Source: Ceratodon purpureus (taxonomy: Eukaryota; Streptophyta; Bryopsida; Pseudoditrichales; Ditrichaceae). From it: a stretch of 64,000 nt of DNA. The DNA is taken from contig CM026433.1 of assembly GCA_014871385.1 (NCBI GenBank), forward strand, positions 7,897,930 to 7,961,929, read 5' to 3'. The notes below the pieces were generated by a model. The model ran no database searches. It was not told where the DNA came from and was given only the letters and a program-made list of their open reading frames with translations. Shown one piece after another: positions 1 through 64,000 of the stretch; the first letter of the stretch is position 1, and every line of letters begins with the position of its first letter. The position numbers were made by a program, and so were the translations under genes.

Positions 1-169
1 TCACTACCCCATATCACAAGGTAAAGAATGTCTCATTGCAAGTCGGGTTGTAACAATTTTCTATAAATCTAAAATTTCACAAAAAATCTGCCAATTTTCT
101 TTTAAAAAAGATAAAAAACAAAAAAAAAATAAAAAAATAATCAAGGCAACATTATGTGTGATCTCTAAG
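1..169. other. Flank left of the hAT element, no gene
   Basis: AT-rich DNA with A-runs and no supported gene. Its last 8 bases (162-169, TCTCTAAG) are the left target-site duplication of the hAT element that follows; the matching copy is at 10037-10044. Confidence 0.8.
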
Positions 170-407
170 CAGAGTTGTTCATGGGACAAAAGGACCGGTC
201 CGTCCGTCTGGTCCGCTCGTTCGTCCGTTAGGGGTCAGGGGAGGTCCGTTTGACCAGGACTTACGGTTGACCACCCAAATGGTGAAATGGGAGTTACCTT
301 GGCCACCTAGGATGCCACGCGTCTGACATGTCACCAAATATTCCACATATATTGTTGACTCGGGGGATGACGTGGCTAAGAGGAAGGGCGCCAACGCCTT
401 GAGTGTG

Positions 408-571
408 GAGGGCGCGAGCGAGGGGGCGCGAGCGAGGGGGCGCGAGCGACTGGGAGGGGCGCGGGCGCCTGCGAGGGGGGGGGGGGGGGCGCGAGCGCCT
501 GCGATTGCAGGGGGGCGCGAGCAAGGGGTTTAGGCTGGGGGCGCGAGCGCCTGCGAAGGGGGGGCGCGAGC
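408..571 (+). repeat. G-rich array 1 (GGGGCGCGAGC motif)
   Basis: Degenerate tandem copies of a GGGGCGCGAGC-type unit with spacers such as GCCTGCGA, including a long G-run near 474-489. It lies between the left end of the hAT element and the 3' end of the transposase gene. Apparent ORFs across it are low-complexity artefacts. The plus strand has runs able to form G-quadruplexes. Confidence 0.85.
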
Positions 572-853
572 TGGGAACAAGAATCAACCATTGAAGGAAA
601 TTAAGACATGACTGAATTTTTCATAGTGACATAAATGAGAGAAGTTTCAATTCATGTCGAAACAAATTACATTCAATAGCCTTAGCTAATGTTTTATGGA
701 CATTGACTAAGGTTAACATATAAGTATCTACGTATAAAATTTAGATATATATATATATATTATATTTTTTTGTGTTTTTCTAAAATTATTTTGGAGACAT
801 ATATATTATACTTTCTCTATATAACTTCTATATATAATATGCTAATAGATGTA

Positions 854-3800
854 TCACTTTTTTTTGTTTTTTTTGGCGGTGCGCCGCTCTGGATTCCTTC
901 GAGTACCGGGCATACCCAATGGTACTCTTACAACAATGTCTTCATCATCAGGTGCTTCTTCACGGCTATCTTCTGATGAGTAATATCCTTCTGAGGATTT
1001 CGACCCCTCGTCATCTCCATCTCCCCCCTGATTAGGCACACACTCCTCCACCGTGGAATGAATGTTGCGCAATTCGTGGTCAATTGTACCATCCACCACT
1101 GTGGTCACAATTCTTTTGATCTTCCGTCTTTTGGTCTTATCAGTGATTCCGTCCACATTCATTACGGGTAATCTACGTTTACCCACAGCCACAGGTAAAG
1201 ACGGGGTAGTCCCAACAGTATATCCTGAAAAAAAAGGGCGAACGTTTGTTGGACCTTTCCGTGACCGTATCACTCCATGACGCGTCGTAGAAGGTCCAGC
1301 TGGTAGACTTCGTCCAGAAGAAGTGAGTGGAATGCTTGTATTCGGTGTTGGAGTTAATGAACCATGCCCAGTAGAAGTGCTTGAACGAGGTGGGGGGGGG
1401 GTCGACCCAACCCTGCAAGTACTGCTCCAATTGAAGGTGTACTCTGGGGCATGGGTGTTTGAAACAATCGGCCAATAGGAATTTCATCTTCTTGTCCATT
1501 TCTGACTGTCTCTGATTGTTCATTTCTTGGAGGGCTTTCATCCAAACCTCCGGACCTCATTGTTTCCTCAACATTTACTGGCTGTGTGCCCTGGAGTTGT
1601 TCAACTTCTTCTCCTCCCTCAACGTCTTCTGGAATTGGAATTTGCTCTCCCATGTTGTTACCCCCTCCTTCATTGTCATTGTTCGAAACGCTACGAACGG
1701 GGTAAATGTCATCATTATTGCCACCATCGTCGCTTTGATGCTGAGTCATTTCGACTTCAAATTCATCGTCAATATCATCGTCTGCCCGATCGTATGCGAC
1801 CTCGCCTCTAGTTCGTATTTCATTGACAACGTGGTGAGGCGAAGTAGCTGCCTCTTCATCAAATCCTGCCCAGTCAAAAACTCCATTCGGCTGGTTAACG
1901 GGTTCAGTGCGTGGCATGTCACCATCACCATTGTCCACGGGTAACTCTGGATACTCATCATCCATAGTAGCAGGAGTGTAATAAACTCCACCGTCATCAC
2001 CATCGCCTTCATTAACTTCAAGTCCGTCGTGGAATCCTTCATCTCCATCATCATCACATACGTCTTCATCGTACATGGCTGGCACTTCTTCATCCGAGTC
2101 TTCGGAGAACGGTTGGTTCTCGTACCAAAGAACAGGATCCGCTCCACGTCGTTCTCGAAGGAGCTTACTGTTCGTGTAAATGTACACCAAGTCCTCTGCC
2201 TTCTTCACGGCCAATCGGTTGCGAACCTTACTGTGAACAAAGGAATACATGCTCCAATTTCGCTCACATGATGATGCCGAGCATGTTAACGAAAGGATGC
2301 GCTTTGATATCAACGGTAACGCATCGCCCCCAACCCGCTGCCACCATTGATGAGGTAGCATCTTAGTCTGTCGAATGTTTGGGGCCTCCAAAGGGCTGAA
2401 TGGACCGGTGCGTTCCTCAAACTGTGTTAGCTCGAACAACACAGTATCGTGGTCCAGTTTAAGGGACTCACTCAAATGAATTAGCACTTGCAGGAGTGCA
2501 CGCTTCGCAGCACTGTTAGTCAATAGCTTGTGGCTCTCCGGGAAAATGTAGAGATTCAAAATGGCGCCTGCGTAATGGAGATTTGTCAACATCATCTTCC
2601 ATCTCTTCGTAAAATGTTTCTCAAAGCGCCCTGCTATAGCGGGGTCTAGGAAAAAAGGATCACCCCGTAGACGGAACACATGCTTCTTCAAATTATTCAT
2701 GGCCAACCATGCCCTCCCCATTGCCGGTGTTTGTCCATCAAATGTCTTCAAGGTCACAACAGCCGGCTTCATAACATGCACAAGATTCTCACAACGTAAC
2801 CAAAATGTCTCATCGAGAATGGTACTCCGTACTTGACATGCTAAGGTGTGAGCTCGATACCCGTTTGACCGATTAAATAAAGTACCCACATATTCGTCCC
2901 ATTTCGGACTGGCTACCACCTGGATTAGTGCCTCCCTCAGTTCAAGCAATCGAACAATCATCAAGTACTGGCATCGAAATCTTGTCTCCGCTGGTAACAA
3001 CAGAGACAACTTCGGGCTGAATTGGCGAAACAAAGCCATGGTGACATGACGGCGACGTATAAAATTTGGTATGCGTTTTGCCAAGGCAATCAGCTCTTTG
3101 AAGGTTGCTTCCTTCCCCCAATCTTCTAGTAAGAGGTCCATGATGTGAGCTGCACAACCTTGCTTGTAAATGTGAGGATAAGCTTCAACCACAACGGTCC
3201 ATGGCTCCCAACATCGCACTAGCATTGTCGGAGCAAATCTGTACCACATTCTGCGGTCCAACTTCTTTGATGTACTCTTTCAATTTCCCAGCTATGTATG
3301 CCTTTGATTTCTTGTACCCCGTTGTATCAATGGAACCCAGGAATATATCTCCTGCTGGACACACAAGCATGACATTCATGAACTGCCGATGAACAACGTT
3401 GTCCCATCCATCCGAGCAAATAGTTGCCCCGTACAAGCTAATACACTGCTTCGTTTTCTCCTCTATTCTCAACTTGAGAAGCTGCTTTGTTGGCTGGATG
3501 TGCTTGGTTCGCATTGCGTTGTATGCTGGTGGACGGTACACAAAACCCGCTTTCGATGTTGCCTCCACAGCAGCGATAAAAGATGGATGTCTAACCACAT
3601 TGAAAGGCACATTCGCTTCGTAAAAATAGGACGCCCATTTCTCATCCAATTCATTGCGCATCCCAATCTGATAGGCCTCGGTAAAACTTTGTTGCCGCAT
3701 AGATCTTGGTGTACATGAATCGCCTCTGCTTATAGGCGGAGTTGACTGAGACGGTTGAACTTGGGAAATCCTCTCCTCTTGGACCTCCTCCGTTCTCTGA

Positions 3801-4141
3801 GGCACTTCCGTAGATTGCTCAGCAGGCATAGACTGGCTAGAACATGGTGCCAGGTGTGCCAAGTGTGCCTCGCCATCACCACCATCAGTGCCGTATATCT
3901 CCGCATGTGTCATTCTTTTTGGTATTACATTACCACAATTGGCAAAGCGCCTAAATACGGCGGCAGGGGCCTTGGTACAATGACTCTTGCTTGAACCTTC
4001 ACCCCATCCATAGTGCTTGAAAGCTCTTTGTCGTTTATAACGAAAGGTGAAATTGCACCACACACATTTAACATGGTCCTTATCAATGAACGTCCACCAC
4101 GGAGCCCACTCAGCCGTCGACTGACGCTGTTGACCTGCCAT
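854..4141 (-). CDS. hAT transposase (BED finger, DUF659, hAT dimerisation), frame interrupted
   Basis: Reading starts at ATG 4141. The N-terminus has a BED-type zinc finger (CVWC at residues 26-29, then H and C ligands up to SKSHC). A DUF659-like region follows, with the acidic motifs ICSDGWD and QICSDNAS. The continuation in the next frame (from about 3200) has the hAT core (YPHIYKQGCAAH) and, near its end, the dimerisation signature (CSASSCERNWSMYSFVHSKV). A long acidic and S/T/P-rich tail runs on to a Lys-rich end at about 854. Two breaks are visible: a one-base shift near 3200 and another at a G10 homopolymer around 1392-1401, after which the tail continues in another frame. The second could be a sequencing slip. 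The protein would cut and rejoin the element's ends in the nucleus. The family call is firm; whether this copy is active is doubtful. Confidence 0.88.
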
Positions 4142-4351
4142 TCTCCGTGTCTCTGAAAAAATACAATGATCTCCTGTCTGCGAGTGTTAGTATGACACAT
4201 GTGAGAAAAAAATGGTATGTGTAGACATCAACCACAGGCCAATGTGATGCACATAGTCTCAAGCAAGGAGCCCACAAGGAGTTCCGGGACTAGAGGCCAT
4301 GATTTCAAATGATATTGGGCTTGGGCTAAGTTGGTGGCATTTATACTCGTG

Positions 4352-4635
4352 AGGGGGGGCGCGAGTTTCTCCAGGCGGGGGGGGCGCGAGCGTCTGCAGG
4401 GGGGCGCGAGTTTCTCCAGGTGGGGGGGCGCGAGCTTCTCCAGAGGGGGGGGGGGGCGCGAGCTTCTCCAGGGGGGGGCGCGAGCTTCTCCAGGGGGGGC
4501 GCGAGCTTCTCCAAGGGGGGGCGCAACCTACTGCAAAGGGGGGCGCGAGCTTCTCAGAGGGGGGGCGCGAGCTTCTGGAAGGGGGGGGGGGCGCGAGCTT
4601 CCAGAGGGGGGGGGCGCGAGCGGGTTCAGGGGGGA
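4352..4635 (+). repeat. G-rich array 2 (GGGGCGCGAGCTTCTCCA units)
   Basis: About ten copies of a unit built from a G-run, GCGCGAGC and TTCTCCA (variants TTTCTCCA, TTCCAGA). It lies between the 5' end of the hAT transposase gene and the 3' end of the kinase gene, both on the minus strand. G-rich on the plus strand, as in array 1. Confidence 0.88.
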
Positions 4636-4853
4636 GGCACCCTTGTACGAGGGGCAGTCCCGGTGAATGGGCCATACAGTTTTTTAATTTTTTTTTTAAA
4701 AACAATTTTTCATTCCATTACAAAACCACCTATACCATTTCATGTTCCACCAAGGCATGTATACGCCGAAAAAACGATTTATTAAAATATTAGAAATGTG
4801 CAAACAAGGCCACATAGGCAATCAAAATGTTCCAAACGTAATTCACTATGGAA

Positions 4854-6434
4854 CTACAATGTGTATCTAAAACAACCATTGGGAGCTTGGAAGTTGTAAG
4901 GGGGGCTCATCAAATCATTCACAACTTTTGCAAGTGAAAGCCTCTTTTTAGGATCTTCGTTAAGCAAGCCATCCAACTTTGATGAGAATACAATCTTTGA
5001 GATTGAATCCTTGAAGAGTTCTGGGCAATCTTCTTCTCTCCATATCTTCTTTGCCAAATGGCCTACCGAAAATGCATCAGATAGCGTCGTACATGGATGC
5101 ATCCTCTTCATGCGCTCCAAATTGTGTTCCTCATCATCTTTCTTGCCATATAAAAAGAACAACTCCGGTGCAACTCCTACCCTCCTCTCCTTTACTTGTA
5201 CAAGTTCATCGGGGTCCATCACACCATAAGGGGAGGCCTTCTTCTCAATGACTCTGCTTGCCACACCCCAATCGCACACACCAATATATACTTTATCCTT
5301 GTCATGAGGTGGAAAGTGGAGTAGAATGTTGGATGGCGTTAAGTCGTTGTGGAGGATTTTAGCCTTATGGACTATGTCCATAACGTAGATGAGACTCCAC
5401 GCCAACATTCCCCGGTTCTTTCGATAGGCAACAATTCTTTGGCACTCTTCCATGGGCATATCCCTCGACTTCAAAATTTCTTTGTAATCTATTGCCTCGC
5501 TTGCCTTCTCATTTAATTTGAGGAAGTTGCGGAGGCAATCTCCATTCCACCACAGGGTATAAGCTTCCATGGTCTTCGAGTGAATGGCCCAAAATTTTAT
5601 CACACCCGGATGCTCTACGGGGTTAACCGTGGCCTCAATCGCCCGTTCGTCTCGCTGCTTCACTTCGGTTTTAGCCTTGGAAAGTTTACCCGCAAATTCT
5701 ATGTGAATTGGAATTTTCTTCATATTGGCTATTCGCACTTTTCGCACTTTGCCATACCCCCCCTCGGCATTGAAGCCAGATAATGGCACAACCTTGGCCG
5801 TAACCGGAATCCATATCAATGCACCATACATGTGTGCTTCCAATGCTGAGTTCAGTGCTTGCTCATTCCAAGGCATAATCTTTGTTTTCCCCTTAGAACA
5901 TCTCTGACATGCCTCCTGAACCGTTGTCAGTTTTTGAATAAACACTTTGTCTTGGTTGCTCCATTCTTCGCCTTGTGGTTTCTTGACATGTGATTCAAAC
6001 ACATGAATGACATTTGTCGTAGCACTACTCACTTGTTGTGTCAACCACTTCGGGCTGTGAAAATACTTCGTCATGCAATCCATGTACATCTCTGATCCTT
6101 CCAATGCGCTCCAAAATTCCCTTTCCAAATCACGTTGGAGGTTGTAGATACCATTCTCTCCGTGATCAAGGTACATTGCCTTCAACATTCGTATGGTACG
6201 GGCCTTGTAGTACTCGACGGTCACCTTCCTGATGAAATGCGTATACTCCAATGGTGGATAACCGTCATCCTTCTCGTGCGCTGGAATACTCTTCTTCTTT
6301 TTACCCTTCGAGCTAGATGAAGGAGTAGAACCAGTAGAACCATGAGGTGTTACGCAACTCATAGGGTCCACCGCATCTGGAGCATCCAAGTCCTCATAGA
6401 TAGGCCGCTTGCCGGAGCTTTGTCTAGAAGACAT
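4854..6434 (-). CDS. Protein kinase carried by the hAT element
   Basis: A single 526-aa ORF from ATG 6434. The first 200 residues match no domain I recognise; they open with a Ser/Lys-rich stretch. A kinase domain follows: glycine loop GGYGKV (225-230), candidate ATP lysine K250, catalytic loop HNDLTPSN (362-369, with D364 and N369), DWG in place of DFG (388-390), APE (422-424), the conserved Asp of subdomain IX (D453) and an Arg near 498. The catalytic-loop Lys is replaced by Thr and HRD by HND, so this is a non-RD kinase that still has the main catalytic residues. It looks competent for Ser/Thr phosphorylation, but the substrate is unknown. It is co-oriented with the transposase and diverges from the RING gene. 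Capture from a host kinase is likely; the role in the element is inference. Confidence 0.85.
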   Translation of the reverse strand: MSSRQSSGKRPIYEDLDAPDAVDPMSCVTPHGSTGSTPSSSSKGKKKKSIPAHEKDDGYPPLEYTHFIRKVTVEYYKARTIRMLKAMYLDHGENGIYNLQRDLEREFWSALEGSEMYMDCMTKYFHSPKWLTQQVSSATTNVIHVFESHVKKPQGEEWSNQDKVFIQKLTTVQEACQRCSKGKTKIMPWNEQALNSALEAHMYGALIWIPVTAKVVPLSGFNAEGGYGKVRKVRIANMKKIPIHIEFAGKLSKAKTEVKQRDERAIEATVNPVEHPGVIKFWAIHSKTMEAYTLWWNGDCLRNFLKLNEKASEAIDYKEILKSRDMPMEECQRIVAYRKNRGMLAWSLIYVMDIVHKAKILHNDLTPSNILLHFPPHDKDKVYIGVCDWGVASRVIEKKASPYGVMDPDELVQVKERRVGVAPELFFLYGKKDDEEHNLERMKRMHPCTTLSDAFSVGHLAKKIWREEDCPELFKDSISKIVFSSKLDGLLNEDPKKRLSLAKVVNDLMSPPYNFQAPNGCFRYTL

Positions 6435-6590
6435 CGCAAAGTAAATCCCTGGAAAAAAAAATCAACAACTTCCCCCCCCGCCCCAATGAAGACTTCCCAC
6501 ATAAGCAGTTCCAAGCAAGGCGTGTTTTCACACGTCAGGACAAGGAGCCGCAGTGGGAAGGAGTGAGGGGGGCGAGAGCTTCTCCCCACC

Positions 6591-6597
6591 TTATATA
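6591..6597 (-). promoter_or_regulatory. Probable TATA box of the kinase gene
   Basis: On the minus strand the sequence reads CTATATAAGG, about 155 bases upstream of the kinase start codon, directly between the kinase 5' end and G-rich array 3. Position and sequence suit a plant TATA box; no transcript evidence is available. Confidence 0.5.
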
Positions 6598-6610
6598 GTC
6601 CCCCACGGAT

Positions 6611-6726
6611 CCGCTCGCGCCCCCCCCTGAACCCGCTCGCGCCCCCCCCCTTTATCCCGCTCGCGCCCCCCCCCCTAAGCCGCTCGCGCCCCCCCTAACC
6701 CCGCTCGCCCCCCCCCCCCCCCCCCC
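6611..6726 (-). repeat. G-rich array 3 (minus strand) in the divergent promoter
   Basis: About five copies of CCGCTCGCGCCCCCCC, the reverse complement of the arrays 1 and 2 unit, with spacers such as TGAAC, TTTATC and TAAG, ending in a long C-run. It lies between the divergently transcribed kinase and RING genes. Confidence 0.88.
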
Positions 6727-6787
6727 GACTAAATAAGTGAAGGGGGCGCCCTCCCCCCCCCACTTTTTAAGCTCCACCTTGGCACTC

Positions 6788-6951
6788 AGGCCTTGAACTA
6801 CCTCGCGGTGGCTTATTGCTGAGTACTTGGGTGGGGTCTACAGCATTTTGACAACGCCACGTACCTCGTTCTACCGTATTTTGTACGCTCATCCGGGAAT
6901 TCGGGCCCTAAACTACCTCACGGTGGCTTATTGCTGAATACTTGGGTGGGC
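6788..6951 (+). repeat. Direct repeat upstream of the RING gene
   Basis: Two copies of a segment of roughly 45 bp with the core CGGTGGCTTATTGCTGA, spaced 114 bp apart (AACTACCTC begins at 6797 and 6911). They differ at a few bases. They sit 120-280 bp upstream of the RING start codon and may be promoter elements; this is inference from position. Confidence 0.6.
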
Positions 6952-7069
6952 CACAAAGTATAGTTACAATACCATAATCAACCACGGAGGAAAATTGTAA
7001 AATCAATTGGGGGAAGTTTTGAGGAGTTGGTGTGTTTTTTAACACACAAAACTTTACCAGTACACCACG

Positions 7070-9451
7070 ATGGAGGGAAACCCAGATCCGGCGGAGGAAA
7101 GGCCACTCACCAAGGCCGAAAAGAAAAAAATCAGAGATCGTGAACGGAAGCGTGGTGGTAAGAAGATGAAGAAGCGGCTTCATGTGCTGAACAACCCGAC
7201 AAAGTTGGCATTTAGAGGTTGGCAAGATGAGCCGGAACCGTGGAAATATTCCACATGCGAGGAATTCATTGAGTGGTGCCACATCACAAAAATATTTCCA
7301 CATGATCGGCACAGAAAACACAGGATCTCAGACAAGGCTAACCTCTATTATTGCTTGAATGCGGAGTTTGTTGAACGTTCTATACAAGTTTACCAGCATC
7401 TATACAAGCAACGATGTGTTGAACGCAATGAAGTACCATTGTTCATTTGCAGAATGGTGTATGCTGAGGTGGTGCTTCACAAAGTGGTGGATTGGTCCAC
7501 CATCAAATCCACGCCGAGTGTTAGGGCGCCGACAGAGCGTGACATTCCCAAACAAAGGAAATACGCAGATGGTGGCCTGGGGAAAAAAATGAAGGAAAAA
7601 ACACAAGTGCGGGAGCCTGATACAGCAGAGTCTGAACCAGATTCTGATTCCGATGGTCGTCGTGGAGAAAGAGTGCCACGTAGAATTGCAGCACCAGCAA
7701 ATATGGCTGTAGAGCCTCCAATGAACCATCCAGCGGACGTCATAGAACCTCACGACGATGCGAACACCATCTTCGTGGAAAACGATCCAAATACGGCAGC
7801 TAATTTGGAGGTGGTCGGAACTGAACCTACGATGGTTCTTGGCATGCCGGTTCTAGTTAGAAATGACCAGTCTAACCAGACCGAGGAGGTCGGGGAGTTG
7901 CAATTACAGGTTATAGAAAAGGATGGCTTCATTGCAGAGTTACAAGAGACCATCCGAAAACTAGGATTGGAATCAGCAGCAAAAGATGCAGTAATATCAG
8001 ATTTGCGCATTCAATTGCAAGAACGAGAAAGACCTCAGTCTTCTCAAGCCAATGATATACCTGTAGTTCAAGATCCAATGTTGGTGGATGAATCTTACAT
8101 CAACAACACATTTGATGTTGCAACGGCCGGTGTGTTGGAGAATATTTCCACACCAGCAAAACGACGACGAGTTGGAGTGATATTGCCTCCACCAGCCCCA
8201 TACCCGCGACCCTATGTGGACATCGATGGACCATTAAGTCAAGATTCCTTGTCATTTCCACCCAATGCTCTAACGGGAGAAGTGGAGACATTGAAGAGAG
8301 CCAATAATGATTTGCGGCTCCTTGTTTCTAAGTTTGCTAAAGCATACTACGAGTGGAAAGTGGCAACCATTCTCAGCGTTGATCGCGGTCGCCAAATTGC
8401 ATTAGAGTTCAAGAAGATCGACGAATCGTACTTGCAACACAACAGACGAAGGAATTTTGGCCTCACTTCATGGATTAACGCAGATGATATGTATCCAGAT
8501 AACATGCCAATGCAAGAATCGAATCCTGAACTCATAGATTGGGCCGAGTTGAATTTCGATGTGAAGAACGCAACTTCGTGCCATGATCTTCAAATGAAGG
8601 AAGGAGTTAATAGCAGAAAGCTTTGGCCAAATCCTCAACCGTGGGTGATGGATGGTTCAAAAGAATGTAGTGTGTGTCTAAATACATTTGGTCCTGAGGG
8701 TGGATGGGCAGTTGGATCATGTACCCACATGTTCCATCCAATGTGTTTAATTAACATTTTTTTGGTAAGGAGATTTTGCCCGGTGTGCAAATCCCCGTTC
8801 CATGAACGCTTGTACGAGGTTTTTGGACTCACTCCATACATGCCACCAAGCCATGAGAGAAATCCCGAAAACACACCAGGTGAACAGTACCGCAACATGT
8901 GGGGGGAAGATTTGATTTGGAGTTGGCGGGCCCAGACTCACTCGGTCTTCAAGAGCAATGTAAGTGACGAGTTGGGGTGGGAGGATGACCCCAATCAGAT
9001 TGTGAGGGTGGCAAAGAAGATAATTGGATCAAAGAAGGAGGACCAAGGGAAACGAAATTTCTTCTATCAGACTTTGAATGGATACTGGGATCCGAAGCAT
9101 AGGAAGTTCCAACTTGGTAATCACCCAAAAGGCCTCATATGGAACAAGGACGGGGAATTGGTTACAGACCTCGAAGGTCAATTCATGACTTTGACCGCCC
9201 GAGATGCAGTCCAAATGTCTCTTTCGGAGTGGAAGTTAATTTTCAAACATGAGGCTGTTGACTTTCTTCTGGAGGAACACTCTCCACAGACATTGCGTAC
9301 ATTGAGAGAATTGAGGAACTCGCAAATTTTGCGTTCTCTCAGTGAAAGTGATGGCCCATTCCAGCGGACACGGACGAGAGCCAGGCGCAGCTTGACGCTG
9401 GACGATGGAGCGGGACCAAGTGGCACAGCGGGAGTAGATGCAGATGAATAG
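7070..9451 (+). CDS. RING-H2 protein carried by the hAT element
   Basis: A 793-aa single ORF with its ATG at 7070 in a good context. The N-terminus is Lys/Arg-rich. An acidic Ser/Asp stretch lies near 185-205, a predicted coiled coil at about 271-320, and a basic TPAKRRRVGV patch (likely nuclear localisation signal) near 361. A RING finger spans about 531-573 with C-x2-C, C-x-H-x2-H-x2-C and C-x2-C ligands (CSVC, CTHMFHPMC, CPVC), the C3H2C3 order of RING-H2 ubiquitin ligases. A conserved-looking region of about 200 residues follows, ending in an Arg-rich tail. It probably acts as an E3 ubiquitin ligase in the nucleus; partner and target are unknown. It is transcribed away from the kinase gene. 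Family membership is clear only for the RING; the rest is unrecognised. Confidence 0.85.
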   Translation: MEGNPDPAEERPLTKAEKKKIRDRERKRGGKKMKKRLHVLNNPTKLAFRGWQDEPEPWKYSTCEEFIEWCHITKIFPHDRHRKHRISDKANLYYCLNAEFVERSIQVYQHLYKQRCVERNEVPLFICRMVYAEVVLHKVVDWSTIKSTPSVRAPTERDIPKQRKYADGGLGKKMKEKTQVREPDTAESEPDSDSDGRRGERVPRRIAAPANMAVEPPMNHPADVIEPHDDANTIFVENDPNTAANLEVVGTEPTMVLGMPVLVRNDQSNQTEEVGELQLQVIEKDGFIAELQETIRKLGLESAAKDAVISDLRIQLQERERPQSSQANDIPVVQDPMLVDESYINNTFDVATAGVLENISTPAKRRRVGVILPPPAPYPRPYVDIDGPLSQDSLSFPPNALTGEVETLKRANNDLRLLVSKFAKAYYEWKVATILSVDRGRQIALEFKKIDESYLQHNRRRNFGLTSWINADDMYPDNMPMQESNPELIDWAELNFDVKNATSCHDLQMKEGVNSRKLWPNPQPWVMDGSKECSVCLNTFGPEGGWAVGSCTHMFHPMCLINIFLVRRFCPVCKSPFHERLYEVFGLTPYMPPSHERNPENTPGEQYRNMWGEDLIWSWRAQTHSVFKSNVSDELGWEDDPNQIVRVAKKIIGSKKEDQGKRNFFYQTLNGYWDPKHRKFQLGNHPKGLIWNKDGELVTDLEGQFMTLTARDAVQMSLSEWKLIFKHEAVDFLLEEHSPQTLRTLRELRNSQILRSLSESDGPFQRTRTRARRSLTLDDGAGPSGTAGVDADE

Positions 9452-9708
9452 GAATAGTTACAACTTAGTACTAAGTGACTAGTTTTCATATACTACAGTT
9501 TTTGTAATGTTTTGGTTTGAATTGGTAATGAAATGCTTTTACTTTCTTAAATGTATACAACATTGCAAAGTCCATGTATTTTGGCTCACGAGTATCTGAA
9601 TTTACACATTTGTCATTGCGCTTAGCCCCAATATATTATTCTGATGAAAATGTTAGGTTTTTTTGCATTGTCAAAAATTTACATCTACAAAATGGGCCGC
9701 ACGAGAAA

Positions 9709-9808
9709 CCCGCTCGCGCCCCCCCTAAACCCGCTCGCGCCCCCCCTGAACCCGCTCGCGCCCCCCTGAACCCGCTCGCGCCCCCCCCTGTACCCGCTCT
9801 CGCCCCCT
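9709..9808 (-). repeat. G-rich array 4 (minus strand)
   Basis: Five copies of CCCGCTCGCGCCCCCC separated by TAAA, TGAA or TGTA, 260 bp downstream of the RING stop codon and 230 bp inside the right end of the hAT element. Same unit and strand as array 3. Confidence 0.88.
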
Positions 9809-10162
9809 ACACATGCTGGCACCCCTTTTGCATATGTGGAATTCCCCGTCATCGTTCGTTGTCCATGTCATCAATATGTTTCCCCTATAGGTAAGTTGTA
9901 AAAAAAAAAAACTAACTTAGTAATTTTCCTCCTCCCCTCAATGTCCGATTATGTCCGGGGACCGACCGGTCCGTCCGTCCGTCCGTCCGTCTATGTCCGG
10001 AAATTTTGCCCATGTCCGTCCGAATAGACAACCCTGTCTCTAAGCTATCTTTTATGTCTAAGTTGTTACAAGGTTAGGGTTGGGTTTTTTTTTTAATAAA
10101 TTCAATACTTAGAATTAATAGACGATATAAAAAGAAAATTATATCAAATTTAAAAAAAAATA

Positions 10163-11450
10163 AAAAAATTATTGATGATCTCAAAGGACTCTATCAATAA
10201 ATTATATTACATTATACAAAAAATAAAAAATAAAAAAATTCAAGTAACTTTGGGACCATGATTTTAATGTGTTTAAGTGTGCGATGTCTTCTAATTTTCA
10301 AAGATCAAATCCACTGAAGATAGATTATAGTTCGAAGTTAGATTGTATTCTGGACCTTTCTAAAGAAATATTTTTAAATTAATCCAATCGTTTATGCAAA
10401 TGGGTTGCTTGTTTTACTTACATGTAAAATAAAAAAATGCTCTAGCAAGAGTTACTCTAGTTGTGCTCTAGTAGGGGTACACTACATCAGCAATGACAAC
10501 TAGTTCAACCATTCAAAACCCGTCCCACAACAGTCTCCTATTTTTGTTGAGCATGTATTTTACCGAACTGGCTCCTAAGAGCAACCGGAAGCAATTCCAT
10601 AGTACTCTCCATCCAACAGCCCATACCAAAACATGCTCATATATAGGGTCTGTATGATCTTCCTCAGTCCCGAAACATGCTCATAATCCATAAACAGATC
10701 AACTTGTAACGGCTCAGCTGGAATCTGCCAGTGAAGTTGAAGCTTAAGTCAACCTCTAACTGCCAGTGACGATTGTAATTTAGCTGTAGACTTTTCAAGT
10801 TTTGGTTTATTGAAAACGAACAAACTGACAGTGCTTCCTAAGTTGCAGTTCGGAGAGAGGCTTGGCTTCAATATAGCAACAGAATTTGGCTCACTCTCAC
10901 CGTGTCACCGCCGAAGTATGCAGCTCCCATGACTGTAGCTATTACCAGCAAGCGGTTCTCTCTGCCGAAGCACTTCGCTGGACCTGCTCAAGTAGCTTTT
11001 CGAAAGTCTGTTATTGCTCATATGAATGTTCGATCTCTCGTTCATGCTAAGTGGTTGTGGATGTTGACCGATTTCGTTGCATGGCGCAGGTATTGAATCT
11101 TGATGTCATTTGAAACGGAACACCGAAGTTCGGCGCTGAGAGGATAGTGTTTTAGATGTTATCGACGAGTTCGGGAATTGCTGGATTAAATGCATGAGTA
11201 ATTGGCTCAGGACCTCAGGTTGTGATCACGTCCTCAGAGGTCATCAGGTGCATTCTGTCACTTGTGTGAACGTAGTGCGTCATCAGCTGTTGATTGTTGT
11301 TGGTGTATGGTTTATGGTTTATGGTTTATACATGACAGAGAGCCCGGTAGGTCGAGACTCGAGTTAGATAAGTGATCATGTTGCCGTAAGTTTCCATTCT
11401 GGTAGTGTCGATCGCATTCTCAATGCCATTTGAGACGGTGCATGAGACTT
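10163..11450 (+). repeat. Tandem duplication, copy A (uninterrupted)
   Basis: A segment of about 1.29 kb that recurs directly downstream as copy B (11458-11871 joined to 38078-38876). Shared stretches include the one around CCCGTCCCACAACAGTCTCC, the region from 10612 (AGCCCATACCAAAACATGCTC) and the GTGAACGTAGTGCGTCATCAG block. A short reading frame (10902-11096; its second-copy counterpart lies near 38296-38514) shares the peptide AITSKRFSLPKHFAGPA, so the unit may hold a decayed coding piece; I do not recognise it. At 10604 this copy lacks the Harbinger element and so represents the empty site. Confidence 0.85.
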
Positions 11451-11874
11451 ATAGTGTTAAAATTGATTTATTGACGATCTCAAAAGAAATTTTCAAACAA
11501 AAAGAAACTCTAGTAACATTGGAACCATGATTTTAATGTATCTTATTGTACAACGCCTTCTAAGTTTCAAAGAGAATATCCATGGAAGATAGACTATAGT
11601 TCAAAGTTAAATTGTATTTTGGACCATAGAATAGAGATTTTTTAAATTCTTTACTTTTTTTTTTTTTTTTTCCAGATGAAATGTTTGTTTTACTTATATG
11701 TACAGTAAAAAAATGCTCTAAAAAGAGTTACTCTACTTATGCTCTAATAAGGGTGCACTATATTAGCAAGGACAACTAGTCCAACCAGTTAAAACCCGTC
11801 CCACAACAGTCTCCTATTTTTGTTGAGCTTGTAATGGCCACTAAGAGCAACCGGAAGCAATTGCAAAGTACTTA

Positions 11875-12419
11875 TGCCCCCTTTCCACCAGGGGGCGGGG
11901 TGTGGGTAACCGACTAGCTTGAGCAGTGGCAGGGAACGGTGGTTTCACACCATGCAGGTGTGTTACCACCCGAACCTAGTCAGCATTCAGGGAAACTACT
12001 ATTTAACTCAAGCTTAACTGCTGTGCTAGAGCGATGGGATAACGGTGGCAGGAAAGTGGCACGGAAGGCCAGTTTATACTTAAAATAGTTAAAAAACGTA
12101 GTTCCAAGTAGTGGCAGGGAGAGGACTTGCGGCACAGCCATTAACCGAGTAGTCAAGTTTGAGTTTTTCACGCATGGAAAGAAAAAAATCCGGCATTTGT
12201 TGTGCTACCCAGAAGGGGTGCCCGAATGCACTGCCCATGGGCAGTAATATTGACGCCTTCAAAAGGCGTCCCCACGTTACAAACTTCCCTCTTTTCTACA
12301 CTGTAGCATAGTGAATTCTATCTACGGTACTGCTTTCTACTTGTACTGGAAGCGAATTCCTCCGTCGTCGTCGAAGCTGGAGGTGGGCTACACCTGCATA
12401 GCAGTTGAGGTCGAGGAAA
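11875..12419. other. Harbinger left end, non-coding
   Basis: Terminal repeat and leader of the Myb-like gene. It contains a palindromic CCACCAGGGGGCGGGG end and no supported ORF. Confidence 0.6.
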
Positions 12420-14348
12420 ATGGCGGCCCCGGCTCCAAGTGTACCTGCAGACACAGTGCCCACAGGTGAGTGTTTCTTGTTGGTCTTTTGTACTGGTATG
12501 TTACTGTGGTCCTATTAAGAATTACAAGTGAATGCAACATATGCAGCATAGGACGTAAACATAGTCGCAAGCATGTTATTTGTTATGGCAAACAACCAGT
12601 ACTTTCGGTTCGGTTCTGTACCTTGCTCTCCTCTACGTTTCTCTGGTGCGGAGGCTCCGGTAGTGCTTTTGCGGTGACGTTGCATGGGTAGCCCTCGGTG
12701 CTGTAGAATCTCACGGTCTGGTGCAGCAGGGCCGCTGCACTTTGAGATTATCACTGTCATGTGAGAGTGACTTAACTCATCCTCTCCCGTGCACCAGCGA
12801 CCCGGACCCATCCTGCACACACACACAAAGGCACTCCGACGCGCAAGTCAGTGCATATGAAAAGAAACAGCGAAACTAACGCAAAGTATGTGTTGAATCT
12901 GCCTTACAGAGAGCAACACCTCCGGAGGCCAGCAGCGTAGAAGGGCTCCCGTGAATGCTGGCAAGAGAGTCAGGACAGGCGAGGACGATACAGGTGCTCG
13001 TAGCAAAAAAGACAGAGATCCAAACTGGGCAAAGACAAAGATACTGTCGCTCATCGAAGCCAAGCGTCAAGAACATCTGGACGAATTGACAGTTGACGAC
13101 CCCCGGGAGTTGATGTGCCCGGAGCTTGGGAAATGGGGCAAGATTGCAGTTCTGCTGAACGCAGCGAAGGGAGATGGGGACGTGCACAGAGACCGGGACT
13201 CGTGCAAGTACAAATGGAATACATTTATGGCGGACTTCAAGAAGATTTGGGACTTCCACTCCAGGACTGGCCGAAATTCAGAGGAGTACTTCCGGGAGAC
13301 CACACCCGCAGAGAAGAAATTGCACAATTTGCCCAAGACCTTCTACTTCGTGGCGTATAAGAATATGGCAGAATGGCTGAGAGATAAAGCTACTCTGGCC
13401 CCCCCCCATGCTCGTGACACAATGAATCCGAATGACTCCAATTACCATGCTCCGATTCCAGAGGACTCGGGCCCTGCATGGAATTCATCGGACATAGCAG
13501 GGGAGGCCATGTGGCCGAGGTCAGGGGGAGGCATAGGTTCACCAATTCATGTGAATTCAACAGATTCACCTGCGGTGTCCTCAGCGAGGAGCATGCGGGG
13601 AGTTACATCGCCTGGAATGCATGGTGATTTCAGTAGCCCCCCCATCCATACCGCATCGACAGCCGAGGTGGGAAGAGCTGGACCTTCTCAACGCCTGCCA
13701 CGCCGGTTGGGAGAGGACTTCAACCTCAATGTCGCACCTGGTGTGGGCGGATCTCTAGTAGAAGGTGGTCGTGCTTCCGGCCCTGCTGTTAGGCCGCAAG
13801 CAGCAAACACATCTCCCGCCGCATCTCCTCCTGCCGGTACAGTGCCACCGGTATCACGGCAGGGACGCCGACCTGAGGAGATTCACATCCTTTCGTCCAC
13901 AGCAACATCAGCTGCCATGGAATTGAGACGCACTATTGGCAGCACAGGACATCGCAAGAGGAAGACAGCTGACTCTAGTGCTTTAGCTGAAGGAGTAACC
14001 GAAAGTGCAGAGAAAATGGTACAGGTGCTGAGCGAAATAAACGACACACATAAAAGCACAGAGAAGGAGAAACTTGAGCTTCAAACCCGACATTTCGCAC
14101 AGCAGTTGGAGTACAAACGTGAGAGAGATAGAGTGACCTTCGAGAATTTCAGAATCTCCCAAGAGCATACAAGGTTGAGCCTGCTCAACCAGGGGATGGT
14201 GGTGCAGGCTCTTGCTGGTTTGGCAAATGCTATAACCCGGTCTGTATCACCCATGGGTCCGCCTTCTACATCCATAGAAACTAAGACCGCCGCTCCGACC
14301 GAGGAAGCCACCGGAGACGCTGCCGACGACGAACCTGCAGCCCAGTAG
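12420..14348 (+). CDS. Myb/SANT-like protein of the Harbinger element
   Basis: Two exons fit: 12420-12465 (MAAPAPSVPADTVPT, donor GTGAGT) and 12910-14348 (acceptor TTACAG). The join is in frame and gives 494 aa. Residues about 40-130 form a trihelix or Myb/SANT-like domain (DPNWAKTKILSLIEAK, then KWGKIAVLL, CKYKWNTF and FKKIWDFH). A low-complexity Pro/Ser/Ala region follows, then a C-terminal helical segment (about 385-450) rich in Glu, Lys and Arg that could be a coiled coil. In PIF/Harbinger elements this second protein binds DNA and helps carry the transposase into the nucleus and onto the ends. It faces the transposase gene tail to tail, with about 530 bp between them. The ORF is intact. 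Confidence 0.82.
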
Positions 14349-14881
14349 AGCACTGCATCAGCATTAATCGTTCTAAGGTAAATCAGCACAGTATCATGTT
14401 CATTGTTTAAGAGGGAAAACCAAAAAAAAAAAAAAAACCAACGAACTGTTGCCGGGTTCAGGTCACTTACCATGAATGCAGTGGTAAGAACCGCATTCTC
14501 TCCGATGTTGAGTCTCCTCTTCTGTATGTAGTATGCTCTCTAGAACACAGTGTACTGTATACGCTTCTGCTTGTATCCTCCCCTTGTGCGTCAATGCCGA
14601 GTGCACACCACCATCTCACCTGCACAGCAATATTCGACTTTGTATTAGTTTCCGGGACCTGTTATCAGTAGATGATTTACAGACCTCCAAAAAAAAAATG
14701 TACTGTTCGGCTCATCTCTCCACCGAGATGATGAGCCACTGTTATTAATAAAACTTTGGCTTATCGTTGGTTAAAACAAAGGGCGCCGTCCACTGACCTG
14801 ATTCATGACTTTCAATGACGCATTGAAACCCACCCGCCCTCCACCTCCTCCACCGCCCAGCAAGTAACAACACAAATCTAG
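14349..14881. other. Spacer between the two Harbinger genes
   Basis: Shared 3' region of the convergent Myb-like and transposase genes. It holds an A-run near 14422-14436 and an AATAAA-like site near 14746; no ORF is supported. Confidence 0.55.
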
Positions 14882-16216
14882 TCATAGCCGGTCCTGAACT
14901 AAAAAAGCAGCAAGCCTTGTTCGTTTCCCTTCGCCATGTACCTCATTCGGGGGCGCTGCATCCTCTGCCTCTCCATCATCTACCGGATCGTCATCAACTA
15001 CAGGGGCCATCCCCTCCCTTTGTAACATAGCGAGAAGCCTGTCGACCTCATCAGCTGTTTGGTCCAGTAGCAAATTGTGTAAAATGCAGCAACAAACTAC
15101 TACATCAGGTAAGAGAGTGACATGGAGATCTATTGCGCTATGTAATTCCCGGAATGTCTGTTTCAAAATCCCGAATGCGTTCTCTACTACACTGCGAGCT
15201 CGGGAGAGTCTCTTATTGAAGAGTTGTTCCTGTACGCTTCTGCGGCCCCCATTGAGTTCCCGGTATGGAGTTATGAGCCAAGGGAGTATGGGGTAGCCTT
15301 TATCCCCTATCAAGTACGGGATGAAGCCTTCCACGCTGTCTGCTGGATCGAACAATGCATTCGCCGTTGCCCTCTCGTATAACATAGATCGCCGGAGTTG
15401 CCTGGCGTCATTAGTAGACCCAGGCATTCCCACCGAAATATCAATGAATTTCCTCTCCCTGTCGACAACTGCTTGACATTGCATACTGTAACCTCCACTT
15501 TTGAAATAAAAATAATCTTCAGGGCTATGGTTGGGCTTACGAATGTGGAAGTGGGTGCCGTCAATGGCACCCACCACCCCCGGCAAGCCACTGAATTCTC
15601 TGAACTGCGCCATGGTTAATTGGAGCCTATTTCCTCGCGGCCAAGCAATCTCATGCCTGAGTTCGTCGTTGATGGCTTTGACAACCTCCCGGATGATTTT
15701 AGAAGCAGTGCTTGTCCCAATCGCGAAAAACTCCGAGCACAGCAGGAGGGAGGCCCCTTGACACAACTTAAACAAGGTACAGGCGACACGGACTATGGGG
15801 GGGATTGCCTGTCTGTAGTGAGTATTCTGGCGCTCTATGTGAGGCCGGAGAATACCCGTCAAAGAAAAGACTGCAGCCTTGCTCATCCTAAAGTTCTCTA
15901 ACCACCTGTTGTCATCGAATTCATGCAGACAGAACCTACTAAACCAAGATGTAGAGCGGGGCATCACCCACCACCCCAGCTCTTGGTCGAGTAATGTTGT
16001 CGCATGAGCTATACGAAAGTCATGAAGTACAGACGCAACAATAGTATTGAGGTTTATCAGAGTCTCATGGACCTGCCCTACTTCGACCCGGACATCCCCT
16101 TCATCGGGAGGAATTGATGCAACACGGCGGAACATACTATCGACAACATTCTGCAAAAGCAGGACGAGGGACGGCAAGAAAAACGCCACATTGTCTGGGT
16201 TTAAACGATGGTCCAT
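14882..16216 (-). CDS. PIF/Harbinger DDE transposase
   Basis: Start placed at ATG 16216 (MDHRLNPDN); the frame stays open for 26 codons further upstream without an ATG. 444 aa. A helical N-terminal region leads into the DDE_Tnp_4 (nuclease HARBI1-like) fold. The catalytic triad is visible: D219 in GAIDGTHFH, D270 in GSTNDAR and E345 in ARSVVENAFGILK. The GDKGYP and CCILHN motifs of the family are present. The C-terminal tail is acidic. The ORF has no breaks, so the protein may be functional. It would excise and insert the element at TTA sites together with the Myb-like partner. Confidence 0.93.
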   Translation of the reverse strand: MDHRLNPDNVAFFLPSLVLLLQNVVDSMFRRVASIPPDEGDVRVEVGQVHETLINLNTIVASVLHDFRIAHATTLLDQELGWWVMPRSTSWFSRFCLHEFDDNRWLENFRMSKAAVFSLTGILRPHIERQNTHYRQAIPPIVRVACTLFKLCQGASLLLCSEFFAIGTSTASKIIREVVKAINDELRHEIAWPRGNRLQLTMAQFREFSGLPGVVGAIDGTHFHIRKPNHSPEDYFYFKSGGYSMQCQAVVDRERKFIDISVGMPGSTNDARQLRRSMLYERATANALFDPADSVEGFIPYLIGDKGYPILPWLITPYRELNGGRRSVQEQLFNKRLSRARSVVENAFGILKQTFRELHSAIDLHVTLLPDVVVCCCILHNLLLDQTADEVDRLLAMLQREGMAPVVDDDPVDDGEAEDAAPPNEVHGEGKRTRLAAFLVQDRL

Positions 16217-17042
16217 CAAGGCGGACGGGGTGCGATGTCTAAAGGATATGGAAAACCCTAGACGGTGACAACTACAACGACGATTGCTGGACACGACGAA
16301 GGCAGCCCCCCTGCAATTGATATCGGAAAGTGATGTTCGGACTCTACAGAACGGTGGCTGCCAGAAAACTTACCTGCGTGCAGAAACCCGCGAGTCCTAG
16401 GCCTCACCGCAAAACCCCCAGCTGCCGTCACCGAATGGAAACAGGAATCGCATTATAGCAGGACCGGAGCTGCATGGAAAACGCACAAGAATTCCAAATT
16501 AGAAACAATTTGCCGCGCAGACAAGGCAACAGCCCAACGATGCATGTGTACATTGACACGGAATTGTAAATTAGCTGCGCAACCAGAGGACTTCTGTTCC
16601 TGTTACTATGCGTACCTTAACCGGTGCCTCCGAGGACGATCCGCAACGCAGCAACACGCAGAGCTGCCGCCGAAGATCACCTAAACGCAAGCGTTCATTC
16701 TATCTGCCTCCCACAGGTATCCCCTAATCGACACCGAAATCTTCTCGAACAGACGCCGATCCCCACAATCGCATGAACGACACTCGGTCTGAACATCAAC
16801 ACTGCGAGAACAATTGGAGCATTCGGTGGACTCAAAACAGACACGGCGGTGAGAGTACAAGCGTATGCGAGACGTTGCAACTGAGGGGGGAGCTTCATTC
16901 GGGGAAGACGAAGGAGACACGGTCAGGGTGCACTAAAACTGCCCGATTGAGAAAACCCTCTGCCCCTTCTGCCCGAGAACGAGACCTCTGCATGAACTGT
17001 CACTTCGCCCCAGTAAGTCGGATCCATGATTACTTGTCGCTG
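16217..17042. other. Harbinger DNA upstream of the transposase
   Basis: Leader of the transposase gene up to the CACTA insertion (TSD TTA at 17043-17045). Short ORFs in several frames look random; no gene is supported. Confidence 0.6.
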
Positions 17043-17059
17043 TTACACTAGTAGAAAAT

Positions 17060-18987
17060 CCATTCCAAATCAACGGATAATCAACAAAGTTCTGTTGATT
17101 TGTGCACTGCATCGACCATTGTCACCAAATTCTGCTTTTTTGTTTGACAATGCCAAAATGCTGGCCTCTTTTCAGTTGATTTAGGTACTGTACTTTGGTT
17201 TCTCCTCATTTACAAAGAGCTACATTTTCATGAGCTGATGTGGCATGTGCCTTAAAGTTATGAATGATAATTGCATTCATTTCGCCAATTTTGATTGGTG
17301 ATTTTATATGAGTTACTTTTATGATGTTTAAATCAATAATAGCATTCTGGCATTCCAGTAAAATCGTGACTTCCTTTCATTTTATTTCCCTGATTTTTTT
17401 ATCCCATCATATGTTTTACAGTTTACTCTCCTAATATTTTACGCTTCTTACTTTTGCTCTAAATATGCAATTTTCTAAAATTTGCTGAGAGTAATTTAAT
17501 TTTACCCACACGGTACTCAAACAGAACACAGTAGAGCATTCACTGAATTACTAATGTAACATTTGAGAGTAACAAATCCATTTTCACATGTACAGTTCAG
17601 AATGATACATTATGGCTGCACTGTCAGATAACTGCAGAAACTATCATTTACAGCCTTGTCGCCCAAAATATTGTGTCGCATAAAATTTGGGCGTTTCCTC
17701 TTCCCTCTGTATGGAGTATGCCATTTTGATATAGCATGTATGTATTCTACTACCTACTGGAAACTCAGGTTATTTGGCAGGGAAACTAGGGTATGAATTT
17801 TGCTACATACTGGAATCTTAGCGTCCAGAAGTTCCCGTAATCGACTATACAATCTGCAGGCTTCCCAGCACTGTCACAACGTCCAAGATGATTGTTAATA
17901 ACATCACCCATTCACCGGAGAATGCAAAATCAATAGAAATTTGACAGATATACAACTAATTCATCTGGGATCATCAAGGACGGAAATTGACTTCATCTTC
18001 GGCCACATGTACAACGCTGCAATTTGATACACCAATTAATCCTGTTAGAGTCTTCTAAGCTTGTCAAATATCATCGACCACGTAAACTTTGTGAAATCAA
18101 TATTAAGAAAGACTGAACAGAGCATGTCTACACATACCTTGGTTTAATGGAAAATGCCGGGAATAGTCATGACATCACCACCCAAGAGCCGAAAAAAAAA
18201 AAATCTTCATTCAGCTCCTAACAGAGAAGCAATCCAACGTTTAGATCAATAAACAGAAGGGGCTCTGCATTGCAGTTGAAAGGAAGATAAATAACTTGAC
18301 CAGAAATTCTTACAAACTAAAAAACAATTAATACTTACGCCTGGAATAACCTCCCAAAATTACTTTACACACGAGTACTGTTTGTGCGCTATCCATCAAC
18401 AAGAGAATGACTTTCGACAAACAAGTGAACATACGAACCTACGGCTTCAGTGAAATTCCTCTGGTTGCAAGAACTTGGGCGTCCACCGGCTGTAAATCCA
18501 ACACAGTTCACCGTTACACTTCAGAACTTCAGCTGCTGAACAACAAGCTAATATAAAGCTTGTCATCAATAAACTTACCAGCATGATTGTTTTATATCCA
18601 AAAGCCTTCTCAGCAACGATGATGTAAGTCCAAGGTTCTTGATGAAAATCGCCAGAATCACCTTCTTGACGTTTGTATCGTACACCTTCATGTCTTAAAA
18701 AAGGAAACTTAAAGTGAGAGCAATGGACTCCCTAGGTTTATACAACTCCAATGAATGCAAAGGTCACGCAATCTCACCAACGGCCGAAAGAGGAAGGGCT
18801 TCCTTAAATCTTTATAAAATTTCAAAGTAACTCAATTTTTTTTAGAAATGCTCTGCTGAATACAGTCAAGGCATCTTCATGAACATACTAAATACCTGTT
18901 TTCCTTGCACATTAGATATTAGTTATACTGATCCAAAAATTATCACTGATATTTTGGAAGACGTAACTTACCAAGCTTTGTTCGCTG
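17060..18987. other. CACTA left subterminal region, non-coding
   Basis: About 1.9 kb between the left terminal repeat and the 3' end of the TnpD gene. Beyond the AATCAAC/GTTGATT words near the end I see no gene. Confidence 0.6.
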
Positions 18988-21900
18988 TTAGTTCTCCTCC
19001 TCCGAAGACTCTCCTACATCCCTGTCGAATACACCAGCTTCTACTTCTGCCACTGGGACTAACAATTCTGGAATACGTATGTTCCTTCCAGTTGGGAGAG
19101 GATTTGGATTTGTCTCAAGTATTTCGGTCGCAGCGCGTAGCCCCTGGAAATCCACATCCCTCCCCATCGCGAACAATTGTGCCTCTTCCTCTTCCTCCAT
19201 TTCGCTGTCAATCCTCCGGCCCCTTACTTCGGTTCTTAAAACTACCCTCCAGCCCGGCTCGTCCTCCTCATTAGAGAAAAATACCTGTTCACAATGTAAT
19301 GGAAATGCGAAAGATTCGTACCCAAATGGTACAAGTGAGTTGAAATTTGCCAATGTGAAGCCCCACTCATCCTTTTTAACTGTCGCATTTCTACCTCGAT
19401 AGTTAGCCTTCACCCACTCGCACACTAGTACCACTGTGCAATGCTGAACATAGTTCAACTCCACAATCTCCTGTATCTGACCTATGTACTCCAAGTTGGC
19501 GTCCACTGGGTTTGTGTCCCGCCTCCCTGATCGGCAAGGTCTCCGGAAAGTAGCAGCTACACCTGAATCACATGTATTATGGGCGCCGTCTTCTACACTT
19601 TGCACTCGATAATGATACCCATATGAGTACATACTTCGGTACTTTTTTGCCTGAAGACTTGGTGGTTTCGAGGAAGCCTTAACATCTTCTGGAACCACCG
19701 AACCCGCATCAATTGCCTCCTTCACGTCTGCTTCAAGCCATAATGAAAACGATGGGATCTCTCCCATCCCGGCCGGAAATGGTGCCGCAGGCCGGCCGTT
19801 TCTCCGTGGGTGTTGTCTTCTAAATTCTGCTCGCTCATTCCTCCTTTCAGTCCACACTGCTTGATACCTCCTGTATGAGTTCATGACAAGTATCGCCCAA
19901 ACGAGTCAGTAACGTACTGTGCTTGTATTCCAAATACACGTCCACTGTAATTAATATTACCAGCTCTTAATTGCAAAGGTCTTGCCTGGTCAAATACCCC
20001 GGTCCAATCGAACACAATATCTACTTTTACGTGACGATGCACATGTGGTCAAATTGCTAGACCATACAGGGATAAAATGGAAGTTTGCTGCATGACATTT
20101 CTGAGGATTGTTGCTTCGGATTTGCATCTGCTGATGTACTTCATTGTTTTGGAAATTACAGCAATAAAACAATATTAAGTTCCCCTACATCTTTCATCCC
20201 ATCACCATGTGCAAGATAAGGCTCACAATGAAATAAGCCATGTCGAACCTAAGGATACGTGGGTCAGAGTGAACTTACTCACGGTATGGTTCCAAATGTG
20301 AAGCATTGTCAAGGACAAAACAGTGCATTGCGTTCCTCAATTCCTCCGACAGCATTTTTGGTTTCCCTTTTCCCTCCAAGATTTCATCCACCATAGTCGG
20401 CTCTTCCTTGTCGTCCCATACTCTTCTTGATGTTATGTTGTATTCTGACATGTATTCTGTGATAAACCCCAAAGCCTGTTCAACTTGGTATCCCTGTGCT
20501 ATGCTACCTTCCGGTTTGGCTAAGTTTCGTACATACCCTTTTAAATTTTTAAAATAGTGTTCGTAGGGGTACATCCACCTTGTGTGAACAGGGCCACATT
20601 GAAACAACTGCTGCACTAAGTGGTTCGGCAAATGGGACATGATGTCAAAAAATGCCGGAGGGAACTCTTTCTCTAACATACACATAGTCTCCGCCGAGTC
20701 AGCAACTAACTGTTCTTTTTCTTCGGCATTAACTGTTTTAGCACACAATTTTCTGAACACTCGACTTAACCGTATGACAGCCCCGGCTAGAGACTTATTT
20801 GACACCTTCCTAAAACACAACGGCAATACTTGTTGTAACAATACATGAAAATCATGTGACTTTAGTCCAGTTAATTTACCTTTGCTAATTTTCTTGTGTA
20901 AAGCAGACACATAGTTTGTGGGAGTTCTTAGTGACTTCAGCACGCCCAATACTTTGCCTTGGTCTTCTGGAGATAACACGTAAGATGCGTCCGGCATATA
21001 CAGTCTCTCTCCGTTCGGTCCAACTGGTCGTAGATGCAGATGGGGTCTTATGTTGCGAGCTTGCATGTCTGCCCTCACGGCTGGGGTGTCTTTTTCTCCA
21101 AAAGTCGTGCGTAATATATTCTCTGCAATGTTTTTTTCACAATGCATTACATCAAGCACGTGCCTCACTGGTAGATCCTGTACACACACGCATGACACTG
21201 ATTTACTTTACTCGTTTCGGTATGTAAATCCCTTTTCATTTTATTCACTATTATGCATGACAATTCCACGTAGATTCAGAGGCCATTTTTTTCCCACAGT
21301 TAGATCATTCCCTGCTACTCTGTTCTAAGTAAATAAAAGCACTGTCTTCTTCTTAAAATAAAATGTACGCTGGTTCCCGAGCTCTAAACTTACTTCGAGA
21401 TCACTCCTGATAGAAGGTGATGTCAACCACAGTGAAATAATTCCTCTGTTCCAGTTTATTCTTTCAATATTTGTACGGTAGCAAAAGGTGAGGCATATGA
21501 AAATCTAAGAGCATGAATAACTGAATTTGTTGGAATGTGACGAACGCATACTCTTACATCTAGCCTTGGTGATTACTCTAGTCAAATACATGTTTTTCTA
21601 AAGGGGTAGTGAATGAGTACCTTCCAGTACGGCAAATCGAACCAGATACTCCGCCGTTTGACTCCGTGCAACTTCACTGGGTCCGCATTGGAGTTTTCAA
21701 CGCCACCAGCGCGTAGAAATTCCGATCTCTGCGTCCCCCACGTCAAGACTTCCTCCCCTGTTGGAGATTCCGGTGATAAGCGCCATTCCTGGTGGTTATC
21801 AAACGCTACTCGTGCCCTGCGAAATCGGTGTTCCCCATGCAGATATCGCCTAGCCCCTAAATAAATCATTTTCTTCAATAGCAATGCATGCTCAGCACAT

Positions 21901-23577
21901 GTTTCCGGTCCACAAAAAGGACACCCTTTGTAGCCATGGACTTGTTGCCCGGATAAAAGCCCTAAAGCAGGAAAATCATTTACTGTCCATATCAACATGG
22001 CTCTGAGTGTAAATCTCTTTTCCCCCTCTGGCTTGCTCATATCAATTGCTGGAATTCCGTTCCATAGAGTCAACAGGTCCCGCACAACTGGACGTAAGAA
22101 CACGTCTATATTATCTGCTGTTGGAGAATTTGGACCTGGTATGAGCACAATTAGTGAAATGAAAAACTTTTTGGTTAGCAACCAAGGCGGCAGATTGTAG
22201 ATCGTAATGAGCAGCACCCACGTTGAGTGTTTGATGGCGTTATTCTTGAATGGGATGATACCATCGCCAACCAGTCCTAGACGCAGGTTCGTAAGGACTT
22301 CTGCAAAGCCAGGAAACAGTCGATCTATTGTCTTCCACTGTTCGCTATCGGATACAGACCTCATAAGTTGACCTCTAGATTTATGGCTATGGTACCATGT
22401 CATATGCGATGCAATCTCCGGGCACTTATACATTCTCAACAAATGCTTGATTACATCAAAATAGCGGGCTACTCTCTGAGGAATTCTGTTGCCCCCGCCA
22501 ATGTACCGTGGTTGTTCGCATTTCGGGCAGGACTGTAGGTCTTCATATTCACCTTCGTACAAGATGTGTCCATCCGGGCAACAATGTACTTGTTTATGCT
22601 TTAATCCCAATCTCATAAGCATAGTCTTGATCTCATAAGTAGTTCGTGGAAAACAGTTCGACATCGGCAGCAAATCTCCCGCTATCCAAGTCAACACTGC
22701 ATCCAGAAAAGTATGCGGCACAGAATATAGGCTGCACAGAGAAAACAATACAATGCTACACTGTAATCGGTTTTTGGTACTGCCTTCGAAAACACGCTGG
22801 GTGGACTCTCTTACAAGGTTCTCCAAATTTACTTCATTCCACTGCTGGTCCTCTTGATCATTGTCGCCATCTACTGCCGCGTTGTCCTCAGCGTTAATTG
22901 CGTCGTTGTGGATGTCGTCAAACCGGTTAAAAGCATCTCGTGCCATGTTCTCTAAATCCACAGCTGCTCCCCTTGGCCACGTGAATCCACCCTCTCCACC
23001 ATCGCGTTCTCGGGGGCGGTATCGTTCTCTTTCTCTATTTGGATGTCGTGCTGGACCCCGCACGTTTCTACCATCAACTGTCTGTAAATATAGAGACTAA
23101 ATTAGTTTCAATTTGCCCTAAAGTAAAACTACATTATCATAAAATCATGTGGCACTACGTAAACGAGGAAAAACCAAGCAAGTTTTGTATGATTATACAA
23201 CGTTTTTGTACTGAACCGCCAAGGTAATCTCATCGCGGATACAATGAATTCCAACCACCCACACTACTATAGCATACGGTAGAATTTTAAACTGACATAC
23301 TTAATTTTTGTGAAGGAAGCGGAAATATTCAGAGTAAAACCCGGCCATTTCTGTACACATTTAAATACCAAGAGAATGTTGGACTCACAATGACCGGGTA
23401 CAACAAGTATGGGTCTCGTCCGTATGCGATATGGTGCCTTGCCACTGTCTCTACCTTTCTTATCCTTGCGCCTCTACAACGAATGCAGGCACAAGGGTAT
23501 TCTGGTATTCCCAATCTATTCGCCAATGAACGCTCGATGTGATATGCCGCAGACAATCTTCGCCTCATTCTGCACAA
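18988..23577 (-). CDS. CACTA TnpD-type transposase (tnp2, DUF4218, DUF4216)
   Basis: A multi-exon gene on the minus strand. The first recognisable exon (23389-23577) has the Cys-rich transposase-associated motif (YPCACIRCRG), donor GTGAGT. Exon 21621-23081 carries the Transposase_21/tnp2 region (LIVLIPGPNSPTADNIDVFL, TVNDFPALGLLSG, GYKGCPFCG). Exon 20283-21177 carries the rest and DUF4218 (KSHDFHVLLQQVLP, FPPAFFDIMSHLPNHL, RWMYPYEHYFKNLKGYVRN). The last exon (18988 to about 19880) is DUF4216-like (EIVELNYVQHCTVVLVCEWV, with QVFFSNEEDEPGWRVVL). The domain order is that of plant CACTA transposases. The large exons are open. The exact joins of the last intron are uncertain because the splice phases I tried do not match cleanly. 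The protein would bind and cut the CACTA ends. Confidence 0.88.
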
Positions 23578-25810
23578 TGAAGTTTCACACTCCTGTCAAC
23601 GTTACCTTGTATACGACATATGGTCCCAAAGGAAGCCTGCTTTCAAGTTATGTTAGATGTCACCTCCGTCACCTTGAATGTCACTTTTTCTCAATTTCAT
23701 CATACTCCACATTGCAGTTTTACTTCGTTGATTAGTTAACTTCATATAAAGTACCTCCTAACCTCCCCAATTAGAAATACTGACATCGGCAACTAATCCC
23801 CCAACCCTCAGATTTCTGGAAGTAATAAAAAAAAAAAAAAAAAATTCGTATGTTCTTTTGTTATGGATCTATTATACATTGATGAGTATTGTATCATCGC
23901 CATCTTCCTTTATGTGCATAAAACAGGGGTCTAACAGTTTGCTATTGCACGTAGCTATTTCACATGTTGTCACCTCAAAGTTTAGTACACAGTTTTACAT
24001 ACCTGAACAGTAGTGAACACAGTCACAGCGGATTCACCAACCTCGTTCACGCGGTTACGCTTGCTGTGCCTAGTCACTGGCTTTGTTGCATGAAGTTTTC
24101 GTTTTCAATTACATACTTTCCACACCTAAAACTGATTTCGGAGTTACTAGTTTCCTGTAATACAATGTCCACAGTGCAAGCATGTAAATATGCTTCTCAG
24201 AAGAACACATGTACAGTCACCTCACAATGAGACAGTCACTTCTACAATGAGTTCAAAATACATTTGTTTCGCAAAAGAAATAATCCAGTGTCAAAACACA
24301 ACACTAAAGCTGTATTTTCTTTTCAGTGGAACAAACTATGGGGAAATCACCAAATTTGTAGCCATTTAATCAGCTGGATTAATCATGAATATAGAAGCTC
24401 TCGATATTTCTCAAGCTTTGTTGCTATCACCAGGCTTCGAAGTGGGTCCTAAAATACTCTCGTACAAATTACATGCAATTTCAGAAAGTGTGTCATACCA
24501 AAATGAAGAACTCTCTAGCATTATTTATCTGAGCACTCAGATATGCATCCGGAGACAGGTACTAAAAATTCTTTGCATTGCCTGTAATTTCAATGATCTA
24601 AGCATGCAGAGGGAGGATGCGAGGTACAGCACCTGGTCAATGCCTTCTCACGAGCTTTCTCTCCGGGATTATTCCGAAATTGCCTGAAAAAACAAGAGTA
24701 GTAAATGCTTCAGGTAACCCAAGTCAGGCGCTTCAAGTCCTGTTTGAATAACAGACGACGCAACCCTCGTCCGCCAAACTCCTCCTGCCAAGTCCACGCT
24801 AGATTATGAAGCCAACTACGAGGTGAGGAGACAGAATATCGTACACTTGTTTTCCACAAAGATTATAGGCATTAAGTTAGAGTGCATATGTTTCTAAATC
24901 AACTTTGTCAAGCAGTCCTACCTCTTTCCGAACAGAACAAAGGAGAACCTCCTGTGGGACGAAGAGTCCGCAATGTCGCGGTGAGTACATTTGCAGAAAC
25001 AAAATAAGCTCAAGCCGCCCAAGTTTGCAAACGGCCTGCCACGTGATCACAATCCCACGACAATCTCGGGGTTGGAGCTGATTGTTTACCAGATTCGCCC
25101 CTTTACATTATGGAAGAAATACCTCTAGGTAATACACAGTGGGGATTTCCTACTTCAGCAATTGTAAAAAACGAAAAGGTCATAATTCCGAAGGGGCATG
25201 AAATACCTCATCTCCACCTCTGACTCGCCCTTCCGATTTGCATGCGCTGCATGACAAGAACGCGGTGATTAGGCAGGCAAAAAAAACAAAACAGAAATAC
25301 AACTCTCTTCCACACTTTCTGGCATCTAAGATCCCAGCTCCCTCTTCCCGTATATCCTTTCACTAGTACATTGTGAATCATTTGTCAAGTCGAAAACGAT
25401 GAGGACGAACTGTAATTAGTGCAGCGCATAAAGCGGCATGATCGTAAAATTCGCCAGACGTGCCACCAATTGGCATACAGGTGAAACATTTTCGGCTCCA
25501 AGTGCGGCCTCACCTAATTGGGAGCACCAGTTGAGATCGAAGATCCTGCAAACCTAAACGCAAGAAAACGGATAAGTAAGGGACGAAGGTGAAGCAGACT
25601 GTACCAGGGAACTTGTATGAACCTGAACTGAGCAACCAATTCTCTAACGCCTTCAGTTAGGAGCATCACTTTCTGAGGGGGAGGCGCCATCGATAATACA
25701 AGGTACGACTACTACGCTGTGAGTTCCTTCCCACATTACTTATATCGTTCAGTTGGAATCGTGGATTATAGTTTATGAGTTATACTGATTAGAAATATCC
25801 CTGTTTCAAG
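23578..25810. other. CACTA interior between the TnpD gene and the orphan ORF
   Basis: 2.2 kb with a long A-run near 23827-23844 and only short, unsupported ORFs. It probably contains the TnpD promoter and leader; nothing else is recognised. Confidence 0.5.
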
Positions 25811-26416
25811 ATGTCGGATTCGGAGGAAGAGTCATCTGATTTTTGGGATACCTGGCCGTACACGAACGGGGAGAGCTATTTCTCAGCCAAGCAGGATCCG
25901 GTTGTCCACAGCAATGAAGACATTCCGGAGCCCCCACCTGCATATTGTGGGAGCAGAATGTTCAAACTGCACCCCAGGGAGGAGAACCCGCAGTGGTTGA
26001 AGAGCTTCAGAAAGCAAACGGGTTCGACAGGAGGGAGCAACAGCGAACCGGCTGCCGAGAATTCGGAGAGTGTCAACACGCCCATTCCAACGGCTGATGC
26101 GACGAGTCCTGCAGCGTTACCTAGCGTTGGCGACACTCCTGCGAACACAAGCACACAGTTCAGGTACAAGGATCATTTGGATCACATCAGCTCAAATCCA
26201 GATTTAACCTACTTGGAGTTAACATACGAGGAGTTTGTATCACAGAAGCCTACAGTGGAAGAAGAATTTGGGCACGAAGAAGACTTTGCCACTGTATACA
26301 ATGAATGCATGGCTCTCCCATGTTCCCCAAAATCGAGGATGAAAGAATGGCTCCTACGATCTAATAGGTTCGAGGAGGTACAACGAATTAAGCGACGCCG
26401 TACTACAGAACTATAG
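25811..26416 (+). CDS. Orphan acidic protein inside the CACTA element
   Basis: A 201-aa uninterrupted ORF from ATG 25811. The N-terminus is acidic (MSDSEEESSDFWDTWPYTN), the middle is Ser/Thr/Pro/Ala-rich and low in complexity, and the C-terminal third is Glu-rich, ending in a basic cluster (RIKRRRTTEL) that may be a nuclear signal. No domain is recognised. It lies between the divergent TnpD and TnpA-like genes and is co-oriented with the latter. It could be a third element-encoded protein or a captured host exon. It could also be the first exon of the TnpA-like gene, although it ends in its own stop codon. Confidence 0.55.
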   Translation: MSDSEEESSDFWDTWPYTNGESYFSAKQDPVVHSNEDIPEPPPAYCGSRMFKLHPREENPQWLKSFRKQTGSTGGSNSEPAAENSESVNTPIPTADATSPAALPSVGDTPANTSTQFRYKDHLDHISSNPDLTYLELTYEEFVSQKPTVEEEFGHEEDFATVYNECMALPCSPKSRMKEWLLRSNRFEEVQRIKRRRTTEL

Positions 26417-28240
26417 GTTATTTAGCAACCGAACGGAAAGGTAGATAGAGTGCAAATGTGCGTGTTCTCTATGGCTGACATATGTTTTATATGACTGCCA
26501 CATAGCTTCTACTTCAATTCGTGTAATTGTCCATCTAATGAAAGAAACCTATGTCTTCATAACCGTTATTGAGGGGCTCGGAGAGCATCCATGGCCACAA
26601 ATGGAAATTGAGCTAAACAGTGGCGGCTCATATGCCGCATGTTAGAACGGGAGAATACGAAATGACAAGTCTGATGACTACAAGGGAGAATACGAAATGT
26701 CTCCTGAAAAAACGACAATTTAATACAATGACAAGTCTGATCTTAATCATAATCTTCTGAGGTTTCTCTTCAAATCTATGCCACGAATAGTTAAGATGCT
26801 GGACTGTAATTTGGACTGGAGTTTCTAGTCTCCACTCGTCTCGTTAGGTCATGGATAATATCGCAAATTGCAGGAATCCCTACTGTTGATGTGGCTACTG
26901 CATCTATGAAACAAATCCGTAGTAAAAGAGTACGAATTTCACCATACCCCAGTTTCCAGGTTGGGCAGAATCCCCATCTTCGGCACAACAGCGATATCCT
27001 GAAAACATAACCTCAACGAGTCAGAACCACCTGATAAAGATTGGTCAATACTGCATAAAAAAACAAGGAAATTCAGTGAGAACCACACCTATTGGCATCG
27101 TGTGGTGCAGCAACTGGACCGTGTAGAATTCGAGTTTGGTGTGCTGCATGGCGTGATTTTCTGCTCAGTTGAAGCGTCTTTTCTAGTGTCAACAAGCAAG
27201 GAAGTAGGAGCTGAACTTATGGCTCCTTAGACGCTTCCTTGAAATAGCAATCGCGCCCGCAAGTGCCCACCTCTTAAAGCGCTCGTTGTAGAGACTTATG
27301 CGGTACAGGGAGCCTCCAATTCCACGAAGACCTTATGATCTGCAAGACGTAATTCAAAAATCAACAACGAGGTTAATGAGATACAGGGTTTTCAACAAGT
27401 CCTAATCGGGTTGATTATTTTCACGTGAAAACAGAAATTTCGCAATACAGTCCATATCGCAAAAGGACGTGAAATACGAGGGAAACTTAGCATAGAGAAT
27501 TGCTCGCACTTCGATCCAGCGATCATACTTTTTATGGCGTAGAGCGTTATTGATGGCTGCGGAAAAACCTGTTCCAGCACAGTTGAAAACAAGAAAAACC
27601 ATGCCGCATTGGTCAACTGTTTGTGAAAGAATTGACATGCCCTACCAAATCAAAGTACGGTAAATACTAGAGAAGGGGATGATTTCAAAGTGCATAGAAG
27701 AGCAAATTTTTTTTAAATAAAAAGACGTGCAGCGCCTCTGTATTTATGTTATGGGGCGGCGTGCCTTGTCAAACCCTAATTTAATTTTTGGATGAAAGTC
27801 GTTGTCTCACAGTGGACAGCGTTCACTCTCGCATTGCTACCCACTATGCTTCCTTTCTTGTTTTGGTCGTCTTCACATTAGCGAAGTTACAGTGACCGAT
27901 GTGGCGATTTCTACCTTGTTTTTTGTCTGTTGTAATCGCGCATGTTTCGGGTTTTGGGGGAACTTGGAGTTGGTCGCGTTGCATGCGGGGGTGACTGCTC
28001 ATCAGGTTTTCACCGTGCGATCACTCTAATTAGTCCAGCCCAAAATCTGTGAAGGTGAGGGAGGGGGCTCGCATGGTTGAGGTACTGCTCACCACGTACT
28101 TTCTACGTCATTAATCGAAGTCGTGGCATGTCTAATTTTACACTGTTGTGCTAAGGATTGTTTGTTGGTTGCCATGAAGGTACTATGGCGTAAAAAAAGG
28201 CGCACTCCTTGATGCCGAGTTGTTCCATAGAGCAGGGCGA
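26417..28240. other. CACTA interior upstream of the TnpA-like gene
   Basis: 1.8 kb without a supported gene. Near 26640-26750 the words GGGAGAATACGAAATG and ATGACAAGTCTGAT each occur twice, a small local duplication. Confidence 0.5.
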
Positions 28241-31200
28241 ATGAGGACACCTTTTTTCGCACCAGTTCCCGATTCTGAAGGGGATATTGCGGCCGCTTCG
28301 AAGGGGAAAGCTGACGGTGGGGGGCAGGCAAGCACTGTCAGAAAGTCTCAGCCGCAAGTACTGCAAGGCGAAGGCGCAGCGGTACACCAAGTGTGCAGCT
28401 CCGTTAAACCTGGAGAGGTTGGAAAACTACCGTCGGGGAGAGGCGCAGCTACTCGATCTGAACGTCACTTTGAGCTTGTTGACGATGCATGCGAGGTTAG
28501 GGTTACTGGTGAAGAAAAACCTTCGACGACGAGCTTGAAGAAGAGAAGTTCACAGGTCTTTCCACCAACAAGGCAACACAGGACACACACCAGTACCTCC
28601 CTCTTGGCATCCGCAGCAGATCAGATTTCGAACGCCAAACCAATTGTACAGTACCAGAATTTGCATTTCAGATAGTTAGATAGCCGATGCTTTCGCGGTA
28701 GTGGATGACGGAAGGTCTTGCTTTTGTATTTCCATAAGGAAGGTGCCCTAACATACTGTTGCATTCTGACTGGTTATGTATTCAGAAGAAGGTACGTTTT
28801 GCAGAGGAGGAAGGTAACCGCCGCAGCGAAAGCAACGACATTACAGTACCTGTAAGTTTTTTATTGGATGCTGTTGCAAGTTTTGTTTGCAAAGGATATT
28901 GTACATGCACTGAATTCGTTTTAACGGCACAAGCGATTATCACTAAGTTCACACATGATACTGAAGCTTTCAAAATATAGGCAACTTCCAATGCTTTGGG
29001 TTTCTCATTCGTAATGATTGGAATTGGACTCTAGCAGGTAGTGGAAGAAATACACGATCCCGAAACAGAAGAGTCACTACCAGCGTGCCCAACACCAGGA
29101 GTTCCCCCCTCCAAGTTTGCAGGGTCTAAGGATCAACGTCTACCTCTGTAAGAGTGATGACAACATTTTTCTACATCTGTCTGTCTTTGCTTAGGACAGA
29201 GCTCAAATTTTTCAGTATCTATATATTTATTGTGAATAGCACGAATGTTCTACCTCGATAGTGTCGAATGAACTCCGTTACCCCCCATTACACTACACAT
29301 GATTACATGGAGTCCATTTGATGTTATACTTTTTGCTCCATGCAATGTACATAAGAGATCAACATTTTTTGCACTTCAGGAGAAGTACTGAACACGTAAA
29401 GCGCCGAGGAATTCCTGCCACAGTTCATGGACCCATAGCACAGGTAAGAAAACGTCGACCTCTTCAAGCCTGTTTGGATTATTTCTTGAAGGTAACCACC
29501 TGGTCAATAAAGTTTCATTGCATATGGAAAGTTGAGATGAATCTAACCTTCTTGTAAGTAATGTAGCCGACTGACCAGGGCAGCGGACAACTGCAGTACT
29601 GTGGACTGTGCAAGTTGCCCAAACGTAACGCCCCCCAGGTAACTATTAGAATTTCTCTCGCACCTAAATAGGGATTTATATGAAACCATTCCATTCCTTC
29701 ACAAGAATAAAATTATAAAATATATCGGAGGTAGTCTTAAAGATCAAGTAATACAGTACTCGGTAAATAGATAAACATGGGTGGTTTTTAATCAATCATT
29801 TATTTTGAATATGTGACGGAGAGCTTACTAATGTACATATTCACATGTAACAGAGTGGCCGAGCTACAATGGTAAGAAGTCTACCAGACGAAGACCGTCC
29901 CCAGCCATGGTTGAAGAAAAAAAAAACGGTACCCGCAACGACGAGAGAAACAAGAAATGCATCTAAGGCAGTTCTCCCCGTGGAGACAACAAAGGATGCC
30001 GCACCATTGAATCAGCCCGGTGGGATAGTAAAAGGACGGAAGAAATTGAAATTGAAGGTGCATGATACTACGAAAGGCCCGAAGAAATCCCAAACCATCG
30101 GTGCTGCAAGCGTAGCTGTGGTGCTAGGAATGGCCCAGAAGGCTGTACCGGACGTGCAAGAACTACGTAGGAAGACTGAAGAAGATGCTTTAGCTTGTGG
30201 CAGAGTTCCGAGGACAGTATCAAACCCAGGGAAGGCAACTCAGTGCCGCACTACTACTTCCACTGTTCAAACTGGAGAAGAAAACCTTGAGTCTACGCCG
30301 GTACTGCCATCATCGGTTCGTGATCGTTTGGAAACTATTCCGGTGGTTCCAGAATCAGAATGTAAGACAAAGCAAAACCAAGGTTTTTGATACTATGATG
30401 TTTAATGAAAACTTAGATGTTGTGAGACACATGTAAGTTTGGGTCACACACATGAGACCAATTGTATGCGTTGCCTCTGTATGGGCTAACAAACAATGGT
30501 TATTCGAAATGTTCAGGTCCTAATAACGTTGGCGAGGACGATGTAAATGATGCTGTGGAGGAAACAATTGATGCACATGAGAGAATAGCTGGCGACATCC
30601 CCGGTTTCCGACGATCAGAAGTGGAGGTTCAGGAGACACGGAACACTACTTGTCGTAATAACAGCACCACTCTTCGCGAGAAGATTCACCTCGGTGTCCG
30701 AACCGAAAGGGATTATGAAACATCAAGTGAAGAACGGCGGGATCATGCAAGGAGACGGTATAGGCGCAGTGAGTCGCCGACGAACTACTACAGTAATACC
30801 GTAAGCTTTGTCTCCTCGCCATTGTATTGTTGTTTATGGTATTGGAAGTTCTGTTTATGGTTATGCAGGATGTGGGGTGACATAAATTGTTGTTGGATAA
30901 TTTTGTTGCAGAATCCTGGAAGAAGACGCAGACGATATGAGTCATACGACGATTCGCCTGGATCGGACCGCAGAGAGAGCCACAGACATTATCACTACTC
31001 CAGCTCGAGGAGCCCTCCCCATCATCGTCACGGGTCAAGTCGAGAATACGGTAGGAGGAGATCACGTCACAGTCGGTCGACGACTCCTCCATTTTCCAGT
31101 GACAGACATATGCAACCACAATCCTCAAAGTACAGAAAATATCATTCAAGGGATGTTCGGAGTAAGTATAAATATTATTTTACTGTATTGAGAAACCATC

Positions 31201-33118
31201 GTGGTCAGCTAAATTCTATGAATGGAAGTTTAGTCAATATACGGTAATCTAAGAACGCACTTGCACACTTTGGTAAATAAATATAGTACAGTGACATACT
31301 AGACGAGAATGGGGTATTTTCATCATATGGGGAGTACACACCATTAGTAAAAACATAGTAGTAGTTGACGGACTTGCTGTGACATCCTTGAAGAGTTATA
31401 GTTGTATGTTTATGATTTATGGACGGAATAACACAATTGAAGTCTGCACATACGACTCTACTACGATGTTCTGATTAGTTTGCGAAAACATTGCAGGTTC
31501 GGAACGGTATGGGAGGTCGCCGACTCGGTCGCCGGTGAGGAGCCGAAGGCATGCATTTCCCGATGGTGGTAGTAGTCACCGAAGATCGCTGTCACCAGGA
31601 CGTACTCCACGATCGCAGCAGCGGAGCCCGGTTCACTTATCGCCACATACTAATTCCATTCGAAGGAATTCAGACGCTGAGAGGACCACGGAACATAGAA
31701 GTTCATCGGTTGTAAACGTAGACAGTCTGCAGTATCCATCGCCAGCATTGGATAGGAGGACACGACGGCACAAACAAGCCGTTCGAGAGGAAGAAATGGC
31801 GCGACGAGTACGAAATGGGGAGAAACCGTTCTATCTAACTCTAGATGCGGATGGGAAACCGTACGGTCCTGGAAGACCAGCCTGGGTTGCCGAAATATTT
31901 AAGCTGGCGTCAGGACTCGATCCCTCGTGCACCCACATTGCCCGGCAGACATACGAAGCAGTTACCACATTCAAGGAGCGATTGAACGAACGGTTTGAGT
32001 ACTCGGGTGCCCTTAATGCTGATTACCTGCGGGCAATGATGGGGAAGGCGGTAACGAGGAAGCGTGGCGAATTCTTTGCAGCGATCGACAGAAAAGAGGC
32101 TCAACCCTTACACATTGATCATGAGGTGTGGCAGCGACTCGTGAAGTTGGCGGGAAGCAGACAGCGTTTCGAAAAATCTGAACTAGGGAAAAGGGCAAAT
32201 GCGTCTCGGAAAACTCTGGGAAGGACTGGGAGATGTGGCGTGAATGGCGTACGAGAGAGACTCCGGGAACTTTTGAAGAGGTCACCAGATCCAGAAGAGA
32301 TCGAAATTGAAATGAACCGTGACAAGGGCTTCATGGGATCCAAAAAAAAATACATTGAGGACGGTGGGGAATTCGAGGAGACTCGAAGAAGAAACTCGGA
32401 CATACATCCCTAGGGTCATGCGGCCAGAGTCCTATGTCTGGTCAGAGCGAGAGTGAAGATGATGACCGCGATCCATGGAACGAGGAAGAGATATTGACAA
32501 GGAAGGTACGTTGTACAGGCACAATTAATTAATAGACATGTAAACTACAAATTATATACCGTAAGTGGTTATTGTGGAGCGACGACCATACTTAAATTAG
32601 ATAAATTGCCTGGATCTGTGTTTTCTCACTGCCATTATGTATTCCAACATATTCATAGTTATTTACATCATTTCCGAGGAGTCTTTGGCTTGCAGGAGAT
32701 GGGGAAGCAGTCTGGTACAGGAGGTACTGGGTCAAGCATGAGGAACTCAAAAAGCATTGAAGAACATGATACAGCAAGCGCAGAGTATATTAAGGAGTTG
32801 CAGGCTGAGATAGACCGGTTAACAGCCGGTACAGGGATGAGATCCAAGTACAACACTCATGAGCACCGGAGAAGTGAAGGTAAGCTCCAGTTTCAATTTG
32901 TACTATTACGTAGACACTGTTTTCTCGAAAGTCAATTGAGGTAACATGTGCTCTTATGTAGAAGTGGCGGGGTCTCGTATCTAATGATAATTTTGTTACA
33001 AATTGAAATTTAGGATGAAAAGAGGGCATTGTGCGGTCGGAAGGAACCGAAGACAGAAACTGCAATGGGAATAACCGATGACGAGAAGTGGAATTTAGGC
33101 GACGCTGATTTGCGTTAA
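28241..33118 (+). CDS. RS-rich TnpA-like protein of the CACTA element
   Basis: A multi-exon gene; the exon limits are partly uncertain. Best-supported parts: an RS-rich exon after 30514 (RRRYRRSESPT), another from about 30912 (RRYESYDDSPGSDRRE, HRSRSTTP-like runs), and exon about 31497-32413, which continues the RS region and then has a plant-transposase (Ptta/En/Spm)-like domain (YGPGRPAWVAEIFKLASG, TYEAVTTFKERLNERFEYSG). Exon 32698-32880 gives a Glu/Lys-rich coiled coil (YIKELQAEIDRLTAG), and the last exon ends at 33118. The 5' exons (28241-28675, 28791-28852, 29039 onward, 29853-30390) are tentative, and two frames stay open across 28287-28538. TnpA proteins bind subterminal repeats and regulate the element. 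The long RS domain, as in splicing factors, is unusual. Strand and domain content are firm; the full model is not. Confidence 0.65.
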
Positions 33119-34479
33119 AACAGATTGGAAGGAATCGAGACTTACGGATATTAAGTTGTTGATCAGGTTGTAGCCGATTTTGGATTCAGTAATAATAAGC
33201 GTTTAAGTTAGGTATTAAGTACGACAATTTAGTAAGTTTTGTTTCTTACATGCCTGGTTCGGACTGTAAGTGTGTTGCACCAATTTTGAAGCATGCAACT
33301 TAGGAACATTAGTTGCGTCCACTTCATGTCTGTGTATTAAATAGTTATGGACTTCCAACTAAGTTTATGACATCAATTGTTGCGGAAACGATACGCATAT
33401 TGGACTTCTGTAATTTTGATAAACTTATATGCAATCTCGTCGTATATAGGTGCAGTTTCTTGGTGCAGGAATAATGAAGTGACTGGCATTATCGTACAGT
33501 GAACGGTGTGAAGAAGCTGGATATCGATTAGCTATCTGGAGCATATAGTTCATAAGATGTTTTTTTCAAAGTTCATCTTCGATATCGAAGCTTGGCTTAG
33601 AATGGGAATTTACTCCGAACCTCCCCTATAAATTAACTAATATTGCAATGGGTCCACAGTATGCTGTTCTGTAACTGTTTTCAATTATTGACGTGATTCT
33701 TTATCTGTCAAGTTATATGATTCTCGAAATACATGTTACTCGATACTCATACTAGAATATTTATGGAGTTGCTGTTAGAATTGTTGTTTCCTTGTAATTA
33801 ACTGCCAAAGATGGCTGCAGAATTGGAATAATACTGCAGAAGCAAGTGAAAGTGGAAGGTCTGTTCTAACAACAGAAGCGAGGTGTGTTCTAAAAACTCT
33901 GCTTATTACCAGTTATATGAATAAACACTAGTGTAGACTGATATTTTGCGCTTCATATCATGTGTGACCATCCACTATTAACTTAGATTTGCAAAAAACC
34001 ACGGTTTTAAGACTCAGTTTATAAAATAGCCAAAATGTGAGAGCTGATGTGATGGGTGGACGTCAACTCAGGAGCTATGATTGTTCAATTCGACAGGATC
34101 GTGCTGCTGCATGCTGCTACTACCATGATGATCTACACGGTATGATTACCTACTAATTCACTCTAATCAGGGTTTTTCTCTCACATGTGACGTGAGATGG
34201 CTGGAGGTAAAATCAGCATCATGAAGGATCATGATGACTCGAGGGAGGTGGGCTACTTGTCGGCTAAGTGGCGGCTGACAGGAACGCATTGTCATCTTCT
34301 CCAACACGACCACCTATACATCTCCTGAAGCCCAAGGTAAGGCGCTCCTTCTTTCTCACTTGTTTTCCTGCATATTCCCTGTTTTCGTGGTTCCTGTATG
34401 CGATCGCATTCGTTCAACAGTGGGCGCGTTATCTTCTTATTCGTCCGTGTGTTAGTCGATCTTCATTCTATCGCCCAAA
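33119..34479. other. CACTA interior upstream of the first F-box-like gene
   Basis: 1.36 kb, no gene. It includes the sequence GGAGTTGCTGTTAGAAT near 33764, which recurs near 35853 upstream of the second F-box-like gene and supports a shared origin of the two units. Confidence 0.55.
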
Positions 34480-35031
34480 ATGTCGGATCTCCGGTGGACA
34501 GCGCAGTTCACAGAATTGAAGAAAGGACGATTCGAGATGGTGGCTCAGCACGTTATCATCGACCACGTCCTTGATCTTGCCTGTGAGCCTGAGGATTTTT
34601 GGAGCAGCATCGACCGATTGCACATAGACAGGCAAGCTCTTATGGAGCTCATTCCGCGGCTCGCATGTTTGTCCAAGGCATGGAATGCGGCAATGCGTTC
34701 CAGGATGGAGTACGCCGCTCTTCGAGCTGCGTCGTCTCTGAACAAGAGCAGATTCTGGAATACCCATTGGCTGCGTCGACGCGGCTCCAACCCCTTGGCA
34801 GACTTCGACAGGGCAGTCAGCACTTTCTCCAAGTCATGGAGTCTCCCTAATCCCGTGCCAATGAGGTTGAGGATCGCGCCCCTGGGTGATCTGTCGAACG
34901 TGGAGCTGTGTTCTTTGCTCACTTTACTCTCCTCCGGATGGATTCTTGTTGTGAAGGTGAACCCTGGAGATGGTCAGGAGCTGCTTGACAACATATGGGT
35001 AACTCCAGCACAGCGAGCCAAGACCATCTGA
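34480..35031 (+). CDS. F-box-like protein 1 inside the CACTA element
   Basis: A 183-aa single ORF from ATG 34480. A segment at about residues 54-80 (LMELIPRLACLSKAWNAAMR) resembles the second half of an F-box. The C-terminus (PLGDLSNVELCSLLTLLSS, then WVTPAQR) aligns with that of the ORF at 36326-36853, so the two are paralogues. No repeat domain typical of full F-box proteins is present. If it is an F-box protein it would link a target to an SCF ubiquitin ligase. It lies in the right third of the CACTA element and is probably cargo. The F-box call is weak; the homology of the pair is better supported. Confidence 0.5.
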   Translation: MSDLRWTAQFTELKKGRFEMVAQHVIIDHVLDLACEPEDFWSSIDRLHIDRQALMELIPRLACLSKAWNAAMRSRMEYAALRAASSLNKSRFWNTHWLRRRGSNPLADFDRAVSTFSKSWSLPNPVPMRLRIAPLGDLSNVELCSLLTLLSSGWILVVKVNPGDGQELLDNIWVTPAQRAKTI

Positions 35032-36325
35032 AGGTACCCAATTTTCAATTCCTTTTCGTTTTTATATATTTGTTGTCGCTCTAAGTCATTACTCCCTGCT
35101 TAGCCTCTAGACTGCTTTCGCATACGTAATCGGAGATTTTATTATTATTTTGTAACATACCTGTTTTTGAATATATGTGTATGGGTATTATGTTCCTGAC
35201 TCGGCAATCTTGTGTCTGTTACTGATGCATGCAGGAAGCGGCTGCTATAATGGAATACGCTAGGACTGTAACTAAGGCGTAGTTATTTTGTGGGACAATG
35301 AACACTTTGTTTTGTCATGAACCCTGTTCTTGTGATGATCAATCTTCAGAACTTCTTTAGATTTGAATATGTAGTAGCCCATAACTTCTTTTGTACGCAG
35401 TTATAAGGCTCGAGGTCAGACAATTAATAACTTCGTTTTTTTGAAGTCCTGTAAATTCTGGCGGTTCGAGGAGATTTTGATAAATCAGTACTGTTTTCGT
35501 CTATCCGATACTGCTACCCCTTTTGTGAATGTAATATTAATCAGGTTTTTAATCATGTAAGTGTAATATGAATAGAGGTTGGTAATAGAGTGGGTGGATT
35601 GGAGGACTTGGGCAATGGGAGTAAAACACATCTGGCAGAAATATACATTGTTTGAAGGTTTTAAATGGTCTCTATTATTAACTAAGTGTATCGCAAGTAG
35701 TACTGTAGACAACTATACATTTTCTGGTCGGTAATTTCTATCTCTAAACTGTTATACATCAGTTAAGTGGGAGATTAGAGAAGCAGGATTTGGTTAGAAT
35801 GTTAGTGGCCACGGCCGGATATGTCTAAGAAACATGTATTACATTACTTTCTGGAGTTGCTGTTAGAATAGTTGTTTCAAGGACATGATTCAGTTTGTGG
35901 CTCTTGTTATGGACGAGATGGGCCCTGTGGTAGAGAACATCGTGGAAAAAATATGCATTAGGAGGGGAGACGGGAAGTTTCGAAGGGAATCACATTGGCG
36001 CCTATGATGGATTCAGAAGAGTATCTACACCTCCTGGTCATCCAAAACTAAGGTACAGCCCTATCCAATGTACCTTTGCGAAATGCATGCCTATTTAGTC
36101 TCGGTCCTCCACGCAGTGAGTGGACCGTGTCTGCTACATAATAGGACTCCCTCTTCTGCACTCACAGAGATAACAACTGTAGAGGTTGTAAGGTAGAGCA
36201 CATGGTAGACAGGAGAGAGAAGTGTCGAAGAGGTGGTTCAATCTGCTTCTTGTGCAACACATCACGTCTTGTAGCAGGGACTTAGTACACCGTCTGAGTT
36301 TTGGTACAGAACGTTGATTTCAAGA
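35032..36325. other. Spacer between the F-box-like genes
   Basis: 1.3 kb without a supported ORF. The stretch around 35845-35890 resembles 33755-33800, marking the start of the second copy of a duplicated unit. Confidence 0.5.
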
Positions 36326-36853
36326 ATGGCGAGTGCTTGGGAGAGGGTGTTGTGTGAGCGGGTTTTGTTGAACTTGCTGACAGAGCTGGCTCGGCCTGTG
36401 GAACCATGGGATAACGTGTCGCCAACACTCGGACCCTTGAAGCCGCTGCAGGGATGCACCATAAAGGATGTCTACAACGCCAGGGCGACGTGCAAGCTCT
36501 TCCGGGAAATCATCGAAGGCAGTCCTGAATGGGCGTGTATCAGGTTGGCTCGTTATGATTACTGCAAGGAAGATAAGCCATGGGAGACGCAGGACCTTTT
36601 TGAATTGCATGCTTTCACAGCTAACTGGCGCCTGTTCAGCACGTCGTGGAAACTGGGAACCCCCATATCTGATGAGCGCCTCCGTCTCGCAGACATCGGC
36701 ACGCTCTCCAACAAGGAGCTCAGTGACCTCCGGTTCTTGCTCAACAGCTCCAGCAACGAGGAGATAATGCTCGGACCAGATGACAAGCTTCGCTTGAAGG
36801 GAGATGTGTGGGTGTGTCCGGCACATCGAGGTTGGTTCGAAGGTCGAGGTTGA
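36326..36853 (+). CDS. F-box-like protein 2 inside the CACTA element
   Basis: A 175-aa ORF from ATG 36326 (MASAWERVLCERVLLNLL). The segment NARATCKLFREIIEGSPEW followed by ACIRLARYDY looks like the C-terminal helices of an F-box. The C-terminus (DIGTLSNKELSDLRFLLNSS, WVCPAHR) matches that of the ORF at 34480-35031. Length, layout and orientation are the same in both. It probably arose by duplication of a captured gene within the element. Both copies remain open, which suggests selection or recent capture. Host origin and function are inference. Confidence 0.52.
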   Translation: MASAWERVLCERVLLNLLTELARPVEPWDNVSPTLGPLKPLQGCTIKDVYNARATCKLFREIIEGSPEWACIRLARYDYCKEDKPWETQDLFELHAFTANWRLFSTSWKLGTPISDERLRLADIGTLSNKELSDLRFLLNSSSNEEIMLGPDDKLRLKGDVWVCPAHRGWFEGRG

Positions 36854-37872
36854 GGTATGTAACCCATGCATCCCGTAAACCCCCTTCCATTTCGAGTTGA
36901 TTGTGAAGTAATTGTCATGTGCAATATTCTCTTTTGTTCGTCAAACACCGATGGTCTTAAACTTTCGGATGCCATTTGCAGGGGATTTCTGCAGTTGGTT
37001 GGTAATATATCTTCCGAGATTTTGAGAGGCGATATCAATTGCCTCCTGTGACCGCAATACGTCAACGGAGCATTCTGGTGTAGGCGGATATCGGCAGCAT
37101 AGTAACGATGTCAACCAGTTTACATTAGGGGTGGCACTGTAGCAAGTGATTTGCATTCGTTTAATGGGGGCATGTAAATTACGTCAATTTATTATTTAAG
37201 AATTTCCGGAAACAGTTTTTATCCTAAACCATGATTGGCCATACTCCATGTGATTCCCTGAATGTTACTGCGAGTGAACCTATAATTGGCATGTATGTGT
37301 GATCCAGAAAATGTACAGGGTAGCTTAATATTCTAGTCCGAACAGAACTGTACACGTGGAGAACAGTGACGTACAGTAAATAATTTATATAGTATAGGTG
37401 AATGTAACTTCAGAATGCGAGGTTATACCCTTGGAAGCACACAAAAAAAGTAAATTAAATTACAAGCAGGATCACTAATTCTAGCATCGACAGTAAATCA
37501 GGTCTGGATATTTCAATTTTCGATATGCACAGCAAATAGTCACTAAAGAAAGAAATTAGTCAAAAAAATTACTGCGAAATCTATATCCAGCAGGATAAAA
37601 ATGTTTTTATTTACAGAAATGGATGTGACACGTCAACATATTTTGATGACATGGCGAAGGATAAAAATGTTTTTATTTACAGAAATGGATGTGACACGTC
37701 AACATATTTTGATGACATGGCGAACACAGTCATCGGGGAAAAGGGTTGTAAGATGACCAAAACAACATAGCCAATTCAACAAATCCCTGTTGAGTACTGT
37801 CCAAGTCAAGTCGACCTATTCAACAGGGCGAATCAACGAATTTCTGTTAGAATTGTGTTGATATGGACAAAA
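36854..37872. other. CACTA right subterminal region
   Basis: Non-coding. It contains the exact 66-bp duplication at 37592-37723 and, in the last 130 bp, repeated TTCAACA/TCAACGA/GTTGA words that mirror the left end. Confidence 0.65.
37592..37723 (+). repeat. Perfect 66-bp tandem duplication
   Basis: Two identical 66-bp units (37592-37657 and 37658-37723) beginning AGGATAAAAATG and ending GACATGGCGA. The lack of differences shows a very recent duplication, or an assembly effect. Each unit has an ACACGTCAACATATTTTGATGA segment related to the subterminal words. Confidence 0.9.
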
Positions 37873-37889
37873 ATTTTCTACTAGTGTTA

Positions 37890-38074
37890 CTGCGTAGGTG
37901 GTTGTCCACTCCGATGGGAAACTGATGGGCCATGCCACCCCACCTACGTGGCACACCACACCAACAAAGCCTGAACCCCCCTTTCCCCGTGTGAACGAAT
38001 TCGGGTTTTTTCTCGCACTACAGTGCTACGAGGGAGGTCCGCCAAATTTTCTGCCCACTGGTGGAAAGGGGGCA
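37890..38074. other. Harbinger right end
   Basis: The remaining 185 bp of the Harbinger element after the CACTA insertion, ending in the inverted terminal repeat (38054-38074). No gene. Confidence 0.85.
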
Positions 38075-38891
38075 TTATTACTCTCCAGCCACCATTCAGC
38101 CCATACCAAAACATGCTCGTATATAGGATCTGTATGATCTTCCTCAGTCCCGAAACAAGCTCATAATCCATAAACAGATCAACTTACAGTATAACGACAC
38201 ATCTGGAATCTGCCGGTGGATTTGAAGCTTAAGGTCAACCTCGAACTGCCAGTTACAATAGTAATTAAGCTGTGGACTTTTGAAGTTTTGGTTTATTGAA
38301 AACGAACAAACTGCCAGTGCTTCCTAAGTTGCAGCTCAGAGAGAAACTTGGCTTCAATATAGCAACAGAATTTGGCTCATTCTCACCGCCGAAGTATGGC
38401 GCAGCTCCTATGACTGAAGCTATTACTAGCAAGCGGTTCTCACTGCCGAAGCACTTCGCTGGACCTGCTGAAGTAGCTTTTCAACAATCTGTTATTGCTC
38501 AAACGAATGTTTGATTTCGAGTCTTTCACGCCAAGTGGTTTGTGGATGTCGACCGATTCATTGCATGCATTTGAAACGGAACACCTTCGGTGCTGAGAGG
38601 ATAATATTTCAGATGCTATCGACGAGTCCGGGAATTGCTCGATTATATGCATGAGTTGGCTCATGCTGTGATCATGCATCGCACGTCCTCAGAAGTCGTC
38701 AGGTGCATTGTGTCACTTCTGTGAACGTAGTGCGTCATCAGCTGTTGATTGTTGTTGATGTATATATGGTTTATACATGATAGTGGGCTGGTAGATCGAG
38801 TTAGATAAGTGATCATTTTGACGTAAGTTTCTATTCTGGTGGTGTCGATCGCATTCTTGATGTCATCTGAGGCCACAAGGGTCTCATATGC

Positions 38892-39121
38892 GATTCCCTG
38901 TGACGTTTTCCCGACATACACAGGGAATTTGTAAAAAGACAAAGGGGAAGAACAAAGACACACAGGGAAAACTGAGACACAAAGGGAAAAATGAGTCACA
39001 GGGAACACTCAGTTTTCCCTGTGTGTCTCAATATTCCCTGTGTGTCTTTGTTCTTTCCTGTGTACTCTTTACAAATTCCCTGTGTAATGAAATTCATACA
39101 CACGGAAACACACAGGGAATC
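38892..39121. repeat. Nested foldback built of CACAGGGAA words
   Basis: An outer inverted repeat, GATTCCCTGTG (38892-38902) with CACAGGGAATC (39111-39121), encloses a second, longer hairpin (38917-39086) that begins TACACAGGGAATTTGTAAA and ends with its complement. The inner arms repeat ACACAGGGAA and GAACAAAGACA on both sides. It could be a foldback MITE or a hairpin RNA source. It starts just after the end of duplication copy B. No clear target duplication is seen. Confidence 0.75.
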
Positions 39122-39598
39122 CACTTTAAGCTCCTAGTGGGCGATGCATGACAAGTTTCATGTAGATTACATCCCATGTGGGTGGAGCTTTCGGTGTAAA
39201 TGCATAGTCGGTCTACAACCATTCTCTTGGATGCTTCAGTGAACAACTTGGATGATCGAGCTCCCTAGATGCAGAATGGTCCTGTAACGCATGAAAATCT
39301 TTGAAATTCGGACGGTAATTACTATCTAGACATGGAGATTGTTTTTATGCAAAGACTTCGTTTTAGCATTACTGCTAGACTAGGTTGCATTGACGTAACT
39401 ATGAAAGTATAATGTGAGCAACAAAAAGACTGTACTATCTAGAAGGAAATTATTACAAATGAGTTGATGGTCACCAAATGTTAACAGTTCCTAAAGCAGA
39501 GATAGTGTATCTTGTACTTCAGTTAAATCATCTCATAATAATCTCCAAGCTCGTGGATCGCCCTTCCAACTGTACAAAACTTTAGAAACAATGTGGCT
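39122..39598. other. Intergenic, 3' of the UGT gene
   Basis: Probably includes the UGT 3' untranslated region (minus strand). No other feature. Confidence 0.5.
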
Positions 39599-41907
39599 TC
39601 ATTTAATCAGAACGCTATGTCCATTGGTGTGTCCACCACTGTGTCCATTGCCCTCTCCGTTACAGTTTCCATAATTGTGAAGGAGACGAATATAGGCTTC
39701 GAAATTTCTTCGCGACGACCCTCCCAGTGCTCCCGCTTCACGAGCAGCAGACCGGAGTCGCTGAATGTTCTTTCGAACAGCTTGACCTTCCGCCTCGTGC
39801 ATCAGATTCCTCACCTTTTTCGCTATCTCCTCTCTTGAGTAAAACGGCTCGGGCCTCACCTTATCACCTTCAAGTTCTTCCTTCGTATATGGATCCGCCT
39901 CCAACTCAATCGCCAATTTCGATGTGTCCACCAAGTACCTGAAATTGGCGGATCCAGATCAGTAACAGCTACCGTTCACCTATTGAAGGTCTTGACTAGG
40001 TATCTTTGACACCTTGAATGATAGTACGATTTCAATTATAACCGATGTTCTCTGTAAGCATATAAATGTGTGAGAGAGGGAACAAACCTGCGATTAAGGT
40101 GCTGCTCTGCCCCTTTCGGCCATGCAAGGATGGGGACTCCAGCGCACACAGTCTCAAGGGAGGAGTTCCACCCGCAATGGCTTAAGAATCCACCTACTGC
40201 CGAATGCTTGAGTATGCGCATTTGCGGCGCCCATCCAGAGTAGCACATTCCTCTGTCCATAATCCGCTCCTCAAAGCCTAATTCCAACCCACCACATGCG
40301 AGAAAATGCTGCAAATAAGTGACCCATCGTCCCCTATCTGTCAAAGCTATCCATGGCCAAAATAGCCATACACTAGGTCTCGTAGAATGACGTACCTGGA
40401 GGAAGGAACTCCGTGACGGACCCTGGGTTTTCAGAGGTCGCTGACATGCCGGGCGTGCCTGGAGGTCGCACAATCCACAGAAACGAGCACCCACTGTCTT
40501 CTAAGCCGAAAGCCATCTCCAATAGCTGCGGAGCTGGATGAGTTGCACCACTTCCAAACGAAACAAACAAAACCGACTTCGGAGGTCGCGTGTTGAGCCA
40601 GAGAATACACGGATCCGTCTCTTCCATTGATCCGTTTGTCGTAATGTCAAAGTTTCCGTCATCGTTGACATAAGACTCGGGCAGCAATGGCCCAATTTCA
40701 AGAATACACTTTGCCTGCAATATAACTCTCCTATCCGCATTAGTTGAAGGCGGAAAACAAGACAAAAAAACAAAAAAAAAACAGAGTGTAGAGCAAAGTA
40801 TCAACTTAGGTTTTGGTGAAATGTGTGAGTCACCTGCATGTTTGGATGCCCAAGGACTTCGTTCTGTAAAGCATCAAGCACGGGCTTCTCCAGCTCATAG
40901 AATGTATTGACTAGAATCACGTCCGCCTTCCGAAATTTCTTGTGACGGATCTGCATCCAGTCGAATAGTCCGGCGACGAGAAATGGATCTGGGAGCTCCA
41001 ATGCCGGTATCGGTGGGAGACCAGGGATGTCCGATATAATGAGGTCACGATTTTCCTTGGAGATGGGGAGAAGTCCTTCTGCAAACTGAGGGTTCGTGGA
41101 CTGCAACAGAATGAACTCAAACATCAGCATTGTAAGAGACCCAAAAACTGAACACTCACAGTGGCCATACAAGTGATGATACTTTCAGGATTCGTTCTAA
41201 ACGTTCATTACTTTCTAATACAATGACTCGGTGATTCAATCCTCTGTCAAGCAACTCCAAATCCTCAGACCCAGCCCAAAAATATCCTTCCGACATCGCT
41301 TCTTCAGTGGCACATGTGACTCATTGTAGATAATCGTAAATGACTGTATTTTAAATGAATATTAGATTGATGAGGGAGAGGAGGAATTAATAGCCATTCA
41401 TACCTGCAATGCCAACGAGAGCGCCGAAGCATTGGACACAAACAGCAAATGCTTCTCAATCCCCAACCTGTCCGCGACCTCCTGCGCCCATGGCACAAAC
41501 ATATCATGCAACACGCACACCGGCGCCGCTGCAGGCTCCACGCCACGCAGCAGCTGCGCCATCGGCGAGCTCACATCCACCACCAACTCCTGCATCAACC
41601 TCACCACCTCGAGCTCCACCTCGCGCTCCCTCATCTTCTCCGTCCACTCCCGGTGCGTAAGCTCCGCCTTCCCATCACGCAGCCCCAAAATCCTCAAAGG
41701 CACCCCCTGGGCAGTCCAATCCGTGGCCCCAAGCGAGCTCCTCAGCTCCAGGACATGCCTGTCGGTTGCCACAATGGTGGTCACAACCCCCTCATTTGCC
41801 AAACGCCGCGCGAATTGCAGGAATGGAATCGAATGCCCGGATAGCGCGTTGGGCGCTACCACCACATGTGGCGCATGGTTCCATGACTCAACTCCCAGTG
41901 ACCCCAT
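39599..41907 (-). CDS. UDP-glycosyltransferase (GT1, PSPG box), five exons
   Basis: Exons 41404-41907, 40834-41100, 40396-40714, 40088-40277 and 39599-39938 all have GT-AG introns in matching phase. They sum to 1620 bases, 539 aa. The N-terminal domain has the catalytic-type His (H25 in LSGHSIPFL). The plant secondary product glycosyltransferase box is exactly 44 residues (379-422), beginning WAPQ and ending AEQ, with HCGWNS and GVPILAWP inside. The last Gln favours UDP-glucose as donor. The acceptor cannot be told from sequence; GT1 enzymes of plants glycosylate phenolics, hormones or xenobiotics in the cytosol. The C-terminus has a Gly/His/Asn-rich tail ([18 protein letters not shown]), which is unusual. 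The gene looks intact. Confidence 0.93.
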
Positions 41908-43895
41908 TGTTTCAGATCGATCACGAAGTGTTCGCTGATGACCAAAACGCAGCTCAACGGCAACTATGTCGACTGCGGTACAATATTCACATGGGAATGG
42001 TGGCCACTAGTCTTATATCTAGCAAAGCTTGAGATCGATCGTCGGGTTAATCAGGCCGTAGTACTTGTTTAATATTGGTGCGGCGCGCGGACAGCGTTCA
42101 TGTCTACACGAGTATTGTCAGGCTGCTTGTTAGGTTTGAGCTGGGATTTTTTAACGCGTAATGTGTACAAATCCCAGGGACTTTGGTAGTGGACAACACT
42201 GATTGGCAATAGAATGGAGTGTTCGAAGGTTCTACTGGTAGTGCGGTACATGTCTGCCAGTTGCGCCTGTATTGATTGCGGTACTGGTAACTGCACAGAC
42301 AGAATGATGTCGGAAGTTGGACAGGAGGAGACACTTGAAGGTGATGTTGCACCTAAATTTTGTAAGCTGATGGTACCTTTACTTATTGAGATATTGCTGG
42401 ACCTCTGGGCTGTTGAATTTTGCGGGAGAGACTGCTGCAACAGACGGTGAAATTGATTGCTAGTGTAGTTAATAGTCGATCAGACAATCCAGTGAGCTGG
42501 TATTTAACCATCTGAAGTAGCTTCGCGCGCAGGTTCGGAAGTTCTGGAAGACAATCTCGACGAGTACTGATCACCGACGTTGCATACCAGCTAGCCTGAT
42601 CGTCGATGTGCAGATCGATCGCACTGGCATGGAATGGACGTCTTCGGTCTGTTGCATTGGGCTGCCACCATTGACGTACTAGATGTACTCTAAAAATTTC
42701 AGAGCTCGGTGCAATCCTGATCGATTCGTGTAAAACCTTTCAGAACATTTGGCATTAACTTGGTCAAGTGCTGACTATACCTGGTCGGACACATGATTAT
42801 TAACAACAATTGTAACACTAGTATTCAACCCTGAATGATCTAGTTGTTGCTAAACAGGGGATGTGAGATAAATTTGGGCTCCGCTTTCAGTTGCTCAAGT
42901 TGTGAAAATGAAGCCCAGAAGCAGATTCCTTCGTAAGTTACATTCAGAAGCTAGCTATGTGCATATGCAACCGGTGAGAAGGAGGTTGTGGTTAGGATCA
43001 TCACAACTGGATTTGCTGTTAAACAATTCTTGTTGCCATGTATAGGAACAACGGAATTGAACAGATTTCAGTACGGAATTCTAAGCAATTACAACAGTTT
43101 CTCATCGGCAGATGAATCTTCTCTCCAGAACATTACTGCTCGTAGAAACAACTAACTGCCTAGGAACTCGGGTAAATTTCACTTGGAAAACCTTGGCGGT
43201 TTGCAGATTGTTGTAAGTACATGCTCCATCATTTCCATGTGGAGATGCCTCCACGAAGTAGATCTACATCTGAATTTTACAAAAAAATAAGAAAATGATT
43301 TGCTGGCAGCCTACTAAAAGCTTCTTGTAGAATTGTACTACAGTACTCCTGTCAGGCAGCAGGCACACTCATCTCACCTGCACTGAACAGAAGAACGCTC
43401 CATCTTGATCAAGAGTCAAGACTCATCGGCACCCACTGACCAGCTGCCAGGCTTCCAGAAAGAGTTTAAGGTAGTGGGACCAATTTCCGACCAAATTTCA
43501 TGTTTGCATACTTAGACCTATGAAAAAAACAGTTTATTACTTTTGGAAGCTCCGCAAAGTTAGTGCAAAATCACCCCAGAAAACACATTTTTTGAGCATT
43601 TTTAAAGTTTTTATGAATTTTTAAGTCCGTAGGCATAGTGACCATTAACCGACTATAAGGTCATGGTTTTCATGAGAGGTTGAATTCTGAGGATAAAGAA
43701 CCAATCAGAAGCACTCAATTTACCATGGCATGGACGGAATTAGAACAATCTTGGAGTACTTTCTGGAACCAGACTAGGTGATATTTGGAACCAAGATCCA
43801 GAATAGTAGGGGTTGGGAATACAAACTGGTCGGAAATATGATCCTCTACCTTATCCAAAGACCTCCATTGCAGCCTACTCCTCATGCATTTATTA
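41908..43895. other. Intergenic, upstream of the UGT gene
   Basis: 2 kb with several short ORFs on both strands that look random. It probably holds the UGT promoter. No repeats or known motifs were recognised. Confidence 0.5.
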
Positions 43896-44229
43896 GGGCC
43901 GGTTCAAACTATGCCCAAACTTTGAGAGGCCATCGGTTTGGACCAATGAAAATGCTGAAACACCCAAAGTCCGGCCTCTCAGCATTCACCCTATGGGTCG
44001 AAGTCCAAAGAACTTCGCCTCTAAAAGATTCTACGTGGCAACATTTTTAGAAAATTATGGTGCCAGGGCGACAACCTCTCGAGAAATAGTTTGGGGACGA
44101 GCAAATTGTCCAACCTTAACTTCCATCAAGAGGCCGAATTTTTTTCCCTTTAAGCTCGGCCTCTCAACATAGTTTGGTGCAGAAAAGTGACGGTTGTCCT
44201 CTCAACTTGGGCATAGTCTGAACCGGCTC
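43896..44229. mobile_element. Tourist-like (PIF/Harbinger) MITE, 334 bp
   Basis: Imperfect terminal inverted repeats of about 33 bp begin GGGCCGGTTCAAACTATGCC on the left and GAGCCGGTTCAGACTATGCC on the right, read inverted. Flanking trinucleotides are TTA on both sides (43893-43895 and 44230-44232). It has no coding capacity. Its termini differ from those of the Harbinger element at 11875-38074, so that element is not its direct source. Confidence 0.88.
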
Positions 44230-46517
44230 TTAGATCATTTAAACCCATTCAATTTGGGCAAGGCTAGCAATTGCCACAACTATTTACATTTCATATTTGA
44301 TATTCTAGAGAGAGAAAAAAACTTTGGTCTCCTAGAGACGGACTTAAATTGAGTATTTATTCAATCTACCCCAATCCAATATTCTACAAAGAAATCTATG
44401 ACCTTATCAGGCTTACGCAAATCAAGCCCCTCCAACTTACTATGAGGAGGAGGCAGCCAAATACAAAGCATGAAACTGCTCAAAGGAATCATGAGCACAC
44501 ATCTGTGTCTTATTAAGCCTCGGATTCGCATTATTGAGATGGGTACAACATAATAAAAAAATAAACAACAGCAATTCATCATGCTGGATAATTCTGTAAA
44601 ATTTGTAAATCCAATTGCTATAAAATAGCCACCTTGTCGATGTGCGCAAGTTTGTGTTATGATCCTTCAGACCTGATTCTACACAATATTTTGTATATTA
44701 TAAATTTTGATATATATTTGTTCTATTTTTATTGGAGAGATTTTTAAATCTTGAAAACCACATTAAATGCGTGTTTTTGAATGTGATTTTTTAGCTATTA
44801 TGTATTATTAAATATTATGTTAAACGTGAGTCATATGAACTTAAGATTATTATTCTAGTCAATGCAAAAATAAAATGGATTGTAAGAGCATTTGAATTTA
44901 TTGATGAATTTATAATGGATAATAAAATGCATTTTATTGGTGCCCCATGCACTAATGAACTGTGGTGGTCAATATTCATTTATGATAAAGATTATAATTA
45001 TTTCAAACTAAAACCAAAGGATCCACATGGACCATTGGATAAATTTAGAACTAATTTTTCAACGTATAAAATTTACCCTTATATGATGATTTTTACCGAT
45101 CGACAATTTTATATTTTCATTTATGCAATTTCTTTGTTGATTTATATCATTTTTTCATTATTTTTGTATAAATCTGAAAATTTGATTTATGCTGATATGG
45201 ATAATTAAAATATCATAAGTATGTTATGAGTAAATTAGTATATGGATCTCCAGTCTAATTAGTGCAATTTAAAAACTAAACTCACCAAAGGAATTTGTTT
45301 AAAACTTCAAAGAATCACTATACTGAGAACTAATTTGATTGATAATAGATTTAGATTATTAAACCATAATATATATGGTTTTTTATTTTTTTCAATTTTG
45401 ATTTCATTTTTACAATTAGAATTTAAAAAAATTAGTTATAAATCAAAATCTACATTTTTGTTTATATATCAATATTCTATTATTCATCCATATTAGACAT
45501 AATAATATACCTTCAGTTTTAAAATTATAAAATTGAACAAAGAAATAATTTTTTAATTTAACATGGCATACTTCGATTTATTTTGGTAATGTTTAAAAAT
45601 ATTTAAAAATATATATCAGTCAAATTAAAGAACTTTTTTGCTATAAGTTATTAAAATTTAACCAATGAATAATTTTCCGTCATAATTTCATGTATAATTC
45701 GTATTATTAGTAATGATCCGAGTGATATTTGATATATTACCAGATATTTATAATTCACAATGAAATTGAAATAATTAAACTACCATCAAGTCTAATGTTT
45801 GTGGAATCCAACTTATTTACAAACATTTTTGACATCATATGTACCAATATTATTGGATTATGGAACCTCAAAGACTTTACAACTTGTAATGAAAAATACA
45901 TATCTTCAAATTCAACCTAATTCTACAGTTTCATAAAATATGGCAAATAATATCAACATGATATATTATTTTGAATATTTGTAGGCTATCTCCTCAATAA
46001 GAAAACATTCTTGTATTAATGATGTTGAGATATTGTGCTCTAAATGCAATTTTAAAGAAGGTTTAGGCATATAGATGCTTGAAATGATTTTAAAAAGAAA
46101 CAATTTATAATATCTTGCATTACTTGTTTATCTTCTAGTAGCCATTTTCAAATCTTTGCATCACTGTTTGAATATTTAATACACAATGTTAAGTAAACCA
46201 AGTTATGTTAAATAGTCATCATTGGAGCATTCTTACAATTAACACATTGATATATCAAATTTTGTTTACCCATAATTTCACATATACAATGCTATGGAAT
46301 TTCTTTATGAAATTGATACTAAGTTTGCACCAGTAATAAGGTCTTTTTGTGACTCAAACATAAAAAGATCTTATCATGAATCAAGGTTTTATTTTCTTCA
46401 TAGCTATGGTTGTAAAAGGTGTTTTTCATGGACTTTTCATCCCACTTTCCCATGACAAAATTTGAAATTCTTATAATATAAAGAGAAAGAGAATCACATA
46501 AACCTTATAGTTTGAAA
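44230..46517. other. AT-rich intergenic DNA
   Basis: Very AT-rich with long A/T runs. The small ORFs present (for example 44915-45208) have no recognisable content and fit chance openings in such DNA. Confidence 0.55.
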
Positions 46518-47828
46518 ATGGATAAAAAGAAGAAAGATAAAGATAAGGACTATTATGGAGTTTTGAAGGTTGGAAAACATTGTACCATGGATGATCTAAA
46601 GAAATCTTATAAAAGATTGGCAATGAAATGGCATCCATTTAAAAATCCTTTAAATCCAGAAAAAGCAATGAAAAAATTTAGAAGGATAAATGAAGCTTAT
46701 GAGGTATTTGACAATCCAACTATCATATTTGATTAAATTATCAATATTCATTAAATTGTGGAAGATACAAATATTAAATTGAAAAAATGTAAATGATATT
46801 AGGTTTTAGGTGACACCCACAAACGTGCAATATTTGACAACTATGGTGAATCTGGTCTCAAGGGTCCAGTCCCAGAGGTGGGCACAGGGACTCAAGGCTT
46901 CTCTATGGGAGGAAATACAAATATGTTTAAATTTGTACCACGGAGCGCCGAGGAAGTATTTGTTGAATTTTGGGGAGGTACGAGTCCATTTGCCGGAATG
47001 GCCGGTAATCTCAACCCACGAGGTCATAAATGCTTCCGTCCAATAGTTCCTAAACCACCTCCAAAAAATACATGTGCCGTGGTTGTTCCTATAGAAGTGC
47101 CCAAAAAACCAGCACCTATTGTAAATCAACTACAATGCACACTTGAAGAACTAACTCTCGGTTGCATAAAAAAAATCAAAGTAGCAAGAACTACATTGGA
47201 TGAAGAAGGGTGAGGCTTCTTTAGTTTTGAAAATTTACACGTGAAATAAGAACTTATTTCTTGACTACTATCATTTTTACTAAAATATAATATCTTATTT
47301 AGCGTGAATATATAGCTTTTTCAATAAAGATTCAATCTTATAAGTTTAATGAACTAAATTTTGTGAACGATTTGCAGCCAACATATACCAACAGAAGATG
47401 TTCTTACAATTGATGTGAAACCTGGTTGGAAAAAAGGTACTAAAATTACTTTCCCAGAGAAAGGCAACCAACAACCAGGTCAAATACCTGCAGATTTGGT
47501 ATTTTTGATTGATGAAAAACCACATCCTACTTTTGTACGCGATGGAGATGATTTGATCTCCATTCAAAAAATCAACCTCTCTGATGCTCTTGTGGGACTC
47601 ACAGTAACATTAACAGCTCCAGATTATAGAATTTTGAATATCCCTTGTTATGGAATGATTCGTCCGGGTTTTGAAAAGACCATTAAAAAGGAAGGAATGC
47701 CTATTTACCGAGAGCCCGGAAAGAAAGGCAACCTCATCTTGAGGTTTGAAATAAAATTTCCAATAAAAAATTTGACCAATGATCAAAAAACAGCTGTGAA
47801 AAAATGTCTACCGGAAAGCATTTATTAA
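46518..47828 (+). CDS. DNAJB13: DNAJB13/RSP16-like type II DnaJ protein with HPF for HPD
   Basis: Exons 46518-46703, 46803-47209 and 47378-47828 join in frame (1044 bases, 347 aa). The J domain (about residues 12-70) has DYYGVLKV and INEAYEVLGD, but the Hsp70-stimulating HPD motif is HPF (39-41). The middle has GESGLKGPVPEVGTGT and EEVFVEFWGGTSPFAG. The C-terminal substrate domains read LEELTLGCIKKIKVAR, LTIDVKPGWKKGTKITF and LNIPCYGMIRPGFEKTI. This layout, including loss of HPD, is that of DNAJB13, known as RSP16 in the radial spokes of motile cilia. It would act in sperm flagella rather than as a general Hsp70 partner. The gene sits in a markedly AT-rich region. The assignment rests on remembered family sequence, not on a search. 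Confidence 0.85.
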
Positions 47829-50280
47829 GGTCACTTTAAATATGGATGAAGTTTAGTGTAGAATTTTAGGCACATGTATTGGTTCAACTTTCAAACAAGG
47901 TCTTGAGCCTGAAAGAATTGTATATTCATTTGGAGTGTGTTTGTTTTAGGCTTGGCTCAAGAGCTGTTGGTTTTCTTTAATTCATTTTGAACCTTGGCTC
48001 AAGATTTTTGTTTACCTTATATTTTATTTCACGTCCCAAATCTCTTGGACTTGAGTCTTCTTCATTGAAAATCTAAACTAGAAATAACTTCAACTAACTT
48101 TGGTTTCTGACTGAGGTTTTCTTATTTTGTGGCCTTTAGAAGTTTCTATGAATTGAAAACGATATAAAATTGATTTTTGCTTTATACATTGTGCCAAAAG
48201 AAATCATTTACAAATGATTTTAACGCCATTTATAATGTGATGTTAAAAAGATAATTCAAGATTCATGTACCATAAAAAAGTGCATTTGAAAATATTGATG
48301 GAAAAAAATGCATTATTAGAACAATAATCAAGTATTAGAATGTTTTATTAAGCATATTGTGAAGTGTAAAAGTTGAGATTATGTTTGTCCATATAATTTT
48401 AGTACTTTTTTTTCTTCATTATTTAATTGATTTAGAAAATAATCAATCATCAACACATTTTTATAAAAAAATTAATTTAATAATTTAAAATTAGAAACCA
48501 TTTTCAGAATATCAAATGAATCATACTTTTAGAAGATCCAATACTTCATGGCTTACAAAATCATAGCATTTTAAGTAATGAAGATAATTTTGTACAAGTC
48601 ATCTTGTTTCAAGTCCTTATTCATTTAAATATTTGTACTATACAAAGTTGTAATTCCTCACCATCACAATCCACTTGATATTAAGTCTTGTATACCAAAT
48701 TTTAGATGTGATAGAGGTGTGTAGCATTTTCAAAATAATTTTGCAATATAAGGAGGTCCAAGTTAAAACTATTGCCATACACATTTTTATTTTTTTCATG
48801 TCCTCAATTTCTTCTAAAATATCAAATCAATTGTAACTTCAAAGAAAAAGCAAAAGAATTAAATAAAAGAATTCCACAATAATCAGCTAAAATATAAGCA
48901 ATAAAATATAAATTAATTGGGAGTTAATATACATGAATCAATCAAAAATTCCTTAAAAGAAAATTGAAAAGACCACTTATGAAACATCATTTGTATTGAA
49001 ACACAAATTTAAATGTAGAAGTATCTATATATGTAGAAGTTTCAAATAAAATTAGAAATACAAAGGAAAATCTTTATTACATCTTCTATATTAAGATGTC
49101 TTTACTATTAATTTCAATCAAATGCATGATATATGCACATACATTACAAATGCTCTAATACATTTTAATATCAAAATATTTTCTAAACACATAAAAAACT
49201 ACATATAAAAACCAAAAAAGGTTTTAGATTTAAACATTGGATGACAAGACCACGTTCATTGCAAGCATCTGAGAGTCCATCAATAGCAAAGATTGCATTG
49301 ATATATTTGGTTAAAGCTCTTGTTTTGTTTCTTTTACAACAAAATGTTCTTCTACTACTTAAAGGACATACACTAATAGCAACCATATCCCTCATCACTT
49401 ACTATTTCAAGTATTTTAGAAATTGAATGAGTCAATTGGGTCACATAGGATTAGAAAAAAGTGCCATTTCCTTCATTTTACATGAGTGAAGGGCGACACT
49501 TTATGAATGAAGAACGATAGATTTTCTTGTAAGGTCAGTCTGCTTATTCTCGAGCAACCACCTATTTTCGAGCCCTACTAACCCATATTAAATCGAGCAT
49601 AATTCTGGACATCCAAAGTGGACCTCATGATTATTTGTGTCTTACACACTTCCTAAGTGCCTTTTTCTCGTTGGATGATTCTTCTTCACAAATGGGCGGA
49701 CATGTGATGGAGAATAAAAAGGAAAGTGGACAGTTTCATGCCCCACCTATGTCCAATAAGAGGCATCTACTTGTCCCCCACTTTGGAAATTCACAATAAA
49801 TGGAGGAATACTTAGAAAATTATGATTCAACTTGGAATAATTTGCCACTGTATTTGCTATTGTAAGAGAAAAAGTTCATGTTGCCCATTTGTGTAGAACT
49901 ATGAGAATTCCTTAGAATAGGCATGCTGACCTTAGTGACAGAAAACATCATGGTATCTTTCTCAGATTTCAAGCACATTATTCTTCAAATACTTATTATT
50001 GTACAATATACACACCAACAGCATCTCTACAGAAACTGAATCTATGTACTTCATGTGTAGGAACCCAGCTTCATGTAATGCATTGCCAGTTGAATCTCAA
50101 CACTAACAAGGCCTGATTCAATATCCCAACCTCAAAAATACGCCACCTAAACTCATATCTCTTTTATCCTACTCGGCATGTCCCTCTCTCAGTTTCTTGT
50201 GGCTTATGCCGTTTTGTATCATAAATCTTCAGGATATGCTGAGTGGCCACCATCCCACACACAATGGATATGTTAGAAAA
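47829..50280. other. AT-rich intergenic DNA
   Basis: No supported gene. The AT-rich composition continues to about 49.5 kb and then returns to that of the rest of the window. Confidence 0.55.
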
Positions 50281-50602
50281 CAGGCTAATGAAGAAAATTC
50301 TACAAAATACAGAAAACAATCCTTCCTTAACCATGAGAAATGAAGCATATCCTCCAGAGTCAGCTTTTATTACATTAAGCAAATTCCATAATAATGAAGA
50401 TAGTGCTACAAAATACAGACAACAATCCTCCCTTAACCATGAGAAATAAAATATCCTCCAGAGCCAACTTCTATTACATTAAGCAAATTCCAGGCTAATG
50501 AAGAAAATTCTACAACATACAGACAACAATCCTTCCTTAACCATGAGAAATGAAGCATATCCTCCAGAGCCAACTTCTATTTTACATTAAGCAAATTCCA
50601 TA
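50281..50602 (+). repeat. Three tandem units of about 107 bp
   Basis: Units start near 50281, 50391 and 50491 and share GAAGAAAATTCTACAA-like starts, the block CCTTAACCATGAGAAAT and the block ACATTAAGCAAATTCCA. They differ at a few positions each. The array lies just 3' of the GST-like gene. Confidence 0.85.
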
Positions 50603-50649
50603 ACAATCAACACAGAGGCTGATGATGGATATCCATCAAAACAATTTCA

Positions 50650-53134
50650 TCAGTAACAAAAAGAATGGAGAATTGAACACACTTTTCCAGCAAGTGACTT
50701 CCTCAAGCCGTTCATAGTCGAAGCCATATCTCGAGGGCAATCTTCGATTACAGGCATCCATGCTCCGTATCTGAGGATGGTTCCGTATCAGTATCAGATT
50801 AGTATCACATCACCGAATATCAAAGTTTACAAGGAACAATTATAACTAAACTGGGTTAATCCACAACTGCGATGTGAAGGGAGAGGAAGTCTTACTTTGG
50901 GGGAGCCACCATCGGTCCACCAAGGGCAGCAAATGTAACATCCGCAGCAGTGAATCTACGCCCACATATGTAGGGTCGACCATCTGCAAGCAACTCGTCT
51001 ACCTGCCAAGGGCGAATAAATAAATAAAAATTATACGAAGTTGCAAGTGAGATTGGTCTACACATTGTACAGCACTACTTTCATGTTGGGATGATGGGAA
51101 AGGAAAGATTAGACTACCTCTTTGAAAATGGCTTCAACAACTTGCAGGGATCTTTCTTTGGCCCCGGGTTTGTTACAATATAAGGCGCTGTAGACGATGC
51201 GTCGTAAAAATGGCATTAGAAACCAAGCAAATATCCTTTCCAGCAATGGTGCTCCTTGCGTCAACAAATTATAACTACACAAGTCAAACAGAAGGTAGCA
51301 ATACGACCACCGCCGCACATGGGGGCCCAATTGCTTGTCAAATCTCCATTCTGCACATTCCACGGACTAGTGTTATTGAAGAAGGGTTCGTCTATGAATT
51401 ACGTCTCTGGGTGATAACTCAAATTGCACTATTCTCATTCACCATAGTCTGATCCGAGAAGTTTTTAAGGGAAAAGAAATTCTATAGTAATGGTCTGACG
51501 AACAAACTTGTCGACTCTTTCAACCAGGACACGTATAGCCTATTTTTCAGGGGTTACAAGAACATTCACTCTGGAAAAAAGAGCACAGGATGGCGAAGTA
51601 TTGACAGATAACTACAAACAGCAACGTTGCTACATATGTTACATCAGAGTAATATTGAATTGATTAGATATTTACACAAATTCAATTCGGACACCAGCTA
51701 TCTCGAACTCTTCTTCCTTCTGTATGAATGTGTAAGCCAAGTGAATTCAACCTCAGATTCAACAACGATCAAGACGCATGTGAAGGCTTGCTCAGACGTG
51801 TACGTGTGCCATACCCCAAGCTTGAACAAGTTTCTGAAGTTCAGGGTCATCAGGGTATAAGCGATCCTCTTCGTTCCGTATGTTCTTATCAGCAAATCTC
51901 AAGATATCCGGGGACTCTTGTAGCACAACTCTCTCTGAACTCCTCCCCATCACCAATTTCGGGCAACTTGTTCCCGCTCCTAAACCCCTGCACAGCAAGC
52001 GTTGCAGAACACAAAAACTCCTGAGAAAGGCTGCAATCGTTACAAAATTGCAAATGAGAAGGTCGAGATGGCAAAGATAATATTTAGTACTCTTTGTGCA
52101 AACAAAGTTGAGGAAACCCTAACCTGGTGAACAACATGTGCAAAAGCACCACATGCTTGGTCTCTATGTAGGCGACACCAGCTCTTTCCAGCGCCCATCG
52201 TGCCTGTACCCTTACAGAACTTCCTCTTTCTCATTCAAACATCTGTGAGCCAAGCTAAATCCTCAACTTCATTGTTACAAGAATGGCAAATTCACATACT
52301 CTTGACCTCAATTTATGAGCTTGCAATACGTTAAACGAAATTAACACAGATGATGGTAGGTAAACAAAGAAAATGGTAGGGAGCTTACCTTTTCGCAGTA
52401 ATGTGAAGCACCTGCAGTGCCAAACCAACAACCCAATCATCTCTGCAGTGAGAAGATTAAGAATAATTTTGACAATACATGACAAACGCCTCACAGCCAC
52501 TAGAGCACATCCTAACAGAACAAAATAGAACATAAAGACTGCTCCAAAGCTCGTCAAGCTCAAATGATTCAGCAAACCTAACATTTTCATCTCCTCAGAA
52601 ATTCTGTAAGGAAATATTGGCTATGCTTACTAAGGGCCTTTGTCAATACCCATCCACACCCATGGTTAAATCTCTTGGACATGATACATCACCCTAAAGA
52701 AAATTACAGAAATTTCAGAGATAATCGCATGGCAACCATAAACATTCAATGTGTGAGTCACTCCATAGCTTGTGTGGGTCACTCCAATTCTGAAATGATC
52801 TACCAAAATGTTCATAAAAGAATATGCACGATGTCAGAATTCTTCAACCCTACCCACTAATCAACATTACAGTTGGACAACTATCTCTACATCCCAAAGC
52901 AAGAGTTCATGTGTTGTAAGCATCACTCACCGGGGCAGGATCATCAAGACATGAATTCAAAACTCACCATCTGTGATAAGGGTCATGTTGGAAGCCATGC
53001 TACCAATTTAACATTCCCACCAATGTCCCCAACAGATCAGCAGAGGACCACCCCGTTGCCTCATAGCCAATGTAGGCGATGGGTCCAGGCCGAGAGATGC
53101 CAAGCGGGAGCAGCGTACAGACAGAGTGGGCCAT
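50650..53134 (-). CDS. Glutathione S-transferase-fold protein
   Basis: Well-supported exons are 52389-52411 (only 23 bases, encoding ASHYCEK), 52124-52203 (ARWALERAGVAYIETKH), 51815-51987 (CPKLVMGRSSERVVLQESPD, ADKN, LYPDDPE), about 51114-51352 (FDKQLGPHVRRWSY), 50896-51002 (DGRPYICGRRFTAADVTFAA) and 50650-50772 (YGAWMPVIEDCPRDM, stop). All joins are in phase. SHYCEKARWAL is a glutathione S-transferase N-terminal motif, and GRRFTAADVTFAAL is the C-terminal N-capping region of GST folds. Two upstream exons are tentative: ATG 53134 (MAHSVCTLLPLGISRPGP) and a segment near 52530-52585 (FAESFELDELWSSLYVLF) that needs a weak GTTGGG donor. The class is uncertain; it is not a typical tau or phi GST. 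A CT-rich tract precedes the start. Confidence 0.75.
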
Positions 53135-53356
53135 GATGATCAGTAACGCTCCTTGCAATCCCACGTTTCACCTCCCTTTGCCTCCTCTCTCTCTCTCAAT
53201 AACTCTTCACCCACGCCCCAATGCCTTGATGATTCTGCAACAGCTCCATCACAAAGATAACTCTTTGCAGCAAAAAAACAACTGTAGAATACCATTCAGA
53301 AAACAAGCTACTCAGGCAGACTGTCAGGCTCAGATTCACAAAACTCATTCCAGTAG
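53135..53356. promoter_or_regulatory. CT-rich upstream region of the GST-like gene
   Basis: Contains CCTCCTCTCTCTCTCTC at about 53180-53198, a pyrimidine tract (GA-rich on the gene's strand) common in plant core promoters and leaders. Role by position only. Confidence 0.4.
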
Positions 53357-53493
53357 AAAAGCTTCTGTACCATCAATCAGAACTTTCAATTAACACTATT
53401 GTGATCCTCACATGTAAAGTCTGCTAATTATGCTAATTGAAAGTTCTGATTGATGGTATAGAAGCTTTGTACAAAGCATAATTAGCAGACTTT
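53357..53493. repeat. Two overlapping hairpins
   Basis: Arm 53357-53391 is complementary to 53434-53468 over about 35 bases with one mismatch. A second pair, 53416-53434 and 53475-53493, is a perfect 19-bp inverted repeat whose loop contains the right arm of the first. Only one of the two could form fully at a time. It may be a foldback transposon remnant, a hairpin RNA source or the product of inverted duplication. Confidence 0.8.
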
Positions 53494-54330
53494 GTATGCT
53501 CAGGTGAAGCTCTGTAAGGATCATGTCTCACATGGATTATGCAAACAGGGCATCTCCACAGAATCATCAAACATTGTGGGATCCCAAATGGAAGGAATGA
53601 AGCTTTCAGATAATCTAAACATGTTGTCATCTGTAAACTCCAACATCAACACTTCCTTTGGAAGAAGTAGGCTGTGAACTACACATCACTATGAACAGAT
53701 GTTGAGAAGTTTTGGAGTGTGCTTTGTCTGCATCGGCACTTGTTGTAGGTTCGGAGACGAAGACAACATTTATAGCAAATGCAACACCTTTGAATTACTT
53801 GTACCCCAGTTGCAGAAGATTAGGTCTAACTTGTCTAGACTGTATTGACATTATGCATGTTTTTTAAGCATTGGAAACTGGGTATGTTCTACAGAAACAG
53901 AGCAGGGTACCCGGACAATAAATTTTTAGTAAATTTTATATTTTTAATGAAATTTGGGGCCTCGAATTAGCATGGGAACCACTATCTTATTTATAGTTAG
54001 TTTATATATATTTTTAATTTTTTTAAAATTAATTTAAAAAAAATTATTTTCATTAACAAGCAAATTATATGGGGTTTTTGCCCTCTTCAATGGGAGTCCT
54101 AATTGGGGGGGCCTTGTCATTAAGATAAGGGTGAGGTTTATTGCCGGGGGATTGGGTATGCTATCCAGTTGTTTTTCAGCTATTTATAGCTAAATTATTG
54201 CGTTGAAATTTGGTAAGTAGTTTTTATAAAGGACACTTGGAAGTAGGAGGAAAAAAATAGTCAAAGAGTTAAGAAATGTAGAGGTATATAGTTAAAAACT
54301 AATATGTTGTCGCCAAAGTATTGCCACATA
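53494..54330. other. Intergenic
   Basis: No supported gene or repeat; AT-rich between 53930 and 54060. Confidence 0.5.
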
Positions 54331-54532
54331 GGAGGGCCACACCAAAGCCCCCAGCAATCCCAATGTGGACAAAAAATAAAAACATCGGCCCTTGAAAGCA
54401 GGGCTGGAGTTGTTGGGGCCGCTGGAAGCAGAGGATAGCTTTGCATCTAGCCGCTCCAGCCCTACTTACAAGGGCTGGTGTTTTTATTTTTTGTCCTCGT
54501 TGCGGTTGTTGGGGGCCTTGGTAAGGCTCTAC
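54331..54532. mobile_element. Foldback MITE, 202 bp
   Basis: Arms of about 80 bp (54331-54410 and about 54453-54532) are inverted copies, sharing GGACAAAAAATAAAAACA and AGGGCTGGAG. TA dinucleotides flank both sides (54329-54330 and 54533-54534), which would suit a Stowaway/mariner-type MITE, but a 2-bp match is weak evidence. No coding capacity. Confidence 0.75.
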
Positions 54533-57500
54533 TATCAATATCATTCCAATACTATGGTATATGTGTGTTGATAAAACCCCTGGCAGCATAGAAATTTGAG
54601 AAAATTTCATTGATAATAAAATTGCATTAAAGCACTTGTAGGCTACGTTGTATCAAATGAAAGTCAAATTCAAGTGAACAATGAATGTTGGTTTTGCAAT
54701 TTTGGGGTTGTTTTGTTTGGCTAAGGGTAAAAAAATTAAAATTAAAAGGCATGAAACTTATAAACAAACCTAATTTAACATTTTTTAAAAAAATACCTAA
54801 ATGAATGGACACGATAAATGATTATAGAACTTAGTTGAAAAATCCACTTGCTTGAAAATGCTAAGAGCATGGCTACTGGACATTGTTATGGTATGGGTAT
54901 CTCGCCTTCTCCTCGAATACAGTGCAGCAATGTAGTTTCACATTGAAGTGTTATCAATGCTTTTTTGAAAACCTTTTAGATGTTTTGTCTCGATGAGTCT
55001 CTCTTGGATCTTGCACTTACTCTTGCCTTCCACATAATGTGGGGTTCTGCGTTTGAGTCTGCAAACAGATAGATTTGCTGATCTTTAACGTCATCACATA
55101 TTACATGTTGTGTTGCATGCAGTTAAAGTTAAATGTTTTCTGAAATTACTCTTTGATGTCAATTTTAAAGTTTTCGTAACAGATTGTGCCTTGGAGTTGC
55201 ATGAACTAGATCGTTTCTCAAATTGTCTCGGTTGAGACCTTGTTAAGACAAATTATTTGTTAAGTGATCTTTTAAGTGATCTGTTCCAGAATTCCATAAT
55301 GAAGATTTGCCATAAACCTTAAATTCACCTTGTCTTTTTGCTTATACCAAGAAAATTCCAGCATAGAAAATTCAATGTCATCTCTCGACCATTCTTGAAC
55401 AGCGTGCGTTGTTGGTAGAATTGGACGGTTTACCGTTGGTTCTTGGAGTGCGTGCCTGGGAGTGCTAATCTATGATTTCAGTATGGTTGTTTGTTTGTGC
55501 GTCGGAGTTGAAGAGTTTGTGGCAGGGATTCTTAGCTAAGAAGTGTGCATTGACGTGCTCCCGAAGGTCTTCGCATGTTGGCAATCTTCTACAGGTTTAG
55601 GTGCTACTTCTTTTCTTGTTCAGTCCTTCTCTGTTTAGTATTTTTTAGTTCTGATCTGAGGTACTTAAGTGCTTTGCTGCGGCATGACTTGTACAAATGT
55701 GATATTTAGAATCTTCTATCATTGTAATAAGGCCAATAAAGACTAATGTAACGATTTGAAACGTATAAACTTTCTGATATCTGCTACTGTTTAGTATTAC
55801 TATGTATTTTTGCAGATACAATATAGTTTTGAACCGGGTAGTGTGGCATGTGAATGTGCCGAGGAAAGAGCTTGATCGTGAGAGGGACAAGGGCTATCAT
55901 CCTGTCTTTGTAGGGACTATACAGTCATATTCTAGTGTACTATTGATTTTTGTATGAATTTTATATGGATTTTGTCTCTGCTCAAACCAGAGTCGAAAAC
56001 TTGGATATGCATATTAGAGCACATTCTTGAGTCCTATATAGTTAAGATTCTACATGTGTTTGTTTTTCCTATACTCTTGAAATGCTTCACCTCACAAATT
56101 TTTCCTATCTTAGTAGATCCTTCTAAGCCATTTTCATCCAAGAGGATTTTCTAAAGATTGTAGAGAGTGTTTGATTACATCTTATAGTTGTTTGAGATGC
56201 TTGCACGTTCAATTATATGTTCTAAGTCATTGTTGAGTCTATTTCTGGTTTGCCATGTGACATGTCTTTTTGCTTATACCAAGAGCTACATGTTCAAAAT
56301 CAGGAAATTATCTTAGCTTGAGCTTTAAACCGATCTGAGTTGCAATGGCGGTTTTCTTTATGTTGGGTTTTGGGGCAAATGGAGGGACCAATCTAGGATG
56401 CAAAGTGGTTTCACACTCACAAACAACTACTTAAAGTAAACCTTAATGTTGGTAAGTTGTTGGACATTGACGTGACCCAGAGTGAGATCTATACATTCTT
56501 TGGTTCCAAATCTTGGACGAACAGCTGGAAGTTTGGAAAATACACTACTGCTAAAGTGTTATCTTTTATTCTTGATTTGTACCAAAGTGTATATTTGCAG
56601 GAGAAGATATCCAATAAAGAGCTCAGTCTTGAGTTTGCCAGAGGGCTGGTTATGCAATCTAAGAACCACGTTGTCAACTAGGCTCAGTTTGCAGCAAGGA
56701 TTTTGGTGAAAAGAAACCAAGTGAGGGCGACTAAGATGGTAAAGAAGGTCGAGAAGAAAGAAGTCTGATTTTTTGCAGCACTCAAGTGTTTTGGAGGGGA
56801 AGGAAGAGAAACCTGGAACCGTGTTTATCAATTTAGGTATTTGCACTGGATGAACACCGCACCTCAAAACATTACCTGAATGTGTTGCATTGACAGTGTG
56901 TCCTGCACGAACAAAGTTCAATGCATTTAATTTCAACCATGCATGAACACAAATTTTATCTGCAATTTCTACACAACTCCATCCTATGCATCGACTTCGT
57001 GCTGAATCTGCAAAAAAAAACTTGGAATATACTCTTCCGCTGTACATTGAACTCCTTAAAAAAAATCAGCCCAAATTTCAACTATGATTGCTCACATCTG
57101 CAAATTAACCATTGCTTTCTGTTTGCAAGTTGGAAATCTATGTACTACACAACTGCACCTATAATATATCCAAAAATCGTTTCAATCCAGTAAATTTCAC
57201 TATTTTAGATGATTCCTTCGATGAAATCGGTCTCACGAAGACAACTTCCTAATATTCAGCTAAAGGACTCAGAAGGAATGTAAGAAGTGATCGAATGTGT
57301 GTAGAATCAATGTTATTACAATCAACAATGCTATTGGAATCTATAACAATCACTAGCCAAGTCAATTTCAAATCCATCTTCACACACCATCGTCCGGAAG
57401 ATCGACATGGATAAGCAACGGGACAGTCCTGGGAGGTACCCCATACCCTACTATTGGTGCCAACAGCCGATGCTATAGCAAAATCTACATGGGGTTTTCC

Positions 57501-59324
57501 ACCCTTGGTCATTTGATGCTCCATGTCAAAAAAGGATTAACAAAAAAATAAACTTGATTATTATGATGTCATGAGGGCTCCTTTGATATAGAAGCCTTGA
57601 ATCTCACAAGTATTGACAGTTTTTTTTATTTCTTTGTTGTTGGACTTCCTTATGGAAAAAAGAATGAAACGACGAATTCTAAGAGTTGGTAAGGTGGACA
57701 TGCCAGTGTATTTCTAGGGTGAATTGAAAGGTCTACTTGCGTGTAGAAGAAGAGCAATTGTATTGCTTTTTGTTGCATGTGTAGCAATATTATTGGATTG
57801 TTGGCAAGCAACAAAGAGTTGGAGTGTTTTGATACAAGTTATTAGAGCACTATAATAAGTAGTGACGTGTAGATTTGAAGTCGCAATGACCTTTAAAAAC
57901 AAAAAAGGCAATGTAAAACAAGATGTAAGCAAGTTTATTGGTGTCTATGCGTAGGTATAGGAGGTGACTAGGAGCGTGTCAAGTGCATTGGGCACCTTGA
58001 AGTGATCGTACAATTTTTTTTTCCAAAATGATGTGAAGGGGGTGATTTTCCTTACAAGCATTGCTGAGTGTTATAGAGGGAGTATATGAAATGAGCACTT
58101 GGGCAAGTGTAAGACAAGCCTCCTACTCCAAAACGACCTATTCTAAAAAACAAGCTTCTACATAGTGGCACATTTTCATCAATTAGCCTTCCAATAATAT
58201 TTTTAAGCCCCTACACATCATATTCATCCTCCAAATTTATGTTGAGGAGAATGTAACATGCAAACAATTGTGTCCATGTTCCATTGGCAATATAGATTCT
58301 AGAAGAAGTTGAAACAAACTTGCAAAAACAAGCTAGAATTTTGGTTGGAGAGAAAGGGAGAAATAGACTTTAGACACCAATCCAATTTAGAGGTATGAAA
58401 GAAGGAAAAAAATCCTTAGGACTGGAACGTGGAGTGAATAAAGACAAAGTATGGATGAGGGTTTTAGGAAGAGGCAAGATCTTGAGCTAGAATCAAAGGA
58501 GTTGATTTGATGGGTGGTGAGGTTGAGGCAGAGACGAGGCTGCTTGTAAATGGAGAATGTCCCAAGCCTAATCATAGCCATGCCACTCACTCTTCTAGCG
58601 GTCCAATTAATACCTAAGGTTGGAGATGCTCTAAGGTTTTCAGCCACAACATCTTGTATGATATACACATTTTTTATATTTGATATAAAATAATGACAAT
58701 TTAGATAAATATTTTATTTTCATACCATTAAAAGATATTAAAAAATAAAAATTCATTAAAATAATCATTGATCAAGCCTCAAGAATAAAAAATTAAAAAA
58801 AAGAAAAAAGACTTGAAGTTCATTAAAAAAACACTAGAATGATACATTTTGATATCCTAAAAACACAATGCCCTAACAATAATACCATAATATAAAAAAT
58901 GATATATAATTTCAAAATACTCTAAATACAATGTACATCATTCTCACAAACCAAAGGCCCCTTTATTCACGGTGGTATCATCGTACCATAGATTAATTTA
59001 TTATCTATTTATATTTATATAAATACCATACCCTCCCTGAAAGCACACAGCCCACCAAACGACTGAAAGTCCAAACGTCCAAACACACAGAAACCACTGC
59101 CTCCGTCCGCATAAAGTGTCCGACCAGCGGTCGCGAGCTATGCGAGGCGCTTGTCCCGGTGCTCCGCCGAAGCTCCCAGTTGCCCTTCCACGCCCCTCCA
59201 GATTTTTCTCCCCTCCCCTGTCCTACTCCCCTCCGTATATTCCCCCATCACATTCCCATTGTCCATCACCATCACTCCACAGCCATCACACACAACTCAC
59301 ACACACACATGATACATCCTGCAT
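54533..59324. other. Long intergenic tract without a recognised gene
   Basis: 4.8 kb. Short ORFs such as 56457-56681 (plus) and 55645-55890 (minus) have no recognisable domains. The phrase TGTCTTTTTGCTTATACCAAGA occurs near 55331 and 56262, hinting at an old repeat. No transposon ends were found. From about 58.7 to 59.0 kb it is AT-rich. Confidence 0.45.
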
Positions 59325-59575
59325 GCCCCTTGCCAAACCTCCAATTTTACTATCATTCCTCCACTCCACCCTCCTGATTAACCCACTTGATCATCAGCAA
59401 GTGTACATCCTGCTCCTTCCCAAAGCTTCCCAATTTTACCATCATTCCTCCACTTCACCCTCCTGAGTAACCCACTTGATTATCACCACTGTGAAGTTTG
59501 AACTGCCCCTTCCTAAAGCTCCCCACTTTTACCATCATTCCTCCACTCCACCCTCCTGATTAACTCACTTGATTA
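59325..59575 (+). repeat. Three pyrimidine-rich tandem units upstream of VTC2
   Basis: Units of about 81-94 bp start near 59325, 59406 and 59500. Each has a variant of CCTTCCCAAAGCTCCCAATT followed by ACCATCATTCCTCCACT, CACCCTCCTGA and TAACCCACTTGAT. The array lies about 2.3 kb upstream of the VTC2 start, in a CT-rich stretch that could be the promoter or the start of the transcript. Confidence 0.8.
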
Positions 59576-61598
59576 CAAGCTCTGTAAGAAGTCACTCTCT
59601 ATCACATTACCATCACTGCAAATCTCCAGTCCTGACTTGGGTTAGCAACTTTTCATATCATATATTACAAGATCCTGCTTTTTAACATGGTGTTTTGTGC
59701 AAGAAAACTGTAGCCTTTTTACTTTGGGGACGTGGTGAATGCAAGCCTGCAGCTAGGTTGTTGGAACAGGGATGGTGTTGTAGGAGAAGGTGAGGTGGGA
59801 GGTGAGGTGGTGTACCTGCGCCTTTCATGATCCATCTCATTCCTTTGGGTGAAGATTGTCCGGAACGTTCAGAGGGTGCCCACTTTTCGCTTTCGTAGAG
59901 GTGGTGGCCGGGAGTGTCGACAGTGGTTTGGTGGGGCCGTAATTCAATTAGGCTTTGTACCAGGACTGGTGCTCGGGAAATTTACGACTTGGCATTGATT
60001 GGCTTCGTGGGGGAGTTTTCCAAGAATTTGGCAGGAGTTTTTCGGTATGTGGCTCTGAGTTTATGAAGTTGATGCTGTGATGATGCCTTGCACGTTCACG
60101 AGGATGGGGTGAAGAATTCTGCTGCCGGATTTCGATCTACGTTTCGTTGTGGAGGTTAGTTCTTGTTCCTGTCGTCGATTTGTTTTTCTTCCAGTCATCA
60201 TATTCCTTTCGCATAAAGATCAGATTCCTTTTTAATATTTTTTTATGTGGTTGGTGGAATGGGATGGATTTTCGGTGTGTCAGAGGTTCTGGAGCCCTCG
60301 TGTGTCTAAATTAGGGATTATTTTTGGTATCGTTCGGGGAATTCTATTTCGAATTATTCCGTATTGTCTCACTTGACCGAAAGACTTCCTGTCGTCTAGT
60401 TCTGGTGTTGGTTTGCTTGGCAGTTGAATAAGTTAGCTTCGTTTGTGGAATCTACACGGTGAAGTGGGTGGACGGTTTGCTTCTCTGTTTCAGTGAGGTA
60501 TTTTGTGTTATTGTTTTGTGTTTTGCATTGATGTTCATACCATTGATAGTTATAAGCAAGCTTGGGATGTCATCAAGGGCATAAGCACGCTTATTGCAGA
60601 AATGATCTCCATGTTCGTAGAAAGTAAAGGAGTGTGATTATTATATTTTACGGGGCCCTTCCGAGGTCCTTTCCGTATTGACCTTTCATTATTTCCATAC
60701 AAGCTGATTTATGAGCTACGTACGAAGCTCGGTTGTTTGATGTGCTGTCAGAGGTCGACGTCTTTTCTACAGAGTCCTTGATTACGCAGTGAGGTCTGTC
60801 GACTGTAAAGAGGATATCTGTGGTCGATGTTTTCCGTAGGTCCACAAATTTATCCTGTGGTGTTGGATATGCCGACCTTTGAGCTCGATGCATAGAGTGC
60901 CCTCATCGCTGCCTACTTTTGCTTGTGCATCAAGGCGTGGGGTATAAATCTCAGCGCTTGCGCTTTTGTAGCGAACCAGTTCGACGCAACACTCCCTGAT
61001 CCTTTGGTCATTTATCAAACCACCGTGTATTTGTAGGAGGGCCAAAATCTAGGGTCGCTGGGTCACCTCCCTAGCATATACTCTTCATCTGTGGCTCTTT
61101 CGAAGTCATGAGAACTTTCTCGATGCTCAGAAAGCGAATAGAAGTTATAATTCATGTGTGTCAGTTCAGTTCGCTTTATTGAAGTTTGAATATAAGTGCT
61201 CTTTTCGTGTTTAGTGATACAGCATCTAGGAGAGGCCATATTCTGTCGACACTGAGCTCTCTTCGTTTCGTCCTTGAGCTCTCCTAGTCTCAATCAGGGT
61301 GTCTGAAGGTCGTTTGGATCCGGCTCTGTGCAGGCAGCAAGCATTACAGTTATTGGTTACCGAGTTCCGAATTGTTTGGGTTTGGTTGCTGAGAGGCTGA
61401 AGTTAACATTCTACACATACTCAACTGGGCGTTACTCGGCTTTGGATTTTCAGACGAGCATCTGGGAGTCGATGATTTTTGGAGACTAGCTAGATGTGCA
61501 GTTTCTCGTGGTCGGTGCAAACGGTTAGCAACACTGGCAACTCAAGGGAACAAGCTTGGCTCGTTAGATATCACCCCGTGTTTGCCTGAGTTGACATC
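59576..61598. other. Probable promoter and long leader of VTC2
   Basis: Contains only short ORFs. VTC2-type genes in plants have long 5' leaders, so part of this is likely transcribed; I cannot place the transcription start or a leader intron from sequence alone. Confidence 0.45.
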
Positions 61599-61972
61599 AC
61601 GGCTTTGCAAAGAATTCACCGCGTCCGTATGAGTGAAGACTTCTACCCCTCAGGAATTCCACTGTCCCACTCTCTCTCGTCTTCTCCTTCCTTGCACGGC
61701 GGCCGGGGGGCCACCCCCAGCGAAGGCGGTCGTCCCTCGGACCTCTCTGCTTTAGCCGGAGGAGGTCGTCAATCAAACTTTATCCTGTGTAGCGTTCCCT
61801 CAGAGGACGCACCAGGATCGACATTTTCCCTTATCAGAAGGAAGGGAGAAGACGAGCAAACAATCGGATATGTTGACTATCAAGAGAGTGGAGACAGTGG
61901 TTTCCATCAACCAGCAGCTGGATCAAGCCCCTGGGTGCGGTCGGGATTGCCTCGGCAACTGTTGTATTCCTG
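61599..61972 (+). promoter_or_regulatory. Upstream ORF overlapping the VTC2 start (candidate ascorbate-feedback uORF)
   Basis: A reading frame different from VTC2 runs through the leader and across the VTC2 start codon. It has an in-frame ACG at 61599 and an ATG at 61632. It encodes SPSLHGGRGATPSEGGRPSD and then LSALAGG, which looks like a constrained peptide. After splicing of the first VTC2 intron it would end at TAA 62301-62303 (about 126 aa from ACG, 115 from ATG). GGP/VTC2 mRNAs of land plants are known to carry a conserved uORF with a non-AUG start that lowers translation when ascorbate is high. The match to that peptide is from memory and not checked; the extension over the main start is unusual. 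Confidence 0.6.
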
Positions 61973-64000
61973 GTCAGTAAATTCTCACTCTGCGAAGTTA
62001 TCTGTTATCTGCTCTACCAATCTCATGATATTCCCATTTTGGAAGTGGTAGTGAATGTCTCTGATTGCAAGGTCACAACATCACACGGAGGTTTTCTTTA
62101 CCATGCCATTCATGTATACCAAGTTATTTGCTTGTGTCGACGGTGATGGGTGATTGACTGAACATGCGGAAATGGATATATTTTTCCTTTTTGATAGTGG
62201 TTTATTTTAGCAAGAAAATATTGTTGCTCTTGTGCATGATTCTCAGTCTATCATCAGAGCATAGGTGCTGATTTTGTTGAATGCATCGCTGTGTAGGAGC
62301 TAAGCTGCCGCTGTACACATTCGGTGTAAAGCGAACTTCGGGCTTCAACAAAAGGGCGCATTCTGGAAGTGACGACCACTGTGTACCTGAGGATACCGGA
62401 GACTCTGATGACTACGGGAACAGTGACTCCCAGCAAGACAATTATTTTCTCGATGAGCTGCTCCTTGCACAGGTGTTGCCTCTTTTGCAAGTTTCCAACA
62501 CAGTGATGCGAATGATGTGCTGTTTCATCCGTTTCTTTATGTGAGGCTAGCTCTTCTTTCGCATCCTCTCTCTGTTGGTAAATTTCTTATATCTGGTTAT
62601 AGCACTTCTTAACTTCTCCATTTTTCTTAACAGTGGGAGGATCGAATGGTCCGAGGACTCTTTCGTTATGACGTGACGGCTTGCGAAACTAAGGTAAAAC
62701 CCTGGACATTCTTCGAGTTAGTGAGTTAGTGCTTTACACACCAAATTGCTGATTTCGTCTTTGATTCAATTGCCCTGTATATAATGCGCACTGGATAAGA
62801 CAATGACTAGATCCTAACACTTTCTGGTCACTAGGTTTCATAGCTAAGTCAATAATATTTTAGAATTTTTGTGAGTAATTTCTGAGGAGACGGAACTATC
62901 TCAGGTCTTAGTTTAGTCATTAAGGTTCGACTGTTAGGAAATATGAAATTTAACAACTGTATAATGATGAGTCGAGGACGATTGAGCAGATTGGTATGGG
63001 CTTACAGCAAGCTGTTGTTTGAGATTTCCTGCCAAGTGCTCAATTAGTGATAGCCGAAGAGAGTAGTTTATTTAGAGAAGCAGGAAAGTGTTGGACGAAA
63101 ATAAGAATATCTTGAATCTTCTTGCAGATGCTTCCTGGGGAACATGGATTCATTGCTCAGCTGAACGAAGGTCGACACCTGCAGAAGCGTCCAACAGAGT
63201 TTCGAGTCGATCAAGTCCTCCAGACCTTTGATCCAAAAAAGTTCAATTTCACAAAAGTAGGCCAAGAGGAGGTTCTGTTTCAGTTTGGGCCTAGCGAAGA
63301 TGATATCAGTGAGTACTATGAAAAAGCTCCAGTACTAGCCAGCCCCAATGTGGTTGCAATTAACGTAAGTTCATCCCACTTAGATTTTCATGGCTTGTTT
63401 TATACTGATTTATTGTTAATTTTCCTACAATCCGTGGTGCTTTAGACTACATATGAAGTAATTTGTTCAGAAACTTGCAACGATTTAGTCGTCAATGATT
63501 ATGGTTACAGGACATCTCTATCCAACATGTTGTTTTAGACGATTATACAGGAATTATTTAAATTCTAGAGCAGTGTCAGTGTAATTTTACGTTGCTGTTT
63601 TATTGACATTAAAGGAATTTGTGCAGGTGAGTCCAATTGAATATGGACATGTCCTGCTGGTTCCTCGCGTATTGGATCGTTTGCCTCAACGAATTGACCA
63701 GGACTCATTCCTGCTGGCTTTGCACTTCGCTGCAGAGGCAAACAATCCTTACTTTCGGTTGGGCTACAACAGCCTGGGTGCATTCGCCACGATCAATCAC
63801 TTACATTTCCAGGTAGATAACTTAGTGATTTTTTTGACCCAGGGTTCTCTGTGATTCTTTATCAATAACTATAATGATGAACGGTTTTCATTTGATGATG
63901 CTAAGGCCTCTTAAAGTAAATTTTCGGTAATTTTTCGTCGAACCTTGGTGAATGGTAGAATTCACTTGATTACTTCAACAGGCTATTAAGAGTACTAAGC
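61870..64000 (+). CDS. VTC2: GDP-L-galactose phosphorylase, 5' part (runs off the window)
   Basis: Exons 61870-61972, 62297-62472, 62634-62693, 63128-63364 and 63627-63812 join in frame, giving 254 codons before the window ends; 63813-64000 is intron as far as I can see. The start ATG 61870 gives MLTIKRVETVVS, then GCGRDCLGNCCIPG and AKLPLYTF. Hallmarks of the family follow: WEDRMVRGLFRYDVTACETK, FIAQLNEGRHLQKRPTEFRV, FNFTKVGQEEVLFQF, SPIEYGHVLLVPRVLDRLPQ and the HIT-type active site HLHFQ at the end of exon 5. The enzyme converts GDP-L-galactose and phosphate to L-galactose-1-phosphate and GDP, the first committed and rate-setting step of plant ascorbate synthesis. No breaks are seen. The leader carries an overlapping uORF that probably tunes translation. 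Confidence 0.96.

Follow-up and report, generated by a model that had tools for sequence, protein, structure and literature searches.

Typical hAT transposons of plants are a few kb long and contain a single transposase gene. A locus in the moss Ceratodon purpureus raises the question of whether such an element can also own genes for a protein kinase and a RING-H2 protein, and what it would do with them. We analysed a 64,000-nucleotide stretch of contig CM026433.1 (assembly GCA_014871385.1), referred to below as the window, for which a preliminary description had placed all three genes inside one hAT element.

Architecture of the element in the window

The 9,867-bp element occupies positions 170-10036 of the window and is flanked by the 8-bp TSD tctctaag. 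Its termini, CAGAGTTGT at one end and ACAACCCTG at the other, are of the CAGRGTTGT type; reversed, the right end reads CAGGGTTGT. In the family to which this copy belongs (family A), the left and right TIRs are identical in 8 of their first 9 bases and in 11 of their first 18. The element and its flanks comprise the following features:

162..169, no strand: left TSD TCTCTAAG (sequence of the window)
170..187, plus strand: left TIR CAGAGTTGTTCATGGGAC (sequence of the window)
410..571, plus strand: left GC-rich array of GGGCGCGAGC units
854..4141, minus strand: hAT transposase gene with DUF659 and Dimer_Tnp_hAT, frameshifted near 3200 and near 1390 (Pfam and the open copy L023)
4382..4621, plus strand: GC-rich GGGCGCGAGC array separating the transposase and kinase genes
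4854..6434, minus strand: protein kinase gene, 526 aa, single open frame (Pfam and motif residues)
6613..6691, minus strand: C-rich array of GCTCGCGCCC units
7070..9451, plus strand: RING-H2 gene, 793 aa, single open frame, divergent from the kinase gene (Pfam and zinc ligands)
9712..9783, minus strand: right GC-rich array
9959..10018, no strand: subterminal TCCG-rich repeats, where 9964-9979 is a 16-bp exact match to 193-208
10019..10036, minus strand: right TIR, reverse complement CAGGGTTGTCTATTCGGA (sequence of the window)
10037..10044, no strand: right TSD TCTCTAAG (sequence of the window)

The ends, the TSD and the Pfam domains all agree on a hAT element that encloses the transposase, kinase and RING genes, as first described. 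The repeat arrays follow the same limits: the exact GGGCGCGAGC 10-mer or its complement occurs 24 times in the window, in all 24 cases within the element, and in family A arrays of this unit occur in the intergenic stretches and near both ends. The TCCG-rich repeats at 9959-10018 are candidate transposase binding sites.

The transposase domains of the window copy, DUF659 (E 4.1e-22) and Dimer_Tnp_hAT (E 4.1e-6), were detected by Pfam in overlapping minus-strand frames between 854 and 4186. The two frameshifts listed above bear out the observation that the transposase frame is broken here while both cargo frames are open. The broken frame is a property of the window copy: the transposase is intact, with 1094 aa, in another family A copy (L023) and open in at least 4 of the 20 family A copies that we fetched, several of which are covered only partly. 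The C-terminal part of the protein is long and acidic, with basic clusters at its end. Transposition would be driven by the element's own transposase.

The kinase of the window matches PF00069 (E 5.2e-11) and has Lys250, HND at 362-364, Asn369 and DWG at 388-390, that is, the Lys, HxD, Asn and D-x-G motifs of eukaryotic-type protein kinases, the second and fourth as HND and DWG variants. With all motif residues present in a 526-aa open frame, the predicted enzyme is catalytically complete, in line with the preliminary description. The Lys is invariant across 107 aligned sequences; 101 of them retain the Asp of HxD, and the D, W and G of DWG persist in 100, 98 and 98, respectively. Pkinase and PK_Tyr_Ser-Thr were matched in all 20 kinase members submitted to Pfam; no alpha-kinase match appeared among the 14 families listed for these members.

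The RING protein matches zf-RING_2 (E 1.8e-6), and the zinc ligands in its 793 aa lie at positions 533, 536, 551, 553, 556, 559, 570 and 573, with RING-H2 spacing. The finger is covered by 22 of 27 aligned sequences. A Cys or His occupies each zinc-binding position in at least 21 of these 22 sequences, the fourth being filled by His in 18 sequences and by Cys in four. Judged by its finger, the protein is possibly a ubiquitin ligase. PDB profiles returned only generic kinase and RING matches for the two cargo proteins, which therefore could be placed in no particular host subfamily.

Copies with the same ends and a second family

We searched the window's own assembly (362,488,568 bases); since the counts below cover the best-scoring places, each is a minimum. 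The RING gene, searched as DNA, gave at least 40 full-length matches with 98-100% identity, one of them in the window (best 40 of 311 candidates). With the kinase protein as query, all 82 scored places were full length and 78 of them stop-free (best 82 of 1,422 candidates), and 61 of the 82 were divergent from a listed RING place and no more than 9 kb from it. Seen from the RING side, a divergent kinase lay within 9 kb of 40 of 59 places in one search and 24 of 40 in another, among the matches listed, compared with a chance of about 0.001 per RING gene in a simple density estimate. No listed partner was found for 21 of the 82 kinases, nor, among the matches listed, for 19 of the 59 and 16 of the 40 RING places.

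Twenty family A copies were fetched with their right ends, together with seven further left stretches. We could place the right end in 18 of the 20 (all except L021 and L023) and the left end in eight (L010, L011, L015, L016, L021, L023, L025 and L026); it was not found in the left stretch fetched for L012. Six copies have both ends: an exact 8-bp TSD flanks L015, L016, L025 and L026, seven of eight bases agree in L011, and no TSD was found for L010, which is rearranged and adjoins L009. Four copies (L011, L015, L016 and L026) combine both ends with all three genes, and they measure 11.5-11.9 kb; other copies with the same ends and the same three genes are thus present in the genome, which was the main check proposed for the idea that the transposon carries its own kinase and RING genes. 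Copies at separate sites have the same ends and different 8-bp TSDs. Together with the occurrence of the same trio in a second family (below), this strongly supports the kinase and RING genes as genes of the element.

The copies are unequally preserved. Among the 20 fetched, the RING frame is open in 13, the kinase frame in 10 and both in eight. All three genes are open in at least one, L023, the sole such copy noted (the transposase being partly covered in several); its left end was located and its right end was not. Four of the 20 (L009, L017, L025 and L028) showed no kinase gene in the stretch fetched, and one of these, L025, is 8.8 kb long. Compared with the 11.5-11.9 kb copies the element in the window is short, mainly through the lack of about 1.5 kb between the kinase and RING genes relative to L023: the spacing is 2.2 kb in L023 and 0.6 kb in the window, and L023 has two C-rich arrays enclosing AT-rich non-coding repeats of about 1.3 kb that the window copy does not have.

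Genes may also come to lie together through large segmental or satellite-like amplification in place of transposition. The tandem GC-rich arrays inside the element are in keeping with such an origin, as are L009/L010 and L020/L021, which are head-to-head or nested copies. The elements, however, stand at separate sites with sharp ends and differing 8-bp TSDs, and these TSDs refute amplification as the explanation; we give it practically no weight.

A distant kinase relative (P0034), used as query, led to a second group of elements, family B. Its kinases are stop-free in 72 of 82 scored places, 20 of them with exactly equal scores (best 82 of 1,384 candidates). The copy that we read is 15,436 bp long, with a perfect 19-bp TIR (CATGGTTGTCATAATGGAC) and an exact 8-bp TSD (CATGCGCC). 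It encodes a kinase of 522 aa (from the first ATG), a transposase of 1,148 aa, read in this one copy, and a RING protein of 850 aa, all open and on one strand; the order of the trio differs from that in family A. The GGGCGCG 7-mer of the family A arrays recurs in the intergenic and subterminal regions of this element. An 8-bp TSD and short TIRs, as in hAT elements, are thus present in both families, beside the DUF659 and dimerisation domains of the transposase.

When the left flank of the family B element was used as a DNA query, the matches to 38 other copies all began within 4 bp of the element's left end. One further match, C5:12530294-12532213, spans the flank as far as the insertion base and resembles a paralogous locus with no insertion. 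On the right side, every match in 39 other copies ends 306-311 bases short of the end, in a GC-rich tandem array, so that it is chiefly the TIR and the TSD that define the right end; a separate 182-bp match (C13:550191-550372) crosses it by 4 bases. Gene positions recur between copies. Of 53 listed RING genes, 36 are followed in the same orientation by a listed kinase 7.6-10.7 kb away, and 24 of these pairs are stop-free. A scored kinase is found within 200 bp of 36 of 39 left ends, and a scored RING gene within 600 bp of 28 of 40 right-side matches. Among the matches listed, 14 left-right pairs span 13.7-17.1 kb and 40 of the 53 RING genes are open. Contig C6, probably the V chromosome, has no clear excess of family B kinases: it makes up about 30% of the assembly and has 27 of the 82 scored kinases.

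The family B copy also has an open frame of 134 aa without a Pfam match at E 0.01; this frame was not found in the window or in the 20 fetched family A copies.

Age of the gene trio and selection on the cargo

Proteins of families A and B are 42.5% identical for the RING protein, 49.8% for the kinase and 46.2% for the transposase. The corresponding dN values are 0.58, 0.49 and 0.52, and dS is saturated in all three genes. The similar divergence of the three genes and the saturated dS indicate an old cargo under roughly the same constraint as the transposase. In our best reading, the trio would predate the split of families A and B and have been retained in both.

Host genes or gene fragments captured by chance, in the manner of Pack-type transduplication, offer another origin for the cargo. 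Fragments of host genes are often found on Mutator-like DNA transposons, according to passages of PMC6446971, and the cargo is missing or broken in some family A copies. Pack-type capture implies fragments that differ from family to family, whereas both cargo genes are complete, one-frame genes in two families only 42-50% identical in protein. Most scored places have an open frame (78 of 82 kinases in family A; 72 of 82 kinases and 40 of 53 RING genes in family B), and the catalytic residues are kept at saturated synonymous divergence. The same complete pair in both families largely refutes the capture of passengers, which we consider very improbable.

The preliminary description had also suggested that the cargo is under selection at the level of the element. 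The divergence between families A and B favours this, and the dN/dS of the RING gene between family A subfamilies favours it moderately (0.36, 0.39 and 0.65 for three pairs from three sequences, one of them starting at an internal Met). The proposed comparison of copies within family A adds little: dN/dS is 0.51-0.53 for the kinase (17 copies), 0.63 for singleton and 0.95 for shared differences in the RING gene (20 copies) and 0.77-0.81 for the transposase (15 copies), values too noisy to prove selection and weakly below 1, as expected if most differences postdate insertion. The original argument, a broken transposase beside open cargo, does not hold: the transposase is open in other copies, at least four of the 20 as noted above, and the contrast in the window alone therefore says little about selection.

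The element in the window is best read as a copy, in part decayed, from an autonomous three-gene hAT family that is abundant and has been active recently. We are confident that the three genes form a functional element. Since the same trio occurs in a distantly related family, the extra gene pair probably belongs to the way in which these elements live. The fuller explanation that we favour, an autonomous three-gene hAT whose accessory kinase and RING protein act in trans, is in our judgement moderately probable.

Possible roles of the kinase and the RING protein

Accessory genes on DNA transposons are known. With plant hAT elements of the Ac/Tam3 type, the moss elements share the 8-bp TSD, the short TIRs and the transposase with DUF659 and dimerisation domains; they differ from typical plant hAT elements in having three genes and a length of 11.5-15.4 kb. 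VANDAL21/Hiun of Arabidopsis, a Mutator-like element, is likewise a plant DNA transposon with several genes, and its accessory proteins include an anti-silencing one (PMC6446971 and PMC12730594); it belongs to another superfamily, and its accessory proteins are set apart from the moss ones by their description. MuDR, also of another superfamily, resembles the moss hAT elements in having a second gene: beside mudrA it carries mudrB, which is apparently required for integration, the function of its protein being given as unknown in that part of PMC6446971. Among fungi, parts of PMC12730594 describe IS3EU elements of rust fungi with transposase, TET/JBP and alpha-kinase genes, and hAT7 elements with a TET/JBP gene and 7-bp TSDs. 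The likeness lies in a kinase gene on a DNA transposon, or a regulatory enzyme gene on a hAT element; IS3EU differs in its alpha-kinase and its fungal host, and the term 'ring finger' is absent from the text of PMC12730594. A hAT element with both a kinase and a RING gene was not found among the matches listed in our literature search, whose scope left out most subscription papers and bioRxiv.

Under the favoured explanation, transposase, kinase and RING gene would move as one unit, and both accessory proteins would benefit the element by acting in trans, probably inside the nucleus. In the mechanism that we favour, a nuclear target protein would be phosphorylated by the kinase; the RING protein, provided that it acts as a ubiquitin ligase, would mark that protein for destruction or altered activity. 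The target would be either a host silencing factor, as in counter-silencing, or the transposase complex, with an effect on the timing of transposition. A loose, NLS-like pattern of basic clusters is present in all six proteins of families A and B, counted without a chance control; action in the nucleus is our guess.

If the target were a host silencing factor that the pair removes or inactivates, the elements would resemble VANDAL by analogy. The high copy number and the near-identical members, among them the 20 family B kinases of equal score, suggest a recent escape from silencing, and other DNA transposons carry epigenetic counter-measures (the anti-silencing of VANDAL, SET methyltransferases, and TET/JBP in fungal hAT7 and other elements, in passages of PMC12730594). 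On the other hand, Pfam found no SET or TET/JBP domain in the two cargo proteins of the window. A role of this kind is possible, though we would stop short of calling it probable.

The pair may instead control the transposase, with phosphorylation and ubiquitination setting its stability, assembly or timing, and so limit damage or couple movement to the cell cycle. The three genes diverge alike, as expected for interacting products, and the acidic C-terminal part of the transposase with its basic clusters would be a plausible substrate. Yet most hAT elements move without a kinase or RING gene, and we put this role forward tentatively.

Taken jointly, action of the accessory pair on host silencing or on the transposase seems moderately probable. 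A direct link between the two steps, in which the kinase hands its target to the ligase, is doubtful. We think that a kinase-plus-ligase system directed at a silencing factor or at the transposase would be likelier than any other single idea, and the earlier suggestion that the element manipulates host regulation is plausible. The widest version would join a post-translational circuit, in which the element's own kinase marks a silencing protein or the transposase and its own RING protein ubiquitinates it, to an ancient hAT trio spread across mosses and perhaps beyond; as a whole we rate this rather unlikely.

If the pair helps the element, these transposons would carry their own signalling and protein-turnover tools and offer a testable entry point into transposon silencing in moss cells. 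Families A and B are natural replicates for such work, and copies without one of the genes are natural deletions. The elements also hold a warning for annotation: many kinase and RING frames in such genomes may be transposon genes.

The protein database contains 105 relatives of the kinase and, with the best 8000 candidates scored for each, 33 of the transposase and 25 of the RING protein, most of them on contigs of a few kb. No relative was confirmed in viral contigs for the kinase or the RING protein, or in prokaryote genome contigs for the kinase. The relatives of the transposase include KC19_VG232100 of C. purpureus, which we take from its locus tag to be a gene of the V chromosome.

GC-rich arrays and paired copies

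In family A, the three-gene hAT element encoding a transposase, a kinase and a RING-H2 protein, and in family B, a diverged hAT family with the same three genes, the spaces between genes and the subterminal regions are filled with arrays of GGGCGCGAGC-like units.

Window 410-571, 4382-4621, 6613-6691 and 9712-9783: arrays in family A
L056-L058, intergenic and subterminal parts of the element: arrays in family B

TATA-like boxes adjoin some of these GC-rich arrays, which may act in promoter function, replication or recombination. Some family A copies are paired at one place in the genome, in inverted orientation or nested.

C2, about 23.50-23.52 Mb: pair L009/L010
C11, about 11.13-11.16 Mb: pair L020/L021

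Fourth frame and putative empty site of family B

The family B element contains a fourth open frame, which has no Pfam match at E 0.01; neither the window nor any of the 20 family A copies retrieved was found to contain it.

L058:635-1039, minus strand: 134-aa open frame

A stretch elsewhere in the same assembly (G000:C5:12530294-12532213) matches the DNA flanking the family B copy on its left at 98% identity and stops at the insertion point; it is probably a paralogous empty site for the element.

Relatives of the kinase and RING proteins

Protein database searches returned four times the number of relatives for the kinase that they did for the RING protein (105 versus 25, the latter among the best 8000 candidates scored), and some of the kinase relatives lie on contigs of hundreds of kb. 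These two observations suggest that the kinase may occur elsewhere without the RING gene.

Other frames and elements in the window

Further along, the window contains a 312-aa frame with no Pfam match at E 0.01 and two other transposase-bearing regions.

31475-32413: 312-aa frame, its first third Ser- and Arg-rich
12897-16369: two-gene element, Myb/SANT-like protein (match below Pfam's cut-off) and DDE_Tnp_4 transposase
18988-23096: Transposase_21 (tnp2) with DUF4218 and DUF4216 frames

The two-gene element is of PIF/Harbinger type, and the Transposase_21 region is a CACTA/EnSpm-like element.
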